The position numbers and the translations under genes were made by a program. A DNA stretch of 64,000 nucleotides from Candidatus Edwardsbacteria bacterium RifOxyA12_full_54_48 (GTDB lineage: Bacteria; Edwardsbacteria; AC1; EtOH8), in contig MFFN01000004.1 in assembly GCA_001777915.1 (NCBI GenBank), forward strand, positions 743,744 to 807,743, written 5' to 3'. Positions 1 to 64,000 of this stretch are shown here, in pieces. The notes beneath the pieces were generated by a model. It was not told the DNA's origin and did not search any database. It saw nothing but the letters and a program-made list of their open reading frames with translations. Position 1 is the stretch's first letter. Each line of letters begins with the position of its first letter.

Positions 1-51
1 GCCGACCGGCGCAGCCTGGAAAGAAGAAGCACCGAACGGCGTAAAGCGTAA
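1..51 (+). CDS. C-terminal end of an upstream gene (partial)
   Basis: Frame 1 is open from the window edge and ends at TAA 49-51. The visible tail is 16 residues and very arginine-rich (two RRS/RRK-type clusters: DRRS, ERRST, ERRKA). Basic tails of this kind occur at the ends of PilZ-type and DNA- or membrane-associated proteins, but nothing here identifies the product. It lies 21 bp before the next gene on the same strand, so the two are probably co-transcribed. Confidence 0.55.
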   Translation, partial: ADRRSLERRSTERRKA

Positions 52-72
52 AACCAAAACCAGAGGTCCATC

Positions 73-471
73 ATGCAGGAAAGAAAACTGGTCGCGCGGT
101 ACCTTGACGGACGGATAGTAAAAGGCCACACCCTGGACTTTTCGATGAACAAGGATGCCTTCCATCTTTCCTCTAACGGTGTGCCTCCCTCCTCGTCCGA
201 AGTCCGGATCGAGCAGCTTAAGGCGGTGTTCTTTGTCAAGGATTTCATGGGAAATCGCGAGTACGACGAGAGGCGTGATTTTGACGGCAGCTATCCGGTG
301 AATTGTAAAAAGGTGGAGGTCACTTTCTTCGACGGGGAGAAGCTGACCGGCGTTACCGAGATGTACATGCCCAACCGGAAGGGTTTTTTCCTTTTTCCGG
401 CCGACAAGAAGTCCAATACCGAAAAAGTTTTCGTGGTCAACAAAGCGGTCCAGGAGGTCAAATTTTTATAA
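73..471 (+). CDS. Conserved hypothetical protein, DUF6982-like
   Basis: 132 aa, no signal peptide and no membrane segment, so probably cytoplasmic. It reads as two similar beta-rich halves: one starting VARYLDGRIVKGHT and followed by LKAVFFVKDFMGN, and one with VTFFDGEKLTG followed by GFFLFPADKKSN and a final hydrophobic strand. This pattern matches, from memory, a small domain of unknown function often found alone or near PilZ/HD-GYP signalling proteins. The upstream tail and this gene are only 21 bp apart. No catalytic motif is visible; the family name is a recollection and the function is unknown. Confidence 0.75.
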   Translation: MQERKLVARYLDGRIVKGHTLDFSMNKDAFHLSSNGVPPSSSEVRIEQLKAVFFVKDFMGNREYDERRDFDGSYPVNCKKVEVTFFDGEKLTGVTEMYMPNRKGFFLFPADKKSNTEKVFVVNKAVQEVKFL

Positions 472-499
472 TGCAAAAATGCTTACTTAAAAGGATGAT

Positions 500-979
500 A
501 TGAAAAAAACGATTGCCGTTGTCATGTTGGCGCTGGGCGTTTCCCTGGCCCAGGCCAACGGGCCGGTCAAGGAAGGCGGCGATTTCGGACTGGGGCTGAT
601 AGCCGGGGAGCCTACCGGTATATCCTGGAAACTGTGGAGCGGAAAAGAAAGGGCCTGGGATGGGGCGGTGGCCTGGTCCTTCATAGATGAAGGCTATCTG
701 CGACTTCATGCCGATTATTTATGGCATGATTTTCAGCTGATAGAGGTGGAGCGGGGGCAACTTCCGGTATATTTCGGGATCGGCGGCACTCTGTGGTCCG
801 GCCAGAGGGCTCATTATGAGAAACACTTCAACCTGGGGGTCAGAGGGGTGGTGGGCCTGGAATATATATTTCCCCAGGCTCCGGTGGATATCTTCCTGGA
901 ATTGGCCCCCACCGTAGGGCTGGTTCCCGAAACCGGCTTCGACGTCCAGGGCGGAATAGGTCTCAGATTTTTCTTTTAA
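500..979 (+). CDS. Small outer-membrane beta-barrel protein
   Basis: 159 aa. Residues 1-20 form a Sec signal peptide (MKK, hydrophobic core, probable cleavage after AQA). The mature part alternates polar and aromatic residues in short strands (GDFGLGLIAG, GISWKLW, LHADYLWHDF, YFGIGGTLW, LGVRGVVGLEYIF) and ends in LRFFF, a classical C-terminal beta-signal for BAM-dependent insertion. The size fits an eight-stranded barrel. AAAAGGA lies 5-11 bases before the ATG. The function is not evident; similar short barrels are annotated as hypothetical outer-membrane proteins. Confidence 0.75.
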   Translation: MKKTIAVVMLALGVSLAQANGPVKEGGDFGLGLIAGEPTGISWKLWSGKERAWDGAVAWSFIDEGYLRLHADYLWHDFQLIEVERGQLPVYFGIGGTLWSGQRAHYEKHFNLGVRGVVGLEYIFPQAPVDIFLELAPTVGLVPETGFDVQGGIGLRFFF

Positions 980-1008
980 CAATCGCCGGCAAAGCTGCAT
1001 CAATATAC

Positions 1009-1037
1009 TTGACATCTAGCAGATTATTTGCTAAACT
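1009..1037 (+). promoter_or_regulatory. Sigma-70-type promoter for tRNA-Ala
   Basis: TTGACA at 1009-1014 and TAAACT at 1032-1037 with a 17-base spacer. The predicted start near 1044 gives about a 50-nt leader to the tRNA at 1095. Both hexamers are the same as those in front of the GH18 gene at 10059. Confidence 0.75.
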
Positions 1038-1094
1038 TATGGGCGATATGCAGGTGCGGGGCATCTGCTTTTGGTTAGCGGTAAAAACATAAAT

Positions 1095-1172
1095 GGGCCT
1101 GTGGCGCAGTTTTGGTAGCGTGCCTGACTGGCAGTCAGGAGGTCAGGGGTTCGAGCCCCCTCAGGTCCACCA
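1095..1172 (+). tRNA. tRNA-Ala (anticodon GGC)
   Basis: A full cloverleaf can be drawn. Acceptor GGGCCTG pairs with CAGGTCC (1162-1168) and includes the G3:U70 wobble that is the identity element for alanine. The D arm is GCGC/GCGT. Anticodon stem CCTGA/TCAGG encloses loop CTGGCAG (anticodon GGC). The T arm is AGGGG-TTCGAGC-CCCCT. A73 is at 1169 and CCA (1170-1172) is encoded in the DNA. Confidence 0.97.
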
Positions 1173-1254
1173 GATATTAATTAAGATGCTTGCGTAGGCA
1201 ATTGATTTACGGCTGAATTGCCGAAAAACAATTCGGCGAGCGTCGTAAGAGTTG

Positions 1255-1284
1255 AGCACAGGCATACGCTTGTGCTTTATTTTT
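1255..1284 (+). terminator. Intrinsic terminator after tRNA-Ala
   Basis: A 9-bp stem AGCACAGGC / GCTTGTGCT (one G-U pair) with tetraloop ATAC is followed by TTATTTTT. It ends directly at the ribosome-binding site (AGGAGAGG, from 1286) of the next gene. It may therefore stop the tRNA transcript or act as a leader hairpin for that gene. A weaker stem GCTGAATTG/CAATTCGGC lies just upstream (around 1212-1237). Confidence 0.6.
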
Positions 1285-1294
1285 AGGAGAGGTC

Positions 1295-1738
1295 ATGCCT
1301 AAATTTTTAAAGGTGTTGATATTTTTTACCGTGCTCATTCTGCTGTATGCAGCGGTGGCGATCAGCATTCCGTATATCCGTTTCTTCCACATCAAGGACA
1401 AGATGAAGGAAGCCGCCCAGAATGCCATGACCGAAAACGATGACAGCATTGCCCGAGCCCTGGCCGAAAACGCCATGGATGACAAGATCCCCCTGGTGGG
1501 AGACTATTTCTACCAAGTGCAGGATGAGAAGGGAAATAGGGATGTCTACAAACCGGAGACCGAGGAGCAGCAGAGGGAATACCTCGAAGGCGCCCGGGAA
1601 TATTTCCTGCAGAACATCATAAGGACAGAAGGACAGAACTATACCATCTCCATAGATTATACGGTGGAATTGTATTTTCCATTTTATACCCATAGAATTA
1701 GTTTCAGCCATAAGGAATCACAGCCGCTAGTCAGATAA
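1295..1738 (+). CDS. Membrane-anchored hypothetical protein
   Basis: 147 aa with one N-terminal transmembrane helix (residues about 5-27) and a soluble remainder predicted outside the cytoplasm. The layout resembles pseudopilin-like or DUF4845-like small membrane proteins: an N-terminal helix, a charged helix (KDKMKEAAQNAMTEND), then strands near the C terminus (YTISIDYTVELYF). There is no glycine before a prepilin cleavage site, so processing by a prepilin peptidase is not supported. A strong Shine-Dalgarno site (AGGAGAGG) fixes the ATG at 1295. The function is unknown. Confidence 0.65.
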   Translation: MPKFLKVLIFFTVLILLYAAVAISIPYIRFFHIKDKMKEAAQNAMTENDDSIARALAENAMDDKIPLVGDYFYQVQDEKGNRDVYKPETEEQQREYLEGAREYFLQNIIRTEGQNYTISIDYTVELYFPFYTHRISFSHKESQPLVR

Positions 1739-1764
1739 GTATAAATAACAATCTGGGGCGCCAG

Positions 1765-2259
1765 GTGCTGGTGCTCAACCAGAATTATGAACCGCTGCTG
1801 GTCTGTAATGCCAAGCGGGCCTTGGTTCTGTTGTTCCTGGGAAAAGCGGAAGTGGTCGAGAATAGCGATTATTTTGCCGCCAGCATTCGCCGAAGATTCA
1901 TACTGCCCAGCGTCGTCCGGCTGGGCAGTTTCATCCGCAGACCCCGTCTGGAGGTCAAGCTTTCCAAACAGAATATTTTCAGGAGGGATCGCCACGTCTG
2001 CCAGTACTGCGGCACCAGCCAGGGGACGCTTACCATCGATCACCTGGTGCCCAAGAGCCTGGGGGGAGATGACACCTGGGACAATTTGGTGTGCGCCTGC
2101 ACAGTATGCAACAATAAAAAGGCCAACCGCAGCCTGAAACAATCCAGGATGACCCTGATCAAAAAACCCCGCCGGCCCCATTACTTCTCATTTATTCAGT
2201 ATTCGATACATAACCCCGACGATAATTGGAAACCCTACCTGTTTTTAGGAAAGGCCTGA
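1765..2259 (+). CDS. HNH endonuclease family protein
   Basis: 164 aa from a GTG start. The N terminus (VLNQNYEPLLVCNAKRALVLL) is the conserved opening of a widespread stand-alone HNH family. The nuclease core lies at residues about 75-121: Cys79-x2-Cys82, the ID-H93 of the beta-beta-alpha metal finger, N107, and a second pair Cys112-x2-Cys115 followed by NNKKANR. The two CxxC pairs should bind structural zinc, and His93 with the downstream Asn/His positions the catalytic metal. The family is chromosomal and conserved, with no known intron or phage link here. The frame is open upstream and no clear ribosome site fixes the start; GTG was chosen to fit the family N terminus. The stop overlaps the next start (TGATG). 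Confidence 0.88.
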   Translation: MLVLNQNYEPLLVCNAKRALVLLFLGKAEVVENSDYFAASIRRRFILPSVVRLGSFIRRPRLEVKLSKQNIFRRDRHVCQYCGTSQGTLTIDHLVPKSLGGDDTWDNLVCACTVCNNKKANRSLKQSRMTLIKKPRRPHYFSFIQYSIHNPDDNWKPYLFLGKA

Positions 2260-3830
2260 TGACCAGAAAGATTGCATATATATCGGTTCTCATTTTAACC
2301 GGAATCCTTTTTGTATCCGGGGCCTGGGGAGCCAAGACCGCCACCAAGAAGCCGGCCAAAAGGAAGACCTCCAGCGTCTTCTATCTTCCCAAACCCACCG
2401 GAGATGTTCAGGAGGACCTGGATAAATTATTAAGCAAAAAACTAAACCGGGTGGGCCGCTGGGGGGTGGCGGTTATGTCGCTGGATGACGGCTCTCTTAT
2501 CTATCAGCACAATTCCGGATCGCGATTCATTCCGGCATCCAACACCAAGCTGTTCACCACCGCTGCCGCCCTGGAGAAACTGGGCCCGGAATACAGCTAC
2601 CAGACCGAAATATATGCCTGCGGGCCGATAGATTCGACCGGAGTGCTGAACGGCGACCTGCTCATAAAGGGATCCGGCGATCCCACCATCAACGATATCG
2701 CCACCATGGAGGATTGGGCCGACAACATCAAGGCCATGGGAATCACCGAGATATCGGGCGATGTGATTGGAGACAAAGGCGATTTCCTGCCAGAGAAGCT
2801 GGTCTCCATCATTCCCCGCTCGGCCAACAAATTGGTCCGCCCCAAGAAACGCCTGGCTTGGAGGCTTTCCGGCCTCTCCTTCAGGGAGAACGTGGTGGTG
2901 GTGACCCTCAAGGGAGGGAGGATCGGCCAGCCGGTTAATTTCTCCATAGATCCTCCGATGTCGGTCAACATCAAGAATCTCAGCCGGACCATAGCCGGCA
3001 GCTACAGCACCGTGAATAAAAAGGTGAAGAACAAGGACGGCACCTATACCACCAAGAGCCGCCGGGTGTATAACAACGGCAAGGCCTACGCCTCCTTTGA
3101 CGGGGCCACCCTGAAAATAACCGGAAAGCTGGCCGCCGGGGCCTCTAAAAAATTCACCTTCTTCGCCAAGGAGCCGGAGAGCCATTTCGCCAGGATTGTG
3201 GCCCAACTCCTAAAGCAGCGGGATATAGCGATCAAAGGCGATATCAGGGCCAGTCAGGAGCACCCCCCGGTCCGCGAGAACAATACTTCACTGTTGTACG
3301 TTCATTATTCCGAACCCCTTTCAGAGATCATAAAGGTCATCAATAAAAAGAGCCATAATCTTTACGCCGAATCTCTGCTGCAGACCATCGGGGCCGAGGT
3401 GGACGGTGAGGGAAGCCGGAAGAATGGTTCCACGGCCGAGCGGAACATCATCAGTCAGATGGGCCTGGGGGAGGTGGACCTGTTCGACGGCTGCGGGTTG
3501 TCCCGGCAGAACGAGGTATCCCCGCTGCAGGTGGTCAATCTTCTCAAATACATGCATGAACAGCCTTACTGGGACGTGTTTTACAAATCGCTGGCCATCG
3601 GCGGGATAGACGGCACCTTGGTGGGGCGGTTCTCCCAGCCGGATTTCTGCGGGAGGGTATATGCCAAGACCGGATCTATCGGGGGCGTCTCGGCGTTATC
3701 CGGCTACCTGACCGCCAAGAACGGCAAGATGTTCGCTTTCTCCATAATGGTGAATAACACCTATCGCTCAAAACTGGCCAGGCGGATCGAGGATTATATC
3801 TGCAAATTGCTGATAGATAACCTGAGCTGA
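2259..3830 (+). CDS. dacB: D-alanyl-D-alanine carboxypeptidase/endopeptidase (PBP4 family)
   Basis: 523 aa. The ATG at 2259 is preferred over an in-frame start 33 bases upstream, because TTAGGAAAGG precedes it and it gives a clean signal peptide (residues 1-25, ending GAWGA). All three penicillin-binding motifs are present: S94-N-T-K97 with the nucleophilic serine, S365-H-N367, and K470-T-G472. The insert between the first two motifs is typical of the S13/PBP4 family. This periplasmic enzyme trims the terminal D-Ala of peptidoglycan stem peptides and can cut DD-crosslinks. A basic, Lys-rich stretch follows the signal peptide (KTATKKPAKRKTSS). It overlaps the HNH gene by one base. Confidence 0.93.
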   Translation: MTRKIAYISVLILTGILFVSGAWGAKTATKKPAKRKTSSVFYLPKPTGDVQEDLDKLLSKKLNRVGRWGVAVMSLDDGSLIYQHNSGSRFIPASNTKLFTTAAALEKLGPEYSYQTEIYACGPIDSTGVLNGDLLIKGSGDPTINDIATMEDWADNIKAMGITEISGDVIGDKGDFLPEKLVSIIPRSANKLVRPKKRLAWRLSGLSFRENVVVVTLKGGRIGQPVNFSIDPPMSVNIKNLSRTIAGSYSTVNKKVKNKDGTYTTKSRRVYNNGKAYASFDGATLKITGKLAAGASKKFTFFAKEPESHFARIVAQLLKQRDIAIKGDIRASQEHPPVRENNTSLLYVHYSEPLSEIIKVINKKSHNLYAESLLQTIGAEVDGEGSRKNGSTAERNIISQMGLGEVDLFDGCGLSRQNEVSPLQVVNLLKYMHEQPYWDVFYKSLAIGGIDGTLVGRFSQPDFCGRVYAKTGSIGGVSALSGYLTAKNGKMFAFSIMVNNTYRSKLARRIEDYICKLLIDNLS

Positions 3831-3876
3831 TGCTGGCATCCCCTATGCAACAAAAACTTAAAGGGAGGATGGAAAA

Positions 3877-5085
3877 TTGCTGAAAATGTATTTCGACTAC
3901 CGGGATATTTTTCGGGCGGCCAGGCTGGGTCTGTCGCCCAAAAAAATGTGGGTCCTCTTTTGGGGATTGGTGTGGGGTTTTGCCTTCTACGGAATATTTG
4001 GCTATCTGTCACACCTGGCTGCCGGGCGCAGCCTGGCCGATGTCTGGGTGATGTTCGGGCTGGTGCCGGCGAAGCCCTGGCCCGGCTCCGGAGCAATTTC
4101 CTGGGTGCTATGGCTGGCCGGGATGTTGGGCGCCCTGCTGATATACATGATGTCCGCCGCGGTGACTGCCCGCCTGGCGACCGAGCAACTAAAAGGCAAT
4201 GAATTTTACGAAGTAAGAGAGGCGGCCGGTTATCTGAAAGGAGCCTGGAAATCCATCCTGGGCGGCCCGCTGGTCATAATCTCTTTCGTATCGCTGTTGC
4301 TGTTTTTCGGAATACTGTCAGGCTGGTGGGGCCGGATACCGGTGCTAGGCGAATTGACCATCGCTCTATTAAGCCTGCCCATCTACTTGGTGGGTTTGTT
4401 CCTGGTCTTCCTGCTGGCGTCGTTGGCCATAGGATTGTTCTTTTCCCCGGTGATCTCCGGAGCCACCAGGGGCGATGCTTTTGACAATCTTTTTGAGGTG
4501 TTCTCATCCATCACCGCCCAGCCCTGGCGGCTGGTGACGTATACCGGGCTTCTTAAATTGTTGTGCCTTCTGGCGTCGGCGGTCTTTGCCTGGTTTACCA
4601 TCAGCAGCATGGGGATAGCTTACCAGGTCCTTTCCTGGTCGATGGGCGGCAAATTTGCCGATATCGCCCTGGCGGCATTCAACCTGTACACCCCGCCGCT
4701 GGCGACCAATTATGTCATGTTTCTGGGAATGGATAATCCCATGATATCCGGCCTCTCCTCATTCATGACGGCGACCCCGGCGCTTAGCTGGCCCGGCCAG
4801 ACGGCGGCCTTCATCATGGGGATGTCCCTGAACGCCGTCCGGCTGCTGGTCCTGTCTTACCTGCTGAGCGTCTTTGTTACCGGACAGACCATCATCTACG
4901 GGATAATAGTGATGAAGAGGGACCAGCGCGACATTTTCGCCAGGGAGGAAGGAACCCCGGAGGAGACTTGTCAGGCAATAGGTGATAGCGAAAATCAAAC
5001 AGAAGAAGTTGAGCCTCAGATGAATAAGAGACCCCAGAGGGTTTTAAAGAAGATCAAATCTGCTAGCAAGATGAAAAAAAGATAA
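3877..5085 (+). CDS. Multi-pass membrane protein of unknown function
   Basis: 402 aa with about seven hydrophobic segments (roughly residues 22-42, 68-90, 128-150, 160-195, 225-250, 310-340) and a charged, Lys-rich C-terminal tail. The start is taken as TTG 3877 because AAAGGGAGG sits 8 bases upstream; an ATG three codons later is too far from it. There are no transporter motifs that I recognise. The overall pattern is reminiscent of YIP1/DUF975-type integral membrane proteins. It stands between the PBP4 gene and a strong terminator and may share a transcript with the PBP4 gene. Confidence 0.7.
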   Translation: MLKMYFDYRDIFRAARLGLSPKKMWVLFWGLVWGFAFYGIFGYLSHLAAGRSLADVWVMFGLVPAKPWPGSGAISWVLWLAGMLGALLIYMMSAAVTARLATEQLKGNEFYEVREAAGYLKGAWKSILGGPLVIISFVSLLLFFGILSGWWGRIPVLGELTIALLSLPIYLVGLFLVFLLASLAIGLFFSPVISGATRGDAFDNLFEVFSSITAQPWRLVTYTGLLKLLCLLASAVFAWFTISSMGIAYQVLSWSMGGKFADIALAAFNLYTPPLATNYVMFLGMDNPMISGLSSFMTATPALSWPGQTAAFIMGMSLNAVRLLVLSYLLSVFVTGQTIIYGIIVMKRDQRDIFAREEGTPEETCQAIGDSENQTEEVEPQMNKRPQRVLKKIKSASKMKKR

Positions 5086-5093
5086 TAGAAGCC

Positions 5094-5128
5094 AAAAAAA
5101 GAGGCGCCTTTGCAAGGCGCCTCTTTTT
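5094..5128. terminator. Bidirectional intrinsic terminator
   Basis: Stem AAAAAGAGGCGCCTT / AAGGCGCCTCTTTTT with loop TGC. The A-tract on one side and T-tract on the other make it work in both directions. It sits between two convergent genes (stop at 5085 on plus, stop at 5147 on minus). Confidence 0.93.
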
Positions 5129-5146
5129 GATTTTACAGCCAATTGT

Positions 5147-6826
5147 TTACCGGATAGTTATTTTTATTCCGTCAGTTCCTGCCGGCAGCCCATTGATAGA
5201 AACCCGGACCATTATATAGCCGTCGGCTGGCAGTTTTGAGGGCTGCCCGGCATGGAACAGGCCCGAGTTCTGATCGATATTCCCGAATCCGGCCACCGAG
5301 GACTTTGCCTCCCACTCAAAAAACGCCGAACCGCTCAGGTCGTTTCCGTTGGCATCCCTTACTGAGGCGGCAAAGGCGACCTGCTCCCCGCTGTGGATGT
5401 TATATTGGTTGGGCGGGGCGTTGATCTTGACCTGGTAGCTGCTGACGGAGACCGGGGCGATGGCCCGGCCGACTCCGAACTCCTGGGGAAGCTCGGCGAT
5501 GATAAGGCCCGACCTGGCTGCCGCGCCGGCAGTGAACAGACCCTGGGGGGTGATGATGCCGAGGTTCTCCGGCTGCAGTTTCCAGGTGATGCGCTGATCT
5601 CCGGCCGGATTGCCCCGGCTGTCGTTAATGACGGCGGAGAACTGGAGCATCTGCCCCGGCTTCAGGCTGGCCTTGGGTGGGTTTATCCGGATGGTGTTCC
5701 GCCGCTGGTTTTGTATCTTGACCGAGGCGGCATCCCGGCTCCGGTCGAATTCGGCCGGCAGTTGAACCACTATTTTACCGGACAGGGTCCGGTCACCCGC
5801 AGTGAACAGCCCCTGGGGAGTGATCGAACCCAGGCCCTCGGGGATCAACTTCCAGTCCAGGGCGGGCGGGATCACCGGACTTCCGTTCTCGTCCCACACC
5901 TCAACCTCGAATTTAACGCTGGATTTCCCCTCCAGTACCACTTGGCTGGGTTTGATCTTGATCTGATAACGGCTGCTTTTTTCGGAGACTATGACAAAAA
6001 CCCGGTCGCTGCCATAGGCCTGTCCGGAGGCGGCCTCAACCTTGATAACGCCCAGCCCGGCCTTTTCCCCGGCGGTAAAATTGCCGTCCTGGTCGATGGT
6101 CCCCAACTCGGGGGGAGACAGGAGATATCTGATTCTGGCTGGGACGGTTTTGCCTTCGGGATCCTGGACCTGAACGGCCAGCCGGATCCGGTTTTTCGGC
6201 TGCAGCTTGATTCTTTTAGGAGAAACAACCACTGAAAGATCGGAGACTTTTCCGGAAGGGCGGACAGATATCTGAGCCTGCCCCAAGCCATACTTTCCCG
6301 GACCTTTGGCCAGGGCCACGATCCGGCCCTTACCGGCGCCCTCAGCGGTGAAGCTGCCCCGGGCATCTATGGTTCCCAGATCATTGGGGATGACCAGCCA
6401 TTCGGTCTTGATATTTTCATCTGGCATCACAATCCGGGCGGTAAACCTCAGGGTTTCGCCGATCTTGATCTCGGCCCTGGACGGCGATACCGATACAGTA
6501 AGGCGGCCCGGTTTACTTCCCAAAACTTTTATCATGGCGTGTCCCAGCATGGTCCGGCCATCCTTGCTTTTGGCTATGGCCCGTACCATCCCCCGGCCCG
6601 GCTTGCCGGAGGCAGTGAAAAGCCCGCTTTGATCGATATTTCCCAGAGAGGCCGGAATGATCTCCCAGCTTAACGATCCACCGGGCTCCAGGCCCTGGAC
6701 GGTGAAAGCGATGGCAGCATTGACCTGGACCTCTGCCGGATTGGGCCAGACCTGAAGCCCGGCGGCTGGCAGGGCTGCCGATGATATCAGCAGCCAGGGG
6801 ACCAGTAGTAAATGCATCTTTTTCAT
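5147..6826 (-). CDS. Secreted protein with six Ig-like (Big-type) repeats
   Basis: 559 aa. The start is the ATG at 6826-6824, 10 codons inside the longest frame, because GGAGGAACC lies just before it. Residues 1-22 are a signal peptide. The rest is six repeats of about 90 aa, each with a core like LGxI-D/T-xxGxFTAG followed by a G-x-I/V strand: GNIDQSGLFTA, GTIDARGSFTA, GTIDQDGNFTAG, GSITPQGLFTAG, GIITPQGLFTAG and GNIDQNSGLFHAG. These are bacterial Ig-like folds of the kind found in adhesins and cell-surface proteins. No catalytic domain or sorting tail is seen. It overlaps the anti-sigma gene by 4 bases (ATGA), so it is translationally coupled to it and is probably the effector or sensor partner of that sigma system. 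Confidence 0.85.
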   Translation of the reverse strand: MKKMHLLLVPWLLISSAALPAAGLQVWPNPAEVQVNAAIAFTVQGLEPGGSLSWEIIPASLGNIDQSGLFTASGKPGRGMVRAIAKSKDGRTMLGHAMIKVLGSKPGRLTVSVSPSRAEIKIGETLRFTARIVMPDENIKTEWLVIPNDLGTIDARGSFTAEGAGKGRIVALAKGPGKYGLGQAQISVRPSGKVSDLSVVVSPKRIKLQPKNRIRLAVQVQDPEGKTVPARIRYLLSPPELGTIDQDGNFTAGEKAGLGVIKVEAASGQAYGSDRVFVIVSEKSSRYQIKIKPSQVVLEGKSSVKFEVEVWDENGSPVIPPALDWKLIPEGLGSITPQGLFTAGDRTLSGKIVVQLPAEFDRSRDAASVKIQNQRRNTIRINPPKASLKPGQMLQFSAVINDSRGNPAGDQRITWKLQPENLGIITPQGLFTAGAAARSGLIIAELPQEFGVGRAIAPVSVSSYQVKINAPPNQYNIHSGEQVAFAASVRDANGNDLSGSAFFEWEAKSSVAGFGNIDQNSGLFHAGQPSKLPADGYIMVRVSINGLPAGTDGIKITIR

Positions 6827-7521
6827 GATGGTTCCTCCAACAAGTAGAAGCTCCAACTGGCCGTTTGATAGCTTCCGTCAGCCTGCTGCAGCACTACCCT
6901 GACCATATGTTCTCCGGCCACTAGGGATTTGGGGTCATAGGAGATATATTGACTGCTGATGGTCGATCCGGCCGAAACATCGATATCGTCTAGCAGGACC
7001 TGCACCTTTCCCTGATGGTCGGGATACAGCGAGGCCATGATGGTCAGATCCTGGCGCCCGACCACATCCTGGTCGGACGGCCAGACCGGATAGATCTGAG
7101 AAAAAATATTTGATGGTTGATTTTGGGCAGACCCCGGAGTAGGGCTATTGTTGCCCTGGTTCCGGGCAGACGCTGGGCGTTCGGAAAGGTTTATATATTG
7201 AGGGCGATATTCATAACGCATAATCAGGGAGGTGAAAGCCACGATCAGAGCCATGGCCGGGGCGGCCAGGGTCAGCCAGCCGGGCTCCAGCATCCTTTTG
7301 CCGAAGGCTGTCTGCCGTCCCTCCAGCCGGGACAGGGCTTTAGCGCCCAGGTAGGCCGGAAGCTCCGCCTGAGGAAATGTTTTTAGAACCTCGCTCAGGG
7401 CCCTCTGTTCCACCCACCGCCGGGAGCAGTCCGGGCATCGGGCCAGATGTTCCTGCAGTTCCCCGGGCAGCGGAGCCCCGGGATTTTCCCGCAGATGTTC
7501 TTCGATTTTTCGGCAATTCAT
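6823..7521 (-). CDS. Anti-sigma factor with zinc-binding (zf-HC2) domain
   Basis: 232 aa. The N-terminal cytoplasmic part carries the anti-sigma zinc motif: Cys3, then H25-x3-C29-x2-C32 (EHLARCPDC). One transmembrane helix lies at about residues 83-100. The C-terminal 130 residues are outside the membrane and begin with a low-complexity N/Q/P/S linker. They have no recognised enzyme domain but contain Ig-like or PEGA-like strands (ASLYPDHQGKVQVLLDDIDV). The gene starts 1 base after the sigma gene stops and ends overlapping the Ig-repeat gene. In this family the protein holds its ECF sigma factor at the membrane until a signal releases it. Confidence 0.88.
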   Translation of the reverse strand: MNCRKIEEHLRENPGAPLPGELQEHLARCPDCSRRWVEQRALSEVLKTFPQAELPAYLGAKALSRLEGRQTAFGKRMLEPGWLTLAAPAMALIVAFTSLIMRYEYRPQYINLSERPASARNQGNNSPTPGSAQNQPSNIFSQIYPVWPSDQDVVGRQDLTIMASLYPDHQGKVQVLLDDIDVSAGSTISSQYISYDPKSLVAGEHMVRVVLQQADGSYQTASWSFYLLEEPS

Positions 7522-7522
7522 T

Positions 7523-8113
7523 TTATAACGCTCCTGTTTCTGATACGTAACCTTTTAGTTTCTGGGCCAGGATCTTACGGCCCCGCCACAGCCTGGATTT
7601 TACGGTTCCCTCCGAGCAGTTCATTATTTTGGCGATCTGTTCGCAGCTCTGGTCCTGAAAATAATGCAGCACCACGGTCTCTTTAAAATCCTCCGGTAGG
7701 GCGGATACCGCCCGGGCCACCACCTTGGTTCTTTCGCTGCTTTCGGCCGGATCGGCGGCCGTAATATCGGTGGACAACACCTCGCTGGAGACATCCTCGA
7801 AGCCCAGCCAGCTTCTGACCCGCATCTTGCGAGCCTGCCGTCGGTGATGGTTGACGGCGATGCGGTATATCCAGGTGAAGACATCGGAGTCGCCCCGGAA
7901 CTTGTGATATTCACGGTGGGCTATCAAAAGAACGTCCTGCGTCAAATCCTGGGCCCAGTGGAAGTTGCCGGTCAGCCGGAGCATCAGGTTGAACAGCTTC
8001 TGCCCGTATTTATCCAGTACTTCTTCAAATTCCAGCCGCTGTTTTTCAGGCATATTATCGATTATCTGCAGGTTAGAGTAATTTTGTTGCTGAAAAGTTC
8101 CGGAGAATATCAC
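7523..8113 (-). CDS. ECF-type RNA polymerase sigma factor
   Basis: Up to 196 aa; a shorter form starting MPEKQR at 8053 is also possible and neither start has a convincing ribosome site. Region 2 is visible (FNLMLRLTGNFHWAQDLTQDVLL, then VFTWIYRIAVNHHRRQARK for -10 recognition). Region 4 carries the helix-turn-helix (LPEDFKETVVLHYFQDQSCEQIAKIMNCSEGTVKSRL split across the motif). There is no region 3, as expected for group 4. The linker between the two regions (VSSEVLSTDITAADPAESSERT) is long and acidic. It is followed directly by its anti-sigma factor and the Ig-repeat protein. Confidence 0.93.
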   Translation of the reverse strand: MIFSGTFQQQNYSNLQIIDNMPEKQRLEFEEVLDKYGQKLFNLMLRLTGNFHWAQDLTQDVLLIAHREYHKFRGDSDVFTWIYRIAVNHHRRQARKMRVRSWLGFEDVSSEVLSTDITAADPAESSERTKVVARAVSALPEDFKETVVLHYFQDQSCEQIAKIMNCSEGTVKSRLWRGRKILAQKLKGYVSETGAL

Positions 8114-8144
8114 TATCCACCCACGAGGCTAAATCTATAGCGAG

Positions 8145-8180
8145 CAATATGTTAAATATCTTAAGAAATTTAACATATTG
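8145..8180. repeat. Perfect 13-bp inverted repeat in the sigma operon leader
   Basis: CAATATGTTAAAT (8145-8157) and its exact reverse complement (8168-8180) are separated by 10 bases (ATCTTAAGAA). The arms are very AT-rich with no T-tract of terminator type, so it looks more like an operator than a terminator. It lies where the sigma operon transcript should begin. Part of the arm recurs at 34667. Confidence 0.7.
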
Positions 8181-8181
8181 A

Positions 8182-8210
8182 TTAGAGTCCGCCAACCAAC
8201 CAGAGGTTCC
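8182..8210 (-). promoter_or_regulatory. Candidate ECF (sigma-E-like) promoter of the sigma operon
   Basis: Read on the minus strand, GGAACCT (8210-8204) is followed after 16 bases by CTCTAA (8187-8182). This is close to the RpoE-type consensus GGAACTT-N16-GTCTAA. It points at the sigma gene about 70-130 bases downstream, as expected for autoregulation. The -35 element begins on the stop codon of the preceding barrel gene. It is inferred from sequence only. Confidence 0.55.
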
Positions 8211-9988
8211 TAAAATCTATAGCTAACCGAAAGCGATGCCAGCTGTTGGCGATAGCTTTTATCCGGAGCCACCCGGTCCTGGTGCTGTATATTCCGGCAA
8301 TCAAAGATGATTCCGGTATGGGCCGAAGCCTGCCAGGATGTCCTCAGTTCGGCACTGCTCCTGGCCTGCTCGGTCAGCCCGTAGCTGTCAAAAACCTGAT
8401 AGTGCTGTGCCGAGGCCTGGATATATAATCTGTCCGCCATCAAAAAGCGGGAGAGGCCCAACATTCCGTTGTGAGACTGGGTCAGACTGATGCCGGAGCT
8501 TGAGGAGTATGAATAGGAGGAGATAACCGATAAGGCCATCAGTTTGGTCACGGTGCTCAGGCTCAGGCTTCGGTTCTGGTAAAGGTAGGTGATATACGGC
8601 CGAGAATTGTAATCCAGCCGCAGACTGGCGGAGGTCAGCCGCCCCCGGGCATAATTCACTGTTCCGCCCAGCTTAAAACTGCTGCCGGAGGCGGAATCGG
8701 TGTAGACCTTGTACACCGAGCCGTCCAGCCTGGCCGATAGGCTGCCGGGGAACCTGAGATCCGCCATCCCCAGGAGCTCGTTCTTGGCTGTTTCCAGATA
8801 AGGATTGCCGAAGCTTTTAAAGTTACGGCCCCAGGAGATGTACTGCAGCTCCAGCCAGTGGCCACCCATCCCTTTCTTTGCTCCCAAAAGATAACTGCGG
8901 TCATTGATGTATCCGGCCGATGAATCCGGCATAAAGCCCGATCCGGCATACTCGGTGCGGAATCTGGTTCCGCTGATCGGCCACTCCAGGGAGAACCAGC
9001 AGAGACGGTTCTTTCCCGATAACAGGGTGTCAACAGTTACCAGGGTATCTGAGAAGCCGGTCAGGGTGTCGTTATAGATATAAATGGATGATCTGAAGCG
9101 CACCGAATCCGGCAGGGAGCCCGGCTGGTCATATCCGTAAAGGTACCCCCCGGACAGCCAAAGGCTGTCGGCCAGGGATCTTTTCATACGGCCGCCGTAG
9201 AGATACTGGGCGTAGGTCTGAAACAGGGTATCGGCCGGCTGGGTGCGGCAGGCGGTGCCCAGGATCCTGGTCTTTTTATCCTGCCAGGTGGCCAGCAGTC
9301 CCAGGGGGGATGTTCCGGAGAAGACCAGGGTTGACAGCTCGGGGTAGAACTCTCCGGCGGACAGTCCGAAGGAGGAATTCTCGAACTGCAGCAGTCCGTG
9401 AAGGTATTTGTCGTAGGTCGGATCGTAAGATAAATACGAATTGAAAAAACCGCCGTCCAGCTGTCCCGATAAATTCACATCGCCCGAGGGATGCCAGCCG
9501 ATGGGGTAGCTCAGGCCCAAACCCAATGTGTCCCTGTCGCACTGGGAATAGAACATACCGGCGGTAAGGGAGATATCGAGAGGTATCTTGACCGGTTCGA
9601 CCGGAACGGTATCCAAAGCAGCCGCTTGAAAGCTCCAGGAATTATCGAACACGGTATCGGCCAGGCTGGTGAACAATACGGTTATCCGGTGGGGGCCGGG
9701 CGCCGGCGGCTCCGGGGAAAGATAGAAAAGGTAGTCCCTGGTCAATTGAGCCTGTGATGTCAGCTCCAGGCCGTCCAGCAGCAAGTGGATGTCCATGCCG
9801 GTGGTCTCCTCCAGCAGCAGGGAGATCTCCAAGGGCTCCCCCGATGAAATTATCGAATCTGGCAGAGGGGCCAAGATGGTGAAAGGCCTGAATTCGTCAT
9901 CATTGCCGGGGACGGACAGTTCCAGACAATACCCCGGAGACAGAATAAAAAACAGACAATAGGACAATATGATAGGCCTGAATCGCAT
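8210..9988 (-). CDS. Large outer-membrane beta-barrel protein
   Basis: 592 aa from the ATG at 9988 (MRFRPIIL); a longer frame begins at 10051 but would bury the signal peptide. Residues 1-22 are a signal peptide ending GYC. Residues about 30-150 resemble a periplasmic Ig/PEGA-like domain (PLEISLLLEETTGMDIHLLLDGLEL, then PGPHRITVLFTS). From residue about 160 onward the sequence is many alternating strands rich in Y, S, G and L (ASLRLDYNSRPYITYLYQ and similar), ending in LSVSYRF with the C-terminal phenylalanine of a BAM substrate. The specific role is unknown. It lies upstream of the sigma operon on the same strand. Confidence 0.75.
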   Translation of the reverse strand: MRFRPIILSYCLFFILSPGYCLELSVPGNDDEFRPFTILAPLPDSIISSGEPLEISLLLEETTGMDIHLLLDGLELTSQAQLTRDYLFYLSPEPPAPGPHRITVLFTSLADTVFDNSWSFQAAALDTVPVEPVKIPLDISLTAGMFYSQCDRDTLGLGLSYPIGWHPSGDVNLSGQLDGGFFNSYLSYDPTYDKYLHGLLQFENSSFGLSAGEFYPELSTLVFSGTSPLGLLATWQDKKTRILGTACRTQPADTLFQTYAQYLYGGRMKRSLADSLWLSGGYLYGYDQPGSLPDSVRFRSSIYIYNDTLTGFSDTLVTVDTLLSGKNRLCWFSLEWPISGTRFRTEYAGSGFMPDSSAGYINDRSYLLGAKKGMGGHWLELQYISWGRNFKSFGNPYLETAKNELLGMADLRFPGSLSARLDGSVYKVYTDSASGSSFKLGGTVNYARGRLTSASLRLDYNSRPYITYLYQNRSLSLSTVTKLMALSVISSYSYSSSSGISLTQSHNGMLGLSRFLMADRLYIQASAQHYQVFDSYGLTEQARSSAELRTSWQASAHTGIIFDCRNIQHQDRVAPDKSYRQQLASLSVSYRF

Positions 9989-10058
9989 AATATGAATTTT
10001 CAAGTATTTTGAACTAAAAGTCAAGAAGATAATTGACATCCGGAACATCAATTATTCC

Positions 10059-10087
10059 TTGACATTAACCGCCTACTGCCATAAACT
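10059..10087 (+). promoter_or_regulatory. Sigma-70-type promoter of the GH18 gene
   Basis: TTGACA (10059-10064), 17-base spacer, TAAACT (10082-10087). The expected start is around 10094, only about 3 bases before the ATG at 10097, and there is no ribosome-binding site. The mRNA is therefore predicted to be leaderless or nearly so. Confidence 0.7.
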
Positions 10088-10096
10088 TATGAATAT

Positions 10097-12013
10097 ATGA
10101 AAGATAAAAACATACACCTCCCCGTTTGGGCCGGGACGCTGGCCGTTCTGGCGGTCCTCTGTTTCCCCGTCCGGGCCCAGAATAAAAGCATCCATCAGCT
10201 GCAGTCGGAAAGCTATTCCGACAGCCTGATCATCAAGGGCCAGGAGGTAAAATACCCGCCGCTGGCCAAAGACAAATCGCCCCGGGTAGGCAAGACGGTG
10301 CTGGGATACGATCCCTACTGGACCAGCGACCAGTACCTGCATTACGACCTGATCACCCACCTGGCCTGCTTCAGCGCCGAGATGGCCGGCGACGGAAGCA
10401 TCTCCGCCAGCCACGGCTTTCCCGGCACCTGGTCGGCCACCATCGCCCATGCCCACAAGAACGGGGTCAAGGTGCTGCTGTGTGCCACCTGCTTCAGCAG
10501 TTCTGCCATCTCCTCGATACTCTCCAGCGACTCCTTCCGCACCAATGCGGTGAAGAACCTGATAACTTTGGTTCGCAACGCCGGGGTGGACGGCATCAAC
10601 ATCGATTTCGAAGGACTGGAGTTTTCGCAGAAGCAGAACATGGTCAGGTTCACTCACGAATTGTCTGACAGTTTCCATAGTTGGAATCCCGATTCTTACG
10701 TCTCGCTGGCCACCCCGGCTATTGATTGGGCCGGATCATGGGATTACGACAGCCTGGCCATCTATTCCGACGGATTGTTCATCATGGCCTACGACTATGC
10801 CTGGAGCGGCTCGGACAGTACCGGTCCAATAGCGCCTCTGGACGGTTATACCTATGACGTGGGCTGGACCATCCACGATTATGCGCTCTATTCCGGCAAC
10901 CGCCGCAATAAGCTGCTATGCGGTTTCCCCTACTATGGCCGTGACTGGCCCTGCACGGGGACCACCGCCGGCTCGGCCACCACCGGGGGCGGCAGCGCGG
11001 TGATGTTCTCCCAGGCCGAGACCCTGGCCTACGACTACGGCCGGCAGTGGCAGGCCTCGTCATATAGCCCTTGGTATTATTACAACGACGGGGAATGGCA
11101 TCAGTGCTGGTACGACGACGAGATCAGCCTGGGCTACAAATACCAGATGGTGTGGGACAGCCTGTTGGCCGGCACCGGGATGTGGGCCCTGTCCTACGAC
11201 GGCAGCCGGCCCGAACTGTGGGCTGCGCTGAGGACCAATTTTAATATTCCAATCGATTCATTGATAAACGGCGGGATGGAGAATGTCTTCCGGGACACCG
11301 TGGCAGTGCCCTCCAATAACGCGTTAAAGCCATATGGCTGGCTGGAGGGCGACAATGCGGTGTCCGACACCGCCACCGATTTCATTCATTCCGGAAGTTA
11401 CGCCCTGCGACATAGGGCCGACTGCTTCGGGAAAGCGGCGCCGTTCCTGTCATTCCTTTTTCAGGATGTCAAGGTCACTCCCGGGGCCGGCTATTGCCTG
11501 TCCGGCTGGGGGCGCAAGAACGACGGGGCCGGCAACACCATGCGGATGCGGGTCCAGTGGTTCGATTCACTGCATGCCAATCTTTTATTGGACGACACCA
11601 CGGCCGCCTTAAGCGCCGACAGTGCGGGCTATATCTTTCTGACCACCGGAACGGTGATGGCTCCGGCCGGGGCGGCCTTCGCCCGGATCAAGCTGAACAT
11701 CTGGGCGGTGAACAGCAACGCCTACTGGGACCGGTGGGACGATATATCTTTTACGCAAATAACAGGCGTGGCGGGAAGGCCCGAATTACCAATTACGAAT
11801 TACGAACTTAAACTGGGGCAGAATTATCCCAACCCGTTCAAACAGTCAACAGTCATCAGTTACCAGATAACAGGGGACGGAACGGTAAATCTTTCGGTTT
11901 ACAATATTGCCGGGCAGTTGGTGAGGGTGCTGATAAATGAGACCTCTCCCTCTTGTCCCTCTCCAAATGCATTTGGAGAGGGACAAGAGGGAGAGGTGGG
12001 ACGGTCGGGATGA
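10097..12013 (+). CDS. Secreted glycoside hydrolase family 18-like protein, tail disrupted
   Basis: 638 aa as it stands. Residues 1-28 are a signal peptide. Residues about 65-385 form a GH18 barrel with the catalytic strand D165-G-I-N-I-D170-F-E172; E172 is the expected proton donor and the usual middle Asp is Asn168. FIMAYDYAWSG and the late W in MWALSYDG are typical of the family. Residues about 390-555 look like a carbohydrate-binding jelly-roll. Then comes a short NYELKL linker and the start of a FlgD/Por-type C-terminal domain (LGQNYPNPF, VNLSVYNIAGQLVRVL). The last 22 or so residues are encoded by an inserted 56-bp palindrome and run to an early stop; the rest of the domain continues in another frame to 12104. 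Substrate (chitin, peptidoglycan or a capsule glycan) is not deducible. Confidence 0.85.
   Translation: MKDKNIHLPVWAGTLAVLAVLCFPVRAQNKSIHQLQSESYSDSLIIKGQEVKYPPLAKDKSPRVGKTVLGYDPYWTSDQYLHYDLITHLACFSAEMAGDGSISASHGFPGTWSATIAHAHKNGVKVLLCATCFSSSAISSILSSDSFRTNAVKNLITLVRNAGVDGINIDFEGLEFSQKQNMVRFTHELSDSFHSWNPDSYVSLATPAIDWAGSWDYDSLAIYSDGLFIMAYDYAWSGSDSTGPIAPLDGYTYDVGWTIHDYALYSGNRRNKLLCGFPYYGRDWPCTGTTAGSATTGGGSAVMFSQAETLAYDYGRQWQASSYSPWYYYNDGEWHQCWYDDEISLGYKYQMVWDSLLAGTGMWALSYDGSRPELWAALRTNFNIPIDSLINGGMENVFRDTVAVPSNNALKPYGWLEGDNAVSDTATDFIHSGSYALRHRADCFGKAAPFLSFLFQDVKVTPGAGYCLSGWGRKNDGAGNTMRMRVQWFDSLHANLLLDDTTAALSADSAGYIFLTTGTVMAPAGAAFARIKLNIWAVNSNAYWDRWDDISFTQITGVAGRPELPITNYELKLGQNYPNPFKQSTVISYQITGDGTVNLSVYNIAGQLVRVLINETSPSCPSPNAFGEGQEGEVGRSG
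11784..11804 (+). repeat. Three heptamer repeats AATTACN in the GH18 linker
   Basis: AATTACC, AATTACG, AATTACG follow one another at 11784-11804 and encode the ITNYE part of the linker. The 13-mer AATTACGAATTAC is shared exactly with 27923-27935, at the left edge of the four-helix-bundle cassette. Confidence 0.7.
11942..11997. mobile_element. 56-bp perfect palindrome (miniature repeat element)
   Basis: The two 28-base arms are exact reverse complements with no loop; the centre is at AAATGCATTT (11965-11974). The left arm begins ACCTCTCCCTCTTGTCCCTC. Because it is a palindrome, both strands read the same peptide (PSCPSPNAFGEGQEGE). It breaks the reading frame of the C-terminal domain of the GH18 gene, so it is best explained as an inserted dispersed palindromic element rather than native coding sequence. 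Confidence 0.8.
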
Positions 12014-12104
12014 CAAGGGCCGGGCGGTGGCCAACGGGGTGTATATTTATAAATTGAACGTTGGCGGTAAAAGCATCTCCAAAAAAATGATAATCTTAAG
12101 ATAA
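11997..12104 (+). pseudogene. Out-of-frame remainder of the GH18 C-terminal domain
   Basis: After the palindrome, a different frame reads WDGRDDKGRAVANGVYIYKL and then NVGGKSISKKMIILR before TAA (12102-12104). This is the expected end of a FlgD/Por-type secretion domain (WDGRD...G-x-A-x-GVYIYKL...KK-hydrophobic). It belongs to the preceding gene and is separated from it by the insertion. Confidence 0.8.
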
Positions 12105-12127
12105 AATACAACCTTAAGGAGCTTACT

Positions 12128-13474
12128 ATGGCGGTCAATCCGAAAATTTTTAAAGCCTACGACATCCGCGGGATATACCCCACCGAGTGGGACGATGATC
12201 AGGCCCGGGAGATAGGCCGGGCCCTGGTGGATCACCTGAAATGCCGGGAAGTGGCGGTGGGCCGCGACATGCGCACCTCGTCCGATGCGGTCTTTGCGGC
12301 CCTGGCCCAGGGCATCACCGCCCAGGGGGCCGATGTGGTGGACCTGGGGAAGGTCTCCACCGACGGGCTGTACTTTGCGGTGGGCAAATACGGCTATCAG
12401 GCCGGGGTGATGATCACCGCCAGCCACAATCCCAAGGAATATAACGGCCTGAAGATCTGCAAAAAGGACGCCATCCCGCTTTCCGGCGACCAGGGCTTAG
12501 ATCAGATGCGGGATCTGATCAACCAGGGCCAGCTCAAAGATAACGCCATCAAAGGCTCCATCACCTCCAGGGATATAAGCGAGGCCTACATCAACCACTG
12601 TCTGACCTTTATCGATGCCACCAAGATCAAGCCCTACAGGATCGCGGTGGACGCCGGCAACGGCATGGCCGGGCAGACCGTGCCCCCGCTGTTCGCCAAA
12701 CTACCGGGCGAGCTGATCCCCCTGTTCTTCGAACTGGACGGCAGCTTTCCCAACCATCCGGCCAGCCCCATCGAACCGGAGAACATCGCGGCCCTGCAGG
12801 CCAGGGTGACGGCCGAAAAGTGCGACTTCGGCGCGGCCTTCGACGGCGACGCCGACCGGATGTTCCTGATCGACGAGAAGGGGCGGGCCCTGGGCGGGTC
12901 GGACATCGCCGGATTGGTGTCCAAGATGCTGCTCAAGAAGAAGCCCGGGTCCACCGTGCTGTATAATGCCATCTGCTCCCGCTGCGTGCCGGAGACGGTG
13001 GCCAAAGCGGGAGGAAAGTCCATCCGCAGCCGGGTGGGCCACGCCCTGATCAAGCCGCTGATGCGCCAGGAGAACGCCATCTTCGGCGGCGAGCACTCCG
13101 GGCATTTTTACTTCCGGGATTTCTGGTTCGCCGACTCCGGGTTGATAGCCTTTCTGGTGTGCTGGCAGCTGATATCCGAGGAGGGAAAGCTGCTGTCGGA
13201 GCTGGTGGCCGAGATCGACCCCTATCACCGGATCAACGAGACCAACAGCCAGGTGGAGGACATCCCGGCCAAGCTGGCCGAGCTGGAGAGCATCTACCAG
13301 AACAAGGGGGCCGAGCTGGACCACCTGGACGGGCTGACCGTGTCCTACAAGGATTGGTGGGCCAATATCCGGCCCTCCAACACCGAGCCGCTGCTGCGGC
13401 TGAACGTGGAGGCCAACTCCAGGGCCCTGCTGGAGGACAAGTCCGCCGAACTGCTGAATATAATTCGCTCCTAA
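12128..13474 (+). CDS. manB: Phosphomannomutase/phosphoglucomutase
   Basis: 448 aa, the usual length for bacterial alpha-D-phosphohexomutases. All four active-site loops are present: phosphoserine loop TASHNP with Ser99, metal loop D239-G-D-A-D-R, sugar-binding loop G-E322-H-S-G-H, and phosphate loop R415-P-S-N-T-E-P. It interconverts mannose-6-P/mannose-1-P or glucose-6-P/glucose-1-P in the cytoplasm, feeding nucleotide-sugar synthesis for the polysaccharide locus downstream. AAGGAG precedes the ATG by 7 bases. The stop lies 8 bases before the next gene. The symbol is given by family; specificity for mannose or glucose cannot be read from the sequence. Confidence 0.93.
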   Translation: MAVNPKIFKAYDIRGIYPTEWDDDQAREIGRALVDHLKCREVAVGRDMRTSSDAVFAALAQGITAQGADVVDLGKVSTDGLYFAVGKYGYQAGVMITASHNPKEYNGLKICKKDAIPLSGDQGLDQMRDLINQGQLKDNAIKGSITSRDISEAYINHCLTFIDATKIKPYRIAVDAGNGMAGQTVPPLFAKLPGELIPLFFELDGSFPNHPASPIEPENIAALQARVTAEKCDFGAAFDGDADRMFLIDEKGRALGGSDIAGLVSKMLLKKKPGSTVLYNAICSRCVPETVAKAGGKSIRSRVGHALIKPLMRQENAIFGGEHSGHFYFRDFWFADSGLIAFLVCWQLISEEGKLLSELVAEIDPYHRINETNSQVEDIPAKLAELESIYQNKGAELDHLDGLTVSYKDWWANIRPSNTEPLLRLNVEANSRALLEDKSAELLNIIRS

Positions 13475-13482
13475 AAGCAAAT

Positions 13483-15345
13483 TTGGACAGGCTGAAAAAA
13501 ATATTCCTGACGGGGCCGGCCCCATACCTGTGGCTGGCCCTGGCGATATTGGCCCTGTATGCCAAAGCGCTGGATTTCGGGTTCACCTCGCTGGACGACG
13601 TTCATCTCATCCAGGAGAACCGGGAGAATATCGGCAGTTTTTCCAATGCCCTCAAGGCCTTCAAGACCGATGTCTACTGGGAAAGCCCCGGGACCTACTA
13701 TCGCCCGCTTTTAAGCCTGTCCTTCATGCTGGACCATGCTCTGGGCGGAGAGAATCCCTTCATCTATCACCTAAGCAATATCCTGCTGCATATTGCGGCC
13801 TGCTGGCTGTTGTTCATCTGCCTGAATGCCCTTAATTATCGCCCAGGACTGTCTTTCATCTTTGCCGGGTTGTTTGCGGTGCATCCGGCCCTCTCCCAAG
13901 CCGTGGGCTGGATACCGGGCCGGAACGACATCCTGCTGGCGATCTTCATCTTGTCGGCATTTATCGCCCTGATAAAATATTCCGCCCGGCGAAACAGACG
14001 GTGGCTGGCATTGCACTTGGCGGCTTTGTTGGCGGGCCTGTTCACCAAGGAGGCGGCTATTTTTGCCCCAGCATTATTCCTGATGTATCTTCTTTTATCA
14101 GAGAAGAAGCGGATCAGGAAAGACCTGCTGGCCTTGTTGCCGGGATGGATCGTGCTATTCGTCGTCTGGCTGATCTTAAGAACCTTTGCGATTGGGGCGG
14201 ATAATGCCTTCTCAATCCGAAGATTTGCCGGATGGGGCGATATCATCATCGGCTTGTTGTCGTATGCCGGAAAGATATTTCTGCCTTTCAATCTTTCGGT
14301 GCGCCCACTCTCCGGCGACAGCAATCCCCTTTACGGGATAGCCGGTCTGGCGTTTCTAGGCATCATTGCCTGGCTGAAGGGCGTCAATAATAAAAAAATG
14401 TTCATCTTTGGCACTGTCTGGTTCACCCTGTTTCTGCTGCCCACCTTTATTCCGGCGGCGGCCGATATAAATTTTCTGGAACACCGTCTGTATCTGCCGA
14501 TGCTGGGTGTCATTATCATTCTGGCGGAAAGCAATGTCATCAGGAATGCCTCAGCTAAATGGATGGCCACCGCCGGGGCGGCAGTCTTTCTTACTTTCAG
14601 CCTTCTGGCTTTCAACCATCTTACGGTCTTTTCCGACGGCAACCGTTTCTGGAGCAATGCCGTCAAAACCTCCCCCCGCTCCGGCCTGGCCCACCAGATG
14701 CTGGGCCGGATGCATGGCAAGTCCGGCCGCATGGGTGAGGCCGAGAATGAATACCTCCGATCATTAAAAATCGAAAACAGCGTTTCGGTGCATAACGATC
14801 TGGCCCTGCTGTATCTGGAAACAGGTGATCTGCGGTCGGCTGAGAGGGAATTCAAAAAGGTGCTGGAGATAGATCCCAAATTTGCCAATGTTCACAACAA
14901 CCTGGCGCTGGTATATTTCAACCGCGGATTATCGGGGGAAGCCCAAAGGGAGCTTCTCAAAGCCATTGAGCTTGAGCCGCAGCGGGTCGACCCGCTGGTC
15001 AACCTGGGGGTGCTGTGCCTGCAAATTGGCTCCCGGGATTCTGCGGAGACCTATTTGCGGCAGGCCCTGTCAATGGACAGCAATAATGCCACGGCCCATC
15101 ATCACCTGGGGATTGTCATGACCCAAAACGGCAAATACGGCGAAGCCTTGCTGCATTTGTCAAAAGCCCATGAGACCCAGCCCCGGGACCCGATGATAAA
15201 CCTGCATCTGGCCCAGCTGTACGTTATTACCGGGGAAAAAGACCGGGCACGAAGCCAGTATCAAAAAGCGCTGGAACTGGGCTGTCCCCGGAACCAGTTT
15301 TTGGAAAATAATCTAAAGGCGCAACGCCAAGGCAGCAATGAATAA
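13483..15345 (+). CDS. TMTC-like TPR membrane protein (putative GT-C glycosyltransferase), copy 1
   Basis: 620 aa from TTG 13483; an open frame runs further upstream but inside the mutase gene. Residues about 10-375 contain 10 or more transmembrane helices. Early in the first outer loop is an acidic pair D38-D39 (TSLDDVHLI), the position of the catalytic Asp in GT-C enzymes, followed by YYRPLLSLSFMLDHALGG and the signature HPALSQAVGWIPGRNDIL. Residues about 390-615 are six or more TPR units (for example VHNDLALLYLETGDLRSAE and VHNNLALVYFNRGLSGEAQ). The order fits bacterial relatives of TMTC/PMT O-mannosyltransferases, so protein O-glycosylation in the periplasm is a reasonable guess. It overlaps its paralogue by 8 bases. 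Confidence 0.8.
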   Translation: MDRLKKIFLTGPAPYLWLALAILALYAKALDFGFTSLDDVHLIQENRENIGSFSNALKAFKTDVYWESPGTYYRPLLSLSFMLDHALGGENPFIYHLSNILLHIAACWLLFICLNALNYRPGLSFIFAGLFAVHPALSQAVGWIPGRNDILLAIFILSAFIALIKYSARRNRRWLALHLAALLAGLFTKEAAIFAPALFLMYLLLSEKKRIRKDLLALLPGWIVLFVVWLILRTFAIGADNAFSIRRFAGWGDIIIGLLSYAGKIFLPFNLSVRPLSGDSNPLYGIAGLAFLGIIAWLKGVNNKKMFIFGTVWFTLFLLPTFIPAAADINFLEHRLYLPMLGVIIILAESNVIRNASAKWMATAGAAVFLTFSLLAFNHLTVFSDGNRFWSNAVKTSPRSGLAHQMLGRMHGKSGRMGEAENEYLRSLKIENSVSVHNDLALLYLETGDLRSAEREFKKVLEIDPKFANVHNNLALVYFNRGLSGEAQRELLKAIELEPQRVDPLVNLGVLCLQIGSRDSAETYLRQALSMDSNNATAHHHLGIVMTQNGKYGEALLHLSKAHETQPRDPMINLHLAQLYVITGEKDRARSQYQKALELGCPRNQFLENNLKAQRQGSNE

Positions 15346-17089
15346 AATATACCGACACCGCTTTTTTCCATATCTGCTGATATCCCTGCTGGTCATAGCC
15401 ATTTACGGCCAGACCCTGTTCTTCGATTTCAGCAGCCACGATGATGTGGAGCTGCTGGTGGAGAAGGCCCATTTTCTGAAGGACCCGGCCAATATCTTAA
15501 AGGCCTTCGCCACCGACGTGGTCTGGGGGAACAGGGGTATCTACTATCGGCCGGCGCTGACCCTGTCGTTCATGGCCGATACCTTGATCGGCGGCTCCCG
15601 GCCGTTCATATTCCATCTGGGAAATATCCTGATCCATCTGCTGGCCTGCTGTCTGCTGTACCTGTTCCTCAAAACCATAAAAACGCAAAAAACTGCGGCC
15701 CTGGCCGCCACGCTGATATTCGCCATTCATCCGGTGCTGATCCAGGCGGTGGCCTGGATACCGGGCCGCAACGATTCCCTGCTGGCGGTTTTTATCTTGC
15801 TGTCATCTCTCGGTTTTCTGAATTACCGGAGGGGAGGGCGCTTTCTATGGGGATTGCTGCATATCCTTTGCTTCTTCCTGGCCCTGCTGACCAAGGAGAC
15901 TGCCATTCTGCTGCCGGTATTGCTTATCTTGTATTCATTGCTGCACAGGGAGAAAGGCAAGAAGCTGTTCGATAAAGGGATCTTTCTTTCATTGATCGGC
16001 TGGATAACGGCGGCGGCGGCCTATCTGCTGTTAAGGTCCTCTGCCCTGAGCGGATCTTCCGGCCTGACCGATGCCAGGATGAACACCCTTCGGGAAAGCC
16101 TGATCGGTTTCTTGAGTTACATCGGCAAGATATTCCTGCCCATAAACCTTTCCGGCGACCCTATCCCGGCCGACCTGCCGGTGGCTTATGGAATAGCCGG
16201 GCTGTTCGTGTTATTGGCAGTGATATTCTATCTTAAGATTAAAGATAAAAAGCTGTTTCTGTTCGGAATATTTTGGTTTCTGCTGTTTCTGGCTCCAACG
16301 TTTTTAGGCAACACCACCTACGCCAATTTTGCCGAGCATCGGCTGTACCTGCCGCTGATAGGTTTTGCCGTCATGCTGCTGCAGCTGGATCCAGACAAGC
16401 TGAAGCGGATGCCGGTCCCGGTGGTCGGCATCATCATGATATTGATCTTTATTTTATTTGCCGGGATCAACCTGTCCTACAGCCGCAGTTTCCGGAACGG
16501 CCTGACCCACTGGAAGAAGACCACCGAGGTCTCGCCCCATTCCTATGTGGCCCATACCATCCTGGGGCGCAGTTACGCCAGCTTGGGGAAAGCGGACCTG
16601 GCCGAAAAGGAATTCATTATTGCCTTCGGACTCAATCCCAAGCATTACACCGCCTACAACGATCTCTGCCTGCTCTATCTCAATAAAGGAGAATACCGGA
16701 AAGCCGAGAAGCTGGCCCTCGATTTGCTGAGCAAATATCCCGGCAACGCCGGGATGCACAACACTCTGGGGCTGGTCTATCTCAATGCCGGCCGGCCCGA
16801 TCTGGCCGAGTCCGAATTTCTGAAAGCCGTTGAACTGGGGCCGGACCAGGCCGAGGCGGCGGATAATTTGGGATATCTCTACTTGAAAAAAGGCGATTGG
16901 GCCAAGGCCGAGAGATATCTGCTCCAGGCCCACCAAATCTCCCCGGTCGACAGTAAGAACCTGTATCATCTGTCCTTTCTGTTTTATTCCCTGGGCGACC
17001 AGGCTCGGGCTTTGGAGTACTATCATGCTGCGGTGAAGAACGGACTGAAGGAGGATTCCCGGGTACTGGAGATGTTGCAAGCAAGATGA
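15338..17089 (+). CDS. TMTC-like TPR membrane protein, copy 2
   Basis: 583 aa with the same plan as the preceding gene: a multi-pass membrane region to about residue 375 and TPR units from about 390 to 575. The acidic pair is D35-D36 (SSHDDVELL), and the shared signatures YYRPALTLSFMADTLIGG and HPVLIQAVAWIPGRNDSLL are conserved. The start codon overlaps the end of copy 1 (ATGAATAA), so this is a tandem duplication kept in one operon. The two have drifted well apart in the TPR part, which suggests different protein partners. Confidence 0.8.
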   Translation: MNKIYRHRFFPYLLISLLVIAIYGQTLFFDFSSHDDVELLVEKAHFLKDPANILKAFATDVVWGNRGIYYRPALTLSFMADTLIGGSRPFIFHLGNILIHLLACCLLYLFLKTIKTQKTAALAATLIFAIHPVLIQAVAWIPGRNDSLLAVFILLSSLGFLNYRRGGRFLWGLLHILCFFLALLTKETAILLPVLLILYSLLHREKGKKLFDKGIFLSLIGWITAAAAYLLLRSSALSGSSGLTDARMNTLRESLIGFLSYIGKIFLPINLSGDPIPADLPVAYGIAGLFVLLAVIFYLKIKDKKLFLFGIFWFLLFLAPTFLGNTTYANFAEHRLYLPLIGFAVMLLQLDPDKLKRMPVPVVGIIMILIFILFAGINLSYSRSFRNGLTHWKKTTEVSPHSYVAHTILGRSYASLGKADLAEKEFIIAFGLNPKHYTAYNDLCLLYLNKGEYRKAEKLALDLLSKYPGNAGMHNTLGLVYLNAGRPDLAESEFLKAVELGPDQAEAADNLGYLYLKKGDWAKAERYLLQAHQISPVDSKNLYHLSFLFYSLGDQARALEYYHAAVKNGLKEDSRVLEMLQAR

Positions 17090-17129
17090 ATTCAACTCCC
17101 ATGACCTATTTTAAAAGAAGGCAAGGAAA

Positions 17130-17930
17130 ATGAAAGCTGCGAAATATTATGCCAATAACCGTGAGCTGTGGGACAACTGGGCCGAGATCAACTACCAGAC
17201 CCGGGAATACGACGTGGAGGGATTCTTGAAGGGCCGGAGGGCGCTGTATCCCATCGAACTGAAGGCTCTGGGCAATGTGAAGGGCAAAAGCCTGCTGCAT
17301 CTGCAGTGCCACTTCGGACTGGACACCCTGTCCTGGGCCCGACTGGGAGCCAGGGCCACCGGGGTGGATTTCTCCGACAAGGCCATAGGAATGGCCCGGG
17401 GCCTTAATGACCGTCTGGGCCTGGGTGCCGAGTTCATTCAGGCTGACATCTACCAATTGCCCAAAAAACTCCATAAAAAATTCGACATCGTCTTCACCTC
17501 CTACGGGGTGCTGTGCTGGCTGTACGATCTGGATAAATGGGGCAAAGTGATATCGGGCTTTCTGAAAAAAGGCGGGACCTTCTTTATCTCTGAGTTCCAT
17601 CCCTTCATGATATTGTTCGATGAGGAATACCAGAAGATCTCCTATCCCTATTTCCGGGGCAAAAAGCCCATCGAAGAGATCTGCCGGGGTAGCTACGCCG
17701 ACCGGAAATCCAAGTTCGTCCACAAGTCATACGAATGGCCCTACCCTTTAAGCGATGTCGTCAATGCCCTGATCAAAAACGGCCTGCGGATAGAGCGGAT
17801 GGAGGAGTACCCCTTTACCGTCTGGAATTATTACCGGGGCATGAAAAAGGGAAAGGACGGATACTGGCGGCTGAATAACCAGAAGAACACCATCCCCCTG
17901 ATGTTCTCCATCAAGGCGGTCAAGGAGTGA
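17130..17930 (+). CDS. Class I SAM-dependent methyltransferase
   Basis: 266 aa, soluble. Motif I is LLHLQCHFGLDTL (residues 55-67), followed by the acidic residue at the end of strand 2 (GVDFSDKAI) and the motif II region FDIVFTSYGVL. The HLQCHFG form of motif I is typical of a subgroup of methyltransferases related to UbiE/Methyltransf_11, whose substrates are mostly unknown. AAGGCAAGGAAA precedes the ATG. It follows the TPR pair by 40 bases. Confidence 0.87.
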   Translation: MKAAKYYANNRELWDNWAEINYQTREYDVEGFLKGRRALYPIELKALGNVKGKSLLHLQCHFGLDTLSWARLGARATGVDFSDKAIGMARGLNDRLGLGAEFIQADIYQLPKKLHKKFDIVFTSYGVLCWLYDLDKWGKVISGFLKKGGTFFISEFHPFMILFDEEYQKISYPYFRGKKPIEEICRGSYADRKSKFVHKSYEWPYPLSDVVNALIKNGLRIERMEEYPFTVWNYYRGMKKGKDGYWRLNNQKNTIPLMFSIKAVKE

Positions 17931-17939
17931 GGATGGCAA

Positions 17940-17968
17940 TTGCCAAACCGGGGGATTTCTGATAGAAT
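17940..17968 (+). promoter_or_regulatory. Candidate sigma-70 promoter
   Basis: TTGCCA (17940-17945), 17-base spacer, TAGAAT (17963-17968). The predicted start near 17975 gives about a 23-base leader to the ATG at 17998, with CAGGAA as the ribosome site. Confidence 0.5.
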
Positions 17969-17997
17969 AAGCCTTCAAATTAAACAACAGGAATATA

Positions 17998-18780
17998 ATG
18001 CAACTATTCGGCGAACTGATCAACAGCGTTTCCAATTTCAAGGCCTATGGCTTTTTCCGCCAGCAGGGACTTTTAAGGACTTTGGGTTATCTGCTTTTTT
18101 TATCTCTGATGTTCGGCTCTATCAGCTTCATCCGGCCCTGGAAGACGTTCAACAGCGACGCCGATGATCTGGCCAGTTGGCTGACAAGCCAGGCCCCGGA
18201 TTTCGCCCTGGCCAAGGGGGTGTTCGCCACCAGCCCGGAGACCACCGCGGTCTACCGCAAGGAGGGTGATCTCATTCTGGTCATCGGGGCCAAGCCCGGC
18301 TTCAGCGACAGCCTGCTGGCCGGCTTCCCCCGGGGCATTCTGCTGTATGCCGACCGGGTGGTGGTCAGCGGGGGCGAGGGGCAGAAACGGGATATGCCGT
18401 TTAAGGATTATGGCGATCTGAAAGTGGACAAGAAGGAGATCCTGGCCGCCCTGGCGAACCGGGGGATGCTGGGCTTTTTCATGGCGGTCTTCTGGATGAT
18501 CATCTACCTGGGAGGGAAATTGCTAAGCGCGTTGTTCATTGCCGGGTTGGGCATGAACTTCAAAGCCATATTGCGGATGAACATGCCCTTCGGCGATATC
18601 TACAAGCTGTCCATCCGGGCGCTGTCGCTGGGGATGGTACTGGACGCCATGCTGAGCCTGAGTGGAATTGATTTTCCGTATTTCTTCATCCTGTACTACC
18701 TGATGGCCGCCTCCTACCTGTGGCTGGGAATGAAGGCCGTCAGCGACGAGGACATGACCGCCGCCGGACTTAAGGTCTAA
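17998..18780 (+). CDS. DUF1189-like membrane protein
   Basis: 260 aa. One transmembrane helix lies near residues 28-45, then about 110 residues are predicted outside (ending near the DRVVVSGG and MPFKDYGDLKVDK region), then three more helices at about 158-185, 205-225 and 228-245. This one-plus-three layout with a middle soluble domain is that of DUF1189 proteins. The function of the family is not established. It probably has its own promoter at 17940. Confidence 0.7.
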   Translation: MQLFGELINSVSNFKAYGFFRQQGLLRTLGYLLFLSLMFGSISFIRPWKTFNSDADDLASWLTSQAPDFALAKGVFATSPETTAVYRKEGDLILVIGAKPGFSDSLLAGFPRGILLYADRVVVSGGEGQKRDMPFKDYGDLKVDKKEILAALANRGMLGFFMAVFWMIIYLGGKLLSALFIAGLGMNFKAILRMNMPFGDIYKLSIRALSLGMVLDAMLSLSGIDFPYFFILYYLMAASYLWLGMKAVSDEDMTAAGLKV

Positions 18781-18803
18781 AAATCACTTTAATTTAATTC
18801 ATT

Positions 18804-19604
18804 ATGAATCCCGAAATATTAAAATACCAGATCGGCACCATAGACACCCACCTGCACACCAAGCATTCCTGCGACTCCAAAATGGAGCCGGCCGCCGCCT
18901 GCCGGCGGGCCATGGAGCTGGGCCTTAAAGCGCTGGTCTTCACCGAGCATGTGGATTTCGATCCCTCCGACCAGGGCTATGGGGTCTACAACGACAAGGC
19001 CGTCGAGTCCAGCCTGGCCGACTGCCGGGTGCTGTCCGGGAAGCACCTCAAGATCTACAAGGGGGTGGAGATCACCTACCAGCCGCAGTACCGCGACCAG
19101 ATCGAAAAATTCATCAACTCCTACAAGTTCGATTTCGTGATGGGATCGGTGCACATGGTGGGGATGGACGACGTCTCATGGCCCGAGCTGGCCAAAAAAT
19201 ATTACGACCGCATGGAAGAGGAACCGGCCTATACGGCCTATTTCCAGGAGATGCTGAAGCTGGCCGACAGCCGGCTGTTCGACTGCCTGGGGCACCTGGA
19301 CCTGTGCAAGAAATACGGCTTCAAACATTACGGCGCCATGTCCTGGCAGAAATATCAGCGGCCCATCAAAAAGATCCTGGAACGGGCGGTGCAGCGCGAC
19401 CTGATGGTGGAGATCAACACCTCGGGCCTGCGGCACGACCCCCAGGAGACCTACCCCGGTCTGCCGGCGGTGATGGAGTATCTCAAGATGGGCGGCACCC
19501 GCCTTACCCTGGGCAGCGACGCCCACCAGGCGGAGCATATCGCCCACGGCTTCAATGACATAGTAACCAAAATTCCCGAACTGAAAGGGCTCAACCAGAA
19601 ATGA
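18804..19604 (+). CDS. Histidinol-phosphatase (PHP family)
   Basis: 266 aa. PHP metal-site motifs are in order: D14-T-H16-L-H18, TEHVDF (around residue 47), [16 protein letters not shown] and the final [14 protein letters not shown]. These supply the three-metal site of the HisJ/HisK type that removes phosphate from L-histidinol phosphate. No other histidine genes are near, so a role in another phosphoester hydrolysis (some PHP proteins are mis-annotated) remains possible. It overlaps thiD by 4 bases (ATGA). Confidence 0.85.
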
Positions 19605-20398
19605 AAGTGGCTCTAACCATAGCCGGTTCCGACTCCGGCAGCGGGGCCGGCATCCAGGCCGACCTCAAAACCTTCGCCGCCTTCGGGGTCTACGGCATCA
19701 ATGTCATCACTGCCCTGACCGCCCAGAACACCCAGGGGGTGTTCGGAGTGGCCGAGCAGACTCCCAAATTCATAGCCAAACAGCTGTTCGTGCTGATGAA
19801 GGACATCGGCTGCCAGGCGGCCAAGACCGGGATGCTGTACAACAGCCAGATAATCGAGCAGGTTTCGCATGAGATCAAAAAATACAAGATATCGCCGCTG
19901 GTGGTGGACCCGGTGATGGTGGCCAAGGGCGGGCACCCCCTGCTTAAGGCCGAGGCCGAGGAGGCCCTGGTGACCTGTCTTCTTCCATTGGCCAATCTGT
20001 TGACGCCCAACATCGACGAATCGGTGCGGCTGGCCAAGATGAAGAAGATCGAGAATCTGGAACAGATGAAGGAGGCGGCCCTGAAGATCTCGATGCTGGG
20101 CCCCAGGGCCGTTCTGATCAAGGGCGGGCACCTGTCGGGCCGGGCCACCGACCTGTACTTCGACGGCCGGATTTTTAAAACCTACGACAGCGAAAGGATC
20201 GACACCTCCAACACCCACGGCACCGGCTGCACCTATTCGGCGGCCATCACCGCCTGCCTGGCCCGCGGGCTGAAGATGGAGCCGGCCATCGACGAAGCCA
20301 AAAAGTATGTCACCGGCTGCATCAAGAACTCGGTCGGCATCGGCCACGGCTTCGGCCCGCTGGACCACTTCTGGAGCGGAAAGATCCGGGAATGCTGA
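19601..20398 (+). CDS. thiD: Hydroxymethylpyrimidine kinase/phosphomethylpyrimidine kinase
   Basis: 265 aa, the standard length for ThiD. The start is [21 protein letters not shown] and continues [15 protein letters not shown], the typical ribokinase-fold substrate site. [11 protein letters not shown] follows mid-protein, and the C-terminal anion hole is [13 protein letters not shown] with the catalytic Cys/Gly loop. It phosphorylates HMP and HMP-P for thiamine synthesis in the cytoplasm. No TPP riboswitch is visible upstream, and the gene is coupled to the histidinol-phosphatase gene. Confidence 0.95.
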
Positions 20399-20422
20399 TC
20401 CCATCGGACCGATTGAGCTGAT

Positions 20423-22384
20423 ATGAATTTCATCTCCTTCCAAAATCCCGCCGCATTGTTCTTCCTGCCTTTGGCCGCCCTGCCGCTGGTGATCCATCTG
20501 CTTTGGCACAATAAGGCCAAAGTGATCCCCTTTCCCAGCATCATTCTTTTGAGATCCACTCATACCAAGACCTGGAAAAGAAGCCGGCTGCAGGAATGGC
20601 TGCTGCTGGTCCGAACCATCATCCTGCTGCTGCTGGTCCTGTTGATGGCCGGGCCATCGGTGAAGGTCGACCTGCCGCCATGGATGGCGCCGCGGGAAAC
20701 GGTTCTGGCCATGGTCATCGACAATTCGGCCAGCATGTCTACGATAGAAGGCGACAGCAGTTTATTATCACAAGCCCGATCCTCAGCTCTCAAGATGGTC
20801 TTCACCCTAAGCCCGGACAGCCGGGTGGCGGTGATCTGCGGCTCGCAGGGGAATAAAATATTATGCGGCCTGGCGGGTCCGGCCGAAGCGGCCAGGCAGA
20901 TAAGATCCATCGAGCAGACCGATCTGGGGACCGATCTGGCCGGGGCTGTTCTAAAGGCCGACGACCTTCTGTTCTATGCCGGAAGGACCGGGGCATCAAC
21001 ACTGATTTTTTCCGACTTTCGGAAAAATTGTTTCGGCGGGCCGGCCTCGCTGCTTCCGGTCCTTAAGGCTACGGCCCGCCTGAGCCTGGTGCCGTCAGGC
21101 AGGGAAATGATCGGCAAAAACCTGGAATGGCGCAGCGTGAAATTCTATTCCCTCAAAAAAAGACTGATCATCCAAGGAAAAACAGCTCGGGGCCTGAAGC
21201 AGAGCCTGAGCCTGGTCAAAGATGGCCGGACTGTCTATCAAACCCGGGTCGGTCCCGATTCCGCCGGGTATTTTTCAGCCAGCCTGGGCTGGGACGGCCG
21301 GGGGTCAAGCTTTCTGGAGTGCTCAGGTGATGATATGCCGCTGGACGACAGATACTATCTTTCCTCCAGCAACAACGACAGCATCAACGTCCTGCTGATA
21401 ACCGAGGGCAGCGGCATTTTGAAACAGGCCTTTACAGCATTATCGGCGGCAGGGTATCAACTTAATATCCAAAGCCGTCTCACTCCCGAGGACATCGCTG
21501 CTTCGGATCTGATCGTCGCGGCGGGGCGCTCGCTATCCGGCATCAAAAACGGCCTTTTGGAAGCGGTGAACAGCGGGAAGGGGCTGTTGATCATTCCGCC
21601 GGAGAAGGCCGGCATCGATGATTACAATCATCTTTTATCAAGCCTGTCCCCGGGGTTGCGGATAACCGGAATATCAGAGGATCCCCTGCCGGGGGCCCTG
21701 GAACTTGGCTCGGGGGATTATTTTCAGGACATCAGTACTAGGGACCTTAGGCACATCTCGGTATACAAATATTGGCGGATCCCAGCCAGGCTTCCGGCCC
21801 TGCTTATCATCGGACATAAGTTCCCGGGCTTGATGATGATCGATCAAGGATCGGGCAAAGCCGGCCTGTGGCTGTTCGGAACCGAGCCCGGTATGACCGA
21901 TATCGGCTTCCATCCGGCCTTCCTGGCCCTGTTGAACCAGACCTGCCGGGGGCTGGTAAGATCTGCTGACCTCGGTTACATCACCGGCCAGTTTTTGTCC
22001 GACCCCGACATATCGGAACCGACCGCCCCGGACGGTAAAAAGGTTCCCGGCCTTGCGGACGTCCGGGGAAGGGTCAAATGGCTGCTGGAGAAAGCCGGAT
22101 TTTATTCGGCGCTAAAAAATAAATTATGGCAAACCCTGGCGGTGAATATTCCCCCTGATGAATCCGACCTTACAATGCTTGAGGATGACGGGTTGACCAG
22201 GATCATGGGAAAAAACCAATGGAGCCGTCAGATATCCCCTGAAAAAATACCGGCCGGCCAAAGAGGATTAAACAATATCTTACTATTCCTGACCGGGCTT
22301 CTCCTGATGATGGAACTGGTGTTAAGGAGCAAACTTAAAATATTTCTTAAAAAGCCATTGACAACATGGTGGAAAATATGGTAA
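20423..22384 (+). CDS. BatA/vWA-domain membrane protein
   Basis: 653 aa. Residues 1-80 are the N-terminal BatA region with two helices around a basic loop (FFLPLAALPLVIHLLWHNK and WKRSRLQEWLLLVRTIILLL). A von Willebrand A domain begins at residue about 92 with the MIDAS sequence D100-N-S102-A-S104. The central part is a class-I-glutamine-amidotransferase-like or DUF4159-type region, and a last helix lies near residues 620-640. Related proteins (BatA/BatB, CoxE-like) normally sit beside a MoxR ATPase and DUF58 protein; neither is within this window, so it is an orphan here or its partners are encoded elsewhere. Confidence 0.8.
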   Translation: MNFISFQNPAALFFLPLAALPLVIHLLWHNKAKVIPFPSIILLRSTHTKTWKRSRLQEWLLLVRTIILLLLVLLMAGPSVKVDLPPWMAPRETVLAMVIDNSASMSTIEGDSSLLSQARSSALKMVFTLSPDSRVAVICGSQGNKILCGLAGPAEAARQIRSIEQTDLGTDLAGAVLKADDLLFYAGRTGASTLIFSDFRKNCFGGPASLLPVLKATARLSLVPSGREMIGKNLEWRSVKFYSLKKRLIIQGKTARGLKQSLSLVKDGRTVYQTRVGPDSAGYFSASLGWDGRGSSFLECSGDDMPLDDRYYLSSSNNDSINVLLITEGSGILKQAFTALSAAGYQLNIQSRLTPEDIAASDLIVAAGRSLSGIKNGLLEAVNSGKGLLIIPPEKAGIDDYNHLLSSLSPGLRITGISEDPLPGALELGSGDYFQDISTRDLRHISVYKYWRIPARLPALLIIGHKFPGLMMIDQGSGKAGLWLFGTEPGMTDIGFHPAFLALLNQTCRGLVRSADLGYITGQFLSDPDISEPTAPDGKKVPGLADVRGRVKWLLEKAGFYSALKNKLWQTLAVNIPPDESDLTMLEDDGLTRIMGKNQWSRQISPEKIPAGQRGLNNILLFLTGLLLMMELVLRSKLKIFLKKPLTTWWKIW

Positions 22385-22420
22385 ATATATAGTCTAACAA
22401 TGGTTTATATGGAGGGGGCT

Positions 22421-23545
22421 ATGGCGGACAAAAACGCTGTAAATTTGAACGGCTTGATGATCACTCTGGCGGTGATTGCGGTTTTGACGGTGGGCGGCGT
22501 CACCGGAATGTCGGTGGCCAGCTGGCCGGTCTCCAGTGCCGGTGCCGGGAACGAACAGCGGGACAAACAGCTTGAGGTGCTGGCCAAATCCGTGGCCCGG
22601 CTGTCGGCCAGGGGGATCCTGGATTACGAGGACGCCATGGAGCGGCAGTTCTTTCTGGATAAGGTGGTCAAGGACATCAAGGCCGATTTTCCCGAGATCA
22701 AGAACATCTGGGTGCTGGATGACCAGCGGATGGTAGTGTACTCCGCCAAGGAGGACGAGATAGAAAAAACCTACCAGGTCCCGTCCGGGATGAAACCGGA
22801 CGCCGGAGAGAAATTCACCGTCAATGAACTCTCCGCAGGCAGCGTCTGGGTGGCCACTCCGATAATCTCCATGAAGACCATCATCGGCGGCCTGCGGATG
22901 GTGGTGGAGATCCCGGCGGCCAAGGGCGGCGGCGGGGGCAGCAAAAACCTGCTGATGATCATCGGCCTGATAGCCATGATAATAGGCATCGCCGCGCCGG
23001 TGGTGCTGGTCTCCGCTAAAACCAAAGAACTGGCCGGCCTCAAGGCCGGGCCCGGCGGGGCGGCGGTGAGCGATGCCAAGCTGAGCGCCCTCAAAGCCGA
23101 GGAATCGACCGTATCGGCCAAGCTGGCGGCTGCCAAGCAGCAGCTGGCCCAGTCCGAGCAGTTGCAGGGCCAGCAGGTGGCCATGGAACAGCAGATCGAG
23201 GAGATGAAGAAACAGCAATTCGAGGAGACATACAAGCTCGAAGGCCTGAAGAAAGAGGCTGCGGAGCAGGCTGACCACATCGAGAAACGCAAGAAGATAC
23301 TGGAAGCCAATCCTCTGGAACGCCAGGCTGCCTTGACCAGCGAGGAGAAGGAGCTGGCCGCCAAGATCTCGACCCACAAACAGGAGGAGGTCAAGCTGGC
23401 CCAGAAGATAGAATTGATCCGAAAAAAAGTGATAGATCTGGACCGCCGCATCGAGAAACGGCAGAAGGAAGAGCAGGAGATCGCCGAGAGGATCGAGGCC
23501 CGCCGGAAAGAGGAGCTGGAACTCAACCAAAAGATGGGCAGCTGA
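22421..23545 (+). CDS. Two-helix membrane protein with periplasmic sensor-like domain and long coiled coil
   Basis: 374 aa; ATG 22421 is chosen over 22400 because GGAGGGGG precedes it. There is one helix at residues about 10-30, then about 130 periplasmic residues with features of a single-Cache-like fold (DKVVKDIKADFPEIKNIWVLD, VVYSA, GSVWVATPIISMKTIIGGLRMVVEI). A Gly-rich stretch and a second helix (residues about 180-205) come next. The C-terminal 165 residues form a highly charged coiled coil (K, E and Q rich) in the cytoplasm. No HAMP, kinase or chemotaxis signalling tip is seen, so it resembles a sensor without its output domain. Confidence 0.7.
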   Translation: MADKNAVNLNGLMITLAVIAVLTVGGVTGMSVASWPVSSAGAGNEQRDKQLEVLAKSVARLSARGILDYEDAMERQFFLDKVVKDIKADFPEIKNIWVLDDQRMVVYSAKEDEIEKTYQVPSGMKPDAGEKFTVNELSAGSVWVATPIISMKTIIGGLRMVVEIPAAKGGGGGSKNLLMIIGLIAMIIGIAAPVVLVSAKTKELAGLKAGPGGAAVSDAKLSALKAEESTVSAKLAAAKQQLAQSEQLQGQQVAMEQQIEEMKKQQFEETYKLEGLKKEAAEQADHIEKRKKILEANPLERQAALTSEEKELAAKISTHKQEEVKLAQKIELIRKKVIDLDRRIEKRQKEEQEIAERIEARRKEELELNQKMGS

Positions 23546-23570
23546 AAATTTGAATATCGGGAGACCAATG

Positions 23571-23604
23571 CGACGGGGGTGAGAATATCTATCCCCGTCG
23601 TTTT
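23571..23604 (+). terminator. Stem-loop just before the first flippase gene
   Basis: CGACGGGG (23571-23578) pairs exactly with CCCCGTCG (23593-23600) and is followed by TTTT. The ATG of the next gene is only 4 bases further, so the hairpin both resembles a weak terminator and occupies the place of that gene's ribosome site. Confidence 0.6.
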
Positions 23605-23607
23605 GAT

Positions 23608-24894
23608 ATGAGAAAACTACTTAGCCAAAGCCTGGATACCCTGATCAGCCACCTGGGGGTGCTGGCCGTAGGGATGTTTGCCAGCGTTCTGATAAATCGC
23701 ACCCTGGGACCGGAGCTTAAGGGGATATTCGTCTCCTGCCTGCTGATCCCCCAGACGGCGGTGGTGTTCGCCGAACTGGGGCTGGGGACCTCGGGGGCCT
23801 ACCAGCTGGCTAGAAAAAAATATCAGCCGGGCTCGGTGGTTCTGTTCCTGCTGCTGGCCAGCCTGGTCCTGGGCGGCCTGGCTATGATCATCACCGGGGC
23901 GGCGGTGAGATTGCCGGCCGAGGCTTGGGGAGGTTTCAACCGCTTGGTGATCCTGAGCCTGATCCCCCCCGGACTGTGGCTGACCTTCCTGCCGGAGATC
24001 TTTTTGGGCCTGGGTCTGCTTCGGGGCTTTAACTGGTGGAGGGCCGGCTTCCAAGTATTCCGGATTTTGATATTATTGGTTTTCCTGTTTCTGCTCGGCA
24101 ACAAGCTTCAGGCGGTGATCCTGGCCTCGGTGATCCTCAACTGGGCGGCTTTTATCATCTCGGCCGGCGTCCTGTGGGTTCATCTAAGGCCCAGATCTGC
24201 CGCCCTGTCCTTAAGGCAGACAGCGGATTTTTTCAAGTTCGGAATGAAGGTTTTCGCAGGGGAGATCCTTGGTTTCCTGCATTACCGGGCGGATATATTC
24301 CTGATCCTTTTATGGAAAGGCAATGTTCAGGTGGGCCTCTATGCCACGGCGGTCTTTCTTTCCGAGCTGCTATGGATGATACCCCGGGGGCTTTACGCCC
24401 CGGTCTTCTCGGGGCTGGCCCGCGACGGCCTTTCCCGGGACATTGTTAAAAAGGCGGCCCTGCTGACCTTGGCCGCCACCTGCGGCCTGGCTTTGATAGC
24501 GGCCTTTTTGGTCGGCCCCGCCATCCGGCTGTTATACGGAGAGTCCTTTAGCGGCGCCGTCTGGCCTTTTATTCTGCTTCTGCCGGGAACCGTAATGCTG
24601 TCCCTCCCCAAATTTCTGGAGGCGCCGTTGATAGCCGAGATGGGATCTCCCGAGGTGCTGGTCTGGGGCAAGGCTTCCGGATTGCTCTGTAATATCCCGC
24701 TTAACTTCTGGCTGATCCCGAAATACGGGATCTCCGGGGCCGCCGCCGCTTCCAGCATATCCTACACCATCCAGGCCCTGATATTCATCGGACTGTTCAG
24801 CAGAAAAAGATCCCAAGTGATGTCCCCGGAGAAAACCGGGGAATATGCCATTATCAGCCAACACGAAAGCGGCCTGAATGAGATCGCCGATTGA
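23608..24894 (+). CDS. Oligosaccharide flippase (Wzx-like), first of three
   Basis: 428 aa with about 12 transmembrane helices, as expected for the MATE/MOP superfamily of polysaccharide transporters. The N terminus (LISHLGVLAVGMFASVLINRTLGPELKGIF) matches the helix 1-2 signature of this family, and GISGAAAASSISYTIQALIF is the typical late helix. It should flip lipid-linked sugar repeat units across the inner membrane. It opens the polysaccharide locus. The ribosome site is replaced by a stem-loop, so expression may depend on structure. It overlaps the next gene by 17 bases. Confidence 0.87.
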   Translation: MRKLLSQSLDTLISHLGVLAVGMFASVLINRTLGPELKGIFVSCLLIPQTAVVFAELGLGTSGAYQLARKKYQPGSVVLFLLLASLVLGGLAMIITGAAVRLPAEAWGGFNRLVILSLIPPGLWLTFLPEIFLGLGLLRGFNWWRAGFQVFRILILLVFLFLLGNKLQAVILASVILNWAAFIISAGVLWVHLRPRSAALSLRQTADFFKFGMKVFAGEILGFLHYRADIFLILLWKGNVQVGLYATAVFLSELLWMIPRGLYAPVFSGLARDGLSRDIVKKAALLTLAATCGLALIAAFLVGPAIRLLYGESFSGAVWPFILLLPGTVMLSLPKFLEAPLIAEMGSPEVLVWGKASGLLCNIPLNFWLIPKYGISGAAAASSISYTIQALIFIGLFSRKRSQVMSPEKTGEYAIISQHESGLNEIAD

Positions 24895-25996
24895 TATAAT
24901 AAAAAATATCCCTCCCCTGAAAGCCATCAGGCGGAAACTGCAGAAACGGCGGGTGGAGGCCCTACGGCAGCTGGCGTTGGATGGCGGAAAAATACCGCTG
25001 CCCAGAGGGCTGGTGTTCGAGCCCACCCAGCGCTGCAACCTGTCGTGCATCATGTGCTGCCACCGCCAGCATCACACCGAGGGCTCCTGCCAGGAGATGG
25101 ACACCGGAGCCGCTGTCGAATTCATAAAAGAACTAAAAAAACAGCATGATTTCCGGACCATCGGGTTCATCGGCTCCGAGCCGTTTGTCAGAACCGACCT
25201 GGAGGATCTGATGAAAGCGGCAGTGGGTCTGGGCATGGATGTTTCGGTTCAGACAAATTCCACTCTGCTGGATGAAGCGAGGATCAAAACCTGGTCCAGA
25301 CATAAGAATCGGATCAGGAGTTTCGGGGCCTCCCTGGAAGGGGTGGCGGGCGTTGATGACCAGATACGCCCGGGGAAAGATGTCTTCAGCCGGGCCCGCC
25401 GGGGCATAGAGCTGGCGGTGCAGGCCGGCCTGCCGGTGACGGTGAGCATTCTGATACTGGACAGCAACCGGGAAAGGCTGGGGGAGTTGATAGAACTGCT
25501 GAATGCCTTGAGGGTGAGATCGATAGATATTTCACTGATCGTCAACCACAGCCGAGCCGATATAGAAGAGACGGCCCGTTTGTCCGGCATCCGCAAGAAG
25601 GATATCTGCATCACTTCAAAACCGGAGTTGGAATACAAAACAACCCAGTTTCAATTGCTGGAGGACCTGAAATCCGGACTGGCCTTGGGTAAAAATTGCG
25701 GCATGAGGACCAGCACCAGCCCGGAAGGGTTTCTGGCGAATTACCCGAGTATCCGGGACGGCAGCATCAGAAAGAAACACCGGCTGACTTGCGGGGCCCT
25801 GGATACCGTAAGAGTGGACCCCTCGAGCAGGCTGATACATTGCCAGCATTTCCGGCAGAGCTTCGGAGATCTTAGTCAGGTTAAGCTTGCCGAGGCTTGG
25901 AATTCCCCGGGGTTTAGGAATTTCCGAAAAAGACTGGCGGAGGAAAATCTGTTTCCCATCTGCGTGGACTGTTACCGGATGAGGGTCCTGGGATGA
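24878..25996 (+). CDS. Radical SAM/SPASM domain protein
   Basis: 372 aa. The radical SAM cluster is C53-x3-C57-x2-C60 (CNLSCIMC), followed by a GSEPF variant of the GGEP SAM-binding motif. The C-terminal part has the cysteines of a SPASM/twitch domain (TCGALDTVRVDPSSRLIHC, then FPICVDCYRM). A maturase, sugar-modifying or deaminating role is possible; proteins of this type in capsule loci are often of unknown substrate. It overlaps both neighbours (17 bases before, ATGA after), so it is firmly part of the polysaccharide operon. Confidence 0.87.
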   Translation: MRSPIDIIKNIPPLKAIRRKLQKRRVEALRQLALDGGKIPLPRGLVFEPTQRCNLSCIMCCHRQHHTEGSCQEMDTGAAVEFIKELKKQHDFRTIGFIGSEPFVRTDLEDLMKAAVGLGMDVSVQTNSTLLDEARIKTWSRHKNRIRSFGASLEGVAGVDDQIRPGKDVFSRARRGIELAVQAGLPVTVSILILDSNRERLGELIELLNALRVRSIDISLIVNHSRADIEETARLSGIRKKDICITSKPELEYKTTQFQLLEDLKSGLALGKNCGMRTSTSPEGFLANYPSIRDGSIRKKHRLTCGALDTVRVDPSSRLIHCQHFRQSFGDLSQVKLAEAWNSPGFRNFRKRLAEENLFPICVDCYRMRVLG

Positions 25997-27261
25997 AGAA
26001 AGTGTTGGCCCTTACCGCCATCGAGGCTCCCTTCCGGTCCCGGCTGATAGAGACCCAGTTCTTCGATTCCCTGGTCAGGGCCCGGAATCTATCAAACGGC
26101 CGGTGGCAGTTGTCCTTCCTGTCGGTTATACCGCTGACTTTCTATTTGGGCCGCCGGAACCCTTGGCGGCAATATGTCAAGAATTCCAATCAAAATAAAA
26201 CGCTGCGGTCAAATTTATCCTCGAAGGGCGTCAAGTACCGGACATCCCTGGCGGGATTTCCTTTGTTGCCCCGGCAGTTCAATCTGAGGAAAAATGAAAC
26301 GGCTTTATTTATTGCCGCTGCCCTTCCCTGGCTGACCCTCAAATTGTCGTTCTTGAAGCCGGATCTGATAATCGCCCGGAGCTATCCGGCGGCCGTGCTG
26401 GCCTGGTGGGCCAAGCGGGTATTGAATATCCCATACCTATTCGACCTGCGGGGGATGTATCCCGAGGAGTCGGTAAATGCCGGCAGATATGAAGTTAATT
26501 CCCCCGACCATCTCTTCTGGAAGGATTGGGAAAAGAAGCTTATTTGTTCGGCCCAATATTGCGTGGTGGTCTCCCGGCCTTTCGTGGAGCATGTTCTGGA
26601 TATCGATCCAGGCGCCAGGGTGGAAATGATCCCCTGCTGTGTGGATCCCGGCAAGATCAGGCTTCCGGATAAGAAAAAAACCAAGGCCAAATACGGGCTG
26701 GATGATCGTTTCGTTCTGCTGCATCTGGGCTCCTTCGGCACCCCTGGCGACCGGGGCCTGGTTGGAAAATATTTGCTGCGTTTTAAAGAGGTCAGGCCGG
26801 ATGCTGTTCTGGTAGTTGCTTCGGGGACTGCCGCCTTCGGCCCGGCTATCAGAAAGGCTCTGCTTGGCGAGGGGCTGGGTCCGGACGATTTCAGGATATA
26901 TCATCCCGCCGGATCGGAGTTGGATGACATGCTGGCTTTGGGCGATGCCGGTCTGATCCTGGAGCGGAAAGTTGCCAACACCAAGGTCTGCCTGTCGGTC
27001 AAGCTGGGGGAATATCTGGCTGCCGGGATGCCGGTGATCTGCACCCCGCATGTGGAGGGGGTGGCCCGGCTGGTCGAAAAATACCGTTGCGGGCTGGTGG
27101 TCGATCCAGATCAGGAAGAGCCCCTGGAAAAAGAAGGAGGATTGTTGGCGGGTTATGGTGACTGCCGCAATAACGGGCTTAAGTTGGTTGAAGAAATTCT
27201 CTCCGTAGACCGGTGCGCTGATAAATGGCGATCCGTCATTGACCAGGGATTGAAGACTTAA
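25993..27261 (+). CDS. Glycosyltransferase family 4-like
   Basis: 422 aa, GT-B fold. The N-terminal half has LKPDLIIARSYPAAVLAWWAKR and IPYLFDLRGMYPEESV; the C-terminal half has the donor-site region (FVLLHLGSFGTPGDRGLVGKYL, then VKLGEYLAAGMPVIC and the nearby VARLVEKYRCGLVV). The usual E-x7-E is represented by KLGEYLAAGMPV. It transfers a sugar from a nucleotide donor to a lipid-linked acceptor on the cytoplasmic face. Acceptor and sugar are unknown. Confidence 0.87.
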   Translation: MKKVLALTAIEAPFRSRLIETQFFDSLVRARNLSNGRWQLSFLSVIPLTFYLGRRNPWRQYVKNSNQNKTLRSNLSSKGVKYRTSLAGFPLLPRQFNLRKNETALFIAAALPWLTLKLSFLKPDLIIARSYPAAVLAWWAKRVLNIPYLFDLRGMYPEESVNAGRYEVNSPDHLFWKDWEKKLICSAQYCVVVSRPFVEHVLDIDPGARVEMIPCCVDPGKIRLPDKKKTKAKYGLDDRFVLLHLGSFGTPGDRGLVGKYLLRFKEVRPDAVLVVASGTAAFGPAIRKALLGEGLGPDDFRIYHPAGSELDDMLALGDAGLILERKVANTKVCLSVKLGEYLAAGMPVICTPHVEGVARLVEKYRCGLVVDPDQEEPLEKEGGLLAGYGDCRNNGLKLVEEILSVDRCADKWRSVIDQGLKT

Positions 27262-27280
27262 TATTTTACAGGAGCGGTAT

Positions 27281-27910
27281 ATGTTTAAAAAAATTCTGGT
27301 GCTGGCGCCGCATACCGATGATGGGGAATTCGGCTGCGGCGGCTTTATGGCCCGGCTGCTGGAGCAGGGAGCCGAGGTCTGCTATGCGGCCTTCTCCTCG
27401 GCCGAGAAATCACTGCCGCCCGGAGTCCATCCCGACACCCTCAAGAACGAACTGAACGACGCTCTGAACAGCCTGGGAATAGCCGATAAGAATCGTTTTG
27501 TATACAATTACAGCGTCAGGGATTTTCCCGAGCACCGCCAGGTGCTGTTGGAGAATATGGTGGCCCTCAAGGAGAAAATAGGTCCCGATCTTGTATTGAT
27601 GCCCTGCTTCAACGATACCCACCAGGATCATCTGACCATTGCCCAGGAGGGTTTCCGGGCCTTCAAGGACCGGACCATACTGGGCTACGAGATTCCCTGG
27701 AACAACAGGACCTTTAACACCGAATCCTTCGTCCTGCTGGAGGAAAAGCATATTCAGTCCAAGGTCAGGGCCCTGAAGTGCTACCAGTCGCAGCTGGATC
27801 GGTTCTATGCCAACGAGGAGTTCATCCGGGCCCTGGCCAAGACCCGCGGGACCCAGATCGGGGCCGCCTTTGCCGAGGCTTTCGAGGTAATTAGGTGGGT
27901 AATACGGTAG
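27281..27910 (+). CDS. PIG-L family deacetylase
   Basis: 209 aa. The zinc-binding motif A-P-H11-T-D13-D14 opens the protein (VLAPHTDDGEFGCGG), and the second conserved element is FNDTHQDHLTIAQEGFRAF with the metal-binding His. PIG-L/LmbE enzymes remove acetyl groups from N-acetyl-sugars such as GlcNAc linked to lipid or nucleotide carriers. Here it most likely deacetylates a sugar of the polysaccharide. AGGAG precedes the ATG. Confidence 0.93.
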   Translation: MFKKILVLAPHTDDGEFGCGGFMARLLEQGAEVCYAAFSSAEKSLPPGVHPDTLKNELNDALNSLGIADKNRFVYNYSVRDFPEHRQVLLENMVALKEKIGPDLVLMPCFNDTHQDHLTIAQEGFRAFKDRTILGYEIPWNNRTFNTESFVLLEEKHIQSKVRALKCYQSQLDRFYANEEFIRALAKTRGTQIGAAFAEAFEVIRWVIR

Positions 27911-27929
27911 ATCTGAATTATTAATTACG

Positions 27930-27945
27930 AATTACTAAGTGCAAA
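27930..27945 (+). repeat. Left inverted repeat of the four-helix-bundle cassette
   Basis: AATTACTAAGTGCAAA. Its reverse complement, with one mismatch, is at 28333-28348. It starts 20 bases after the PIG-L stop and ends 2 bases before the ATG of the enclosed gene. Confidence 0.65.
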
Positions 27946-27947
27946 AT

Positions 27948-28301
27948 ATGGAAAAGAAAGATATTTGCGAAAGAACTTTTAAATTCGCTATCGCTATCAT
28001 TAAGTTTTGCCGAGCAATAGATAATGGTCAGAATATTGAAAGGCTTATAGCAAGGCAGCTTTTTCGGTCGGGAACATCCATCGGTGCAAATGTTGAAGAA
28101 GCCCAGGCCGGCCAGAGTAAAGCAGATTTTATATCAAAAATGTCGATAGCCCGAAAAGAAGCTAGAGAAACGAGATATTGGCTTGCCCTCTGTAACAGCG
28201 TAAACATAGGAATCCTCCGGGATATTGATGTTTTGCTCAAAGAAGTGAACGAATTAACCGCCATAATGACGGCGATAATTAAAAAGACAAAGTCTAATTA
28301 A
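27948..28301 (+). CDS. Four-helix bundle protein (S23 / variable-region type)
   Basis: 117 aa from ATG 27948; a GTG 9 bases earlier would start inside the inverted repeat. The signature RQLFRSGTSIGANVEEAQAG, then QSKADFISKMSIARKEARETRYWL, is that of the S23 family encoded in 23S rRNA intervening sequences and scattered as free genes. The protein forms a basic pentameric four-helix bundle in known members, also seen as the Avd accessory of diversity-generating retroelements. No reverse transcriptase or rRNA is nearby. It is unrelated in function and more AT-rich than the sugar genes on both sides, and it is boxed by inverted repeats. Confidence 0.9.
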   Translation: MEKKDICERTFKFAIAIIKFCRAIDNGQNIERLIARQLFRSGTSIGANVEEAQAGQSKADFISKMSIARKEARETRYWLALCNSVNIGILRDIDVLLKEVNELTAIMTAIIKKTKSN

Positions 28302-28332
28302 GTCGACAAACTCAAATATTTGTCATTATAAA

Positions 28333-28348
28333 TTTGCAATTAGTAATT
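28333..28348 (-). repeat. Right inverted repeat of the four-helix-bundle cassette
   Basis: TTTGCAATTAGTAATT on the plus strand, equal to AATTACTAATTGCAAA on minus; 15 of 16 positions match the left repeat. It ends 2 bases before the ATG of the WbqC gene. Confidence 0.65.
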
Positions 28349-28350
28349 AA

Positions 28351-29046
28351 ATGATATTAGCCGCTCATCAACCCAATTATCTTCCCTGGGCCGGATACTT
28401 TTACAAGATGGCCCGCTGCGATGCTTTCGTGTTCCTGGACAGCGTGCAGTACTCCAGAACCTCGTATACTGCCCGCTGTATGATAAAAGGGGTCAGCGGC
28501 AAGCCCCAATGGCTGTCGGTGCCGGTGTTCAAAAAAGGGCGCTACCATCAGGATATTTTGGAAGTGGACATCGATAATGAATCCGGCTGGCAGAATATCC
28601 ACCAAAGGACCCTGGAATCATGTTACTCCAAGGCCCCGTATTTTGAAGACTACCAACGGTTGATCGATCTGGCCTATGATAAAAAGTGGGATAAATTATC
28701 CCTGCTCAATGCCGAGTTGACCAAAGCAATTGCTGCGGATCTGAATATCGCCCCGAAATTCATAAATCTATCCGAACTGGATATCAGTTCAAAATCCAGC
28801 GAGCTGCTGATAGATATCTGCCAAAAAATGTCGGCCCAGGTATATCTTTCCGGACCGGGCGGGAAAAAATATCTCGATCAGAATAAGTTTAAAGAGGCCG
28901 GGATAGAGCTAAGGTTCGTCACCTACTATCCGCAAGCCTATCCCCAATTGTGGGGGGAATTCGTGCCGGGATTGTCCATGATCGATCTGCTGTATAATTG
29001 CGGACCGCAGGCGGTGAAAAGGATCATCAAATCCGATGTCTTATAA
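28351..29046 (+). CDS. WbqC family protein
   Basis: 231 aa. It opens with the hallmark AAHQPNYLPWAGYFYKMARCD and continues FVFLDSVQYSRTSYTAR, the conserved core of the WbqC-like family. These proteins are frequent in O-antigen and capsule loci and have been proposed to modify sugars; the reaction is not established. The late conserved element is VYLSGPGGKKYLDQNKFKEAGI. It overlaps the following GT2 gene by 11 bases. Confidence 0.93.
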   Translation: MILAAHQPNYLPWAGYFYKMARCDAFVFLDSVQYSRTSYTARCMIKGVSGKPQWLSVPVFKKGRYHQDILEVDIDNESGWQNIHQRTLESCYSKAPYFEDYQRLIDLAYDKKWDKLSLLNAELTKAIAADLNIAPKFINLSELDISSKSSELLIDICQKMSAQVYLSGPGGKKYLDQNKFKEAGIELRFVTYYPQAYPQLWGEFVPGLSMIDLLYNCGPQAVKRIIKSDVL

Positions 29047-29938
29047 ATATAAAATCTCGGTCATTATTCCTTCCTTCAGGAATCTGGAATTTCTAAGGCT
29101 TTGCCTGCCGGAATACCTTAAAAGCAGGCATTGTCAGGTCGTCATCGGCCTGGACGGTTATAACAGCCACTATATGGACTACCTGCTCAATTGCCAGGTT
29201 ACCGTGAGCATGACCGGACGCCGGCAGGGGCTTTGCACCGCCACCAATCTGGCGGCACAGCAGGCCTCCGGCGAATATCTTTTCCTTTGCAACGACGATA
29301 TGGTGCCGGCCCCCGGCTGGGACGAAGCACTGCTAACATCGGCCGGTCCCGGCCATATAATCAGCGGCACGGTCTGGGAGCCCGGCCTGATCGAGGTCCC
29401 GCCCTGCCATAAAAAAATGGATTTTGGCCATAATGCGGACAATTTCAGAAGGGATGACTTTATCACCCAGGCTTTGCAAACCATTAAAAATCAAAAAGAA
29501 AAAACAGAACCGGGGATCAACTACCCTTTTTTGATCCCCACCTTGCTTTGGAAAGCATTATCCGGGCTGGACGAGCGCTTCAACCCCGGCTCGGCCTCCG
29601 ACCCGGATCTTTTCATCCGGGCTGCTTTGCTGGATCCGGCCCCGGAGATGATCCGCTGCCGGGATGCGGTATTCTACCATTTCGCCGGGCGCTCAGGCAT
29701 TTATGCCGGGGACCGGGTGTCCCCGTGGTGGAAATTCCATTGGAAGCACTCCCGGTTTATGTTCCGGCAAAAATGGGGCAGGATGTGGGAACATAAATTC
29801 GGGCAGGTGCCGGATGTTTCGGGATGGAAAAATATCAGAGGAAGAAAGGAACCGTGGCTGGCCGGACGACTGTGGCGCCTGGCCTGGTTCGGTCCGGCCG
29901 GCCGGCACTCGGTGATAAGGGGGGAGAGCCCTTTATGA
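29036..29938 (+). CDS. Glycosyltransferase family 2
   Basis: 300 aa, GT-A fold. It opens ISVIIPSFRNLEFLRLCLPEYL; the nucleotide-sugar pocket is suggested by VVIGLDGYN. TNLAAQQASGEYLFLCNDDM carries the DxD-like metal site as NDD, followed by VPAPGWDEAL. The C-terminal part (LDERFNPGSASDPDLFIRAAL) supplies the catalytic-base region. It is cytoplasmic or membrane-peripheral and adds one sugar to the repeat unit. It overlaps the next gene by 4 bases (ATGA). Confidence 0.88.
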   Translation: MSYKYKISVIIPSFRNLEFLRLCLPEYLKSRHCQVVIGLDGYNSHYMDYLLNCQVTVSMTGRRQGLCTATNLAAQQASGEYLFLCNDDMVPAPGWDEALLTSAGPGHIISGTVWEPGLIEVPPCHKKMDFGHNADNFRRDDFITQALQTIKNQKEKTEPGINYPFLIPTLLWKALSGLDERFNPGSASDPDLFIRAALLDPAPEMIRCRDAVFYHFAGRSGIYAGDRVSPWWKFHWKHSRFMFRQKWGRMWEHKFGQVPDVSGWKNIRGRKEPWLAGRLWRLAWFGPAGRHSVIRGESPL

Positions 29939-30948
29939 GGCCGTCGCTGGTTGAAATATTAAAATGCCTCAAATGCGGGGCCGATGATCTCCACTTGATG
30001 GTGAAGAGCAAAGATGATCTTGAGATAACCAAGGGTCTATTATCCTGCCGCAGATGCGGCCTGACCTATTTGATAGAAGATGGCATTTTAAATTGCCTGG
30101 TATTTGCCGATCCTTCGATAAGCGCGGCCCGCAGGGTATATAGAAGATCGAAGGAGGTCCTGGGCGACACCCTTCCTGAAATGCTGGCCCGGCGCTGGCA
30201 CATGGACAGCGCCTACCGGCAGGATACCGAGGCCAATTACCGGGAATTGCTTTCCCGCCTGGATCCCGGGCAGGGCTGGGCGCTGGATGTGGGGGCCGGC
30301 ACCTGCTGGACCACGGCCGGGCTGGCCGGCAGGGGATACCGGGCGGTGGCCATAGACATCTCGGCCGACAATAAGCTGGAGCTGGGTCGTCAGCATTTTG
30401 ATAAGGATGTTTATTTTGACCGGGTGCTGGCCGATGTCAACCATCTGCCTTTCAGCAATGAGGTATTCGGTCTGTCTTTCGCCTCGGCCGCCCTGCACCA
30501 TAGCCGGGACCTGGATTCCAGTTTGGCGGAGATATCACGGACCACGGCCTCCCGGGGGAGGCTGGAGATCATCAATGAGCCGGTCCGGGGCCTGGCCGAA
30601 GCCTTTCAGAAAAATACCGGACAGCTTGAGGGTCCGGAGGGGATCGTTGAAAAGCATTACGGCATTTCCACCTGGATGGGGTCGCTGGAGAGATCGGGCT
30701 TCAAGGGCCGTTGCCGGTTCCCGGCAAATATCAGGGAAAGGCTGACGGCCGGCAGCTTCACCGGCAGGCACAAATTCCATTTTCTGGCCGGTCTGATCGC
30801 CAGGTTTTACCGCTACCGCCCGTTCAGATCGATGTTGGAGGGGGCGTCATTCTATCCCGGCTTGTACCTGCTGGGATTGCCGCTGATATACAGCGGTGAA
30901 AAAACATCAGCCAAAAAGAGCCCGGCCGTTTATGATAAAGGAAGATAA
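29935..30948 (+). CDS. SAM-dependent methyltransferase with N-terminal zinc ribbon
   Basis: 337 aa; ATG 29935 overlaps the GT2 stop, and the upstream extension of the frame is inside the GT2 gene. Residues about 8-55 are a Trm112-like zinc ribbon (CLKCGADD then CRRCGLTYLIEDGILNC). The methyltransferase core follows: motif I ALDVGAGTCWTTAGL, strand 2 AVAIDISADNK, and FSNEVFGLSFASAALHH. The closest general type is Methyltransf_11 with a Trm112 domain, common in polysaccharide loci. The acceptor is unknown. Confidence 0.87.
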   Translation: MRPSLVEILKCLKCGADDLHLMVKSKDDLEITKGLLSCRRCGLTYLIEDGILNCLVFADPSISAARRVYRRSKEVLGDTLPEMLARRWHMDSAYRQDTEANYRELLSRLDPGQGWALDVGAGTCWTTAGLAGRGYRAVAIDISADNKLELGRQHFDKDVYFDRVLADVNHLPFSNEVFGLSFASAALHHSRDLDSSLAEISRTTASRGRLEIINEPVRGLAEAFQKNTGQLEGPEGIVEKHYGISTWMGSLERSGFKGRCRFPANIRERLTAGSFTGRHKFHFLAGLIARFYRYRPFRSMLEGASFYPGLYLLGLPLIYSGEKTSAKKSPAVYDKGR

Positions 30949-30949
30949 G

Positions 30950-31987
30950 ATGCCGCCCTCCAGGGTTCTGATCCTGGTATGGGGAGGGATAGGGAACATG
31001 GTGATGGCCCTGCCAATGCTCAATGCCGCCAGCCGGGGTTTTCCGGGTGGCGTACTCACCGTTGTTGTTCAAAATGCCACGATGCTTAGTTTGCTGGAAG
31101 GCAACGATAGGTTTGTAAAGCTGACAATGGATAGTAAGGAATTCAGCGGAGCCTTCGGCAAATTGAAATTGATTAAAAAAATAAAGAAACAACTCCCTGA
31201 GGTAACCATAAGCACGGTACCTTCCCCTAAAATACGATCTGGAATCCTGGCGATCTTAAGCGGTTCCGGTATAAGAATATGTTCCAGTCAATACGGTAGC
31301 CACTTTTTTAATATTAAGGTCGAAGGAAAAACAGAACAAAAGCACTATGTTTACAGGAACTTGGGCCTTTTAAAGCCCCTGGAAATAGAATCAGACAGCG
31401 TGGAGTATGGGATCAGGGTGCCGCTTAAATATGACAAAGAGGCTGAAGAATTCATTAAAAACGGTAATATCTCTTCAAACAAAATAATCGGGTTTCATCC
31501 GGGCGCCGGAAACAGGCAGAAAAGATGGCCTGTCGAAAAATTTGTTGCCATCGGAAAAGATTTAACTAGCAGGGGTTGCCAAGTGATAATTTTCGGCGGG
31601 ACAGAAGAGGCCGAACTTGTAAAAAAGGTGGCCGCAGGAATCGGTCCGGGAGGATTTCGGTTCATTGGGAATAATGATTTGAACTCCACCCTGGCCCTTA
31701 TCAATAAATGCCAGATATTTCTTTCCAACGACAGCGGATTGGCCCATTGTGCCGCGGCTCTGGGCGTGTCAACGGTGGTTGTTTTCGGGCCAACCGATCC
31801 GAATATTTGCGCGCCAGAAGCCCAAAATATTCGATTAATAAGGAATAACATCGATTGCGGACCCTGTTACCGTCCCGCGAATAAATATAAATGCAATTAC
31901 TATCCACCCATGTGTCTCGAAATTCCTACAGACCGTGTCTTGATGGAGGTTTGTGAATTGATGGAAAGCAGCGAAGATGTCCGATAA
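30950..31987 (+). CDS. Glycosyltransferase family 9 (heptosyltransferase-like)
   Basis: 345 aa. ATG 30950 is chosen because AAAGGAAG precedes it at good spacing; two in-frame ATGs upstream lie inside the previous gene. The N-terminal VLILVWGGIGNMVMALPML resembles the GDxxxxxP loop. The C-terminal half has IGFHPGAGNRQKRWPVEKF, the GT9 signature, and FLSNDSGLAHCAAALGVSTV followed by VFGPTDP. These are ADP-heptose or related transferases that act on LPS core or similar glycolipids. It overlaps the next gene by 11 bases. Confidence 0.92.
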   Translation: MPPSRVLILVWGGIGNMVMALPMLNAASRGFPGGVLTVVVQNATMLSLLEGNDRFVKLTMDSKEFSGAFGKLKLIKKIKKQLPEVTISTVPSPKIRSGILAILSGSGIRICSSQYGSHFFNIKVEGKTEQKHYVYRNLGLLKPLEIESDSVEYGIRVPLKYDKEAEEFIKNGNISSNKIIGFHPGAGNRQKRWPVEKFVAIGKDLTSRGCQVIIFGGTEEAELVKKVAAGIGPGGFRFIGNNDLNSTLALINKCQIFLSNDSGLAHCAAALGVSTVVVFGPTDPNICAPEAQNIRLIRNNIDCGPCYRPANKYKCNYYPPMCLEIPTDRVLMEVCELMESSEDVR

Positions 31988-33161
31988 TAGTAAAAGCAAA
32001 ATACTTTTCTTTGACCACTCGCCTATCATCAGCGGGGCAGAATACAGCCTGTTGGATATTTTGCAGGGGTTGAAAAATAAACCGGTGGATTATCGTCTGC
32101 TGACCATCAAGGGCAGCAAACTTATCAAGAAAACAAACGATATCGGAATAGAAACCATAGAAATATCACTGCCGGAAAGATTACTATATATTAATAAAAA
32201 TGATTTTCAAAGACAGCCTGGTAAAATAATCCAAAGCCTAGGCAGCGTCAAAAAAACGGTGATTGAGATATATAACATACTGCGCAGGGGAAAATATGAC
32301 GCGATCTACACCAACACCCTCAAAAGCCATATTCTGGGGGGATTGGCGGGAACAATGGCCGGAGTCAAGGTGATATGGCACCTGCGAGATATCCCCATCC
32401 AACCAAGGCCCAAAAGAGCCATACAATTGTTAGCGACATTTATCCCGGACAAGATAATAGCTGTTTCTGAAGCGGTGGGCAGACAGTTTGGCGGCCGAAA
32501 AGTGTCGGTGATACATAACGGCATCGATGCCCAGGCGATACAAAAGAAGGCGGCCCTGGAAATGCCGGCCGAAATTCAGCGGATCAGGGAAAGCTCAGGC
32601 GGCGGCCCGACCATAGGCATAGTTGGACAAATTGCCCGGTGGAAGGGGCAGGATGTTTTTTTACGGGCCGCCAAACTTCTGGCCGAAAAATTGCCACAGG
32701 CAAAATTCCTTATCATTGGCGAGGCTCTTTTCGATGAAAAGGAATTCAAACTGGAACTGAACAATTTTGTTATCAACAACAATCTGCAAAAACGGGTGAT
32801 CTTTACCGGACATCTTGAAAATGTATATCCCATATTAAAACAATTGGATGTTTTGGTCCATTGTTCGGTGGAGCCGGAGCCTTTCGGCCGGGTAATCATT
32901 GAGGCGATGGCCTTGGGGGTTCCGGTGATAGCCACCAGGGGGGGGGCAGTTGAAGAGATCATAACAAACGGAGAGAATGGACTGATAGTGTCTCCGGGAG
33001 ATCATCAGCAATTGGCCGGGGCCGTTGAAAATATATTGACCGATAAAACGATGCGCAACAAGATCGTAGGCAACGGCACTATAAAAGTGCCGAAAGTGTT
33101 TGGTTTGAGGGAAATGTTGGATGAAATATACGATTTAATCAGGCAGTTGTCTTTAAAATGA
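31977..33161 (+). CDS. Glycosyltransferase family 4
   Basis: 394 aa, GT-B fold. N-terminal ILFFDHSPIISGAEYSLLDIL holds the acceptor-side Gly loop. The donor domain shows GIVGQIARWKGQDVFLRAA and then EPEPFGRVIIEAMALGVPVI with the E-x7-E pair, followed by GGAVEEIITNGENGLIV. A classic retaining sugar transferase. ATGA overlap with the next gene. Confidence 0.93.
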   Translation: MSDNSKSKILFFDHSPIISGAEYSLLDILQGLKNKPVDYRLLTIKGSKLIKKTNDIGIETIEISLPERLLYINKNDFQRQPGKIIQSLGSVKKTVIEIYNILRRGKYDAIYTNTLKSHILGGLAGTMAGVKVIWHLRDIPIQPRPKRAIQLLATFIPDKIIAVSEAVGRQFGGRKVSVIHNGIDAQAIQKKAALEMPAEIQRIRESSGGGPTIGIVGQIARWKGQDVFLRAAKLLAEKLPQAKFLIIGEALFDEKEFKLELNNFVINNNLQKRVIFTGHLENVYPILKQLDVLVHCSVEPEPFGRVIIEAMALGVPVIATRGGAVEEIITNGENGLIVSPGDHQQLAGAVENILTDKTMRNKIVGNGTIKVPKVFGLREMLDEIYDLIRQLSLK

Positions 33162-34372
33162 TGATTTTTCCCAAACATAGAGCGGAACAGTTCTTATACA
33201 GTTTTTTCCCGGTGGTTTTACCGCTGGCCTCGGGGTTCATCATTCATCTGTTGATGGCCCGGAGCATTTTACCGCAGGTTTATGCAATTATCCCCCAGGC
33301 TCTGGCCCTGGTAAGCCTGGCCACCACCATCGCCTATTTCATCAATCATGATGTCGCCGCCAGGGAGATAGCCATCGCGGAGGATCCCCGGAGGACAACG
33401 GTGGCTTTTTTCATGGGAAGAATCATTTTCACCCTGGCCGGAGCCATTGTCTGCATTCTCGCTGCATTTTTGATTTATGGATCGGCCATAAAAACCACGG
33501 CCATTTTTTTAATGTGGTTTGTTGTCAATATCGGGATAACTGAAAATCTGGGCCAAGCCTGGCGGTCCAATGGTCAATATAAAAATGCCTCTTTGCTGTA
33601 CCTGATAAATTTCCTGTTATTGTCGGCCGGGATCATATACATATATCACCACCAGGCCACTCCACGGAAATTGGCGGTGGTTTTGCTGCTGAGCGCCGTA
33701 ACGGCCGCAGCATTTTTTGCCGGATCTATAATTAGCTACCTCAAGCGGCCGGATCTGGCAGTACTGAAAAAAATCCTGAAGAAATCCCTGCCCATCGCCC
33801 TGGCCGGCATCGCATTATTTGTTTCCAACTGGTTCGGAGTGGTGTATCTGACCGCGGCTGGCATCAGCCAGGACCTGACCTATTATTTTTTAGCGGGAAA
33901 ATTTGCCGGGGCTCATTTAATTTTGATATTAATATTGTATTTTGCCTATATTCCAGTCTTATCAAAAATGGACCCTGCCAGACTTGAAAAGGTATTTAAA
34001 AGATGGCTTTGGTTGGTGCTTCTATACCTTGTGTTGTCATCGTTGGCGGTAATTTATATATTGCTTCCTTTGATCACCAAGTTTTGGGGATCTGAATACC
34101 AAAAAGTTCAGGCATATTACCTGAATTATATTCCCTGGATTTTCTTTGCCTGCACCAGCTATTATACCGGAATGTTCATATATGCCAGGGGTTTGGTGTC
34201 GATTATCGGCAAATTTCAGATCATTTTGGCAGTTTTGACTGTTTTTATGATTATTTTAGGGTATAGTAAATGGGGAACAATTTCCCTGCCTCTGGCGGAA
34301 AGCGGGGCAATGCTTATGGCCGGTGTTGTTCAATATATTTTATGGCAAAGCGACCGCCACAATATAACATAA
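33158..34372 (+). CDS. Oligosaccharide flippase (Wzx-like), second of three
   Basis: 404 aa with 11-12 transmembrane helices spread over the whole length and few charged residues in the loops. The N-terminal pattern FLYSFFPVVLPLASGFIIHL and the later ALAGIALFVSNWFGVVYLT are typical of MOP-superfamily polysaccharide transporters. It is the last gene of the first transcription unit and is followed by an intrinsic terminator. Confidence 0.82.
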   Translation: MMIFPKHRAEQFLYSFFPVVLPLASGFIIHLLMARSILPQVYAIIPQALALVSLATTIAYFINHDVAAREIAIAEDPRRTTVAFFMGRIIFTLAGAIVCILAAFLIYGSAIKTTAIFLMWFVVNIGITENLGQAWRSNGQYKNASLLYLINFLLLSAGIIYIYHHQATPRKLAVVLLLSAVTAAAFFAGSIISYLKRPDLAVLKKILKKSLPIALAGIALFVSNWFGVVYLTAAGISQDLTYYFLAGKFAGAHLILILILYFAYIPVLSKMDPARLEKVFKRWLWLVLLYLVLSSLAVIYILLPLITKFWGSEYQKVQAYYLNYIPWIFFACTSYYTGMFIYARGLVSIIGKFQIILAVLTVFMIILGYSKWGTISLPLAESGAMLMAGVVQYILWQSDRHNIT

Positions 34373-34401
34373 GGCAATGCAAGGGATTAAATATTGCCAT
34401 C

Positions 34402-34435
34402 AAGGCTCCTTATTTTATCAATAGGGGGCTTTTTT
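34402..34435 (+). terminator. Intrinsic terminator ending the first polysaccharide unit
   Basis: AAGGCTCCTTAT pairs with ATAGGGGGCTTT (A-T, G-C and G-U pairs, 12 bp, loop of about 7), followed by a run of T to 34435. It lies 30 bases after the flippase stop. Confidence 0.75.
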
Positions 34436-34496
34436 GTCATCAACCTCTCCAACAACAGGGGCAGATGAGTTATGGAAAATATAACTTTTTAAACCC

Positions 34497-34525
34497 TTGA
34501 CTATGGTAAACATTCATGCTAAAAT
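34497..34525 (+). promoter_or_regulatory. Sigma-70-type promoter of the export unit
   Basis: TTGACT (34497-34502), 17-base spacer, TAAAAT (34520-34525). The predicted start is near 34532, giving a leader of about 165 bases to the export gene. Confidence 0.65.
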
Positions 34526-34695
34526 AACTTTTTAATATAATATGTTACAAACAGTTGCGCTGATTTTATGGGACTGAAAAGCAAGAGGAATTTTACCGCC
34601 GGGGAAACTGCTTCAGAGGGTGTTTTGGCGGTTTAAGTCAGATCCAATAATTAACCAGATATTTCAAATATGTTAAATCGAAGGATACAATTAAG
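34526..34695 (+). promoter_or_regulatory. Long leader of the export gene, possibly structured
   Basis: Within the 323-base gap 34373-34695 there is no gene: a terminator, a promoter and this leader fill it. The leader contains AATATGTTA at 34539 and AATATGTTAAAT at 34667, a stem ACCGCC (34595-34600) / GGCGGT (34627-34632) with a 26-base loop, and an outer GACT/AGTC pair (34572 and 34636). It matches no riboswitch family that I recognise. Confidence 0.35.
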
Positions 34696-36747
34696 ATGAG
34701 ATCAACCTTGAAAAATATATGTGCCTTGGTTATCATCCTGCTTTTTCAGAATGTAGCAGCTCAGGATGCTACCCAGGCCATCAAGGATGCCGGCCTAGAT
34801 ATAGAAGTCAGCAAAGCCGGGCTGACGGTTCCCGATGCGGTGGAAAAAGCCAAAGATGTAGGCTATTCTGACCAGGACATTCTTAATGCCATAGAAAAGA
34901 CCAAAAATGAGGGGAAGGCCCCTGAAGAAGCCGGTTCAGACTCGGAAGAGAAGAAGACCAAGGAATCTTTGGGCGGCTCCAAGTATTTTCGCGAATTACA
35001 AAATGCGGTCTTTGAAAGCTATAACATAGTAAAAACGCCAAAATACAGGCTGTTTTCCCTGCCCCCCTTCGGGTACGAGATATTCAACAATCCGGCAGTA
35101 ACCTTTGAACCGCTGGACTATGCTCCGGCCGACCCCAATTACCAGATCGGGACCGATGATGAGCTGATGGTCAGTCTCTACGGAGAAGTGCAGTATTCGG
35201 GAACCTATAAAGTGGATAGGGAGGGTAAGATCAACCTTCCCGAAGCCGGAATGGTGATAGTCAACGGACTGACCCTGATCCAAGCCCATAAGAAGATCGT
35301 GGAGCGCCTGTCCCAGATTTACGCCGGCATCAGGTCCAAAGCCATATCGGTGGATGTGACCACCGGAAAATTGAAGAGGATAAAGATCTTCGTTCTGGGC
35401 GAGGTCCGGCAGCCCGGCGGTTTCGTCATCTCCAGCACCAGCACCGCCTTTACCGCCCTTTATTACGCCGCCGGTCCCACCAACCAGGGATCGTTGCGAA
35501 AGGTCCAGGTGCTTCGCAACAACAAGCCGATAGCAACCATCGATCTCTACGATCTGATCCTGAAGGGAAAAAAGGACAGCGATATCCGGCTGCAGAACGG
35601 AGACGTGGTGTATGTGCCGCTGGCGCCCAGGAAGGTGGCCATCCCCCGGGGGGTCTACCGCCCCGGGATCTACGAGCCCCTGCCCGGCGAGGGATTGAAG
35701 GCGGTGCTGGCCCTGGCCGGAGGGCTGCGCCCCGATGCCTATACCGAGATCATCCAGATAAACCGCACCGGCCGGGACGGACTGGTCACTTTGATAGATC
35801 TTTCTTACCGTGACATAATGTCAAACCCGGCCGAGTACCAGCTGGAGAACGAGGACGTGATCGGCATATACAAGGTGCCCGAGGGAATCGACAATATCGT
35901 CACTATCGACGGGTTCGTCCTGATGCCTGGTCCCTATGAGATCACCGACAATACCACGGTCGGGGAGTTGGTAGATAAGGCCGGTGGGCTATTGAAGATC
36001 GCTTACCGTCCCCGGGCCGAGGTGTCCCGGATGCTGTTCTACGCCCGGCCGGAATCGACGGTCACCTTCATACTCAACCTGGACAGCGAGACCGACCGGG
36101 CTTTTCCCTTAAAATCCCGGGACCGGGTGATCGTCCGCCAGGACCCCGACTACCAGTTCCAGAAAAGGGTGACCATCGACGGCATGGTGTATTTCCCGGG
36201 ATATTACTCGCTGGCTGCCGAGGGGGAGCGCCTTTCCAGCATCATCAAACGGGCCGGAGGGCTTAAGCCAAGGGCCTATCCCGAAGGCAGCATCTTCAGC
36301 CGGGCCGGGGAGGGCCAGATCGATGTGAACCTAGCCAAGGCCCTGAACAAGACCGGCAATCTTCATGATATCGTAATGCGGGACGGGGATGTTTTAGCTA
36401 TTCCCGAACGGCCGGCCACAGTGAACGTCAGCGGGGAGGTGCGGTTCCCGGTGAATACGATCTACGAGCCCAATCACGGGTTCAAACATTATCTAGAAAA
36501 GGTGGGTGGCACCACCGAGGATGCCGACCGCAAAAGAATAACCGTTCGGCTGCCCAACGGGCGGAACATGAACCCCAAAACCTTCTTCGGACTGTTCCAG
36601 CGCAATATCCCGCCGGGAGCCTCGATCATCGTGCCCAAAAAGAAGGAAAGCGCCGGGGTCAAATGGAGCGAAGTGATCCAAAGCACCACCGCCATACTGA
36701 CCACCGCGGTGGTGATAGTGGTGGGGATCAATCAGCTCCAGCAATAA
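34696..36747 (+). CDS. Polysaccharide export protein with five SLBB domains (Wza-like)
   Basis: 683 aa. Residues 1-22 are a signal peptide (ending NVAAQ), without a lipobox Cys. Next is an Ala/Lys/Glu-rich helical segment, then the Poly_export domain (YQIGTDDELMVSLYGEVQYS). Five SLBB repeats follow, seen as VLGEVRQPGGF, GVYRPGIYEPLP, IDGFVLMPGPYEI, IDGMVYFPGYYSL and VSGEVRFPVNTIY. A hydrophobic segment closes the protein (TTAILTTAVVIVVGINQL), which may be the membrane-spanning helix that forms the outer-membrane pore in Wza. It is larger than Wza (three domains). It should carry the finished polymer across the outer membrane with the next gene product. Confidence 0.92.
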   Translation: MRSTLKNICALVIILLFQNVAAQDATQAIKDAGLDIEVSKAGLTVPDAVEKAKDVGYSDQDILNAIEKTKNEGKAPEEAGSDSEEKKTKESLGGSKYFRELQNAVFESYNIVKTPKYRLFSLPPFGYEIFNNPAVTFEPLDYAPADPNYQIGTDDELMVSLYGEVQYSGTYKVDREGKINLPEAGMVIVNGLTLIQAHKKIVERLSQIYAGIRSKAISVDVTTGKLKRIKIFVLGEVRQPGGFVISSTSTAFTALYYAAGPTNQGSLRKVQVLRNNKPIATIDLYDLILKGKKDSDIRLQNGDVVYVPLAPRKVAIPRGVYRPGIYEPLPGEGLKAVLALAGGLRPDAYTEIIQINRTGRDGLVTLIDLSYRDIMSNPAEYQLENEDVIGIYKVPEGIDNIVTIDGFVLMPGPYEITDNTTVGELVDKAGGLLKIAYRPRAEVSRMLFYARPESTVTFILNLDSETDRAFPLKSRDRVIVRQDPDYQFQKRVTIDGMVYFPGYYSLAAEGERLSSIIKRAGGLKPRAYPEGSIFSRAGEGQIDVNLAKALNKTGNLHDIVMRDGDVLAIPERPATVNVSGEVRFPVNTIYEPNHGFKHYLEKVGGTTEDADRKRITVRLPNGRNMNPKTFFGLFQRNIPPGASIIVPKKKESAGVKWSEVIQSTTAILTTAVVIVVGINQLQQ

Positions 36748-36808
36748 AACAAGGTAAATTACGGCAAGTAAAAAAATACCAGGGAAAACCTTAGAAAAGG
36801 GCCATTTA

Positions 36809-37861
36809 ATGGATAACCAGAATATCAAAAGCCAGCAAAACAACACCATAAAATACATTGACGTCCTTCTCCAGGATTGGAAGCTGATAGCCTTTATTAC
36901 CGGAGCCATCGGCTTGGTCACCTTGGTATATCTGCTATTCTTCTCCAATCCGGTATATAAGGCCCAGTTGACGATATTGCCGACCGGAGAGGAGGCCGGG
37001 ACATTTTCCGCACTGTCGGTAATGGCCAACGAACTGGGGGTGGATATTCCCGGGACCAAGGTCAAGATCAACACTCCCCAGATCTACCAGCGGATCATCG
37101 CCAGCCAGCGGATGACAGATTCCCTGGCCCAGAAGGCTTATCAGGGAAGAAAGGAGAATGGTCCGCGGACCCTGGCCCAAGTGCTGGGCATCAAGGAGAA
37201 GAATCCGGAACTGATGAGGTATTTTCTTCATGAGGCGGTTATGGGCATGATCAAAATGCCCATCTCCATCAAGGAGGGGACCCTGGATATAATGGTGACC
37301 TTCAAGGATCCCGACATTGCCTCGCAGATGGCCAATTACATCGTGGAGCAGCTGGATACCTACAACAAATATTTTCGCAAAAGCAAGGCCGGCAACAATC
37401 GGAAATACATTGAAGAGCAATTGAGCAAAGCCAGAGAGGACCTGAGGAGGGCCGAACAAAACCTCACCTTTTTTAGGGAAAATAATCGCCAGCTGATGTC
37501 GTCCCCGTCGCTCCAGCAAGAAATGGTCCGCCGGACCAGGGATCTAAGGATTCAGGAAGAAATTTTTGTTATCATAACCAAGGAGTATGAAAAGGCCAAG
37601 CTCCAGGAGATCAAGGATATCCCGATCATCGATATCGTAGAAAAAGCCCGCCCGCCGGCTGTCAAGAGCAACTCCCGGACCAGGGTTTTGCTGGCCTCCA
37701 TAGCTTTCGGCCTGTTTCTGGGAATTGCTTTTATAATCGGCCGGGAATACCTGAAGGAATCAACCATCATAAGCGATATTCAGGCCACCCAGGGCTACCA
37801 GATATTTGCCGGCGACATTAAAAAGATCGTCAATAAAATATTCCCCAAGTTCAGAATATGA
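36809..37861 (+). CDS. Chain-length determinant protein (Wzz/GumC type)
   Basis: 350 aa. Two transmembrane helices frame the protein (residues about 29-48 and 290-310), with a long periplasmic coiled-coil part between them (KARPPAVKSNSRTRVLL precedes the second helix, the usual Pro-rich motif). The Wzz signature YKAQLTILPTGEE follows helix 1. No C-terminal tyrosine kinase is attached. It works with the SLBB exporter to set chain length and form the export complex. The ATGA at its end overlaps the cytidylyltransferase gene. Confidence 0.9.
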   Translation: MDNQNIKSQQNNTIKYIDVLLQDWKLIAFITGAIGLVTLVYLLFFSNPVYKAQLTILPTGEEAGTFSALSVMANELGVDIPGTKVKINTPQIYQRIIASQRMTDSLAQKAYQGRKENGPRTLAQVLGIKEKNPELMRYFLHEAVMGMIKMPISIKEGTLDIMVTFKDPDIASQMANYIVEQLDTYNKYFRKSKAGNNRKYIEEQLSKAREDLRRAEQNLTFFRENNRQLMSSPSLQQEMVRRTRDLRIQEEIFVIITKEYEKAKLQEIKDIPIIDIVEKARPPAVKSNSRTRVLLASIAFGLFLGIAFIIGREYLKESTIISDIQATQGYQIFAGDIKKIVNKIFPKFRI

Positions 37862-38553
37862 ACATCCTGGCCCTGATACCGGCCCGCAGCGGGTCGAAAT
37901 CGATCATCAATAAAAACATCCGGCTGTTGGGCGGTAAACCTATGCTGGCTCATTCCATCGAACATGCCCAAAGGGCAAAGCTTGTCACCAGGATCATTGT
38001 CAGCACCGACAGCCGGCGCTATGCGGCCATTGCCGACAAATGCGGAGCCGAGACCCCTTTTCTGCGACCCCGGGAGATCTCAGGCGATCGCTCGACAGAC
38101 CTGGAAGTATTTATTCATGCCTTGGAATGGCTGCGGCTCAATGAGGACTATCAACCGGAGATCTGCGTACATCTAAGGCCGACCTATCCCATAAGGAATT
38201 CCGAGGATATCGATAAAATGGTCCGGATCATTATTGAAAACCCAGGGATCGATTCCGTCCGATCAGTGGTGCCGGCCCCCGAGACCCCTTTTAAAATGTG
38301 GTTTCGGGATGGCCAGGGAAACCTTTCCCCGGTCATAGCGAACGATATCAAGGAAGCCTATAACCTGCCGCGTCAGTCACTGCCAAAAGCTTATCTGCAA
38401 AATGCTTCTATCGACGTGATAAGAACAAGCGTGATATTGGATAAAAGATCGATGACCGGCGATGTCATTCACGGATACATCATGGATCACTTCTGGGATA
38501 TCGACCAACCGGATCAACTGAAGACCGTCAGAAAGATACTCAAGGCCAAGTGA
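37858..38553 (+). CDS. Acylneuraminate cytidylyltransferase family protein (CMP-sugar synthase)
   Basis: 231 aa, the normal length. The nucleotide-binding N terminus is LIPARSGSKSIINKNIRLLGG, close to the NeuA consensus but with SxSI in place of KGIP. IIVSTDSRRYAAIADKCGAE, HLRPTYPIRNSEDID and VVPAPETPFKMWF follow. It should activate a keto-acid sugar as its CMP derivative. The next two genes encode a small HAD phosphatase and a NeuB-type synthase, so all three probably act on one nonulosonic-acid-like sugar. Confidence 0.9.
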   Translation: MNILALIPARSGSKSIINKNIRLLGGKPMLAHSIEHAQRAKLVTRIIVSTDSRRYAAIADKCGAETPFLRPREISGDRSTDLEVFIHALEWLRLNEDYQPEICVHLRPTYPIRNSEDIDKMVRIIIENPGIDSVRSVVPAPETPFKMWFRDGQGNLSPVIANDIKEAYNLPRQSLPKAYLQNASIDVIRTSVILDKRSMTGDVIHGYIMDHFWDIDQPDQLKTVRKILKAK

Positions 38554-38870
38554 TGGATAATAAGACATTCTGTTTCGATATTGACGGGATCATCATGTCG
38601 CTGGTGCCAGGCAACGATTACTCCCTGGCCCGGCCCCTGCCGGAAACGGTCAGCCTGATAAACCGGCTCTATGATCGGGGCCACCGGATAATATTGTTCA
38701 CCGCCCGCGGCTATGTGACGGGGATCGACTGGGCCGAGACCACCCGGCAACAGCTTGAATCCTGCGGCCTCAGGTACCACCAGCTGATGTTCGGAAAACC
38801 GGCGGCCGATTATTATATCGACGACAGGATGATCAGCTTGGAGCAATTGAAGGACCAGTTCGGCCAATAA
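38553..38870 (+). CDS. Small HAD-superfamily phosphatase
   Basis: 105 aa, starting at ATG 38553 that overlaps the previous stop (TGATG). HAD motif 1 is CFDIDGII (D-x-D with the nucleophile Asp), motif 2 is ILFTARGY, and motif 4 is YYIDDRMIS. There is no cap domain, matching the short HADs found in capsule loci and the KdsC-like group. It likely removes a phosphate from a sugar intermediate made by the neighbouring synthase. Confidence 0.87.
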   Translation: MDNKTFCFDIDGIIMSLVPGNDYSLARPLPETVSLINRLYDRGHRIILFTARGYVTGIDWAETTRQQLESCGLRYHQLMFGKPAADYYIDDRMISLEQLKDQFGQ

Positions 38871-38891
38871 TGCATTTTCTTGGGAGATAAA

Positions 38892-40385
38892 ATGAAAGAA
38901 TTTTTCAAGGGCTTGTTCATCTTCGAGATGGCCAACAACCATCAGGGCAGCGTGGAGCACGGGCTTAGGATCATCGAGGAGATGGGCGCCCTGTCCAAAA
39001 AGCACGGGATCCGGGCCGGGGTCAAGCTGCAGTACCGGGAGCTGGACACCTTCATCCACAAGGACCATATCAATTCCGGGGCGAGCAAGCATGTCAAACG
39101 GTTCCTGGATACCCGGCTGAACGCCAGCCAGTTCCAGCAGCTGGTGCAGGCCATCAAAGAGCAGGGGATGGAGGCCATCTGCACGCCATTCGACGAGCCC
39201 TCGGTGGCCCTGCTGGTGGAGCACGGCATCTCCATCATCAAGATCGCCAGCTGCAGCGCCAACGACTGGCCCCTGCTGGAAGAAATATGCAAGACCGGCA
39301 AGCCGGTGATAGCCTCCACCGGCGGCCTGACCCTGCCGCAGATAGACAAGATAGCCAGCTTTTGCGGCCACCGGCATACAAATTTCGCCCTGCTGCATTG
39401 CGTGGGGGTCTATCCGGCCGGCAACCAGAGCATCAACGCCGGGTTCATAGACAAACTGCGCAACAGGTATCCCGGCACGGCCATCGGGTATTCCGGGCAT
39501 GAGGCTCCGGACAACCTGGATGTGGTAAAGATCGCCGTGGCCAAGGGCGCCCAGATCCTGGAGCGGCACGTGGGGGTGGAGACAGATAAAATAAAACTTA
39601 ACGCCTATTCGATGAATCCGGTCCAGACCGGCAAGTGGCTGGAGGCCGCCCTGCTGGCCAGGGCCATTTGCGGCCCCGGAGAAGACAAGCAGGTCACCCG
39701 GGATGAGCTGGATTCTTTACGGTCCCTGATGAGAGGGGCCTTTGCCGCCGGCCATGTCAAAAATGGGGAGGTCTTGTCCCGGGACAAGGTCTATTTTGCC
39801 ATACCCTGCCTGGAGGGACAGACCACGGCCTTTGAATATCACGAATCGATGACGGCCGCCGGCGATTACCGGCCCGATCAGCCGATAAAGGAGATACGCG
39901 GGGAACGAAGCAAGATAGACCTGGTCCGCAGCGTGGTCCACGAAGTGAAAGGCATGCTTAACGAGGCCAATATAGTGCCGGGTAGCGATGTTTTGATAGA
40001 ACTTTCACATCACTATGGGATCGAACGGATCAGGGAATATGGGGCGGTGATCGTGGACATCGTCAACCGGATGTACTGCAAAAAACTGCTGATAGTCCTT
40101 CCCGGGCAAAAACACCCCACCCACCATCACAAAACCAAGGAAGAAACCTTTCACCTCCTATCAGGCGATATTGAGATAAATCTGGGGGACAACCAGCTGG
40201 TAAAAATGACGCCAGGGGACACCCTGCTGGTTGAACCGGGTACCAGGCACAGTTTTACCTCCCGCAGCGGGGCCATCATCGAGGAGATCTCCACCACCCA
40301 TATCAAGGGCGATTCCTACTACGATGACGAGGCAATAAACAAAAAGGACCTGCTGGAGAGAAAAACAGTAGTGGAGAACTGGTAA
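38892..40385 (+). CDS. NeuB-type nonulosonic acid synthase fused to a cupin domain
   Basis: 497 aa; ATG 38892 has GGGAG upstream. Residues 1-255 are the NeuB TIM barrel: FIFEMANNHQGSVEHGLRII, QLVQAIKEQGMEAICTPFDE, STGGLTLPQID and GYSGHEAPDNL with the metal-binding His. The barrel condenses phosphoenolpyruvate with an N-acyl-hexose. Residues about 262-330 look like a diverged SAF lid (GAFAAGHVKNGEVLSRDKVYF). Residues about 385-480 form a cupin (PGQKHPTHHHKTKEETFHLL, then DTLLVEPGTRHSF) with metal-binding His and Glu. Normal NeuB is about 345 aa, so the cupin is an added module that could process or isomerise the sugar. Confidence 0.9.
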   Translation: MKEFFKGLFIFEMANNHQGSVEHGLRIIEEMGALSKKHGIRAGVKLQYRELDTFIHKDHINSGASKHVKRFLDTRLNASQFQQLVQAIKEQGMEAICTPFDEPSVALLVEHGISIIKIASCSANDWPLLEEICKTGKPVIASTGGLTLPQIDKIASFCGHRHTNFALLHCVGVYPAGNQSINAGFIDKLRNRYPGTAIGYSGHEAPDNLDVVKIAVAKGAQILERHVGVETDKIKLNAYSMNPVQTGKWLEAALLARAICGPGEDKQVTRDELDSLRSLMRGAFAAGHVKNGEVLSRDKVYFAIPCLEGQTTAFEYHESMTAAGDYRPDQPIKEIRGERSKIDLVRSVVHEVKGMLNEANIVPGSDVLIELSHHYGIERIREYGAVIVDIVNRMYCKKLLIVLPGQKHPTHHHKTKEETFHLLSGDIEINLGDNQLVKMTPGDTLLVEPGTRHSFTSRSGAIIEEISTTHIKGDSYYDDEAINKKDLLERKTVVENW

Positions 40386-40389
40386 CAGC

Positions 40390-41280
40390 ATGATAAGACC
40401 ATTAAACTGTGCCCTGTGCGGAAGCGGAAAGATAACCTCAGTCTATAACGGAGCCATTCGGGCCGGGAGTTGGGGGAGCGTTACCTCTAAGAAATACCAG
40501 GTGCTTAAATGCTCCCATTGCGGGGTAATCTTTTTGGATCCTTTTCCGAAAATGAATTACAGCGAAAAGAACTATAGGCTGGACTATAACGGATCGGCGG
40601 AGATCGAAACATACCATCGACTGCACGACAAGGAACAGGCTTGGTACCTTGACTTGGTAAAAGGCCTTGATCTAAGCGGCAAAACGGTCTGCGATGTCGG
40701 CTGTGGGGGCGGGTCCTTCCTGAAACGTATCAAGGGTCAGGCCAAGAGGACCATCGGCATCGAACCTTTTGCCGGATATCACCGGGCCCTGAGAAGCCGG
40801 GGGCATTCAGTTTTCAGCGGGATCGATGCCTTAATGGCGGCTGAAGGAAAATCACAAGTTGACCTGGCAACCAGTTTCCACGTTATAGAGCATGCAGAGG
40901 AACCGGTCGCGTTTCTGAAAAGCATCCGGGAGATATTAAAACCCGGCGGCCGGGCGGTTTTGGTGACCCCCAACGCCGATGATATCCTTATGAAGATGGG
41001 ATCCGGCCCATACCAAAAATTCAACTACCGAACGGCTCATCGTTGGTACTTCAACCAAAGGTCCCTGGGATACATTGCCCGAAAAGCGGGATTTAAAAAG
41101 GCCCGCTTTGGTTTCAGGCAGAACTTCGATCTTTCGAACTTCGCCCTGTGGATGAGGGATGGGAAGCCGACAGGCAACGCCTCGGTTGATCTTTTTTCGG
41201 ACGACATCAACCTGGCTTGGCAGAAGTTTTTGGAAAAGGGCCGGATGGCAGACACCATTATTCTCGGTTTAAGCAAATAA
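40390..41280 (+). CDS. Methyltransferase with N-terminal zinc-binding domain
   Basis: 296 aa. Two CxxC pairs near the N terminus (CALCGS and CSHCGVIFLDPFP) make a zinc ribbon like those in sugar C-methyltransferases. The SAM core follows: VCDVGCGGGSFLKRI, TIGIEPFAGYH, and ATSFHVIEHAEEPVAFL. It belongs to the Methyltransf_11/12 group. The acceptor is unknown; the synthase gene lies just upstream. Confidence 0.9.
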   Translation: MIRPLNCALCGSGKITSVYNGAIRAGSWGSVTSKKYQVLKCSHCGVIFLDPFPKMNYSEKNYRLDYNGSAEIETYHRLHDKEQAWYLDLVKGLDLSGKTVCDVGCGGGSFLKRIKGQAKRTIGIEPFAGYHRALRSRGHSVFSGIDALMAAEGKSQVDLATSFHVIEHAEEPVAFLKSIREILKPGGRAVLVTPNADDILMKMGSGPYQKFNYRTAHRWYFNQRSLGYIARKAGFKKARFGFRQNFDLSNFALWMRDGKPTGNASVDLFSDDINLAWQKFLEKGRMADTIILGLSK

Positions 41281-41304
41281 GATGAAATCGGTCTGGAGAG
41301 ATAT

Positions 41305-42300
41305 ATGAGCATGGTTCCCACCAGTTTTATCAGTGTGCCCTGCAACCTTTGCGGGAGCAATGACACTGAATTACTCACAAATGTACGGGAGAACCAAGAT
41401 GGGAAAGAGATAATTTTCAATCTGGTGAGATGTAAAAAATGCAGTTTAACATATGTAAATCCAATGCCGTCTTCGGAAACTATCGGTTTGTTTTATCCCC
41501 AAACATATTATTCACACCAGAACCCAGCAAGGAAGAAGAATTTCAAAAAATACTTGCAGTTGATTGCCCGGCAAAGCTATTTGAATGATTCAAATGCGAA
41601 AGGTTTATTAAAAAAAGCAATTATTAAATGCATCGGAACAATTTTAAACCAGCAGATAGATATTGTTGTTCCAAATATTAAAAACGGAAAGATATTGGAT
41701 GTTGGGTGCGGTAATGGGGATATGATCGCCTGGATGAAAGAGTATGGTTGGGATATTTATGGCACAGAGATCAGTAAAAAAGCCTGTGATTTTGCGGAAA
41801 AACAAGGACTTAAGATATATTGCGGGCAGCTTAAAGATGCATCTTTTTCGATTGATTTTTTTGACGTTGTTACCATTAACCATGTTCTGGAGCATGTTCA
41901 TGATCCTTTGTCGGTACTCACAGAGTGCAATAGAATACTAAAGAAAGGCGGCCTATTAATCGTTGGCGTTCCCAATTATAATTGTTATGACAGTATGTTA
42001 TTCGGGACAAATTGGTCACAACTTGATGTTCCCCGCCATTTATATCATTTTACTATGGATACTTTGAATCAAATGTTAAATATGGCTGGCTTCAAAATTG
42101 ACAAATGGAAATATAAGACGATACCTTTGCCCTTCTATGATACGCATAATGTTAATAATGCAAAAGTAAATTGTACGAACAAAAAACTGATTATTTTAAA
42201 ATTCAAAGCATCAGTTATAAAGTTTGCAAGGTATGTGTTCAGTAAAAATAAAGGGCAAAGATTTTGCATAAATTTGACAGCTTATGCCAGAAAATCATAA
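41305..42300 (+). CDS. Methyltransferase with N-terminal zinc-binding domain, AT-rich
   Basis: 331 aa with the same plan as the gene before it: zinc ribbon (CNLCGSND, then CKKCSLTYVNPMP), SAM motif I ILDVGCGNGDMIAWM, and VTINHVLEHVHDPL. The two are relatives but the DNA is much richer in A and T, so this copy probably came in from another source. AGAGA precedes the ATG. Confidence 0.9.
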   Translation: MSMVPTSFISVPCNLCGSNDTELLTNVRENQDGKEIIFNLVRCKKCSLTYVNPMPSSETIGLFYPQTYYSHQNPARKKNFKKYLQLIARQSYLNDSNAKGLLKKAIIKCIGTILNQQIDIVVPNIKNGKILDVGCGNGDMIAWMKEYGWDIYGTEISKKACDFAEKQGLKIYCGQLKDASFSIDFFDVVTINHVLEHVHDPLSVLTECNRILKKGGLLIVGVPNYNCYDSMLFGTNWSQLDVPRHLYHFTMDTLNQMLNMAGFKIDKWKYKTIPLPFYDTHNVNNAKVNCTNKKLIILKFKASVIKFARYVFSKNKGQRFCINLTAYARKS

Positions 42301-42345
42301 CAATATCCATTTATGTTTGTTTTCAGGTCTCTTTGATCAAATCGT

Positions 42346-42423
42346 TGAGGAATCGGACTGGACGTGGCCGATGAAGATATGAATCGAATAACCGGGGCCA
42401 TGGTTCGGCATTTAAATAATTAA
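42346..42423 (+). other. Possible gene remnant before the capsule-type GT gene
   Basis: After a stop at 42346 this frame reads GIGLDVADEDMNRITGAM and then VRHLNN to TAA 42421-42423. It resembles the closing helix of sugar aminotransferases (a G-L-x-x-x-D-M-x-R-I pattern), but it has no matching upstream sequence here. It is a weak call. Confidence 0.25.
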
Positions 42424-42430
42424 AAAACAT

Positions 42431-44026
42431 ATGTTTAGTAACCTGCTTTCAAAATTATACTGGAGTTCGATATATAATATTTCCGACATGCTTGCCTTGC
42501 TGCAATCAAGCATTGGCCTGGAACCGGTATATGTCAAGACGGCATACTCGGCCCTGAAGCAGTGGCAGTATAATGTCAACAAAAACAGAGAGACCCATGA
42601 CAAGAAGATCGGGATCGTCGCTTTCCGTAATCATACCTGGGCGGAATGGGCGGCGTTCGCGGCCCATTATATTTACAACATGGGATACCAGCCGGTAGTG
42701 ATTTTCAGCGGCAGGGAAATAGCCAGCCTTTATCCCAGAGACCGCATAATGGAAAAGGCCGGCTTGGATTTCTGGTCGGCGTTTTTAGAGACCGAGTACA
42801 TAGAAAAAGTTGACATTGATAACTTCATCCCCTCAGACGAAAAGACAAAGAACGGCTATTCCGCTTTCGCCGAGGACCACGCCCACACCATGGCGGCTTA
42901 TAATCTTCGGGTGGAAGAGTACGAATCCCATGTAATGGCGGATGAATACCGGCAGGAATACCAGCGATCTTGCAAAATCCTGGTGGAAACGGCGGCAGCC
43001 GCGGAAAAACTATTTTCCGAGATCACCATCGAGAGGCTGATATGCCCTTCCGGACTGATCGGCCGCTCGGCGGCTTTTCTGGAAGCGGCGGCCAGGAAAA
43101 ACATTAAAGCGGTCTTCGTTGAGGGCTGGGCCATGCGTCCCGGGCATATGATATGGGCCTATAATCGTCCGGCATTGATCTATGACATCAAAGGCTGGAT
43201 GGAGGCACTGGGTGAGTGGAATCAACAGAGGGAGAATGATTCCACCATCTTCAGGAATTTCCAGGAATACCTCTCGCTGGACCGGGATGATGAATGGCTG
43301 GAGGATTTTCACCCGGTGCAGAGAAGCACCAAGGATGAAGATTACCCGGCCGACCTACGGAAGTTCCTGTCCCGGCCCGGGCCATTGTTCCTTTGCGGGA
43401 CCAATGTGGTGGGGGACAGTTCGACCCTAAGGCGGGCGGTGGCATTCAAAAACCAGAAGGAGTGGCTGGAAAAACTTATTGCCTACTTTAAGGCGCACCC
43501 AGATCTTCGCCTTATCATACGGGCCCATCCCGATGAGGTATGGCAAAGGGCCAGGGTCAAGATAGGGGATTACGCTGCAGAGCTGGCCAGGGGCATTGGT
43601 AATGTTCAGGTGGTAAAAGGAAGCGATGATGTCAACACCTACTCTCTGGTGGAAAGGGCCGACATCGGCCTGGCCTGGCTCAGCAACATCGGCATAGACA
43701 TGATAATCCGGGGCAAGCCGGTGATCATGGCGGCTTCTCCCAAATATGACGACCTGGGCATCGTGGACGTCCCCAAAACCCAGGAAGAATATTTTAAAAG
43801 GATCGAACAGGTTTTGGCAAGGCCGGTGCCTCCATCCATTGATGTAATAAATAGGGCAAAATATTACCAGCGGATCGTCTTCAAGGAGATGTCGCTGAGG
43901 GCGGCCGGCAAGAATTATTTGACCAGCGAATATCGCATGAACCAAAGGACAGTATTTAACGAAAGGGAAAAATTTTTCCGGATACTGGTGGGCGAACTGG
44001 ATGAAAAGGGCCGCAAGACGGCTTAG
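42431..44026 (+). CDS. Capsule-type GT-B glycosyltransferase, unassigned family
   Basis: 531 aa with no signal peptide or clear helices. The N-terminal half contains GIVAFRNHTWAEWAAFAAHY. The C-terminal half has LRLIIRAHPDEVW with H366-P-D-E369, then LVERADIGLAWLSNIGIDMI and RGKPVIMAA, a donor-binding arrangement like that of capsule transferases (KpsC/KpsS) and sialyltransferases with an HP motif. It sits four genes after the nonulosonic acid synthase group's first member and is a good candidate for using its CMP-sugar. No ribosome site is visible before the ATG. Confidence 0.55.
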   Translation: MFSNLLSKLYWSSIYNISDMLALLQSSIGLEPVYVKTAYSALKQWQYNVNKNRETHDKKIGIVAFRNHTWAEWAAFAAHYIYNMGYQPVVIFSGREIASLYPRDRIMEKAGLDFWSAFLETEYIEKVDIDNFIPSDEKTKNGYSAFAEDHAHTMAAYNLRVEEYESHVMADEYRQEYQRSCKILVETAAAAEKLFSEITIERLICPSGLIGRSAAFLEAAARKNIKAVFVEGWAMRPGHMIWAYNRPALIYDIKGWMEALGEWNQQRENDSTIFRNFQEYLSLDRDDEWLEDFHPVQRSTKDEDYPADLRKFLSRPGPLFLCGTNVVGDSSTLRRAVAFKNQKEWLEKLIAYFKAHPDLRLIIRAHPDEVWQRARVKIGDYAAELARGIGNVQVVKGSDDVNTYSLVERADIGLAWLSNIGIDMIIRGKPVIMAASPKYDDLGIVDVPKTQEEYFKRIEQVLARPVPPSIDVINRAKYYQRIVFKEMSLRAAGKNYLTSEYRMNQRTVFNEREKFFRILVGELDEKGRKTA

Positions 44027-45300
44027 TGCCGGCGGATATTGGTTTGAAACAATTATTCATCAAATACAAGAACATCTCCCTGTTCACCTCTTCGGCTGTG
44101 GTATTGAACCTTTCCAGCCTGATCAGCGGCTTTCTGGTCTATCGCTGGATAGATCCCTACTACATAGGCATCTGGCAGGCCATGATGCTGGTCCAGACCT
44201 ACAGCGCTTTCCTGCGTCTGGGCATCATCAACGGGATGAACCGGGAACTGCCGTTTTGTCTGGGAAAGGGCGACACCGGGCAGGCCTATAAATACGCCGA
44301 GACCGCCCAGTACTATAGTCTGGCCAATATCATAATATTTGCCGTCCTGGCCCTGCCGGCATTTTTCTTTGTAAAAATTAAACCAGACTGGTATTTCCCG
44401 TTGTTCAGCATCGTCATCGTCATCTGCCTGAACTTCTATAATGCCTATCTGGCCGGGACCTTCCGGGCTAATGCCGACTTCGAAAAGCTGTCATATATCC
44501 AGCTCATTGATTCTGCCCTTCGGATCATCAGCCTGGCCCTGGTTTACTTTTACGGGTTCAAAGGATATTGCCTGATGCAGATCTTTCTGGCGGTTTTTAT
44601 CACAGTGATCACGCATTTATGGCGGCCGATAAGGGTCCGGCCGGTGTTCCATCAGGCGGCATTCCAAACATTGCTGAAGACAGGATTGCCCATTTTTGCC
44701 GGATCGTACTTTTTTAATTTTTTCAACACCCTGCCGCGTTTGGTCCTTATAAAATACGGGTCTATAGAGATGCTGGGATTATACGCCCCGGTGCTTACCC
44801 TGATCGGCGCCATGGGCATCCTCCCCGATTCCATCGGAACATATTTGTACCCCAAGCTGTCGTTTCAGCTGGGGACGGACAACGATCCCAAACGCATCTG
44901 GAAGCAGTCATGGAAGTCTCACCTGGCTTTATTGGCCATAGCGATCCCCTTGGCGGTGGCAGGCTATTTGACCATACCATATATCATCGACACTTTCCTG
45001 CCCAAATACATCAGGACCAAGGATATAATAAATCTGGGACTTATGGCAGGTGTGTTCTTCAGCTTTAAATTCGGCTACACCATATTGATCACCCTTAAAT
45101 CATGGGCCTATATGTCTGTCTATATAATTGCTTTCGGCCTTTGCCAGTATTTCTTGCCTTTGGCAACGCTACGATATTATGATCCGCTTAAGGCGGTTGT
45201 CCTGGGACAGGCCATATCCTTCATCGCCATGTATGTCATCTCGATAGCCATCAATTACCTGGCCACCCACAAACTTCGCCGGAACGCTGCCGCACAATGA
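44026..45300 (+). CDS. Oligosaccharide flippase (Wzx-like), third of three
   Basis: 424 aa from GTG 44026, which overlaps the previous stop; TTG 44044 is an alternative. About 12 transmembrane helices. NISLFTSSAVVLNLSSLISGFLVYRWI is the typical first helix region of the MOP superfamily. The loop GTFRANADFEKLSYIQ is common to polysaccharide transporters. It likely flips the repeat unit that includes the sugar made by the preceding module. ATGA overlap with the next gene. Confidence 0.85.
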   Translation: MPADIGLKQLFIKYKNISLFTSSAVVLNLSSLISGFLVYRWIDPYYIGIWQAMMLVQTYSAFLRLGIINGMNRELPFCLGKGDTGQAYKYAETAQYYSLANIIIFAVLALPAFFFVKIKPDWYFPLFSIVIVICLNFYNAYLAGTFRANADFEKLSYIQLIDSALRIISLALVYFYGFKGYCLMQIFLAVFITVITHLWRPIRVRPVFHQAAFQTLLKTGLPIFAGSYFFNFFNTLPRLVLIKYGSIEMLGLYAPVLTLIGAMGILPDSIGTYLYPKLSFQLGTDNDPKRIWKQSWKSHLALLAIAIPLAVAGYLTIPYIIDTFLPKYIRTKDIINLGLMAGVFFSFKFGYTILITLKSWAYMSVYIIAFGLCQYFLPLATLRYYDPLKAVVLGQAISFIAMYVISIAINYLATHKLRRNAAAQ

Positions 45301-45935
45301 GATCTTTGGCCCAAATAAAAAAGGACCCCCGGGGCTATTTGCTGAACCGGTTGGATTACCTTTGGATCATTTTGAAAATGCGCCTGAACGCGATTACAGT
45401 AAGGCTGGTCCTGGCGGCCAGGGGCATAGAATGCGGCAAGGGCTGCGCCTTTTACGGCTGGCCCCATTTCCGGAGGCATTTCCTGAGCAAGATCGAGATC
45501 GGGAACGACTGCCGGTTCCGGTCCGATTACCTTTCCAACCTGGTGGGGATAAACAGGAAATGCCTGGTCTCCACCATGAATGAAGGGGCAAGAATAAAGA
45601 TCGGCAATAACTGCGGCTTCAGCGGAACAGTGATAGGCTGCGGCGAATCGATCACCATCGGCGACAACGTATTGTGCGGAGGGAACACCTTCATCACCGA
45701 TTTTGACTGGCACCCGATCAAACGCCAGAAGAATTCAAATGCGGAGGTAATTGCAACCCCTGTGGTTATAGAGGACAATGTCTGGCTGGGCTTGAATGTA
45801 GTGGTGTTGAAGGGCGTCACCATAGGCCGGAACAGCGTCATCGGCGCCAACAGCCTGGTGGTAAGGTCAATACCTGAAAACGTGGTGGCGGCCGGCAATC
45901 CCTGCCGGGTAATACGTAAGTTAAACGAGGAATAA
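45297..45935 (+). CDS. Hexapeptide-repeat acyltransferase
   Basis: 212 aa. Left-handed beta-helix repeats run from residue about 58 to 195 (IEIGNDCRFRS, IKIGNNCGFSG, ITIGDNVLCGGN, VIEDNVWLGLNVVVL, VTIGRNSVIGANSLVV), ending in the family sequence AAGNPCRVI. HPI near the centre (DWHPI) supplies the catalytic His. It should add an acetyl or other acyl group to a sugar using acyl-CoA. Confidence 0.92.
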   Translation: MRSLAQIKKDPRGYLLNRLDYLWIILKMRLNAITVRLVLAARGIECGKGCAFYGWPHFRRHFLSKIEIGNDCRFRSDYLSNLVGINRKCLVSTMNEGARIKIGNNCGFSGTVIGCGESITIGDNVLCGGNTFITDFDWHPIKRQKNSNAEVIATPVVIEDNVWLGLNVVVLKGVTIGRNSVIGANSLVVRSIPENVVAAGNPCRVIRKLNEE

Positions 45936-45940
45936 TACCA

Positions 45941-46747
45941 ATGAAACTAAAACAATATGCGGAAACAGTATACACAATTATTAGAAATCTAATTCTAGGT
46001 GGTAATGTTATCTCACTATCGCTCTTGAACAAACCAAGAAGTATGATCGGGTATGTGTCGGAAATACTTTTTCTTTTCAGGACGTTAAATCCCAAAAGCG
46101 GCATAAGACAAAGTAATGTTTTAAAGGTATTCCCTTTTGATAGCACTGAATCAATAACACTGGGCAATTTAAAATCGAGCACCTGGTTTTTTGCATCGGC
46201 CTCCTATTTGACGGATCTGATAAGCCTTTGCATGATTTGCCGGTCTATAAAACCCAAAACCATATTCGAGATCGGCACATTTAATGGGTATACCGCGTTG
46301 CATATGGCTTTAAATACGCCAGCGGATGCAGTAATACATACGCTGGATCTGCCGACAAATGAAGAGATAAAACCCAAGTTAAATACCACCATTACAGATG
46401 ATGAGCATATAGTATTATTGGGTAAAACTCAAAAATATTGTTTTGAAAAGAGTGTCGTTGCTTCTAAGATACACTGCCTATATGGTGACAGCGCAAACTA
46501 TGATTACTCGTCGTATTTCAATAAAGTGGATCTTTTCTTCATTGATGGTGCTCATTCCTACGAATATGTCCGTTCCGATACCCTGAATGCCATCAACTGT
46601 TGCCACCCCGGGAGCGTAATCGTTTGGCATGATTATGGAAGATCTGGGCTGAATGGAGTCTCCAAGTGGCTGCTGGAGTTTTCCGGGCAGGGTTATGAAG
46701 TAATATCAATACCTGGCGGTTCTTTGGCTTTTACCATTATTAAATGA
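45941..46747 (+). CDS. Class I SAM-dependent methyltransferase (Methyltransf_24 type)
   Basis: 268 aa. SAM motif I is IFEIGTFNGYTALHM, followed by IHTLDLP; then VDLFFIDGAHSYEYV and VIVWHDYG are the hallmark of the Methyltransf_24/CmcI-like group used on small molecules and sugars. The DNA is AT-richer than its neighbours. No Shine-Dalgarno site is clear. Confidence 0.82.
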   Translation: MKLKQYAETVYTIIRNLILGGNVISLSLLNKPRSMIGYVSEILFLFRTLNPKSGIRQSNVLKVFPFDSTESITLGNLKSSTWFFASASYLTDLISLCMICRSIKPKTIFEIGTFNGYTALHMALNTPADAVIHTLDLPTNEEIKPKLNTTITDDEHIVLLGKTQKYCFEKSVVASKIHCLYGDSANYDYSSYFNKVDLFFIDGAHSYEYVRSDTLNAINCCHPGSVIVWHDYGRSGLNGVSKWLLEFSGQGYEVISIPGGSLAFTIIK

Positions 46748-46847
46748 TATGTAGTTGTCCCCGGATCCAATCAACGTATAGTCAATAGAAACCCCGTAAT
46801 TATTTAATAAATATCACCCAGTGATTTCATTTAAGCATAACTTGGAA

Positions 46848-46876
46848 TTGACCAATTAGCATCGACAGTGTTATAA
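46848..46876 (+). promoter_or_regulatory. Candidate promoter of the polymerase gene
   Basis: TTGACC (46848-46853), 17-base spacer, TTATAA (46871-46876). The expected start is around 46883, before the preferred ATG at 46896 and after the alternative ATG at 46881. Confidence 0.5.
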
Positions 46877-46895
46877 GGGAATGGAAGATTATCAA

Positions 46896-48209
46896 ATGAA
46901 TAAGGGCTCCCCAAAAAAGGAAAGATGGATATTGCTGTTCCTGGGGCTGTCCTTTGCGATATATGCCCTGTTTCATACCTCCGTTTTTTTCGAGGAGCTG
47001 TCCCTGACTGCTCCGGTAACCCTTACCATGACCGCTCTGGGTCTGGGGTTCTTTTGTCTTGCGGCCGTTATCAGCACTGGGATGAGCAAGGAAGAGGGCG
47101 GGCTGTTCCCGGCAGAATCGCATAAATGGGTAGTGCTTTTCGTCCTTTCCATTTTATTGATGTCGGCAGTGGGATTGTATCTGAACAACCCCATTGGTTT
47201 ATTCTATATGGACTTTGAGGGGGTAATAATTCTTTTCGGCTCGATCTTACTCGGAGCCAGGAGAAAAAACTGGGAGCACATCGATAAATTAGTAATACTG
47301 CTTTTAGCATACGCTGTCATTGTAAATATACTGTCACTTCCGTTTATAAAATCCATTGACAGGGTCGTTACCGAAAGTTCCGTGACAAATAAATTGCAGG
47401 TGCTGCTATACCCGGTGTTGTTTTACATATATCTCTTCAAGTACCGGGTCCGCAGGCTGGACAAACTAATAATCATGGGGGCATTTGTTATTTTCATAAT
47501 AGAGCAGATATTGTTTCAAAAAAGAATGCCTAGCATGAGGATAATATTTACGCTATTGGTGATGACCTATCTGCAGAATATCACCACCCGTCCAAGCTTT
47601 TGGGCATATTTGGGGAGCATAATCAAGAGAGTGATGCTCTTTTTTATCCCGGTAGTGGTCGGAGTGTTGATCATCAGCAGTACGGTGGGACTGAAAATGT
47701 CCGACTCCCTTCAAATGTTCAATGAACGGGTAACCGGGAAATACGGTTTTGTCAGAAACATTATTTACGATGGACGGGTATATATTACTTATGTGGTAAT
47801 ACAGGACCTTGTGTCTGATTACAGTTTTATATTAGGCAAAGGTTTCGGGGGGTATATCATTGATTCCAGGCTTCATTATTTTGTGGAAGCAGAGGGCGGT
47901 CTGTTCAACGGCACCTCCTCGATCGAGATCGGGCACACCTGGCCGCCCTGGAAAGGTGGGCTGCTTTTCTGGATATCGATAAATGCCCTTTACCTAAGCC
48001 TGGCTTTTTCATTTCGTAAATATAAAAACGCATACTTTAGCATGGTCTGTTGGGCGTTTGTCCTTACGCATTTTATATTTTTGTTTGGGGATAATGTCTG
48101 GACTGGTCCCCACCAATTTTATTTAATTCTTCTTGGAGCTGCCATTGGTCATCTTTTGGGGCATAACTCTTATAAGAAATTTGACCTTGGCGGCAGGCTG
48201 GCGCTGTGA
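46896..48209 (+). CDS. O-antigen polymerase/ligase-like membrane protein (Wzy)
   Basis: 437 aa with about 11-12 transmembrane helices and a large outer loop near the C terminus (residues about 285-365, containing LVSDYSFILGKGFGGYI and EIGHTWPPWKGGLLFWI). This is the usual plan of Wzy/WaaL proteins. Start 46896 is preferred because GGAAG lies 8 bases upstream and the promoter at 46848 would start transcription after 46881. It should polymerise repeat units in the periplasm. GTGA overlap with the next gene. Confidence 0.78.
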   Translation: MNKGSPKKERWILLFLGLSFAIYALFHTSVFFEELSLTAPVTLTMTALGLGFFCLAAVISTGMSKEEGGLFPAESHKWVVLFVLSILLMSAVGLYLNNPIGLFYMDFEGVIILFGSILLGARRKNWEHIDKLVILLLAYAVIVNILSLPFIKSIDRVVTESSVTNKLQVLLYPVLFYIYLFKYRVRRLDKLIIMGAFVIFIIEQILFQKRMPSMRIIFTLLVMTYLQNITTRPSFWAYLGSIIKRVMLFFIPVVVGVLIISSTVGLKMSDSLQMFNERVTGKYGFVRNIIYDGRVYITYVVIQDLVSDYSFILGKGFGGYIIDSRLHYFVEAEGGLFNGTSSIEIGHTWPPWKGGLLFWISINALYLSLAFSFRKYKNAYFSMVCWAFVLTHFIFLFGDNVWTGPHQFYLILLGAAIGHLLGHNSYKKFDLGGRLAL

Positions 48210-49402
48210 AAATAGTAATTGTCATAAATTTTGGTTTCCCCAGGGGCATGGCCAGCACCAGCCGGGCGCGACATTTGGCAATGGGAATAACTGAAAACGG
48301 CAGCAAGGTTGAGATATTAATACCAAAACCCACAGAATATCCCAATAACGTTTTAAACGATCATTTGCATGGAACTATGGATGGGTGCGCATACAGGTAT
48401 ACTTCAACCAGCACCATAATACCGGGCAATTATTTTAAATGCAGATATATGGTCCTAAAAGGATTCATTGCCTGCGCCGGGGATTTGTATAAAAACCGTA
48501 AAACACTAGATGCCGTAATTTTATATTTACGATCGATCAATGGAGTGGCATTCTTGTCTTTCTGGTGCAAATTATTAGGCATCTCAATTATTCTCGAATT
48601 GTGTGAATGGTCAATATCCCACCGCAATACGGATCTTAAAACAAAAATCCAGAACTGGTTTTTAACCACGCCATTATTTCTTTTCGCCGACGGTGTTATT
48701 GCCATCTCATCATTCATAAAACAGAGGGTGTCTGATTTTTCAGACATAATTAAAAGAGATATCCCCTGTCTGATAACCCCAATACTGGTAAAAACCGATA
48801 ACTATAAATGCAATACCCCCTATAATCCCAATGGTGATCTTCTATTCTGCGGGATATTGGACCAGACGGATATCGTTTTATTTTTGCTGAAAGTAATGGT
48901 TGAGCTTAAAGAAAACGGCTTAACCCGAAAGCTGGCAATCACCGGCAAGGCATTTAACCCTAGCAACTTGGAACGATTAAAGAGTGATATCCAAAAAAGA
49001 GATTTGTCAGAGTTGGTTATTTTAAAAGGCTACCTACCCGAAGAAGAATTGATTAAATCTTATTGCAGTGCTTCGGCACTATTAGCTCCCCTGCCCTCGG
49101 GCGACCGTTCAATTGCCAGATTCCCAAACAAAATAGGCGAATATTTGGCTTCCGGCCGGCCGATAGTAACAACCAGTATCGGTGACATTCCAAAGTATTT
49201 AACCAACGAAGAGTCTGCTTATTTGGTTGACCCTGATGACGTGAAAGGTTTTGCCAATGCCGTTAGGGATGTCCTGAACAATCCGGTAAAAGCAGAGAAG
49301 ATCGGTAGGAGGGGCTGCGAGGTTGCCGGGAAATATTTTGATCCGAAAGCCAATGCTAAGCTGATAATGGAGTTTATTGAAACAATAAAGGCAAAAGCGT
49401 AA
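48206..49402 (+). CDS. Glycosyltransferase family 4, AT-rich
   Basis: 398 aa from GTG 48206. N-terminal VINFGFPRGMASTSRARHLA is the acceptor loop; the donor side has LAITGKAFNPSNLERLK, KGYLPEEELIKSYC and FPNKIGEYLASGRPIV, followed by YLVDPDDVKGFANAV. A GT-B retaining transferase. The gene is AT-richer than the average of the locus. It overlaps the polymerase gene by 4 bases. Confidence 0.9.
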   Translation: MKIVIVINFGFPRGMASTSRARHLAMGITENGSKVEILIPKPTEYPNNVLNDHLHGTMDGCAYRYTSTSTIIPGNYFKCRYMVLKGFIACAGDLYKNRKTLDAVILYLRSINGVAFLSFWCKLLGISIILELCEWSISHRNTDLKTKIQNWFLTTPLFLFADGVIAISSFIKQRVSDFSDIIKRDIPCLITPILVKTDNYKCNTPYNPNGDLLFCGILDQTDIVLFLLKVMVELKENGLTRKLAITGKAFNPSNLERLKSDIQKRDLSELVILKGYLPEEELIKSYCSASALLAPLPSGDRSIARFPNKIGEYLASGRPIVTTSIGDIPKYLTNEESAYLVDPDDVKGFANAVRDVLNNPVKAEKIGRRGCEVAGKYFDPKANAKLIMEFIETIKAKA

Positions 49403-49407
49403 ATTCT

Positions 49408-49941
49408 ATGAACATTTTGAATAAAGTTGTTTTTAAACTGTGTTTAAGGATGGCATCAGATCACCAAAAGGCTTACGTTTATGCCAGATATCTGGGAGTC
49501 AAGATTGGGACCAACGCAAGGATCACGGGAAATGTCACCTTTGGCTCGGAGCCATATCTGATAGAGATCGGCAACAACGTGACCATCACCCAGGAGGTCA
49601 AGTTCAACACCCATGACGGCGGAGTGGGGGTATTGCGACAAAAACACCCCGGGCTGAATGTCTTCGGAAAGATCAGGATCGGCAGCAACGTGTTCATCGG
49701 TGCCGCCGCCCAGATCATGCTTGGAGTGACGGTCGGCAACAACGTGGTGATAGGCGCCGGCAGCATCGTCACCAAAGACATCCCCGATAATGTAGTGGCC
49801 GCGGGGATTCCGGCCAGGGTGGTCAAGACCATCGATGAATACGAAAAACAATCTTTGGAACGCGGCGTTCTCATTTCCGCCGGCTCCGAGGCCGAAAGAA
49901 GGAACGCTGTGGAAAGAGCGGTACGGGAGAAGAGGGCCTAG
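49408..49941 (+). CDS. Hexapeptide-repeat acyltransferase
   Basis: 177 aa. Beta-helix units: IGTNARITGNVTF, IEIGNNVTITQEV, IRIGSNVFIGAAAQI, VTVGNNVVIGAGSIV, then the family-ending AAGIPARVV. HDGG supplies the catalytic His in the loop. It resembles capsule O-acetyltransferases. The C-terminal 25 residues are a charged tail without homology that I recognise. Confidence 0.9.
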   Translation: MNILNKVVFKLCLRMASDHQKAYVYARYLGVKIGTNARITGNVTFGSEPYLIEIGNNVTITQEVKFNTHDGGVGVLRQKHPGLNVFGKIRIGSNVFIGAAAQIMLGVTVGNNVVIGAGSIVTKDIPDNVVAAGIPARVVKTIDEYEKQSLERGVLISAGSEAERRNAVERAVREKRA

Positions 49942-49942
49942 G

Positions 49943-50875
49943 GTGCCGCTGAACGATCACATAAAAAACAAAGCCCTGACCATCGGCCATCAGCTGTTCG
50001 CCAATCTGCTGGGGTTCCTTAAGATCAAGGCCGGATACATCCGCTCCCGGACCGGCGCCACCCACCGCAAGTTCTCCCTTAAGGACAGCCTGGCTTACAT
50101 CGACAGGATGAAATCTGATTATGACAACTTCGGGTCTTTGGGGGATGTTAGCCGATGGGATATCCTGGAGATAGGCCCGGGTGACAATCTGGGGATCCCG
50201 CTTTTGTATTTTGCCGCCGGGGCAAAAAAGGCCACCGCATTGGACCGGTTCTACTCCTATCGGGACGCTAATCAGCAAAAGGCCATCTATGATGCCCTTA
50301 TTGAGAGGCTGCCGGCAGAGCAAAGGGAACGGGCGGAAAAAGCCTTCAGCGATCGGGCGGAAAGCAAATTCAACCCCGAGGCCATAGAATGCCTTTACGG
50401 AACCGGGATAGACGATCCGAGGATCATCGATCGTCTGGGAAAGTATGACCTGATAATTTCACGGGCGGTGATGATGGAGGTCTGCAATCTGGAGCAGGCC
50501 CTGGAGAACCTGGTCCGGATGCTCAAGCCCGGAGGGCTGATGCTGCACAAGGTCGATTTTAGGGATTACTGGATGCTCTCCAAGCACCATCACCCCCTGA
50601 CCTTTCTGACCATCGACAATAAGCTTTGGAAAATGATGTCCAGCCACCGGGCAAACTCCAACCGCCGTCTTTTAAATGTCTATTGCGAAGAGCTGGGAAG
50701 GTTGGGGTTGACGGTAGAAATACCGCAGCGGACAAAATACCAGGCGAAGGACCACGATGAAAACAAGTGGCTGTCCCAGATAAAAGACAAACTGCTGCCC
50801 CGATATAAAATATTGCCGGACGACATACTGTTAACCAGCGGAGCTTTTATAGTTGCTAAGAAGCCGAACGTCTGA
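49943..50875 (+). CDS. SAM-dependent methyltransferase
   Basis: 310 aa from GTG 49943, one base after the preceding stop; the longer open frame upstream is inside that gene. Motif I is WDILEIGPGDNLGIPLL, strand 2 is ATALDRFYS, and LIISRAVMMEVCNLEQAL with MLKPGGLMLHKVDFRDYW is typical of the class I core. The next gene starts 23 bases inside its end. The substrate is unknown; the position suggests a sugar or lipid carrier. Confidence 0.85.
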   Translation: MPLNDHIKNKALTIGHQLFANLLGFLKIKAGYIRSRTGATHRKFSLKDSLAYIDRMKSDYDNFGSLGDVSRWDILEIGPGDNLGIPLLYFAAGAKKATALDRFYSYRDANQQKAIYDALIERLPAEQRERAEKAFSDRAESKFNPEAIECLYGTGIDDPRIIDRLGKYDLIISRAVMMEVCNLEQALENLVRMLKPGGLMLHKVDFRDYWMLSKHHHPLTFLTIDNKLWKMMSSHRANSNRRLLNVYCEELGRLGLTVEIPQRTKYQAKDHDENKWLSQIKDKLLPRYKILPDDILLTSGAFIVAKKPNV

Positions 50876-52811
50876 CATATTTGCCGCGGCCACCTACCTG
50901 ACCGGCTGGTGCCGTTTGTGGTGGCTGACCCACCGCCACCGGCTGACGGTGCTGGTCTATCATGACCCCTCCCCGGAAAGCTTCCGGACCCATATTAAGC
51001 ACCTGAGCCGATGGTTCAATTTTATCAGTCTGGATGATTTCCTGAGCGGCCAAAGGCTTCCGCCCTGGCCGGCCGTTATAACCCTGGATGACGGATATAA
51101 GAACAATTACAAATTGTTGCCGACGATCAAAGAATTCAAGCTTAAGCCGGTGGTTTACCTGAATTCAGCCCTGATCGGAACCGATGACAGCTTTTGGTTT
51201 GAAAAGATCCCGTACAAACTAAGAGAAACCCTGAAGGAATTGCCGGACGAACTGCGCCTTAAGGCTGTGGCCGAGGGAAAAGAAGCGGGGGCGGAAGGCA
51301 GCTGCCTGACCATGGAACAGATAGGGGAACTGTCATCGGCCGGGGTCGAATTCGGGTCCCATTCCCGCACCCATCCGGTATTGATCCAGTGCGACAAAGA
51401 AAAGATAAAAGACGAGATATCCGGCTCAAAAACGGAACTGGAACAAAAGCTGGGGTTGCCGGTCAAGCACTTTTCCTATCCCAACGGGGATTATAACCAG
51501 CAGATCACCGGCATCGTAAGGGAAAGCGGCTATATAAGCGCCAGGACCATCCGCAACGGCTGCAGCCGGGCCCAAGACGATCCCTTTCAGCTCCGGGCCC
51601 ATAATATTTCCGATGATGCCGGGTATTTCAAGCTGATCTGCCAGAGCTGCGGCCTGTTCGTCCTGCCTTCCATGATCCGGACCTGGGGGGAGAAACTGCG
51701 GGCCCGGCCGTATCGCAAAGAGGATTCCCTCAATGTTCTCTTGACCATCGATTCCCTGGGGGTCGGCGGGGCGGAAAGACAGCTGATAGAACTGGCCCGG
51801 GGCCTGGCGGATAAGCCCGGCATCAACTGCCAGGTGCTGGCCATGTCCCGTCAGGATCATTACACGGCCCTGCAGGATTCCGGGATCATTGTCCACCGGC
51901 TGGTACGCAGGGTCCGGCATGACTGGACCGTCTTCCTTCGGATGTATGGGCTGTTGAAAAAACTGCGCCCCGATATTGTGCATTCCTGGGACTATATGAC
52001 GGCCATTTATGCCCTTCCGGCCTGCAAGTTACTGGGCATAAAGTTCATCAACGGGGCTATCAGGTATTCATCGAAAAGGCTTGACCGGCTGTACAAATTG
52101 AAAGCGGCCGTAACTTTCCCCCCCTCCGACGCCATTGTGGCAAATTCTTTGGCCGGCCTTAAGGTCCACGGGCTCGAAGACAAAAGTAAGGCCCGTGTCA
52201 TAAACAACGGGATCGACCTCGGCCGCTTCAGCCGGGGTAAAGCAAAATCAAAAAAAGATTTGGGCATCACCACCAAGAACGCAGTGGGAATGGTGGCCAC
52301 CTTTTCGGATTACAAAGATTACCCCACATTTGTAAAGGCTGCCCAAAAAATACTTGCAGTCCGTGATGATGTCACCTTCATTGCGGTGGGGGACGGGCCT
52401 GGCCTGGATTCCGTAAAACAGTCGGTATCTGATGAAAACAAGGGGAAGGTCATATTCACAGGCCAGCTGAAGGATGTTGAATCCGTTATACCACTGTTTG
52501 ATGTGGGAGTTTTGGCGACATTTGACGAAGGATTCCCCAATGTGATCATGGAATACATGGCCTGCAAAGTACCCTCAGTCGCCTCTGGGGGCGGTGGTAC
52601 CGGGGAGCTGATCAATGACGGGCGTAACGGTTTTTTGGTGCAACAGGGGAATGTCGAGCAAATGGTTGAAAGGATAGTCTCCTTGCTCGATGACGGAAAG
52701 CTGGCGGCGGAAATGGGGGCCAGGGGATATGAAATGGTCTGCAATTTAAGCCATACGGCGATGACGGTTAAATATCTGGAACTATACCGTCACACCTCGG
52801 GAAAAAGATAG
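50853..52811 (+). CDS. Fusion of polysaccharide deacetylase (NodB) and GT4 glycosyltransferase
   Basis: 652 aa from TTG 50853. Residues about 30-270 are a NodB domain: TLDDG with D79-D80, GSHSRTHP with the HxxxH metal motif, and HFSYPNGDYNQQ. Residues about 285-645 are a GT4 with LTIDSLGVGGAERQLIELAR, VINNGIDLGRFS and FDEGFPNVIMEYMACKVPSV (E-x7-E like). Both halves keep their key residues. One polypeptide could thus add a sugar and remove an acetyl group from it or its neighbour. The start overlaps the methyltransferase gene by 23 bases. Confidence 0.9.
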   Translation: MLRSRTSDIFAAATYLTGWCRLWWLTHRHRLTVLVYHDPSPESFRTHIKHLSRWFNFISLDDFLSGQRLPPWPAVITLDDGYKNNYKLLPTIKEFKLKPVVYLNSALIGTDDSFWFEKIPYKLRETLKELPDELRLKAVAEGKEAGAEGSCLTMEQIGELSSAGVEFGSHSRTHPVLIQCDKEKIKDEISGSKTELEQKLGLPVKHFSYPNGDYNQQITGIVRESGYISARTIRNGCSRAQDDPFQLRAHNISDDAGYFKLICQSCGLFVLPSMIRTWGEKLRARPYRKEDSLNVLLTIDSLGVGGAERQLIELARGLADKPGINCQVLAMSRQDHYTALQDSGIIVHRLVRRVRHDWTVFLRMYGLLKKLRPDIVHSWDYMTAIYALPACKLLGIKFINGAIRYSSKRLDRLYKLKAAVTFPPSDAIVANSLAGLKVHGLEDKSKARVINNGIDLGRFSRGKAKSKKDLGITTKNAVGMVATFSDYKDYPTFVKAAQKILAVRDDVTFIAVGDGPGLDSVKQSVSDENKGKVIFTGQLKDVESVIPLFDVGVLATFDEGFPNVIMEYMACKVPSVASGGGGTGELINDGRNGFLVQQGNVEQMVERIVSLLDDGKLAAEMGARGYEMVCNLSHTAMTVKYLELYRHTSGKR

Positions 52812-52850
52812 GTACAATGCCCGTGATTCATGTTTTAATATCGTAAATAA

Positions 52851-54710
52851 ATGTGCGGAATAACCGGATTAATTCATCTGGAAAGCCAAAGGAAAGCTGA
52901 CCGGTCCAAGATCAAGCGGATGGCCGACAGCATTGCCCACCGCGGCCCGGACGGCGAGGGGTTTTATGTCAACGGACCGCTGGCATTGGGCCATCGGCGG
53001 TTGTCCATCATCGACCTTAAGACCGGCGACCAGCCCATGTTCACCGAAGATAAGCGGCTGACCATAGTTTATAACGGAGAGATATACAATTATATCGAAC
53101 TCAGAGAAGAACTGTCTTCGCTGGGGCATGTCTTTAAAACGGATTCCGATACAGAGGTCATTCTGAATGCCTATACACAGTGGGGAGAGGATTGCCAGCT
53201 GCGCTTCAATGGGATGTGGGCCTTTGCCATCTGGGATGCTAAAAATGGTTCATTATTTCTTTCGCGGGACCGCTTGGGCGAAAAACCACTGCATTACGCC
53301 CTCTATGATAATTCTCTTCTTTTCGGATCCGAAATAAAAAGCCTTTTGGCCTACGGCCTGCCCAAGAGGCCGGATAACAGGATGACGGAGATATATCTCG
53401 GCTTGGGATATGTCCCGGCGCCGTATTCTTTTTATGAGGGGATTTTAAAGCTTGAACCGGGCTGCTGCCTTTCTGTGGTTGACGGGAAGATCAGTCTGAG
53501 AAGATACTGGGAACTGCCAGATATTTCTGAAGCCGAACTGATCGGGGATAGACCGAAGGTCAATGAGACATTTTTAGAATTATTGACGGATTCGGTTCGC
53601 CTGCGAATGCGGAGCGATGTGCCTTACGGGGCTTTTTTAAGCGGCGGCCTGGATTCCTCCAGCCTGGTGGCGATGATGTCGGATATCAGCCAGCATCCGG
53701 TAGAGACCTTTACCGTTGGTTTTGAGAACGCCGATTTTGATGAAAGAGCATTGGCCAGACAGGTGGCTGATAAATTCGGGTGCCGGCACCATGATGGGAC
53801 AATCACTGCAGAAACTTTGACGGAATCACTTTCAAGGGTTTTGTCATACACGGATGAGCCATTCGGCGACTCATCGGCCATAGCCACCGGCTACGTAGCT
53901 GAATATGCCAGAAAAAATGTCAAGATGGCCATAACCGGGGACGGCGGGGATGAAGTGCTATCCGGTTATTCCAGCTATCAGTCAGAAAAACTGTCTGGTT
54001 TTTTGCATAGATTTCCAAGGGGCCTAAGAAAGGGAATCCCTTCAGTAATAAAATTCATCAGCCGTCCGGTTGGCGGGCGGTGGCGATATAAAACAGACCG
54101 ATTTATAAATGTTCTGGATTCTGCCGGTGACAGCTTCCAAAACAGGCTTCTGAACAAAGCCAGCTGGATGGACCCCAGAATGCTGCGGGAGATCATTTCC
54201 AGTGAAAGCCAGGGAGCCATTCATTTGGATGAATATCTCGAACAGAAAATGGCGCAATGCCGGTTCAAGGATGGATTCTACCGGAATATGTATTATAATT
54301 TCAAATTATCGCTGCCGGAGGACATGCTGGTGAAGGTTGACCGGATGGCCATGTCCCATTCTTTAGAGACCCGGGCCCCGTTCTTGGATCACCGGCTGGT
54401 GGAATATATGTACCGGGTGCCTAAGGATATAAAAATGAAAGGGTTTCAGCGTAAAAGCATTTTACGCGATACTGTCGGCAAAAGACTTCCGGAGGCCGTC
54501 AGGCAAGCGGGTAAAAAGGGATTTGTGGTCCCCCTTAGGGATTGGTGCCGCGATCCAAATATGGCCCCGGCCTTGGATGACTTATGGAAAACAGACTGGG
54601 GTTTGAATCAAAATATGGTCAAGCAGGCCGTAGTGGAAAATGCGAACGGAACAGCCGACAACGGCAATTTTATTTGGATGATGCTGTTGTTAAAGCAATG
54701 GATGATATAA
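52851..54710 (+). CDS. asnB: Asparagine synthase-type amidotransferase, copy 1
   Basis: 619 aa. Cys2 begins the Ntn-type glutaminase (CGITGLIHLE; RGPDGEG and YNGEIYNYIELRE). The synthase PPi loop is S264-G-G-L-D-S-S. VDRMAMSHSLETRAPFLDHR and the late KKGFVVPLRDW are conserved. The family can make asparagine, but in polysaccharide and exosortase-type loci such proteins are thought to amidate sugar carboxyls. It is 9 bases from the next GT4 gene. Confidence 0.92.
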   Translation: MCGITGLIHLESQRKADRSKIKRMADSIAHRGPDGEGFYVNGPLALGHRRLSIIDLKTGDQPMFTEDKRLTIVYNGEIYNYIELREELSSLGHVFKTDSDTEVILNAYTQWGEDCQLRFNGMWAFAIWDAKNGSLFLSRDRLGEKPLHYALYDNSLLFGSEIKSLLAYGLPKRPDNRMTEIYLGLGYVPAPYSFYEGILKLEPGCCLSVVDGKISLRRYWELPDISEAELIGDRPKVNETFLELLTDSVRLRMRSDVPYGAFLSGGLDSSSLVAMMSDISQHPVETFTVGFENADFDERALARQVADKFGCRHHDGTITAETLTESLSRVLSYTDEPFGDSSAIATGYVAEYARKNVKMAITGDGGDEVLSGYSSYQSEKLSGFLHRFPRGLRKGIPSVIKFISRPVGGRWRYKTDRFINVLDSAGDSFQNRLLNKASWMDPRMLREIISSESQGAIHLDEYLEQKMAQCRFKDGFYRNMYYNFKLSLPEDMLVKVDRMAMSHSLETRAPFLDHRLVEYMYRVPKDIKMKGFQRKSILRDTVGKRLPEAVRQAGKKGFVVPLRDWCRDPNMAPALDDLWKTDWGLNQNMVKQAVVENANGTADNGNFIWMMLLLKQWMI

Positions 54711-54719
54711 GGCGACCAG

Positions 54720-55823
54720 ATGACAGCAAAACACCTCAAAATATTATTCAGCATGCCCAACGCTTCGCTGCATGGAGGCCCGGCCCAGCATCTGCCCCTT
54801 TTGCTGGATGGGTTGCGCCCCCATTGCGATGTATGGACCTTCGAATTCGGACGCAAAAAGGACAGCGAGACCATTTGGCAGAAAATATCAGGCCGGATGT
54901 TGGACCTTTTCAGGTTGAACCTGGCCATAACCGCCTTTGATCCGGATATAATCCACCATAATTCGGCCTTTGACAGCATGTCAATAATGAGAGATGCGCC
55001 CCTGCTGTGGCTGGCGAGATCCAGGAAAGTGCCTCTTTTGATCAAGATACACGGGAGCCATAGGGAGGCTTTTGGCGACATGGGAATGGCCGCCAATATC
55101 CTGCGTAATTATATTATAAAACACGCCCACCGCATTTGCGTCCTTTCCGGGTCAGAGAAAAAGGAATTTGAAGACAGGTGGCCGGCATGCAAGGGCCGGG
55201 TGGAGGTGGTTAAAAATATAATCAAACCTGATTTTTTCAAGGCTCAGCGCCGGGAAAGCCCGGATCCCACGGTGCTTTTCATTTCCCGGTTCATCAAAAT
55301 GAAGGGGATCTTCGATCTGCTGGATGCCGTGCCGGCGGTCCTGGTCGAAAAGCCCAGGGTCAAATTCATATTTGTCGGCAGCGGTCCCGATGGGGAGAGG
55401 TTCGACCGGCTGGTGGCTGATAAAGAACTGGGCCCAGCGGTCGAGCATATTCCGCATATCGGAAATCAAGACACCCTGCAATATTATGAAAAAGCCTGGT
55501 GTCTGGCATTCCCCACGTACTACCCCGAAGGAATGCCCATGGTAGTGGCCGAGGCGATGGCGGCGGGCTGTCCGGTGGTGACAACCAGGACCAGATTCTC
55601 AGCTTCATACATGACCGAAGGCCGGCATTGTCTGTTCGCTGAGCCGGGACAGCCCGGGCTGCTTGCCAGACAGATAATCCGGTTGGTGGAAGATAATGAA
55701 TTGAGGAAAGGCCTGAGCCAAAATGCAAGAACCCTGGCAACACGTTTCACCGATCGGGAGGCGGCCCCGGAGTTTCTCAACCTTTATAGAACCATGACAG
55801 ATAACAATTCAAAAAGAATTTAA
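54720..55823 (+). CDS. Glycosyltransferase family 4, twin A
   Basis: 367 aa. N-terminal ILFSMPNASLHGGPAQHLPL; DPDIIHHNSAFDSMSIMRDA; VPLLIKIHGSHREAFGDMG; donor side VLFISRFIKMKGIFDLLDAV and PTYYPEGMPMVVAEAMAAGC with E-x7-E. The same blocks recur in the gene at 56777, so the two are paralogues that flank the epimerase gene. Confidence 0.93.
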   Translation: MTAKHLKILFSMPNASLHGGPAQHLPLLLDGLRPHCDVWTFEFGRKKDSETIWQKISGRMLDLFRLNLAITAFDPDIIHHNSAFDSMSIMRDAPLLWLARSRKVPLLIKIHGSHREAFGDMGMAANILRNYIIKHAHRICVLSGSEKKEFEDRWPACKGRVEVVKNIIKPDFFKAQRRESPDPTVLFISRFIKMKGIFDLLDAVPAVLVEKPRVKFIFVGSGPDGERFDRLVADKELGPAVEHIPHIGNQDTLQYYEKAWCLAFPTYYPEGMPMVVAEAMAAGCPVVTTRTRFSASYMTEGRHCLFAEPGQPGLLARQIIRLVEDNELRKGLSQNARTLATRFTDREAAPEFLNLYRTMTDNNSKRI

Positions 55824-55842
55824 CTTAACAGCGCGGATAAAG

Positions 55843-56787
55843 ATGTCTGAAAAATATTTGATCACCGGCGGGGCGGGGTTCATTGGCTCCAATCTTACCG
55901 CCGAATTGCTTAACTCGGGAGCGCAGGTCAGGGTGCTGGACAATTTCTCCACCGGAAAAAGGGAGAACCTGCTTCCCTTCAAGGGTCATCAGAACATGGA
56001 GCTGATCGAGGGCGATCTCAGAAGTTTTCACATAGTCCGGCAAGCCGTAAAGGGGGTTGATTACGTTCTTCACCAAGGGGCGCTTCCTTCGGTTCCCCGG
56101 TCCATTGCCGACCCCATCACCACCAATGACGTCAATATATTGGGGACCCTTAACGTGCTGGAGGCGGCCAAGGAATTCGGGGTTAAGAGGGTGGTCTATG
56201 CCTCCTCATCCTCCATTTACGGCAACAGCCCCACCCTGCCAAAGTCCGAGGAGATGCCGGTCCAGCCGCTTTCGCCCTACGCCCTTTCCAAGTACACCGG
56301 GGAGAGATATTCCCAGATCTTTCACCAGGTGTACGGCCTGGAAACGGTTTGCCTGCGGTATTTCAACGTTTTTGGCCCCAACCAGGACCCCGCCTCCCAG
56401 TACAGCGCGGTCATCCCCAAATTCATCAAAATGATCTCCGAGGGCATTTCTCCCATAATATACGGTGATGGCGGCCATTCCAGGGATTTTACCCCTGTGG
56501 CAAATGTGGTGAGGGCAAATCTGCTGGCCTGCAGATCAACCGGGGCTTCGGGGCAGGTGTTCAATATCGCCTGCGGCCAGCGGCATACCTTGCTGGACCT
56601 GGTAACCGCAATAAATAAATTCCTGGGCTCCCGGGTAGAACCGCGCTTCGAAAAAGAAAGGGCCGGGGATGTTCGCGATTCCATGGCTTCCATAGAACGG
56701 GCCGCCAAAGGCATGGGGTATCGGCCCGAAGTCTCATTTCAGGAGGGCCTGGCAAGTTTAATCAAAATAACGGCCGATGGAAAGTAG
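55843..56787 (+). CDS. NAD-dependent sugar epimerase/dehydratase (extended SDR)
   Basis: 314 aa. Rossmann motif GGAGFIG (residues 9-15), then YASSSSIYGNSPTLPKSEE and SPYALSKYTGE with the catalytic Tyr-x3-Lys. The length and motifs match UDP-glucose/GlcNAc 4-epimerases (GalE/WbpP group). It provides an epimerised nucleotide sugar for the locus. It overlaps twin B by 11 bases. Confidence 0.92.
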   Translation: MSEKYLITGGAGFIGSNLTAELLNSGAQVRVLDNFSTGKRENLLPFKGHQNMELIEGDLRSFHIVRQAVKGVDYVLHQGALPSVPRSIADPITTNDVNILGTLNVLEAAKEFGVKRVVYASSSSIYGNSPTLPKSEEMPVQPLSPYALSKYTGERYSQIFHQVYGLETVCLRYFNVFGPNQDPASQYSAVIPKFIKMISEGISPIIYGDGGHSRDFTPVANVVRANLLACRSTGASGQVFNIACGQRHTLLDLVTAINKFLGSRVEPRFEKERAGDVRDSMASIERAAKGMGYRPEVSFQEGLASLIKITADGK

Positions 56788-57862
56788 CCGGGTAAAAATA
56801 TTATTTGGAATATTGGGCCCAGAAGTCCATGGCGGCATTTCCCAGGTTTCGCCCTATCTGGAGAGTTGTCTCAGGGACAAGGTAACGATCAAAACATTCA
56901 TCTTTGGCCGGCGATCAAATTCCGAACGGGTGTTTGACAAGTGCATCGGAAGATTTGCCGATCTGATCAGGTTGACCATTGATGTTCACGGCCTGCTGCC
57001 GGATATCATACACCATAATACTTCTTTTGACCGCAAATCGATCATCCGGGATGCGCCGTTGGTCTTTATACTCAAGCGGGCAGGCATTCCCCTGCTGCTT
57101 ATGATCCATGGCAGCCACCGGGAGAGCTTTGGGAAAATGAGCTCGATAATGAGAAGCCTGCGTGATTATGTCTTGAAGAACTGCGCTTGCATCGGCACCC
57201 TTTCGGAAGCCGAAAAAAATGATTTCTGCGATTACTGGCCGGATCTGAAGGGAAAAGTAAGGGTGTTAAAGAATATCATCAAACCGGAATTTTATCAGGC
57301 AGAACGAAGAGAGCGCGCCACCCCAAAGATATTGTTCGTATCCCGCTTCATAAGAAAGAAAGGCGTTTTTGACCTTGCAAAAGCAGCGCCCAAGGTACTG
57401 GCAGAATTCCCGGATGCCGAATTCCTGTTCGTGGGCAGCGGTCCGGCCGGCGGGGAATTTGACAGCCTAGTTGAGGTGAACGGGCTGGGCGGCAATATCC
57501 GCCATCTGGAGCATATCGACAACCTGGCAATAATAGAACATTACAAAGACTCCTGGTGCTTGGTATTCCCCACCCATTATCCCGAAGGGATGCCCATGGT
57601 GGTGGCCGAGGCCATGGCGGCCGGGTGCCCGGTGGTCACCACCAGGACCAGGTTTTCATTGTCCTATATGGAGGAGGAAAAAAACTGCATTTACGTTGCG
57701 GAGGGCGATCCGGAGTCCATCGCCGATGGCATCATCCGTTTGTTGAAGGATGATAATTTAAGGATGAGCATCAGCAGGAACAACAGGGTGCTGGCGGAGA
57801 GGTTCACGGCCGATAAGGTGGTGGATGAATTTATGAATATTTACAAATCGTTAAACGAATAA
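56777..57862 (+). CDS. Glycosyltransferase family 4, twin B
   Basis: 361 aa. Matches twin A block by block: LPDIIHHNTSFDRKSIIRDA, PLLLMIHGSHRESFGKM, ILFVSRFIRKKGVFDL, and PTHYPEGMPMVVAEAMAAGC followed by PVVTTRTRFSLSYM. The duplication spans the whole protein. The two probably transfer related sugars to different acceptors. It starts inside the end of the epimerase gene. Confidence 0.93.
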   Translation: MESSRVKILFGILGPEVHGGISQVSPYLESCLRDKVTIKTFIFGRRSNSERVFDKCIGRFADLIRLTIDVHGLLPDIIHHNTSFDRKSIIRDAPLVFILKRAGIPLLLMIHGSHRESFGKMSSIMRSLRDYVLKNCACIGTLSEAEKNDFCDYWPDLKGKVRVLKNIIKPEFYQAERRERATPKILFVSRFIRKKGVFDLAKAAPKVLAEFPDAEFLFVGSGPAGGEFDSLVEVNGLGGNIRHLEHIDNLAIIEHYKDSWCLVFPTHYPEGMPMVVAEAMAAGCPVVTTRTRFSLSYMEEEKNCIYVAEGDPESIADGIIRLLKDDNLRMSISRNNRVLAERFTADKVVDEFMNIYKSLNE

Positions 57863-57901
57863 AATATAAGCGGTACCAGAAATATTGGTGAAGGATAATA
57901 C

Positions 57902-58948
57902 ATGATAAGCAAGAGATATACACTTAGAACCAGTTCTAATCTTTATTCTGGCATAGTGGAGCACTTGAAGAACAATCACAACTTTTGTGATTTGTATTAT
58001 AGAGATAACTATAAGTGCATGAAGAACAAGCTTTCCCTAATAGTTGATATTATAAGAGATATATACTTTACCTTTAAAGTGGCCGGTAAAATAAATAATG
58101 CTGATACTGTTATTGGTTTTTCTTATATGGGGTTAGCGTTATTGATATTTACAAAAATGAGAATTATTAACGTAAGAAAGAAATACTGGTATGGTTTGTT
58201 CTTACATTCCCAAATTGCAATAGATTTATTGGGATATTTGTTAAAAATATTTGATGATGGGAAGACAATATTTGTTGTGTTTTCAAAATATGAAATCACA
58301 TTATATTCAAAACATCTAAAACTGCCCAAGGACAGGTTTAGATACGTTCCGTTGCCGTATTATCCTCCCAATCCTGAAGCAAAAACGGAATTTACAAATA
58401 ACTATAAACCAAAATACCAAAGTTACTATTTCTCTGGGGGTTACAGCAACAGAGACTATATTGCTCTTATTAACGTTTTTAGGGAAGTAAAGGAAAATCT
58501 CATCATTGCCTGCTCTCATTTAAACACGGAAATAGAAAACATCAAAATTTCCGACAATATCAGCATTTTATATGATGTTAAGACATATAATTTTATTGAG
58601 TTACTAATGGGATCAAAGGCATGCATTTTGCCAATGAAATCAAATACCGGTGCAGCTGGTCAAATGGTAGTTGCTGATAGCATGTATTTGAAAAAAGTGA
58701 TTATTGCCAGTAATACCGATATAATAAAAGAATATGTTGATGATGGTATTACAGGAATTTTATTAGGGAACATTATGCAGGACCTGCCAACGGTGCTTAA
58801 AGATATCACTATATACCCTAAAAAATTTCAACAAATGGGGGAAAGGGCTTATAAATCATTATTAAACAGATATTCAAAGGAAATGGTTTACGAGGAAGTC
58901 ACTAAACTTGTAGGTTCACAGGACGAAGTAATAACTATGATATCGTAA
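57902..58948 (+). CDS. GT-B glycosyltransferase-like protein, AT-rich
   Basis: 348 aa. The donor-like part has VYFSGGYS-type strands (YYFSGGYSNRDYIALINVF), ILPMKSNTGAAGQMVVADSM and KVIIASNTDIIKEYVDDGIT, which fit a GT4 donor site, while the N-terminal half is poorly conserved. The DNA is strongly AT-rich, as is the next gene, and is likely a horizontally acquired segment. GAAGGA precedes the ATG. Confidence 0.75.
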   Translation: MISKRYTLRTSSNLYSGIVEHLKNNHNFCDLYYRDNYKCMKNKLSLIVDIIRDIYFTFKVAGKINNADTVIGFSYMGLALLIFTKMRIINVRKKYWYGLFLHSQIAIDLLGYLLKIFDDGKTIFVVFSKYEITLYSKHLKLPKDRFRYVPLPYYPPNPEAKTEFTNNYKPKYQSYYFSGGYSNRDYIALINVFREVKENLIIACSHLNTEIENIKISDNISILYDVKTYNFIELLMGSKACILPMKSNTGAAGQMVVADSMYLKKVIIASNTDIIKEYVDDGITGILLGNIMQDLPTVLKDITIYPKKFQQMGERAYKSLLNRYSKEMVYEEVTKLVGSQDEVITMIS

Positions 58949-58971
58949 TAATCCAAACGAAGACAATATTA

Positions 58972-60927
58972 GTGAAATTAAACAAAACCAAAATGACTAT
59001 CCAGTGGTATATAAATAGATTAAAGTGTATGAGTTCTGGCGAAATTGTATTTAGGCTCAGACAGCATGTAAAAAAGATATATGAAAACATAAGGTATCAG
59101 CACAGATATTTCCCAAAAGTCCATTTGATGTTGCCGGCCTATAATATATTTAACGTAGATAATGCGGAGACAAGGATAGATTCAATTACAGTAACAATAT
59201 TTGGTAAAAAGATAGATCTCGGGCCAAAAATAAATTGGCACAAGGATTACTGCACCGGCAAAGAATTTCCCCAAGAATTCTCAAAGAATATTGATATCGA
59301 AAATGAAAAATATGGAAGTGTAAAACCTGTTTGGGAGCTAAATCGTTTACATTTTATGCCTAAGCTGGCATTGGGTTATAGAAAATTCAACAAACAGGAG
59401 GATTTGGATTTATTTATCAGTATTACGAGTTCGTGGATAGATGATAACCAGTATTTTAAGGGTATAAATTGGTTTAGCAATATTGAAGTAAACCTAAGGT
59501 TAATAAGTTGGTTTTGGTCCTGGAATTTTTTAGAGGCCAGTAAGCTACTTGAATATAATAAGGAATTTAAAGACTTTGTTGAGAAAAAATGGGTACCAGC
59601 AATATATTTACATTGCAAATATAGCTCGGGCAATCGTTCAAAATACTCCTCCGCTAACAACCACTTGATTGCAGAAGCTACCGGCTTGTTTGTCTCTGCT
59701 AATTTATGGAAATTTAAGGAATCCGAAAAATGGTTAAAAGATTCAAAGCACATTTTGGAGAAGGAAATAGTAAAACAGCATACGGTGGAGGGTATTAATA
59801 GAGAAGAGGCTGCCGGGTATATCAAATTTGTGACGGATTTATTCATGTTGGCATACATTGTTGGGGAAAAGACTGGGAATAGATTCTCGGATGTTTATGT
59901 CAAATGTTTAAAAAATATAACATACTATATAAGCAACTTGGTGGATAATAAAGGTAATGTGCCCGGATACGGTGATGACGATGATAGTGTGATACTTTCA
60001 TTAGATTCGCATGATAAGGTAAATAATTGGCAATCGTTATTGTGTTCTGGTGCGACAATATTTCAGGATCCTGTTTTGAAATCTATAACAAATCGGTTTG
60101 ATTTTAAAAATCAAGTGCTTTTCGGAAATGGTGGAGAAAATATATATAATTCAATATTAGCCGATAAAAAGCCAAGAGAAAGCATTTTATATAAAAATTC
60201 AGGACATTTCATTCTAAGAAAAGAAACCGGGGCCAAAGAAATATACATGCATCTTAAAAATTCGCCATTGGGATACTTGTCCATTTCTGCACATGGGCAC
60301 GCCGATGCGCTATCTTTCACCCTAAATGTTGATGGGTTCCCATATTTTATTGATTCTGGAACTTATTCCTACGGTGCGAAACCAAAGTGGAGAAATTATT
60401 TTAAAGGCACTTTAGCGCATAATACGATAAGGGTAGATAAAAAAGACCAGGCAACGATTGGCGGACCAACAATATGGCTGGACCATTATAAGTGTAAATT
60501 AATCAAAGCTGAATCCAATCCAGAAATGGATTATATACTTGCCACCCATGACGGTTATAGAAAATCCGGGGTAGAACATGTCAGGGAAATAACATTTATT
60601 AAGAACAAAAATCATTTTATAATACGGGACATGATACAGATTAATGATAGCAAGTTGCATATTATCGAAATCCCGTTTCATCTAAACCCCAAGACTGAAG
60701 TGTTGAGCATAGATAAAAACAACTATTTATTGAAACACGATAATAGTCGTGCGGTGTCAGTTCAGTTAGATAATCGTTTAAGCCCGGAAATAATATCGGG
60801 ACAAGATGAACCAATACTGGGTTGGTATTCTAACGCGTATTTCCATAAAGAAAAAGCCCGGGTTATTTATAATCAAATAAAAACCAACAAATCAATTGTA
60901 ATAACAAATAACATAATAATAGAATGA
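58972..60927 (+). CDS. Heparinase II/III family protein, AT-rich
   Basis: 651 aa from GTG 58972 (ATG 58993 is possible). The N terminus TIQWYINRLKCMSSGEIVFRLRQH is the conserved opening of heparinase-like proteins in polysaccharide loci. An all-alpha toroid follows (NWFSNIEVNLRLISWFWSWNF). The C-terminal beta-sandwich holds H441-G-H443-A-D445 (active-site region), FIDSGTYSYG and LAHNTIRVD. No signal peptide is seen. It may cut or remodel the polymer, or be a glycan-modifying enzyme without lyase activity. Confidence 0.88.
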   Translation: MKLNKTKMTIQWYINRLKCMSSGEIVFRLRQHVKKIYENIRYQHRYFPKVHLMLPAYNIFNVDNAETRIDSITVTIFGKKIDLGPKINWHKDYCTGKEFPQEFSKNIDIENEKYGSVKPVWELNRLHFMPKLALGYRKFNKQEDLDLFISITSSWIDDNQYFKGINWFSNIEVNLRLISWFWSWNFLEASKLLEYNKEFKDFVEKKWVPAIYLHCKYSSGNRSKYSSANNHLIAEATGLFVSANLWKFKESEKWLKDSKHILEKEIVKQHTVEGINREEAAGYIKFVTDLFMLAYIVGEKTGNRFSDVYVKCLKNITYYISNLVDNKGNVPGYGDDDDSVILSLDSHDKVNNWQSLLCSGATIFQDPVLKSITNRFDFKNQVLFGNGGENIYNSILADKKPRESILYKNSGHFILRKETGAKEIYMHLKNSPLGYLSISAHGHADALSFTLNVDGFPYFIDSGTYSYGAKPKWRNYFKGTLAHNTIRVDKKDQATIGGPTIWLDHYKCKLIKAESNPEMDYILATHDGYRKSGVEHVREITFIKNKNHFIIRDMIQINDSKLHIIEIPFHLNPKTEVLSIDKNNYLLKHDNSRAVSVQLDNRLSPEIISGQDEPILGWYSNAYFHKEKARVIYNQIKTNKSIVITNNIIIE

Positions 60928-61008
60928 CCAAAGAATTACTTCAGGTGGTGTAAAAAACAGCAGATCCATTTATTTTTCGTATTATATTTAGATTGCAGCA
61001 ACATTAAA

Positions 61009-61083
61009 ATGGATAATCAGCAAATGAAAATAGATTCGATCAATATATACATCCCGGTCAGAGTCAAGGAGCAACGCAAGTAA
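61009..61083 (+). CDS. Possible 24-aa small ORF ahead of the second amidotransferase
   Basis: ATG 61009 to TAA 61081-61083, with the stop directly before the ATG of the amidotransferase gene. The peptide is MDNQQMKIDSINIYI plus PVRVKEQRK. It has no ribosome site of its own, but AAGGAG inside it is the only candidate ribosome site for the downstream gene. It could be a coupling leader or chance. Confidence 0.25.
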   Translation: MDNQQMKIDSINIYIPVRVKEQRK

Positions 61084-62982
61084 ATGTGCGGCATAACCGG
61101 CGTTTTCAACTACAATTCGGACCGGCCGATCGATCCGGAATCATTGAACCGGATGTGCGCTTCGATAGCCCACCGCGGCCCGGACGACCAGGGGATGTTC
61201 TTTGACAATGACGCCCGGATAGGGCTGGGACACCGCCGCTTGAGCATCATAGATCTGGCCACCGGGGCCCAGCCGATGTCCAGCGCGGACAAAAACATCT
61301 GGATAGTGTTCAACGGCGAGATATATAATTTTCCGGAACTTAAAAAGGAGCTGATAGCCGGGGGATTTCGGTTCAAAACCACCTCCGACACCGAAGTGAT
61401 AATATACCTGTATCAGGCATACCGGGAGAAGGCCCTGGAGAGGTTGAACGGGATCTTTGCCTTGGCCATCTACGACAAAAAAGAGCGCAGCCTGCTGCTG
61501 GCCCGGGACAAGTTCGGGGTCAAACCCCTGTATTATCATGACGACGGCCAGAGAATATCGTTCGGCTCCGAGATCAAGACCATCCTTCAGGATAAGACTT
61601 TTACCAGGAACATCGACCTCCAGGCGCTGGATAATTACCTGACTTTCAGGTACAGCCCCTCGCCTCAGACCCTGATCCAGGGCATAAACAAGCTGCCGCC
61701 GGGGCACTGCCTCAAGATAATGCCGGGCCGAGAACCCTGGCAGTCCCGGTTCGACAATAAAGCCCCCAAGACCGACCGGACCATAAAAGAAAGCGACGCC
61801 ATAGCTAGGTACCAGGAGTTGCTGGAGAACGCCGTCAAGCGGCAGATGATCAGCGATGTTCCGGTGGGTCTGTTTCTCAGTGGAGGGGTTGATTCGGCGG
61901 TGCTCGGCACCCTGATGCAGAAGAACCATGACGGCAAACTGAAGACCTTCTCCATAGGCTTCAGGGGAAAAGGGGATCACAACGAGTTGGATGATGCCCG
62001 AAAAACCGCCCGATGGATAGGATCGGAACACCACGAAATGCTGCTGGAGAAAAAAGAGTATCTGGATTTTTTTGCCCGTTCATTTTATTATGTCGAGGAG
62101 CCGGTGGCCGAGACCACCATTCCGGCCCTGTATTATGTGTCAAAGCTGGCGGCCCGGGACCTGAAAGTGGTGCTGGCCGGGCAGGGGGCCGACGAGCCGA
62201 TGGCCGGATATCCCAGATATTTTGGCATCAGCCTGATACTCAAGTATCCCCGGCTCTGGAAGAACGGGCTGGTAAAAAGCCTGATCGCTAATTTGCCCCG
62301 CAACGAAAGGGCCAAAAGAACAGCATATGCCGGGGGGTTTGACCAGGAGCTGGACCGGTTTTTAGCGGTGCACACCATTTTTACCCCGGAGCAAAAGATC
62401 TTTCTGGTCCGGGAACCGCCTGCCGCGGTACGGGCAGATTCCGCCCGAACCTTGATGGCGGATCTCTACGGCCGAACATCATCATTAAGCGATCCTCTTT
62501 CCAAACTGCTGTATATCGACGCCCGGATGAACCTTTCCGACGATCTGCTGCTCTTCAACGACAAGATGGCCATGGCCAATTCCCTGGAGATGCGGGTGCC
62601 GTATCTGGATCTGGAGCTGATGGACTTTCTGGAATCACTGCCGGTAAACCTTAAACTCCGGGGCAGAACCGGAAAATACATCCATAAAAAAGCCGCCGGG
62701 AAATGGCTGCCCGGGGAGATCATAAACAGAAAGAAACGCGGGTTTGCCACCCCCATGGACCAGTGGCTCCAATCGGGCCTGTCCGATACGGCCAAACGGC
62801 TGTTCGCCCTTCCCGATTCGGCCTGCCGGCAATATTTCAATCTGGATTATATCAATGGTCTTATAGACAGCCATATCAAACGGCGCCATAATTATCAAAG
62901 GCATATCTTCATGTTACTGTCGTTCGAGATCTGGCATAAGACATTTTTTGAAAACAAGGAAGTCGATATCGGCGCTAATTGA
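61084..62982 (+). CDS. asnB: Asparagine synthase-type amidotransferase, copy 2
   Basis: 632 aa. Cys2 glutaminase (CGITGVFNYNS; RGPDDQGM; NGEIYNFPELKKEL), then the synthase loop S266-G-G-V-D-S-A, GQGADEPMAGYPRYF and NDKMAMANSLEMRVPYLD. It is clearly homologous to the gene at 52851 but not a recent copy; for example FGVKPLYYHDD replaces LGEKPLHYALYD. In a polysaccharide locus it may amidate a uronic or nonulosonic acid group. Confidence 0.92.
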   Translation: MCGITGVFNYNSDRPIDPESLNRMCASIAHRGPDDQGMFFDNDARIGLGHRRLSIIDLATGAQPMSSADKNIWIVFNGEIYNFPELKKELIAGGFRFKTTSDTEVIIYLYQAYREKALERLNGIFALAIYDKKERSLLLARDKFGVKPLYYHDDGQRISFGSEIKTILQDKTFTRNIDLQALDNYLTFRYSPSPQTLIQGINKLPPGHCLKIMPGREPWQSRFDNKAPKTDRTIKESDAIARYQELLENAVKRQMISDVPVGLFLSGGVDSAVLGTLMQKNHDGKLKTFSIGFRGKGDHNELDDARKTARWIGSEHHEMLLEKKEYLDFFARSFYYVEEPVAETTIPALYYVSKLAARDLKVVLAGQGADEPMAGYPRYFGISLILKYPRLWKNGLVKSLIANLPRNERAKRTAYAGGFDQELDRFLAVHTIFTPEQKIFLVREPPAAVRADSARTLMADLYGRTSSLSDPLSKLLYIDARMNLSDDLLLFNDKMAMANSLEMRVPYLDLELMDFLESLPVNLKLRGRTGKYIHKKAAGKWLPGEIINRKKRGFATPMDQWLQSGLSDTAKRLFALPDSACRQYFNLDYINGLIDSHIKRRHNYQRHIFMLLSFEIWHKTFFENKEVDIGAN

Positions 62983-63081
62983 AAATCACGGCCTTGGCAG
63001 TAAAACATACATCCAATTATATTTGGGTGGAAAATAAATTCGACAGAACATACGACATTAATGTCAGCAGGGTAATTATCC

Positions 63082-64000
63082 GTGAAAATTGTTAATATTG
63101 TTGGGGCCCGTCCCAACCTGATGAAAATAGCGCCACTCCTGACAGAGATGGGCCGTTATCCGGATATGAGCCCCATTCTTATTCATACCGGCCAGCATTA
63201 TGACGATAATATGTCCACGGCGTTCTTTAAAGACCTGGAATTACCCCAACCTGATTACAATCTGAATGTTGGCTCAGGGACCCATACCTGGCAGACAGCA
63301 AATGTGATGCTCAAGCTGGAGCCGCTGCTGAAAGAAATAGCCCCCGATATGATACTGGTGGTGGGCGACATAAACTCGACCCTGGCTGCGGCGCTGGTTG
63401 CCGCCAAGATGGGCCTTCCGCTGGCCCATATTGAAGCCGGATTGAGGAGCTTTGACCGGTCAATGCCGGAAGAGATCAACCGAGTGGTCACCGATGCTTT
63501 ATCGGATCACCTTTTTACCACGGAACGCAGCGCCAATGAAAATTTGCGGCGCGAGGGCATTCCTCGAAAAAAAATACATTTCGTTGGCAATGTAATGATA
63601 GACACCCTTCTCAAACACAAAAGACAGGCTGCGGCCCTGGGGATGCCGGGAAGGCACGGGGTTTCGGCCAAGGCCTATGCGGTCATGACCCTGCATCGTC
63701 CATCGAATGTTGATGTGCCGGAGTCCCTGAATAATATCTCTGATGTTCTATCAAGCATTCAGGGCCAGATTCCGGTATTATTTCCGGTTCACCCCAGGAC
63801 GGTAAAATGCCTGGAGACAAGCGGCCTTCGGAGCCGACTCGATGCCATGCCAAATGTGCATCTTCTGGAGCCGCTTGGTTATCTGGAGTTCCAGGGGTTA
63901 ATATCCCAGGCCCAGCTGGTGATGACCGATTCCGGAGGGATCCAGGAGGAAACCACCATCCTCGGTGTGCCCTGTCTGACCCTTCGCGACAATACCGAAA
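63082..64000 (+). CDS. wecB: UDP-N-acetylglucosamine 2-epimerase (partial, cut by window end)
   Basis: 306 codons are visible from GTG 63082 with no stop before the window edge. The start KIVNIVGARPNLMKIAPLL, then IHTGQHYDDNMSTAFF, VVGDINSTLAAALVAAK, HIEAGLRSFDRSMPEEINR and MTDSGGIQEETTILGVPCLT are all family hallmarks. It interconverts UDP-GlcNAc and UDP-ManNAc. A hydrolysing (NeuC-type) relative would feed ManNAc to a NeuB enzyme; which type this is cannot be decided from the part seen. Confidence 0.93.
   Translation, partial: MKIVNIVGARPNLMKIAPLLTEMGRYPDMSPILIHTGQHYDDNMSTAFFKDLELPQPDYNLNVGSGTHTWQTANVMLKLEPLLKEIAPDMILVVGDINSTLAAALVAAKMGLPLAHIEAGLRSFDRSMPEEINRVVTDALSDHLFTTERSANENLRREGIPRKKIHFVGNVMIDTLLKHKRQAAALGMPGRHGVSAKAYAVMTLHRPSNVDVPESLNNISDVLSSIQGQIPVLFPVHPRTVKCLETSGLRSRLDAMPNVHLLEPLGYLEFQGLISQAQLVMTDSGGIQEETTILGVPCLTLRDNTE

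Follow-up and report, generated by a model that had tools for sequence, protein, structure and literature searches.

Three adjacent genes of Candidatus Edwardsbacteria bacterium RifOxyA12_full_54_48 appear to make and activate a sugar acid, and the question raised by the locus is which one. They lie in the window, the whole 64,000-nucleotide stretch of DNA analysed here. The initial annotation had assigned them three steps towards a nonulosonic-acid-like sugar, namely PEP condensation, removal of phosphate and activation, a reading that is well supported. The trio consists of a CMP-sugar synthetase, a small HAD phosphatase and a NeuB-SAF-cupin synthase:

37858..38553, + strand: CMP-sugar synthetase of 231 aa (CTP_transf_3; NeuA/PseF-like; Pfam E 4e-21)
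38553..38870, + strand: small HAD phosphatase with conserved HAD motifs (match to PDB 9iqw, "capsule biosynthesis protein", E 1e-15)
38892..39860, + strand: NeuB (PEP-condensing TIM barrel) and SAF domain of the synthase (Pfam NeuB E 8e-41)
39876..40385, + strand: C-terminal cupin domain of the synthase, D-lyxose/D-mannose isomerase-like (Cupin_2 E 8e-12; metal ligands)

Pfam and PDB matches confirmed the open reading frames, domains and gene order noted earlier, and the module contains no NeuC, as had also been noted.

Gene starts, CMP-sugar synthetase and phosphatase

The synthase gene spans 38892-40385, its preferred start being the ATG at 38892 behind GGGAG and not the TTG at 38880. The HAD gene starts with the ATG at 38553, three bases inside the listed frame that opens with GTG at 38550, and overlaps the TGA stop codon of the CTP_transf_3 gene in the sequence TGATG. 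We considered a frameshift as the cause of the separate CMP and HAD genes; the clean overlap makes a natural split more probable.

The synthetase carries a CTP_transf_3 domain with the PARxGSK motif of NeuA/KdsB-type enzymes, matches the PDB NeuA 6ifd (E 1e-26) and scored 115 bits with the PseF model, under the cut-off of 205.7. It shares 51-66% identity with the N-terminal halves of the CMP-HAD fusions that adjoin most NeuB-cupin genes. The HAD protein had no match in Pfam, and a literature search on 9iqw returned nothing on function. Its DxD (D10, D12), T51, K83 and D91/D92, numbered from GTG 38550, are kept in at least 48 of 51 rows and constitute the DxD, Thr, Lys and DD motifs of HAD phosphatases; by its length it is a small, capless member.

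Distribution and genomic linkage

One scan turned up full-length relatives of NeuB-cupin, at least 80 of them, spread over more than a dozen phyla; viral contigs and plasmids yielded none of full length. Cultured hosts include Rhodocytophaga aerolata, Runella zeae, Anaerosacchariphilus polymeriproducens and Nitrosomonas halophila. A CMP domain is present in 69 of 81 NeuB-cupin loci, and CMP and HAD are fused in frame in 49 of the 50 loci with a HAD relative nearby, the window carrying the split form. Four genomes without CMP beside NeuB-cupin have a close copy elsewhere (53-56%) in an open frame of 343-362 aa, which is long enough for a CMP-HAD fusion. Where the small HAD is missing, other HADs stand in, either fused to the C-terminus (L095) or separate (L088, L098, L100). 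The linkage is not due to chance, since dozens of unrelated genomes carry the trio, which is a conserved module. A literature search yielded no description of the NeuB-cupin fusion, and we found no published description of the gene set, which extends across many bacterial phyla.

In the source genome, the NeuB-cupin protein is the only NeuB-family enzyme, and in most genomes with a second NeuB, this copy is a separate, ordinary enzyme. Maf and flagellin genes adjoin NeuB-cupin in Lachnospiraceae.

NeuB barrel and sugar pocket

Barrel and SAF domain together show the NeuB superfamily fold, in agreement between Pfam and Foldseek, with 49% identity and a TM of 0.94 to the target for PDB 3g8r and a TM of 0.75 to the target for 1xuu. 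The window synthase keeps the PEP/metal residues K45, Q47, K117, S120, S142, S201, H203, E224 and H226, and across the family the PEP/metal residues (Neisseria meningitidis numbering: E25, K53, K129, S132, S154, S213, H215, E234, H236) are kept in 81-82 of 82 members. The suspicion that the barrel might lack PEP-binding residues thus proved unfounded; with its PEP and metal site fully conserved, the synthase is not degenerate.

The sugar pocket differs in all members from that of the meningococcal enzyme, with E134 replaced by S, D247 by N, N184 by G, S or A, and Arg314 by M, F or I. The Arg314 position, located in the SAF domain, is Ile304 in the window synthase, in line with the diverged lid noted earlier; across the family it is Met in 72, Phe in six and Ile in four of 82 members, and Arg in none. 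Separate NeuB homologues in the same set have Arg or Lys here, with two Ser exceptions. In meningococcal NeuB, Arg314 helps to position the N-acetyl group of ManNAc, and R314A is inactive (PMC6795526). Correspondingly, the synthase lacks the SAF arginine of N-acetylneuraminate synthases and scores 128 against the NCBIfam cut-off of 400, and it reaches 112 bits with the PseI equivalog model (cut-off 340). As judged from the alignment, the ManNAc-reading residues of the barrel are replaced. Together with the fused isomerase, these pocket residues suggest as substrate a non-acylated aldose, probably derived straight from fructose-6-P.

Cupin domain

In hmmsearch, the cupin matched the profiles of 2y0o (1e-18) and 7nzo (4e-18), each in two collinear stretches, and a Foldseek search with its predicted model (pLDDT 93) returned D-lyxose isomerases as all of the top ten matches. 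The homology to D-lyxose/D-mannose ketol-isomerase cupins covers the whole domain and includes their His, His, Glu, His metal ligands, here H411, H413, E418 and H453 (numbered from ATG 38892), which are kept in 75, 82, 82 and 82 of 82 rows, respectively. Sequence and model thus identify the cupin as a relative of these isomerases with its metal ligands in place, giving good support to the earlier suggestion that it may act as an isomerase. Its nearest solved isomerases, 7nzp and 7nzq, bind fructose and mannose.

Proposed pathway

We propose that the trio encodes a self-contained route ending in a CMP-activated ulosonic acid, with CMP-KDN as the likeliest candidate; our confidence in this reading is about even. 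The cupin domain would isomerise fructose-6-P, a ketose phosphate, and so provide a manno-configured aldose phosphate, mannose-6-P, which the fused NeuB barrel would condense with PEP to KDN-9-P; the small HAD would then remove the phosphate, the cytidylyltransferase would convert KDN to CMP-KDN, and a KpsC/S-like transferase encoded at this locus, or in flagellated relatives a transferase of the Maf type, would pass the sugar on to a surface polymer. Alongside the domain identities, conserved catalytic residues, genetic linkage, fusions and cupin family relation observed directly, we infer in which order the reactions run, that the substrate is phosphorylated and that the product is KDN. Mannose-6-P is the known substrate of KDN-9-P synthases, in the route Man-6-P to KDN-9-P to CMP-KDN (PMC6200933), and in Serratia marcescens KL1/KL2 a NeuB with a COG1082 isomerase-type domain is needed for the KDN capsule (PMC9000132). 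These two precedents, and the sugars bound by 7nzp and 7nzq, make KDN the default product.

Several observations count against this pathway. Another phosphomannose isomerase occurs in 18 of the 21 genomes checked, the source genome included, so that the fused one is not needed for supply, and the idea that the cupin stands in for a missing phosphomannose isomerase is weak. The solved relatives of the cupin use free sugars and not phosphates, and its metal ligand H411 is Gln in seven of 82 rows.

Alternative products

The annotation had also proposed a different hexose, which fits the loss of the ManNAc-reading residues, and a sugar not yet described, which goes beyond the evidence: such a product is possible, but it is not the best supported. 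In a tentative alternative, the cupin would make another lyxo-configured aldose phosphate, such as lyxose-5-P from xylulose-5-P or a heptose-7-P from sedoheptulose-7-P, and the same logic would lead to an undescribed ulosonic acid of 8 or 10 carbons. Lyxose gives the cupin family its name, the barrel pocket departs from that of ManNAc synthases simultaneously at several positions, and a fused isomerisation is redundant if its product is mannose-6-P. However, 7nzp and 7nzq bind mannose and fructose, the KDN system of Serratia has a parallel architecture, and to our knowledge no glycan with such a sugar has been tied to these organisms. It is rather doubtful that NeuB-cupin and CMP-HAD constitute a widespread, undescribed one-operon route from a plain ketose phosphate of central metabolism to a CMP-ulosonic acid on capsules and flagellin, with a skeleton other than that of KDN, Kdo or a known nonulosonic acid.

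The homology to NeuB and NeuA/PseF, as well as the linkage to Maf in Lachnospiraceae, would suit a diverged synthase that makes an N-acylated nonulosonic acid of the Neu5Ac, legionaminic or pseudaminic type from precursors supplied by genes elsewhere, as Maf enzymes usually transfer N-acylated nonulosonic acids. We consider this improbable, since the N-acetyl-reading Arg is absent in all members, the module has no NeuC, second NeuB copies, where present, are mostly separate ordinary enzymes, and a phosphatase goes with the module, whereas the usual bacterial N-acyl pathways need no phosphatase step.

Synthesis of Kdo-8-P from arabinose-5-P by NeuB-cupin, for a capsule linker, is very unlikely. 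In its favour, a SIS-CBS protein (KpsF/KdsD type) is encoded immediately downstream in L025 and at a distance of at most 10 kb in L077 and L070, and a KpsC/S-like transferase adjoins the module in the window and six other loci. Yet the SIS-CBS gene is near in only three of 80 loci and would in any case be expected where an ABC-exported capsule has a Kdo linker. Replacement of the ordinary Kdo pathway by the module was rejected, as the source genome has separate KdsA and KdsB (KdsA being named from its sequence by eye, after a PF00793 match). Least probable is a cupin that is no active isomerase but serves in sensing or structure, with the cell providing the aldose for the barrel: most hosts have separate phosphomannose isomerases and the cupin-less sister structure 3g8r exists, but H413, E418 and H453 are invariant (82/82), together with K398, Y395, E465 and D474, as expected for catalysis.

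Neighbouring genes

Downstream of the module, the window contains candidates for tailoring and transfer as well as a flippase gene:

40390..41280, + strand: SAM methyltransferase, possibly a tailoring enzyme (Methyltransf_23 E 1e-24)
42431..44026, + strand: Capsule_synth protein (KpsC/KpsS-like), candidate transferase for the CMP sugar (PF05159 E 2e-9)
44026..45300, + strand: Wzx-type flippase (Polysacc_synt_3 E 3e-6)

A methyltransferase gene with 38-40% identity lies directly 3' of NeuB-cupin in L037 and L093. Capsule_synth homologues (33-43% identical) lie no further than about 1.6 kb from NeuB-cupin in L026, L046, L029, L034, L043 and L037, and the same six loci have flippase neighbours (26-37% identical), which thus travel with the module in some relatives. 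KpsC/S-like transferases belong to a family that uses CMP-Kdo, and genes of this type are found in polysaccharide loci with NeuB-cupin. The UDP-GlcNAc 2-epimerase reported 23 kb later is indeed present as an open-ended frame from 63082 (PF02350, 321 bits); inspection of its sequence by eye points to a WecB-type enzyme and not to NeuC. A link to the module is unsupported, given this distance, the WecB-like appearance and a synthase without the N-acetyl-reading Arg.

Pathway predictors take homologues of NeuB and NeuA as genes for sialic, legionaminic or pseudaminic acid. The NeuB-cupin family is open to such misreading, as it obtains weak scores from the NCBI models of NeuB, PseI and PseF. If the KDN reading is true, KDN or a KDN-like sugar would be far commoner on bacterial surfaces than thought, including the flagella of Lachnospiraceae in the gut, and CMP-KDN could be produced from fructose-6-P, PEP and CTP with two or three purified proteins.

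Comparison with known systems

The D-lyxose/D-mannose isomerases of Bacillus subtilis (2y0o), Thermofilum (7nzo/7nzp/7nzq) and E. coli O157 (3mpb) have fold, motif order and metal ligands in common with the cupin, at only 13-24% identity in structure alignments; they are stand-alone, free-sugar enzymes, whereas the cupin is fused to a synthase. The closest solved NeuB barrel with SAF, 3g8r from Chromobacterium violaceum ("spore coat polysaccharide biosynthesis protein E"), has Phe at the Arg314 position but, with 350 aa, no cupin; a literature search found no paper on its function. Neisseria meningitidis NeuB (1xuu and others) and PseI (8h2c) share the overall fold and, aligned to NeuB, the PEP/metal residues; they lack the cupin, and their sugar-pocket residues, including Arg314, Glu134 and Asp247, are replaced in NeuB-cupin. 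The Shewanella sfm operon (PMC3765264) encodes a cupin-less NeuB together with a TPP enzyme and an SDR; it is thus related in kind, but we rejected it as the same module.

Other parallels come from KDN systems. In Serratia marcescens KL1/KL2, whose locus is noted to have two sialic-acid genes, neuA and neuB, NeuB also carries a sugar-isomerase-type domain (PMC9000132), but this is a xylose-isomerase-like TIM barrel unrelated to the cupin, and no HAD is reported there; a similar NeuB-AP_endonuc_2 fusion in L009 has Ser at the Arg314 position. In Bacteroides thetaiotaomicron and Prymnesium parvum, the KDN pathway (PMC6200933) has no described fused isomerase, while CMP and HAD are usually fused in the trio family; the likeness lies in the pathway steps, which follow the same logic of PEP condensation of a sugar phosphate, dephosphorylation by a HAD phosphatase and CMP activation.

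The gene trio and its distribution

The genes for a CMP-sugar synthetase (37858-38553), a small HAD phosphatase (38553-38870) and a NeuB-SAF-cupin synthase (38892-40385) lie in a long polysaccharide locus, immediately downstream of a chain-length gene of the Wzz/Wzc type and a Wza-like protein (recognized by eye). The synthetase gene begins at the stop codon of the Wzz-type gene and overlaps the HAD gene through a stop/start TGATG; 21 bases then separate the HAD gene from the fusion gene, where GGGAG precedes ATG 38892. The overlaps suggest that the trio forms a single transcription and translation unit. The same locus contains:

24878-25996, radical SAM/SPASM protein, upstream of glycosyltransferases
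50853-52811, 52851-54710 and 61084-62982, polysaccharide deacetylase-glycosyltransferase fusion and two asparagine-synthase-like proteins
58972-60927, heparinase II/III-like protein

One scan of 84,980 genomes yielded 350 relatives of the synthase, and all of the best 80 covered the fusion fully or nearly so. These 80 come from Verrucomicrobiota, Chloroflexota, Acidobacteriota, Bacteroidota, Bacillota, Pseudomonadota, Myxococcota and Gemmatimonadota, as well as in several candidate phyla and others; the trio is a conserved module and no local accident. In a maximum-likelihood tree, phyla were partially interleaved (8 changes for Pseudomonadota, 5 for Verrucomicrobiota) and the window sequence had no close kin, while the fusion was absent from all nine of the nearest genomes examined (same genus or family). 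This distribution fits exchange among surface-polysaccharide loci, transfer being unproven by the tree.

Synthase and cupin domains

Aligned with Neisseria meningitidis NeuB, the fusion retains all PEP and metal residues, and residues surrounding the sugar are changed (Glu134 to Ser, Asp247 to Asn, Asn184 to Gly, Ser or Ala). The SAF-domain position of Arg314 holds Met in 72, Phe in 6 and Ile in 4 of the 82 family members, whereas the controls, 18 NeuB homologues of this data set that are separate from the family, have Arg (13), Lys (3) or Ser (2). Arg314 of the meningococcal enzyme touches ManNAc, where it probably positions the N-acetyl group, and the R314A mutant is inactive (PMC6795526). 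With this residue replaced, as are others of the sugar pocket, and Arg or Lys kept in most controls, the substrate is probably not N-acylated.

The cupin-domain profile matched 2y0o, a D-lyxose isomerase (1e-18), and 7nzo, the lyxose/mannose isomerase of Thermofilum (4e-18), each in two collinear stretches. AlphaFold modeled the whole fusion with pLDDT 93 and pTM 0.86 and the cupin domain alone with pLDDT 95. All ten best PDB matches of the latter (Foldseek) were D-lyxose isomerases, fructose and mannose complexes among them, ahead of any general cupin. The metal ligands H411, H413, E418 and H453 (numbered from ATG 38892) are present, the last three being invariant across the 82 sequences. Gln replaces H411 and Asn replaces H408 in seven sequences each, suggesting a subgroup with an altered metal site. 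Two loci from other genomes (L016, L017) encode stand-alone cupin relatives.

Partner enzymes and use of the product

A cytidylyltransferase domain occurs at 69 of 81 NeuB-cupin loci and the small HAD at 50, in 49 of them fused in frame behind the cytidylyltransferase; split genes are the form in the window. Where the CMP gene does not adjoin the synthase, a close copy with a fusion-length open frame lies elsewhere in the genome (four tested cases). Other HADs substitute for a missing small HAD at several loci, as separate genes in L088, L098 and L100; L095:9956-12238, from a Gemmatimonadales genome, encodes a NeuB-cupin-HAD triple fusion (HAD at the C-terminus) with a cytidylyltransferase gene directly downstream. 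Such replacement among unrelated phosphatases indicates that dephosphorylation matters for the module, and thus what the synthase makes is very probably phosphorylated.

About 20 loci (including L057, L063, L072-L075, L078-L083, L086 and L087) encode a cytidylyltransferase of a diverged type (29-35% identical), usually as a fusion with the same small HAD. At 15 loci the synthase has a gene for a Gfo/Idh/MocA-like oxidoreductase in its vicinity, which at 10 of these is two genes upstream; L075 has such a gene immediately before the diverged CMP-HAD gene. These loci could make a second product.

In the window and in L026, L046, L029, L034, L043 and L037, a KpsC/KpsS-like protein (PF05159) is encoded within about 2 kb of the synthase, with a flippase also nearby. 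Its PDB similarity is marginal (8fuw KpsC, E 0.83). Because KpsC/S enzymes use CMP-Kdo, it is the best candidate transferase for the CMP sugar. Flagellin and an MptE/Maf-like protein accompany the module in Lachnospiraceae; Maf-type transferases attach nonulosonic acids to flagellin. A methyltransferase gene lies directly 3′ of the synthase in the window, L037 and L093, and in L025 a SIS-CBS (KpsF/KdsD-type) isomerase gene (11550-12542) follows immediately, then an apparent ABC-2 capsule exporter.

Proposed pathway and comparison with known systems

The fusion of a ketol-isomerase to a PEP-condensing synthase that recognizes no N-acyl group, followed by phosphatase and CMP synthetase, points to a route from fructose-6-P to CMP-KDN. 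The cupin, read as manno-specific, would convert fructose-6-P to mannose-6-P, the barrel would condense this with PEP to KDN-9-P, and the phosphatase and CMP synthetase would yield KDN and CMP-KDN. The fusion may serve channeling or pull on the equilibrium. Another phosphomannose isomerase exists in 18 of 21 genomes checked, arguing against a simple supply role of the cupin; we therefore give KDN about an even chance of being the product and consider it rather unlikely, though plausible, that the true substrate is another lyxo-configured sugar. Given KdsA and KdsB in the window's genome, the module is not the housekeeping Kdo route. The fusion is the sole NeuB-family enzyme there (and in 5 of 20 other genomes checked), so the module does not depend on another nonulosonic pathway.

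L114:1339-2478 (minus strand) encodes a sister synthase without the cupin (36% identical), with Ile at the Arg314 position. Around it lie genes that look by eye like those for a TPP enzyme, an SDR and a 3-dehydroquinate-synthase-like protein. The arrangement resembles the Shewanella sfm flagellin-modification operon, and this locus may represent a distinct pathway.

Our literature search found no paper describing the NeuB-cupin fusion, and its architecture and spread are, as far as we have seen, undescribed so far. If the product is KDN, the chemistry is already known: the last three proposed steps are those of the known KDN route (PMC6200933). The Serratia NeuB needed for KDN was reported with a NeuB/xylose-isomerase-like barrel architecture (PMC9000132), as in L009:280-2226 (minus strand), a fusion of NeuB-SAF to a xylose-isomerase-like TIM barrel (PF01261) and one of the two controls with Ser at the Arg314 position.
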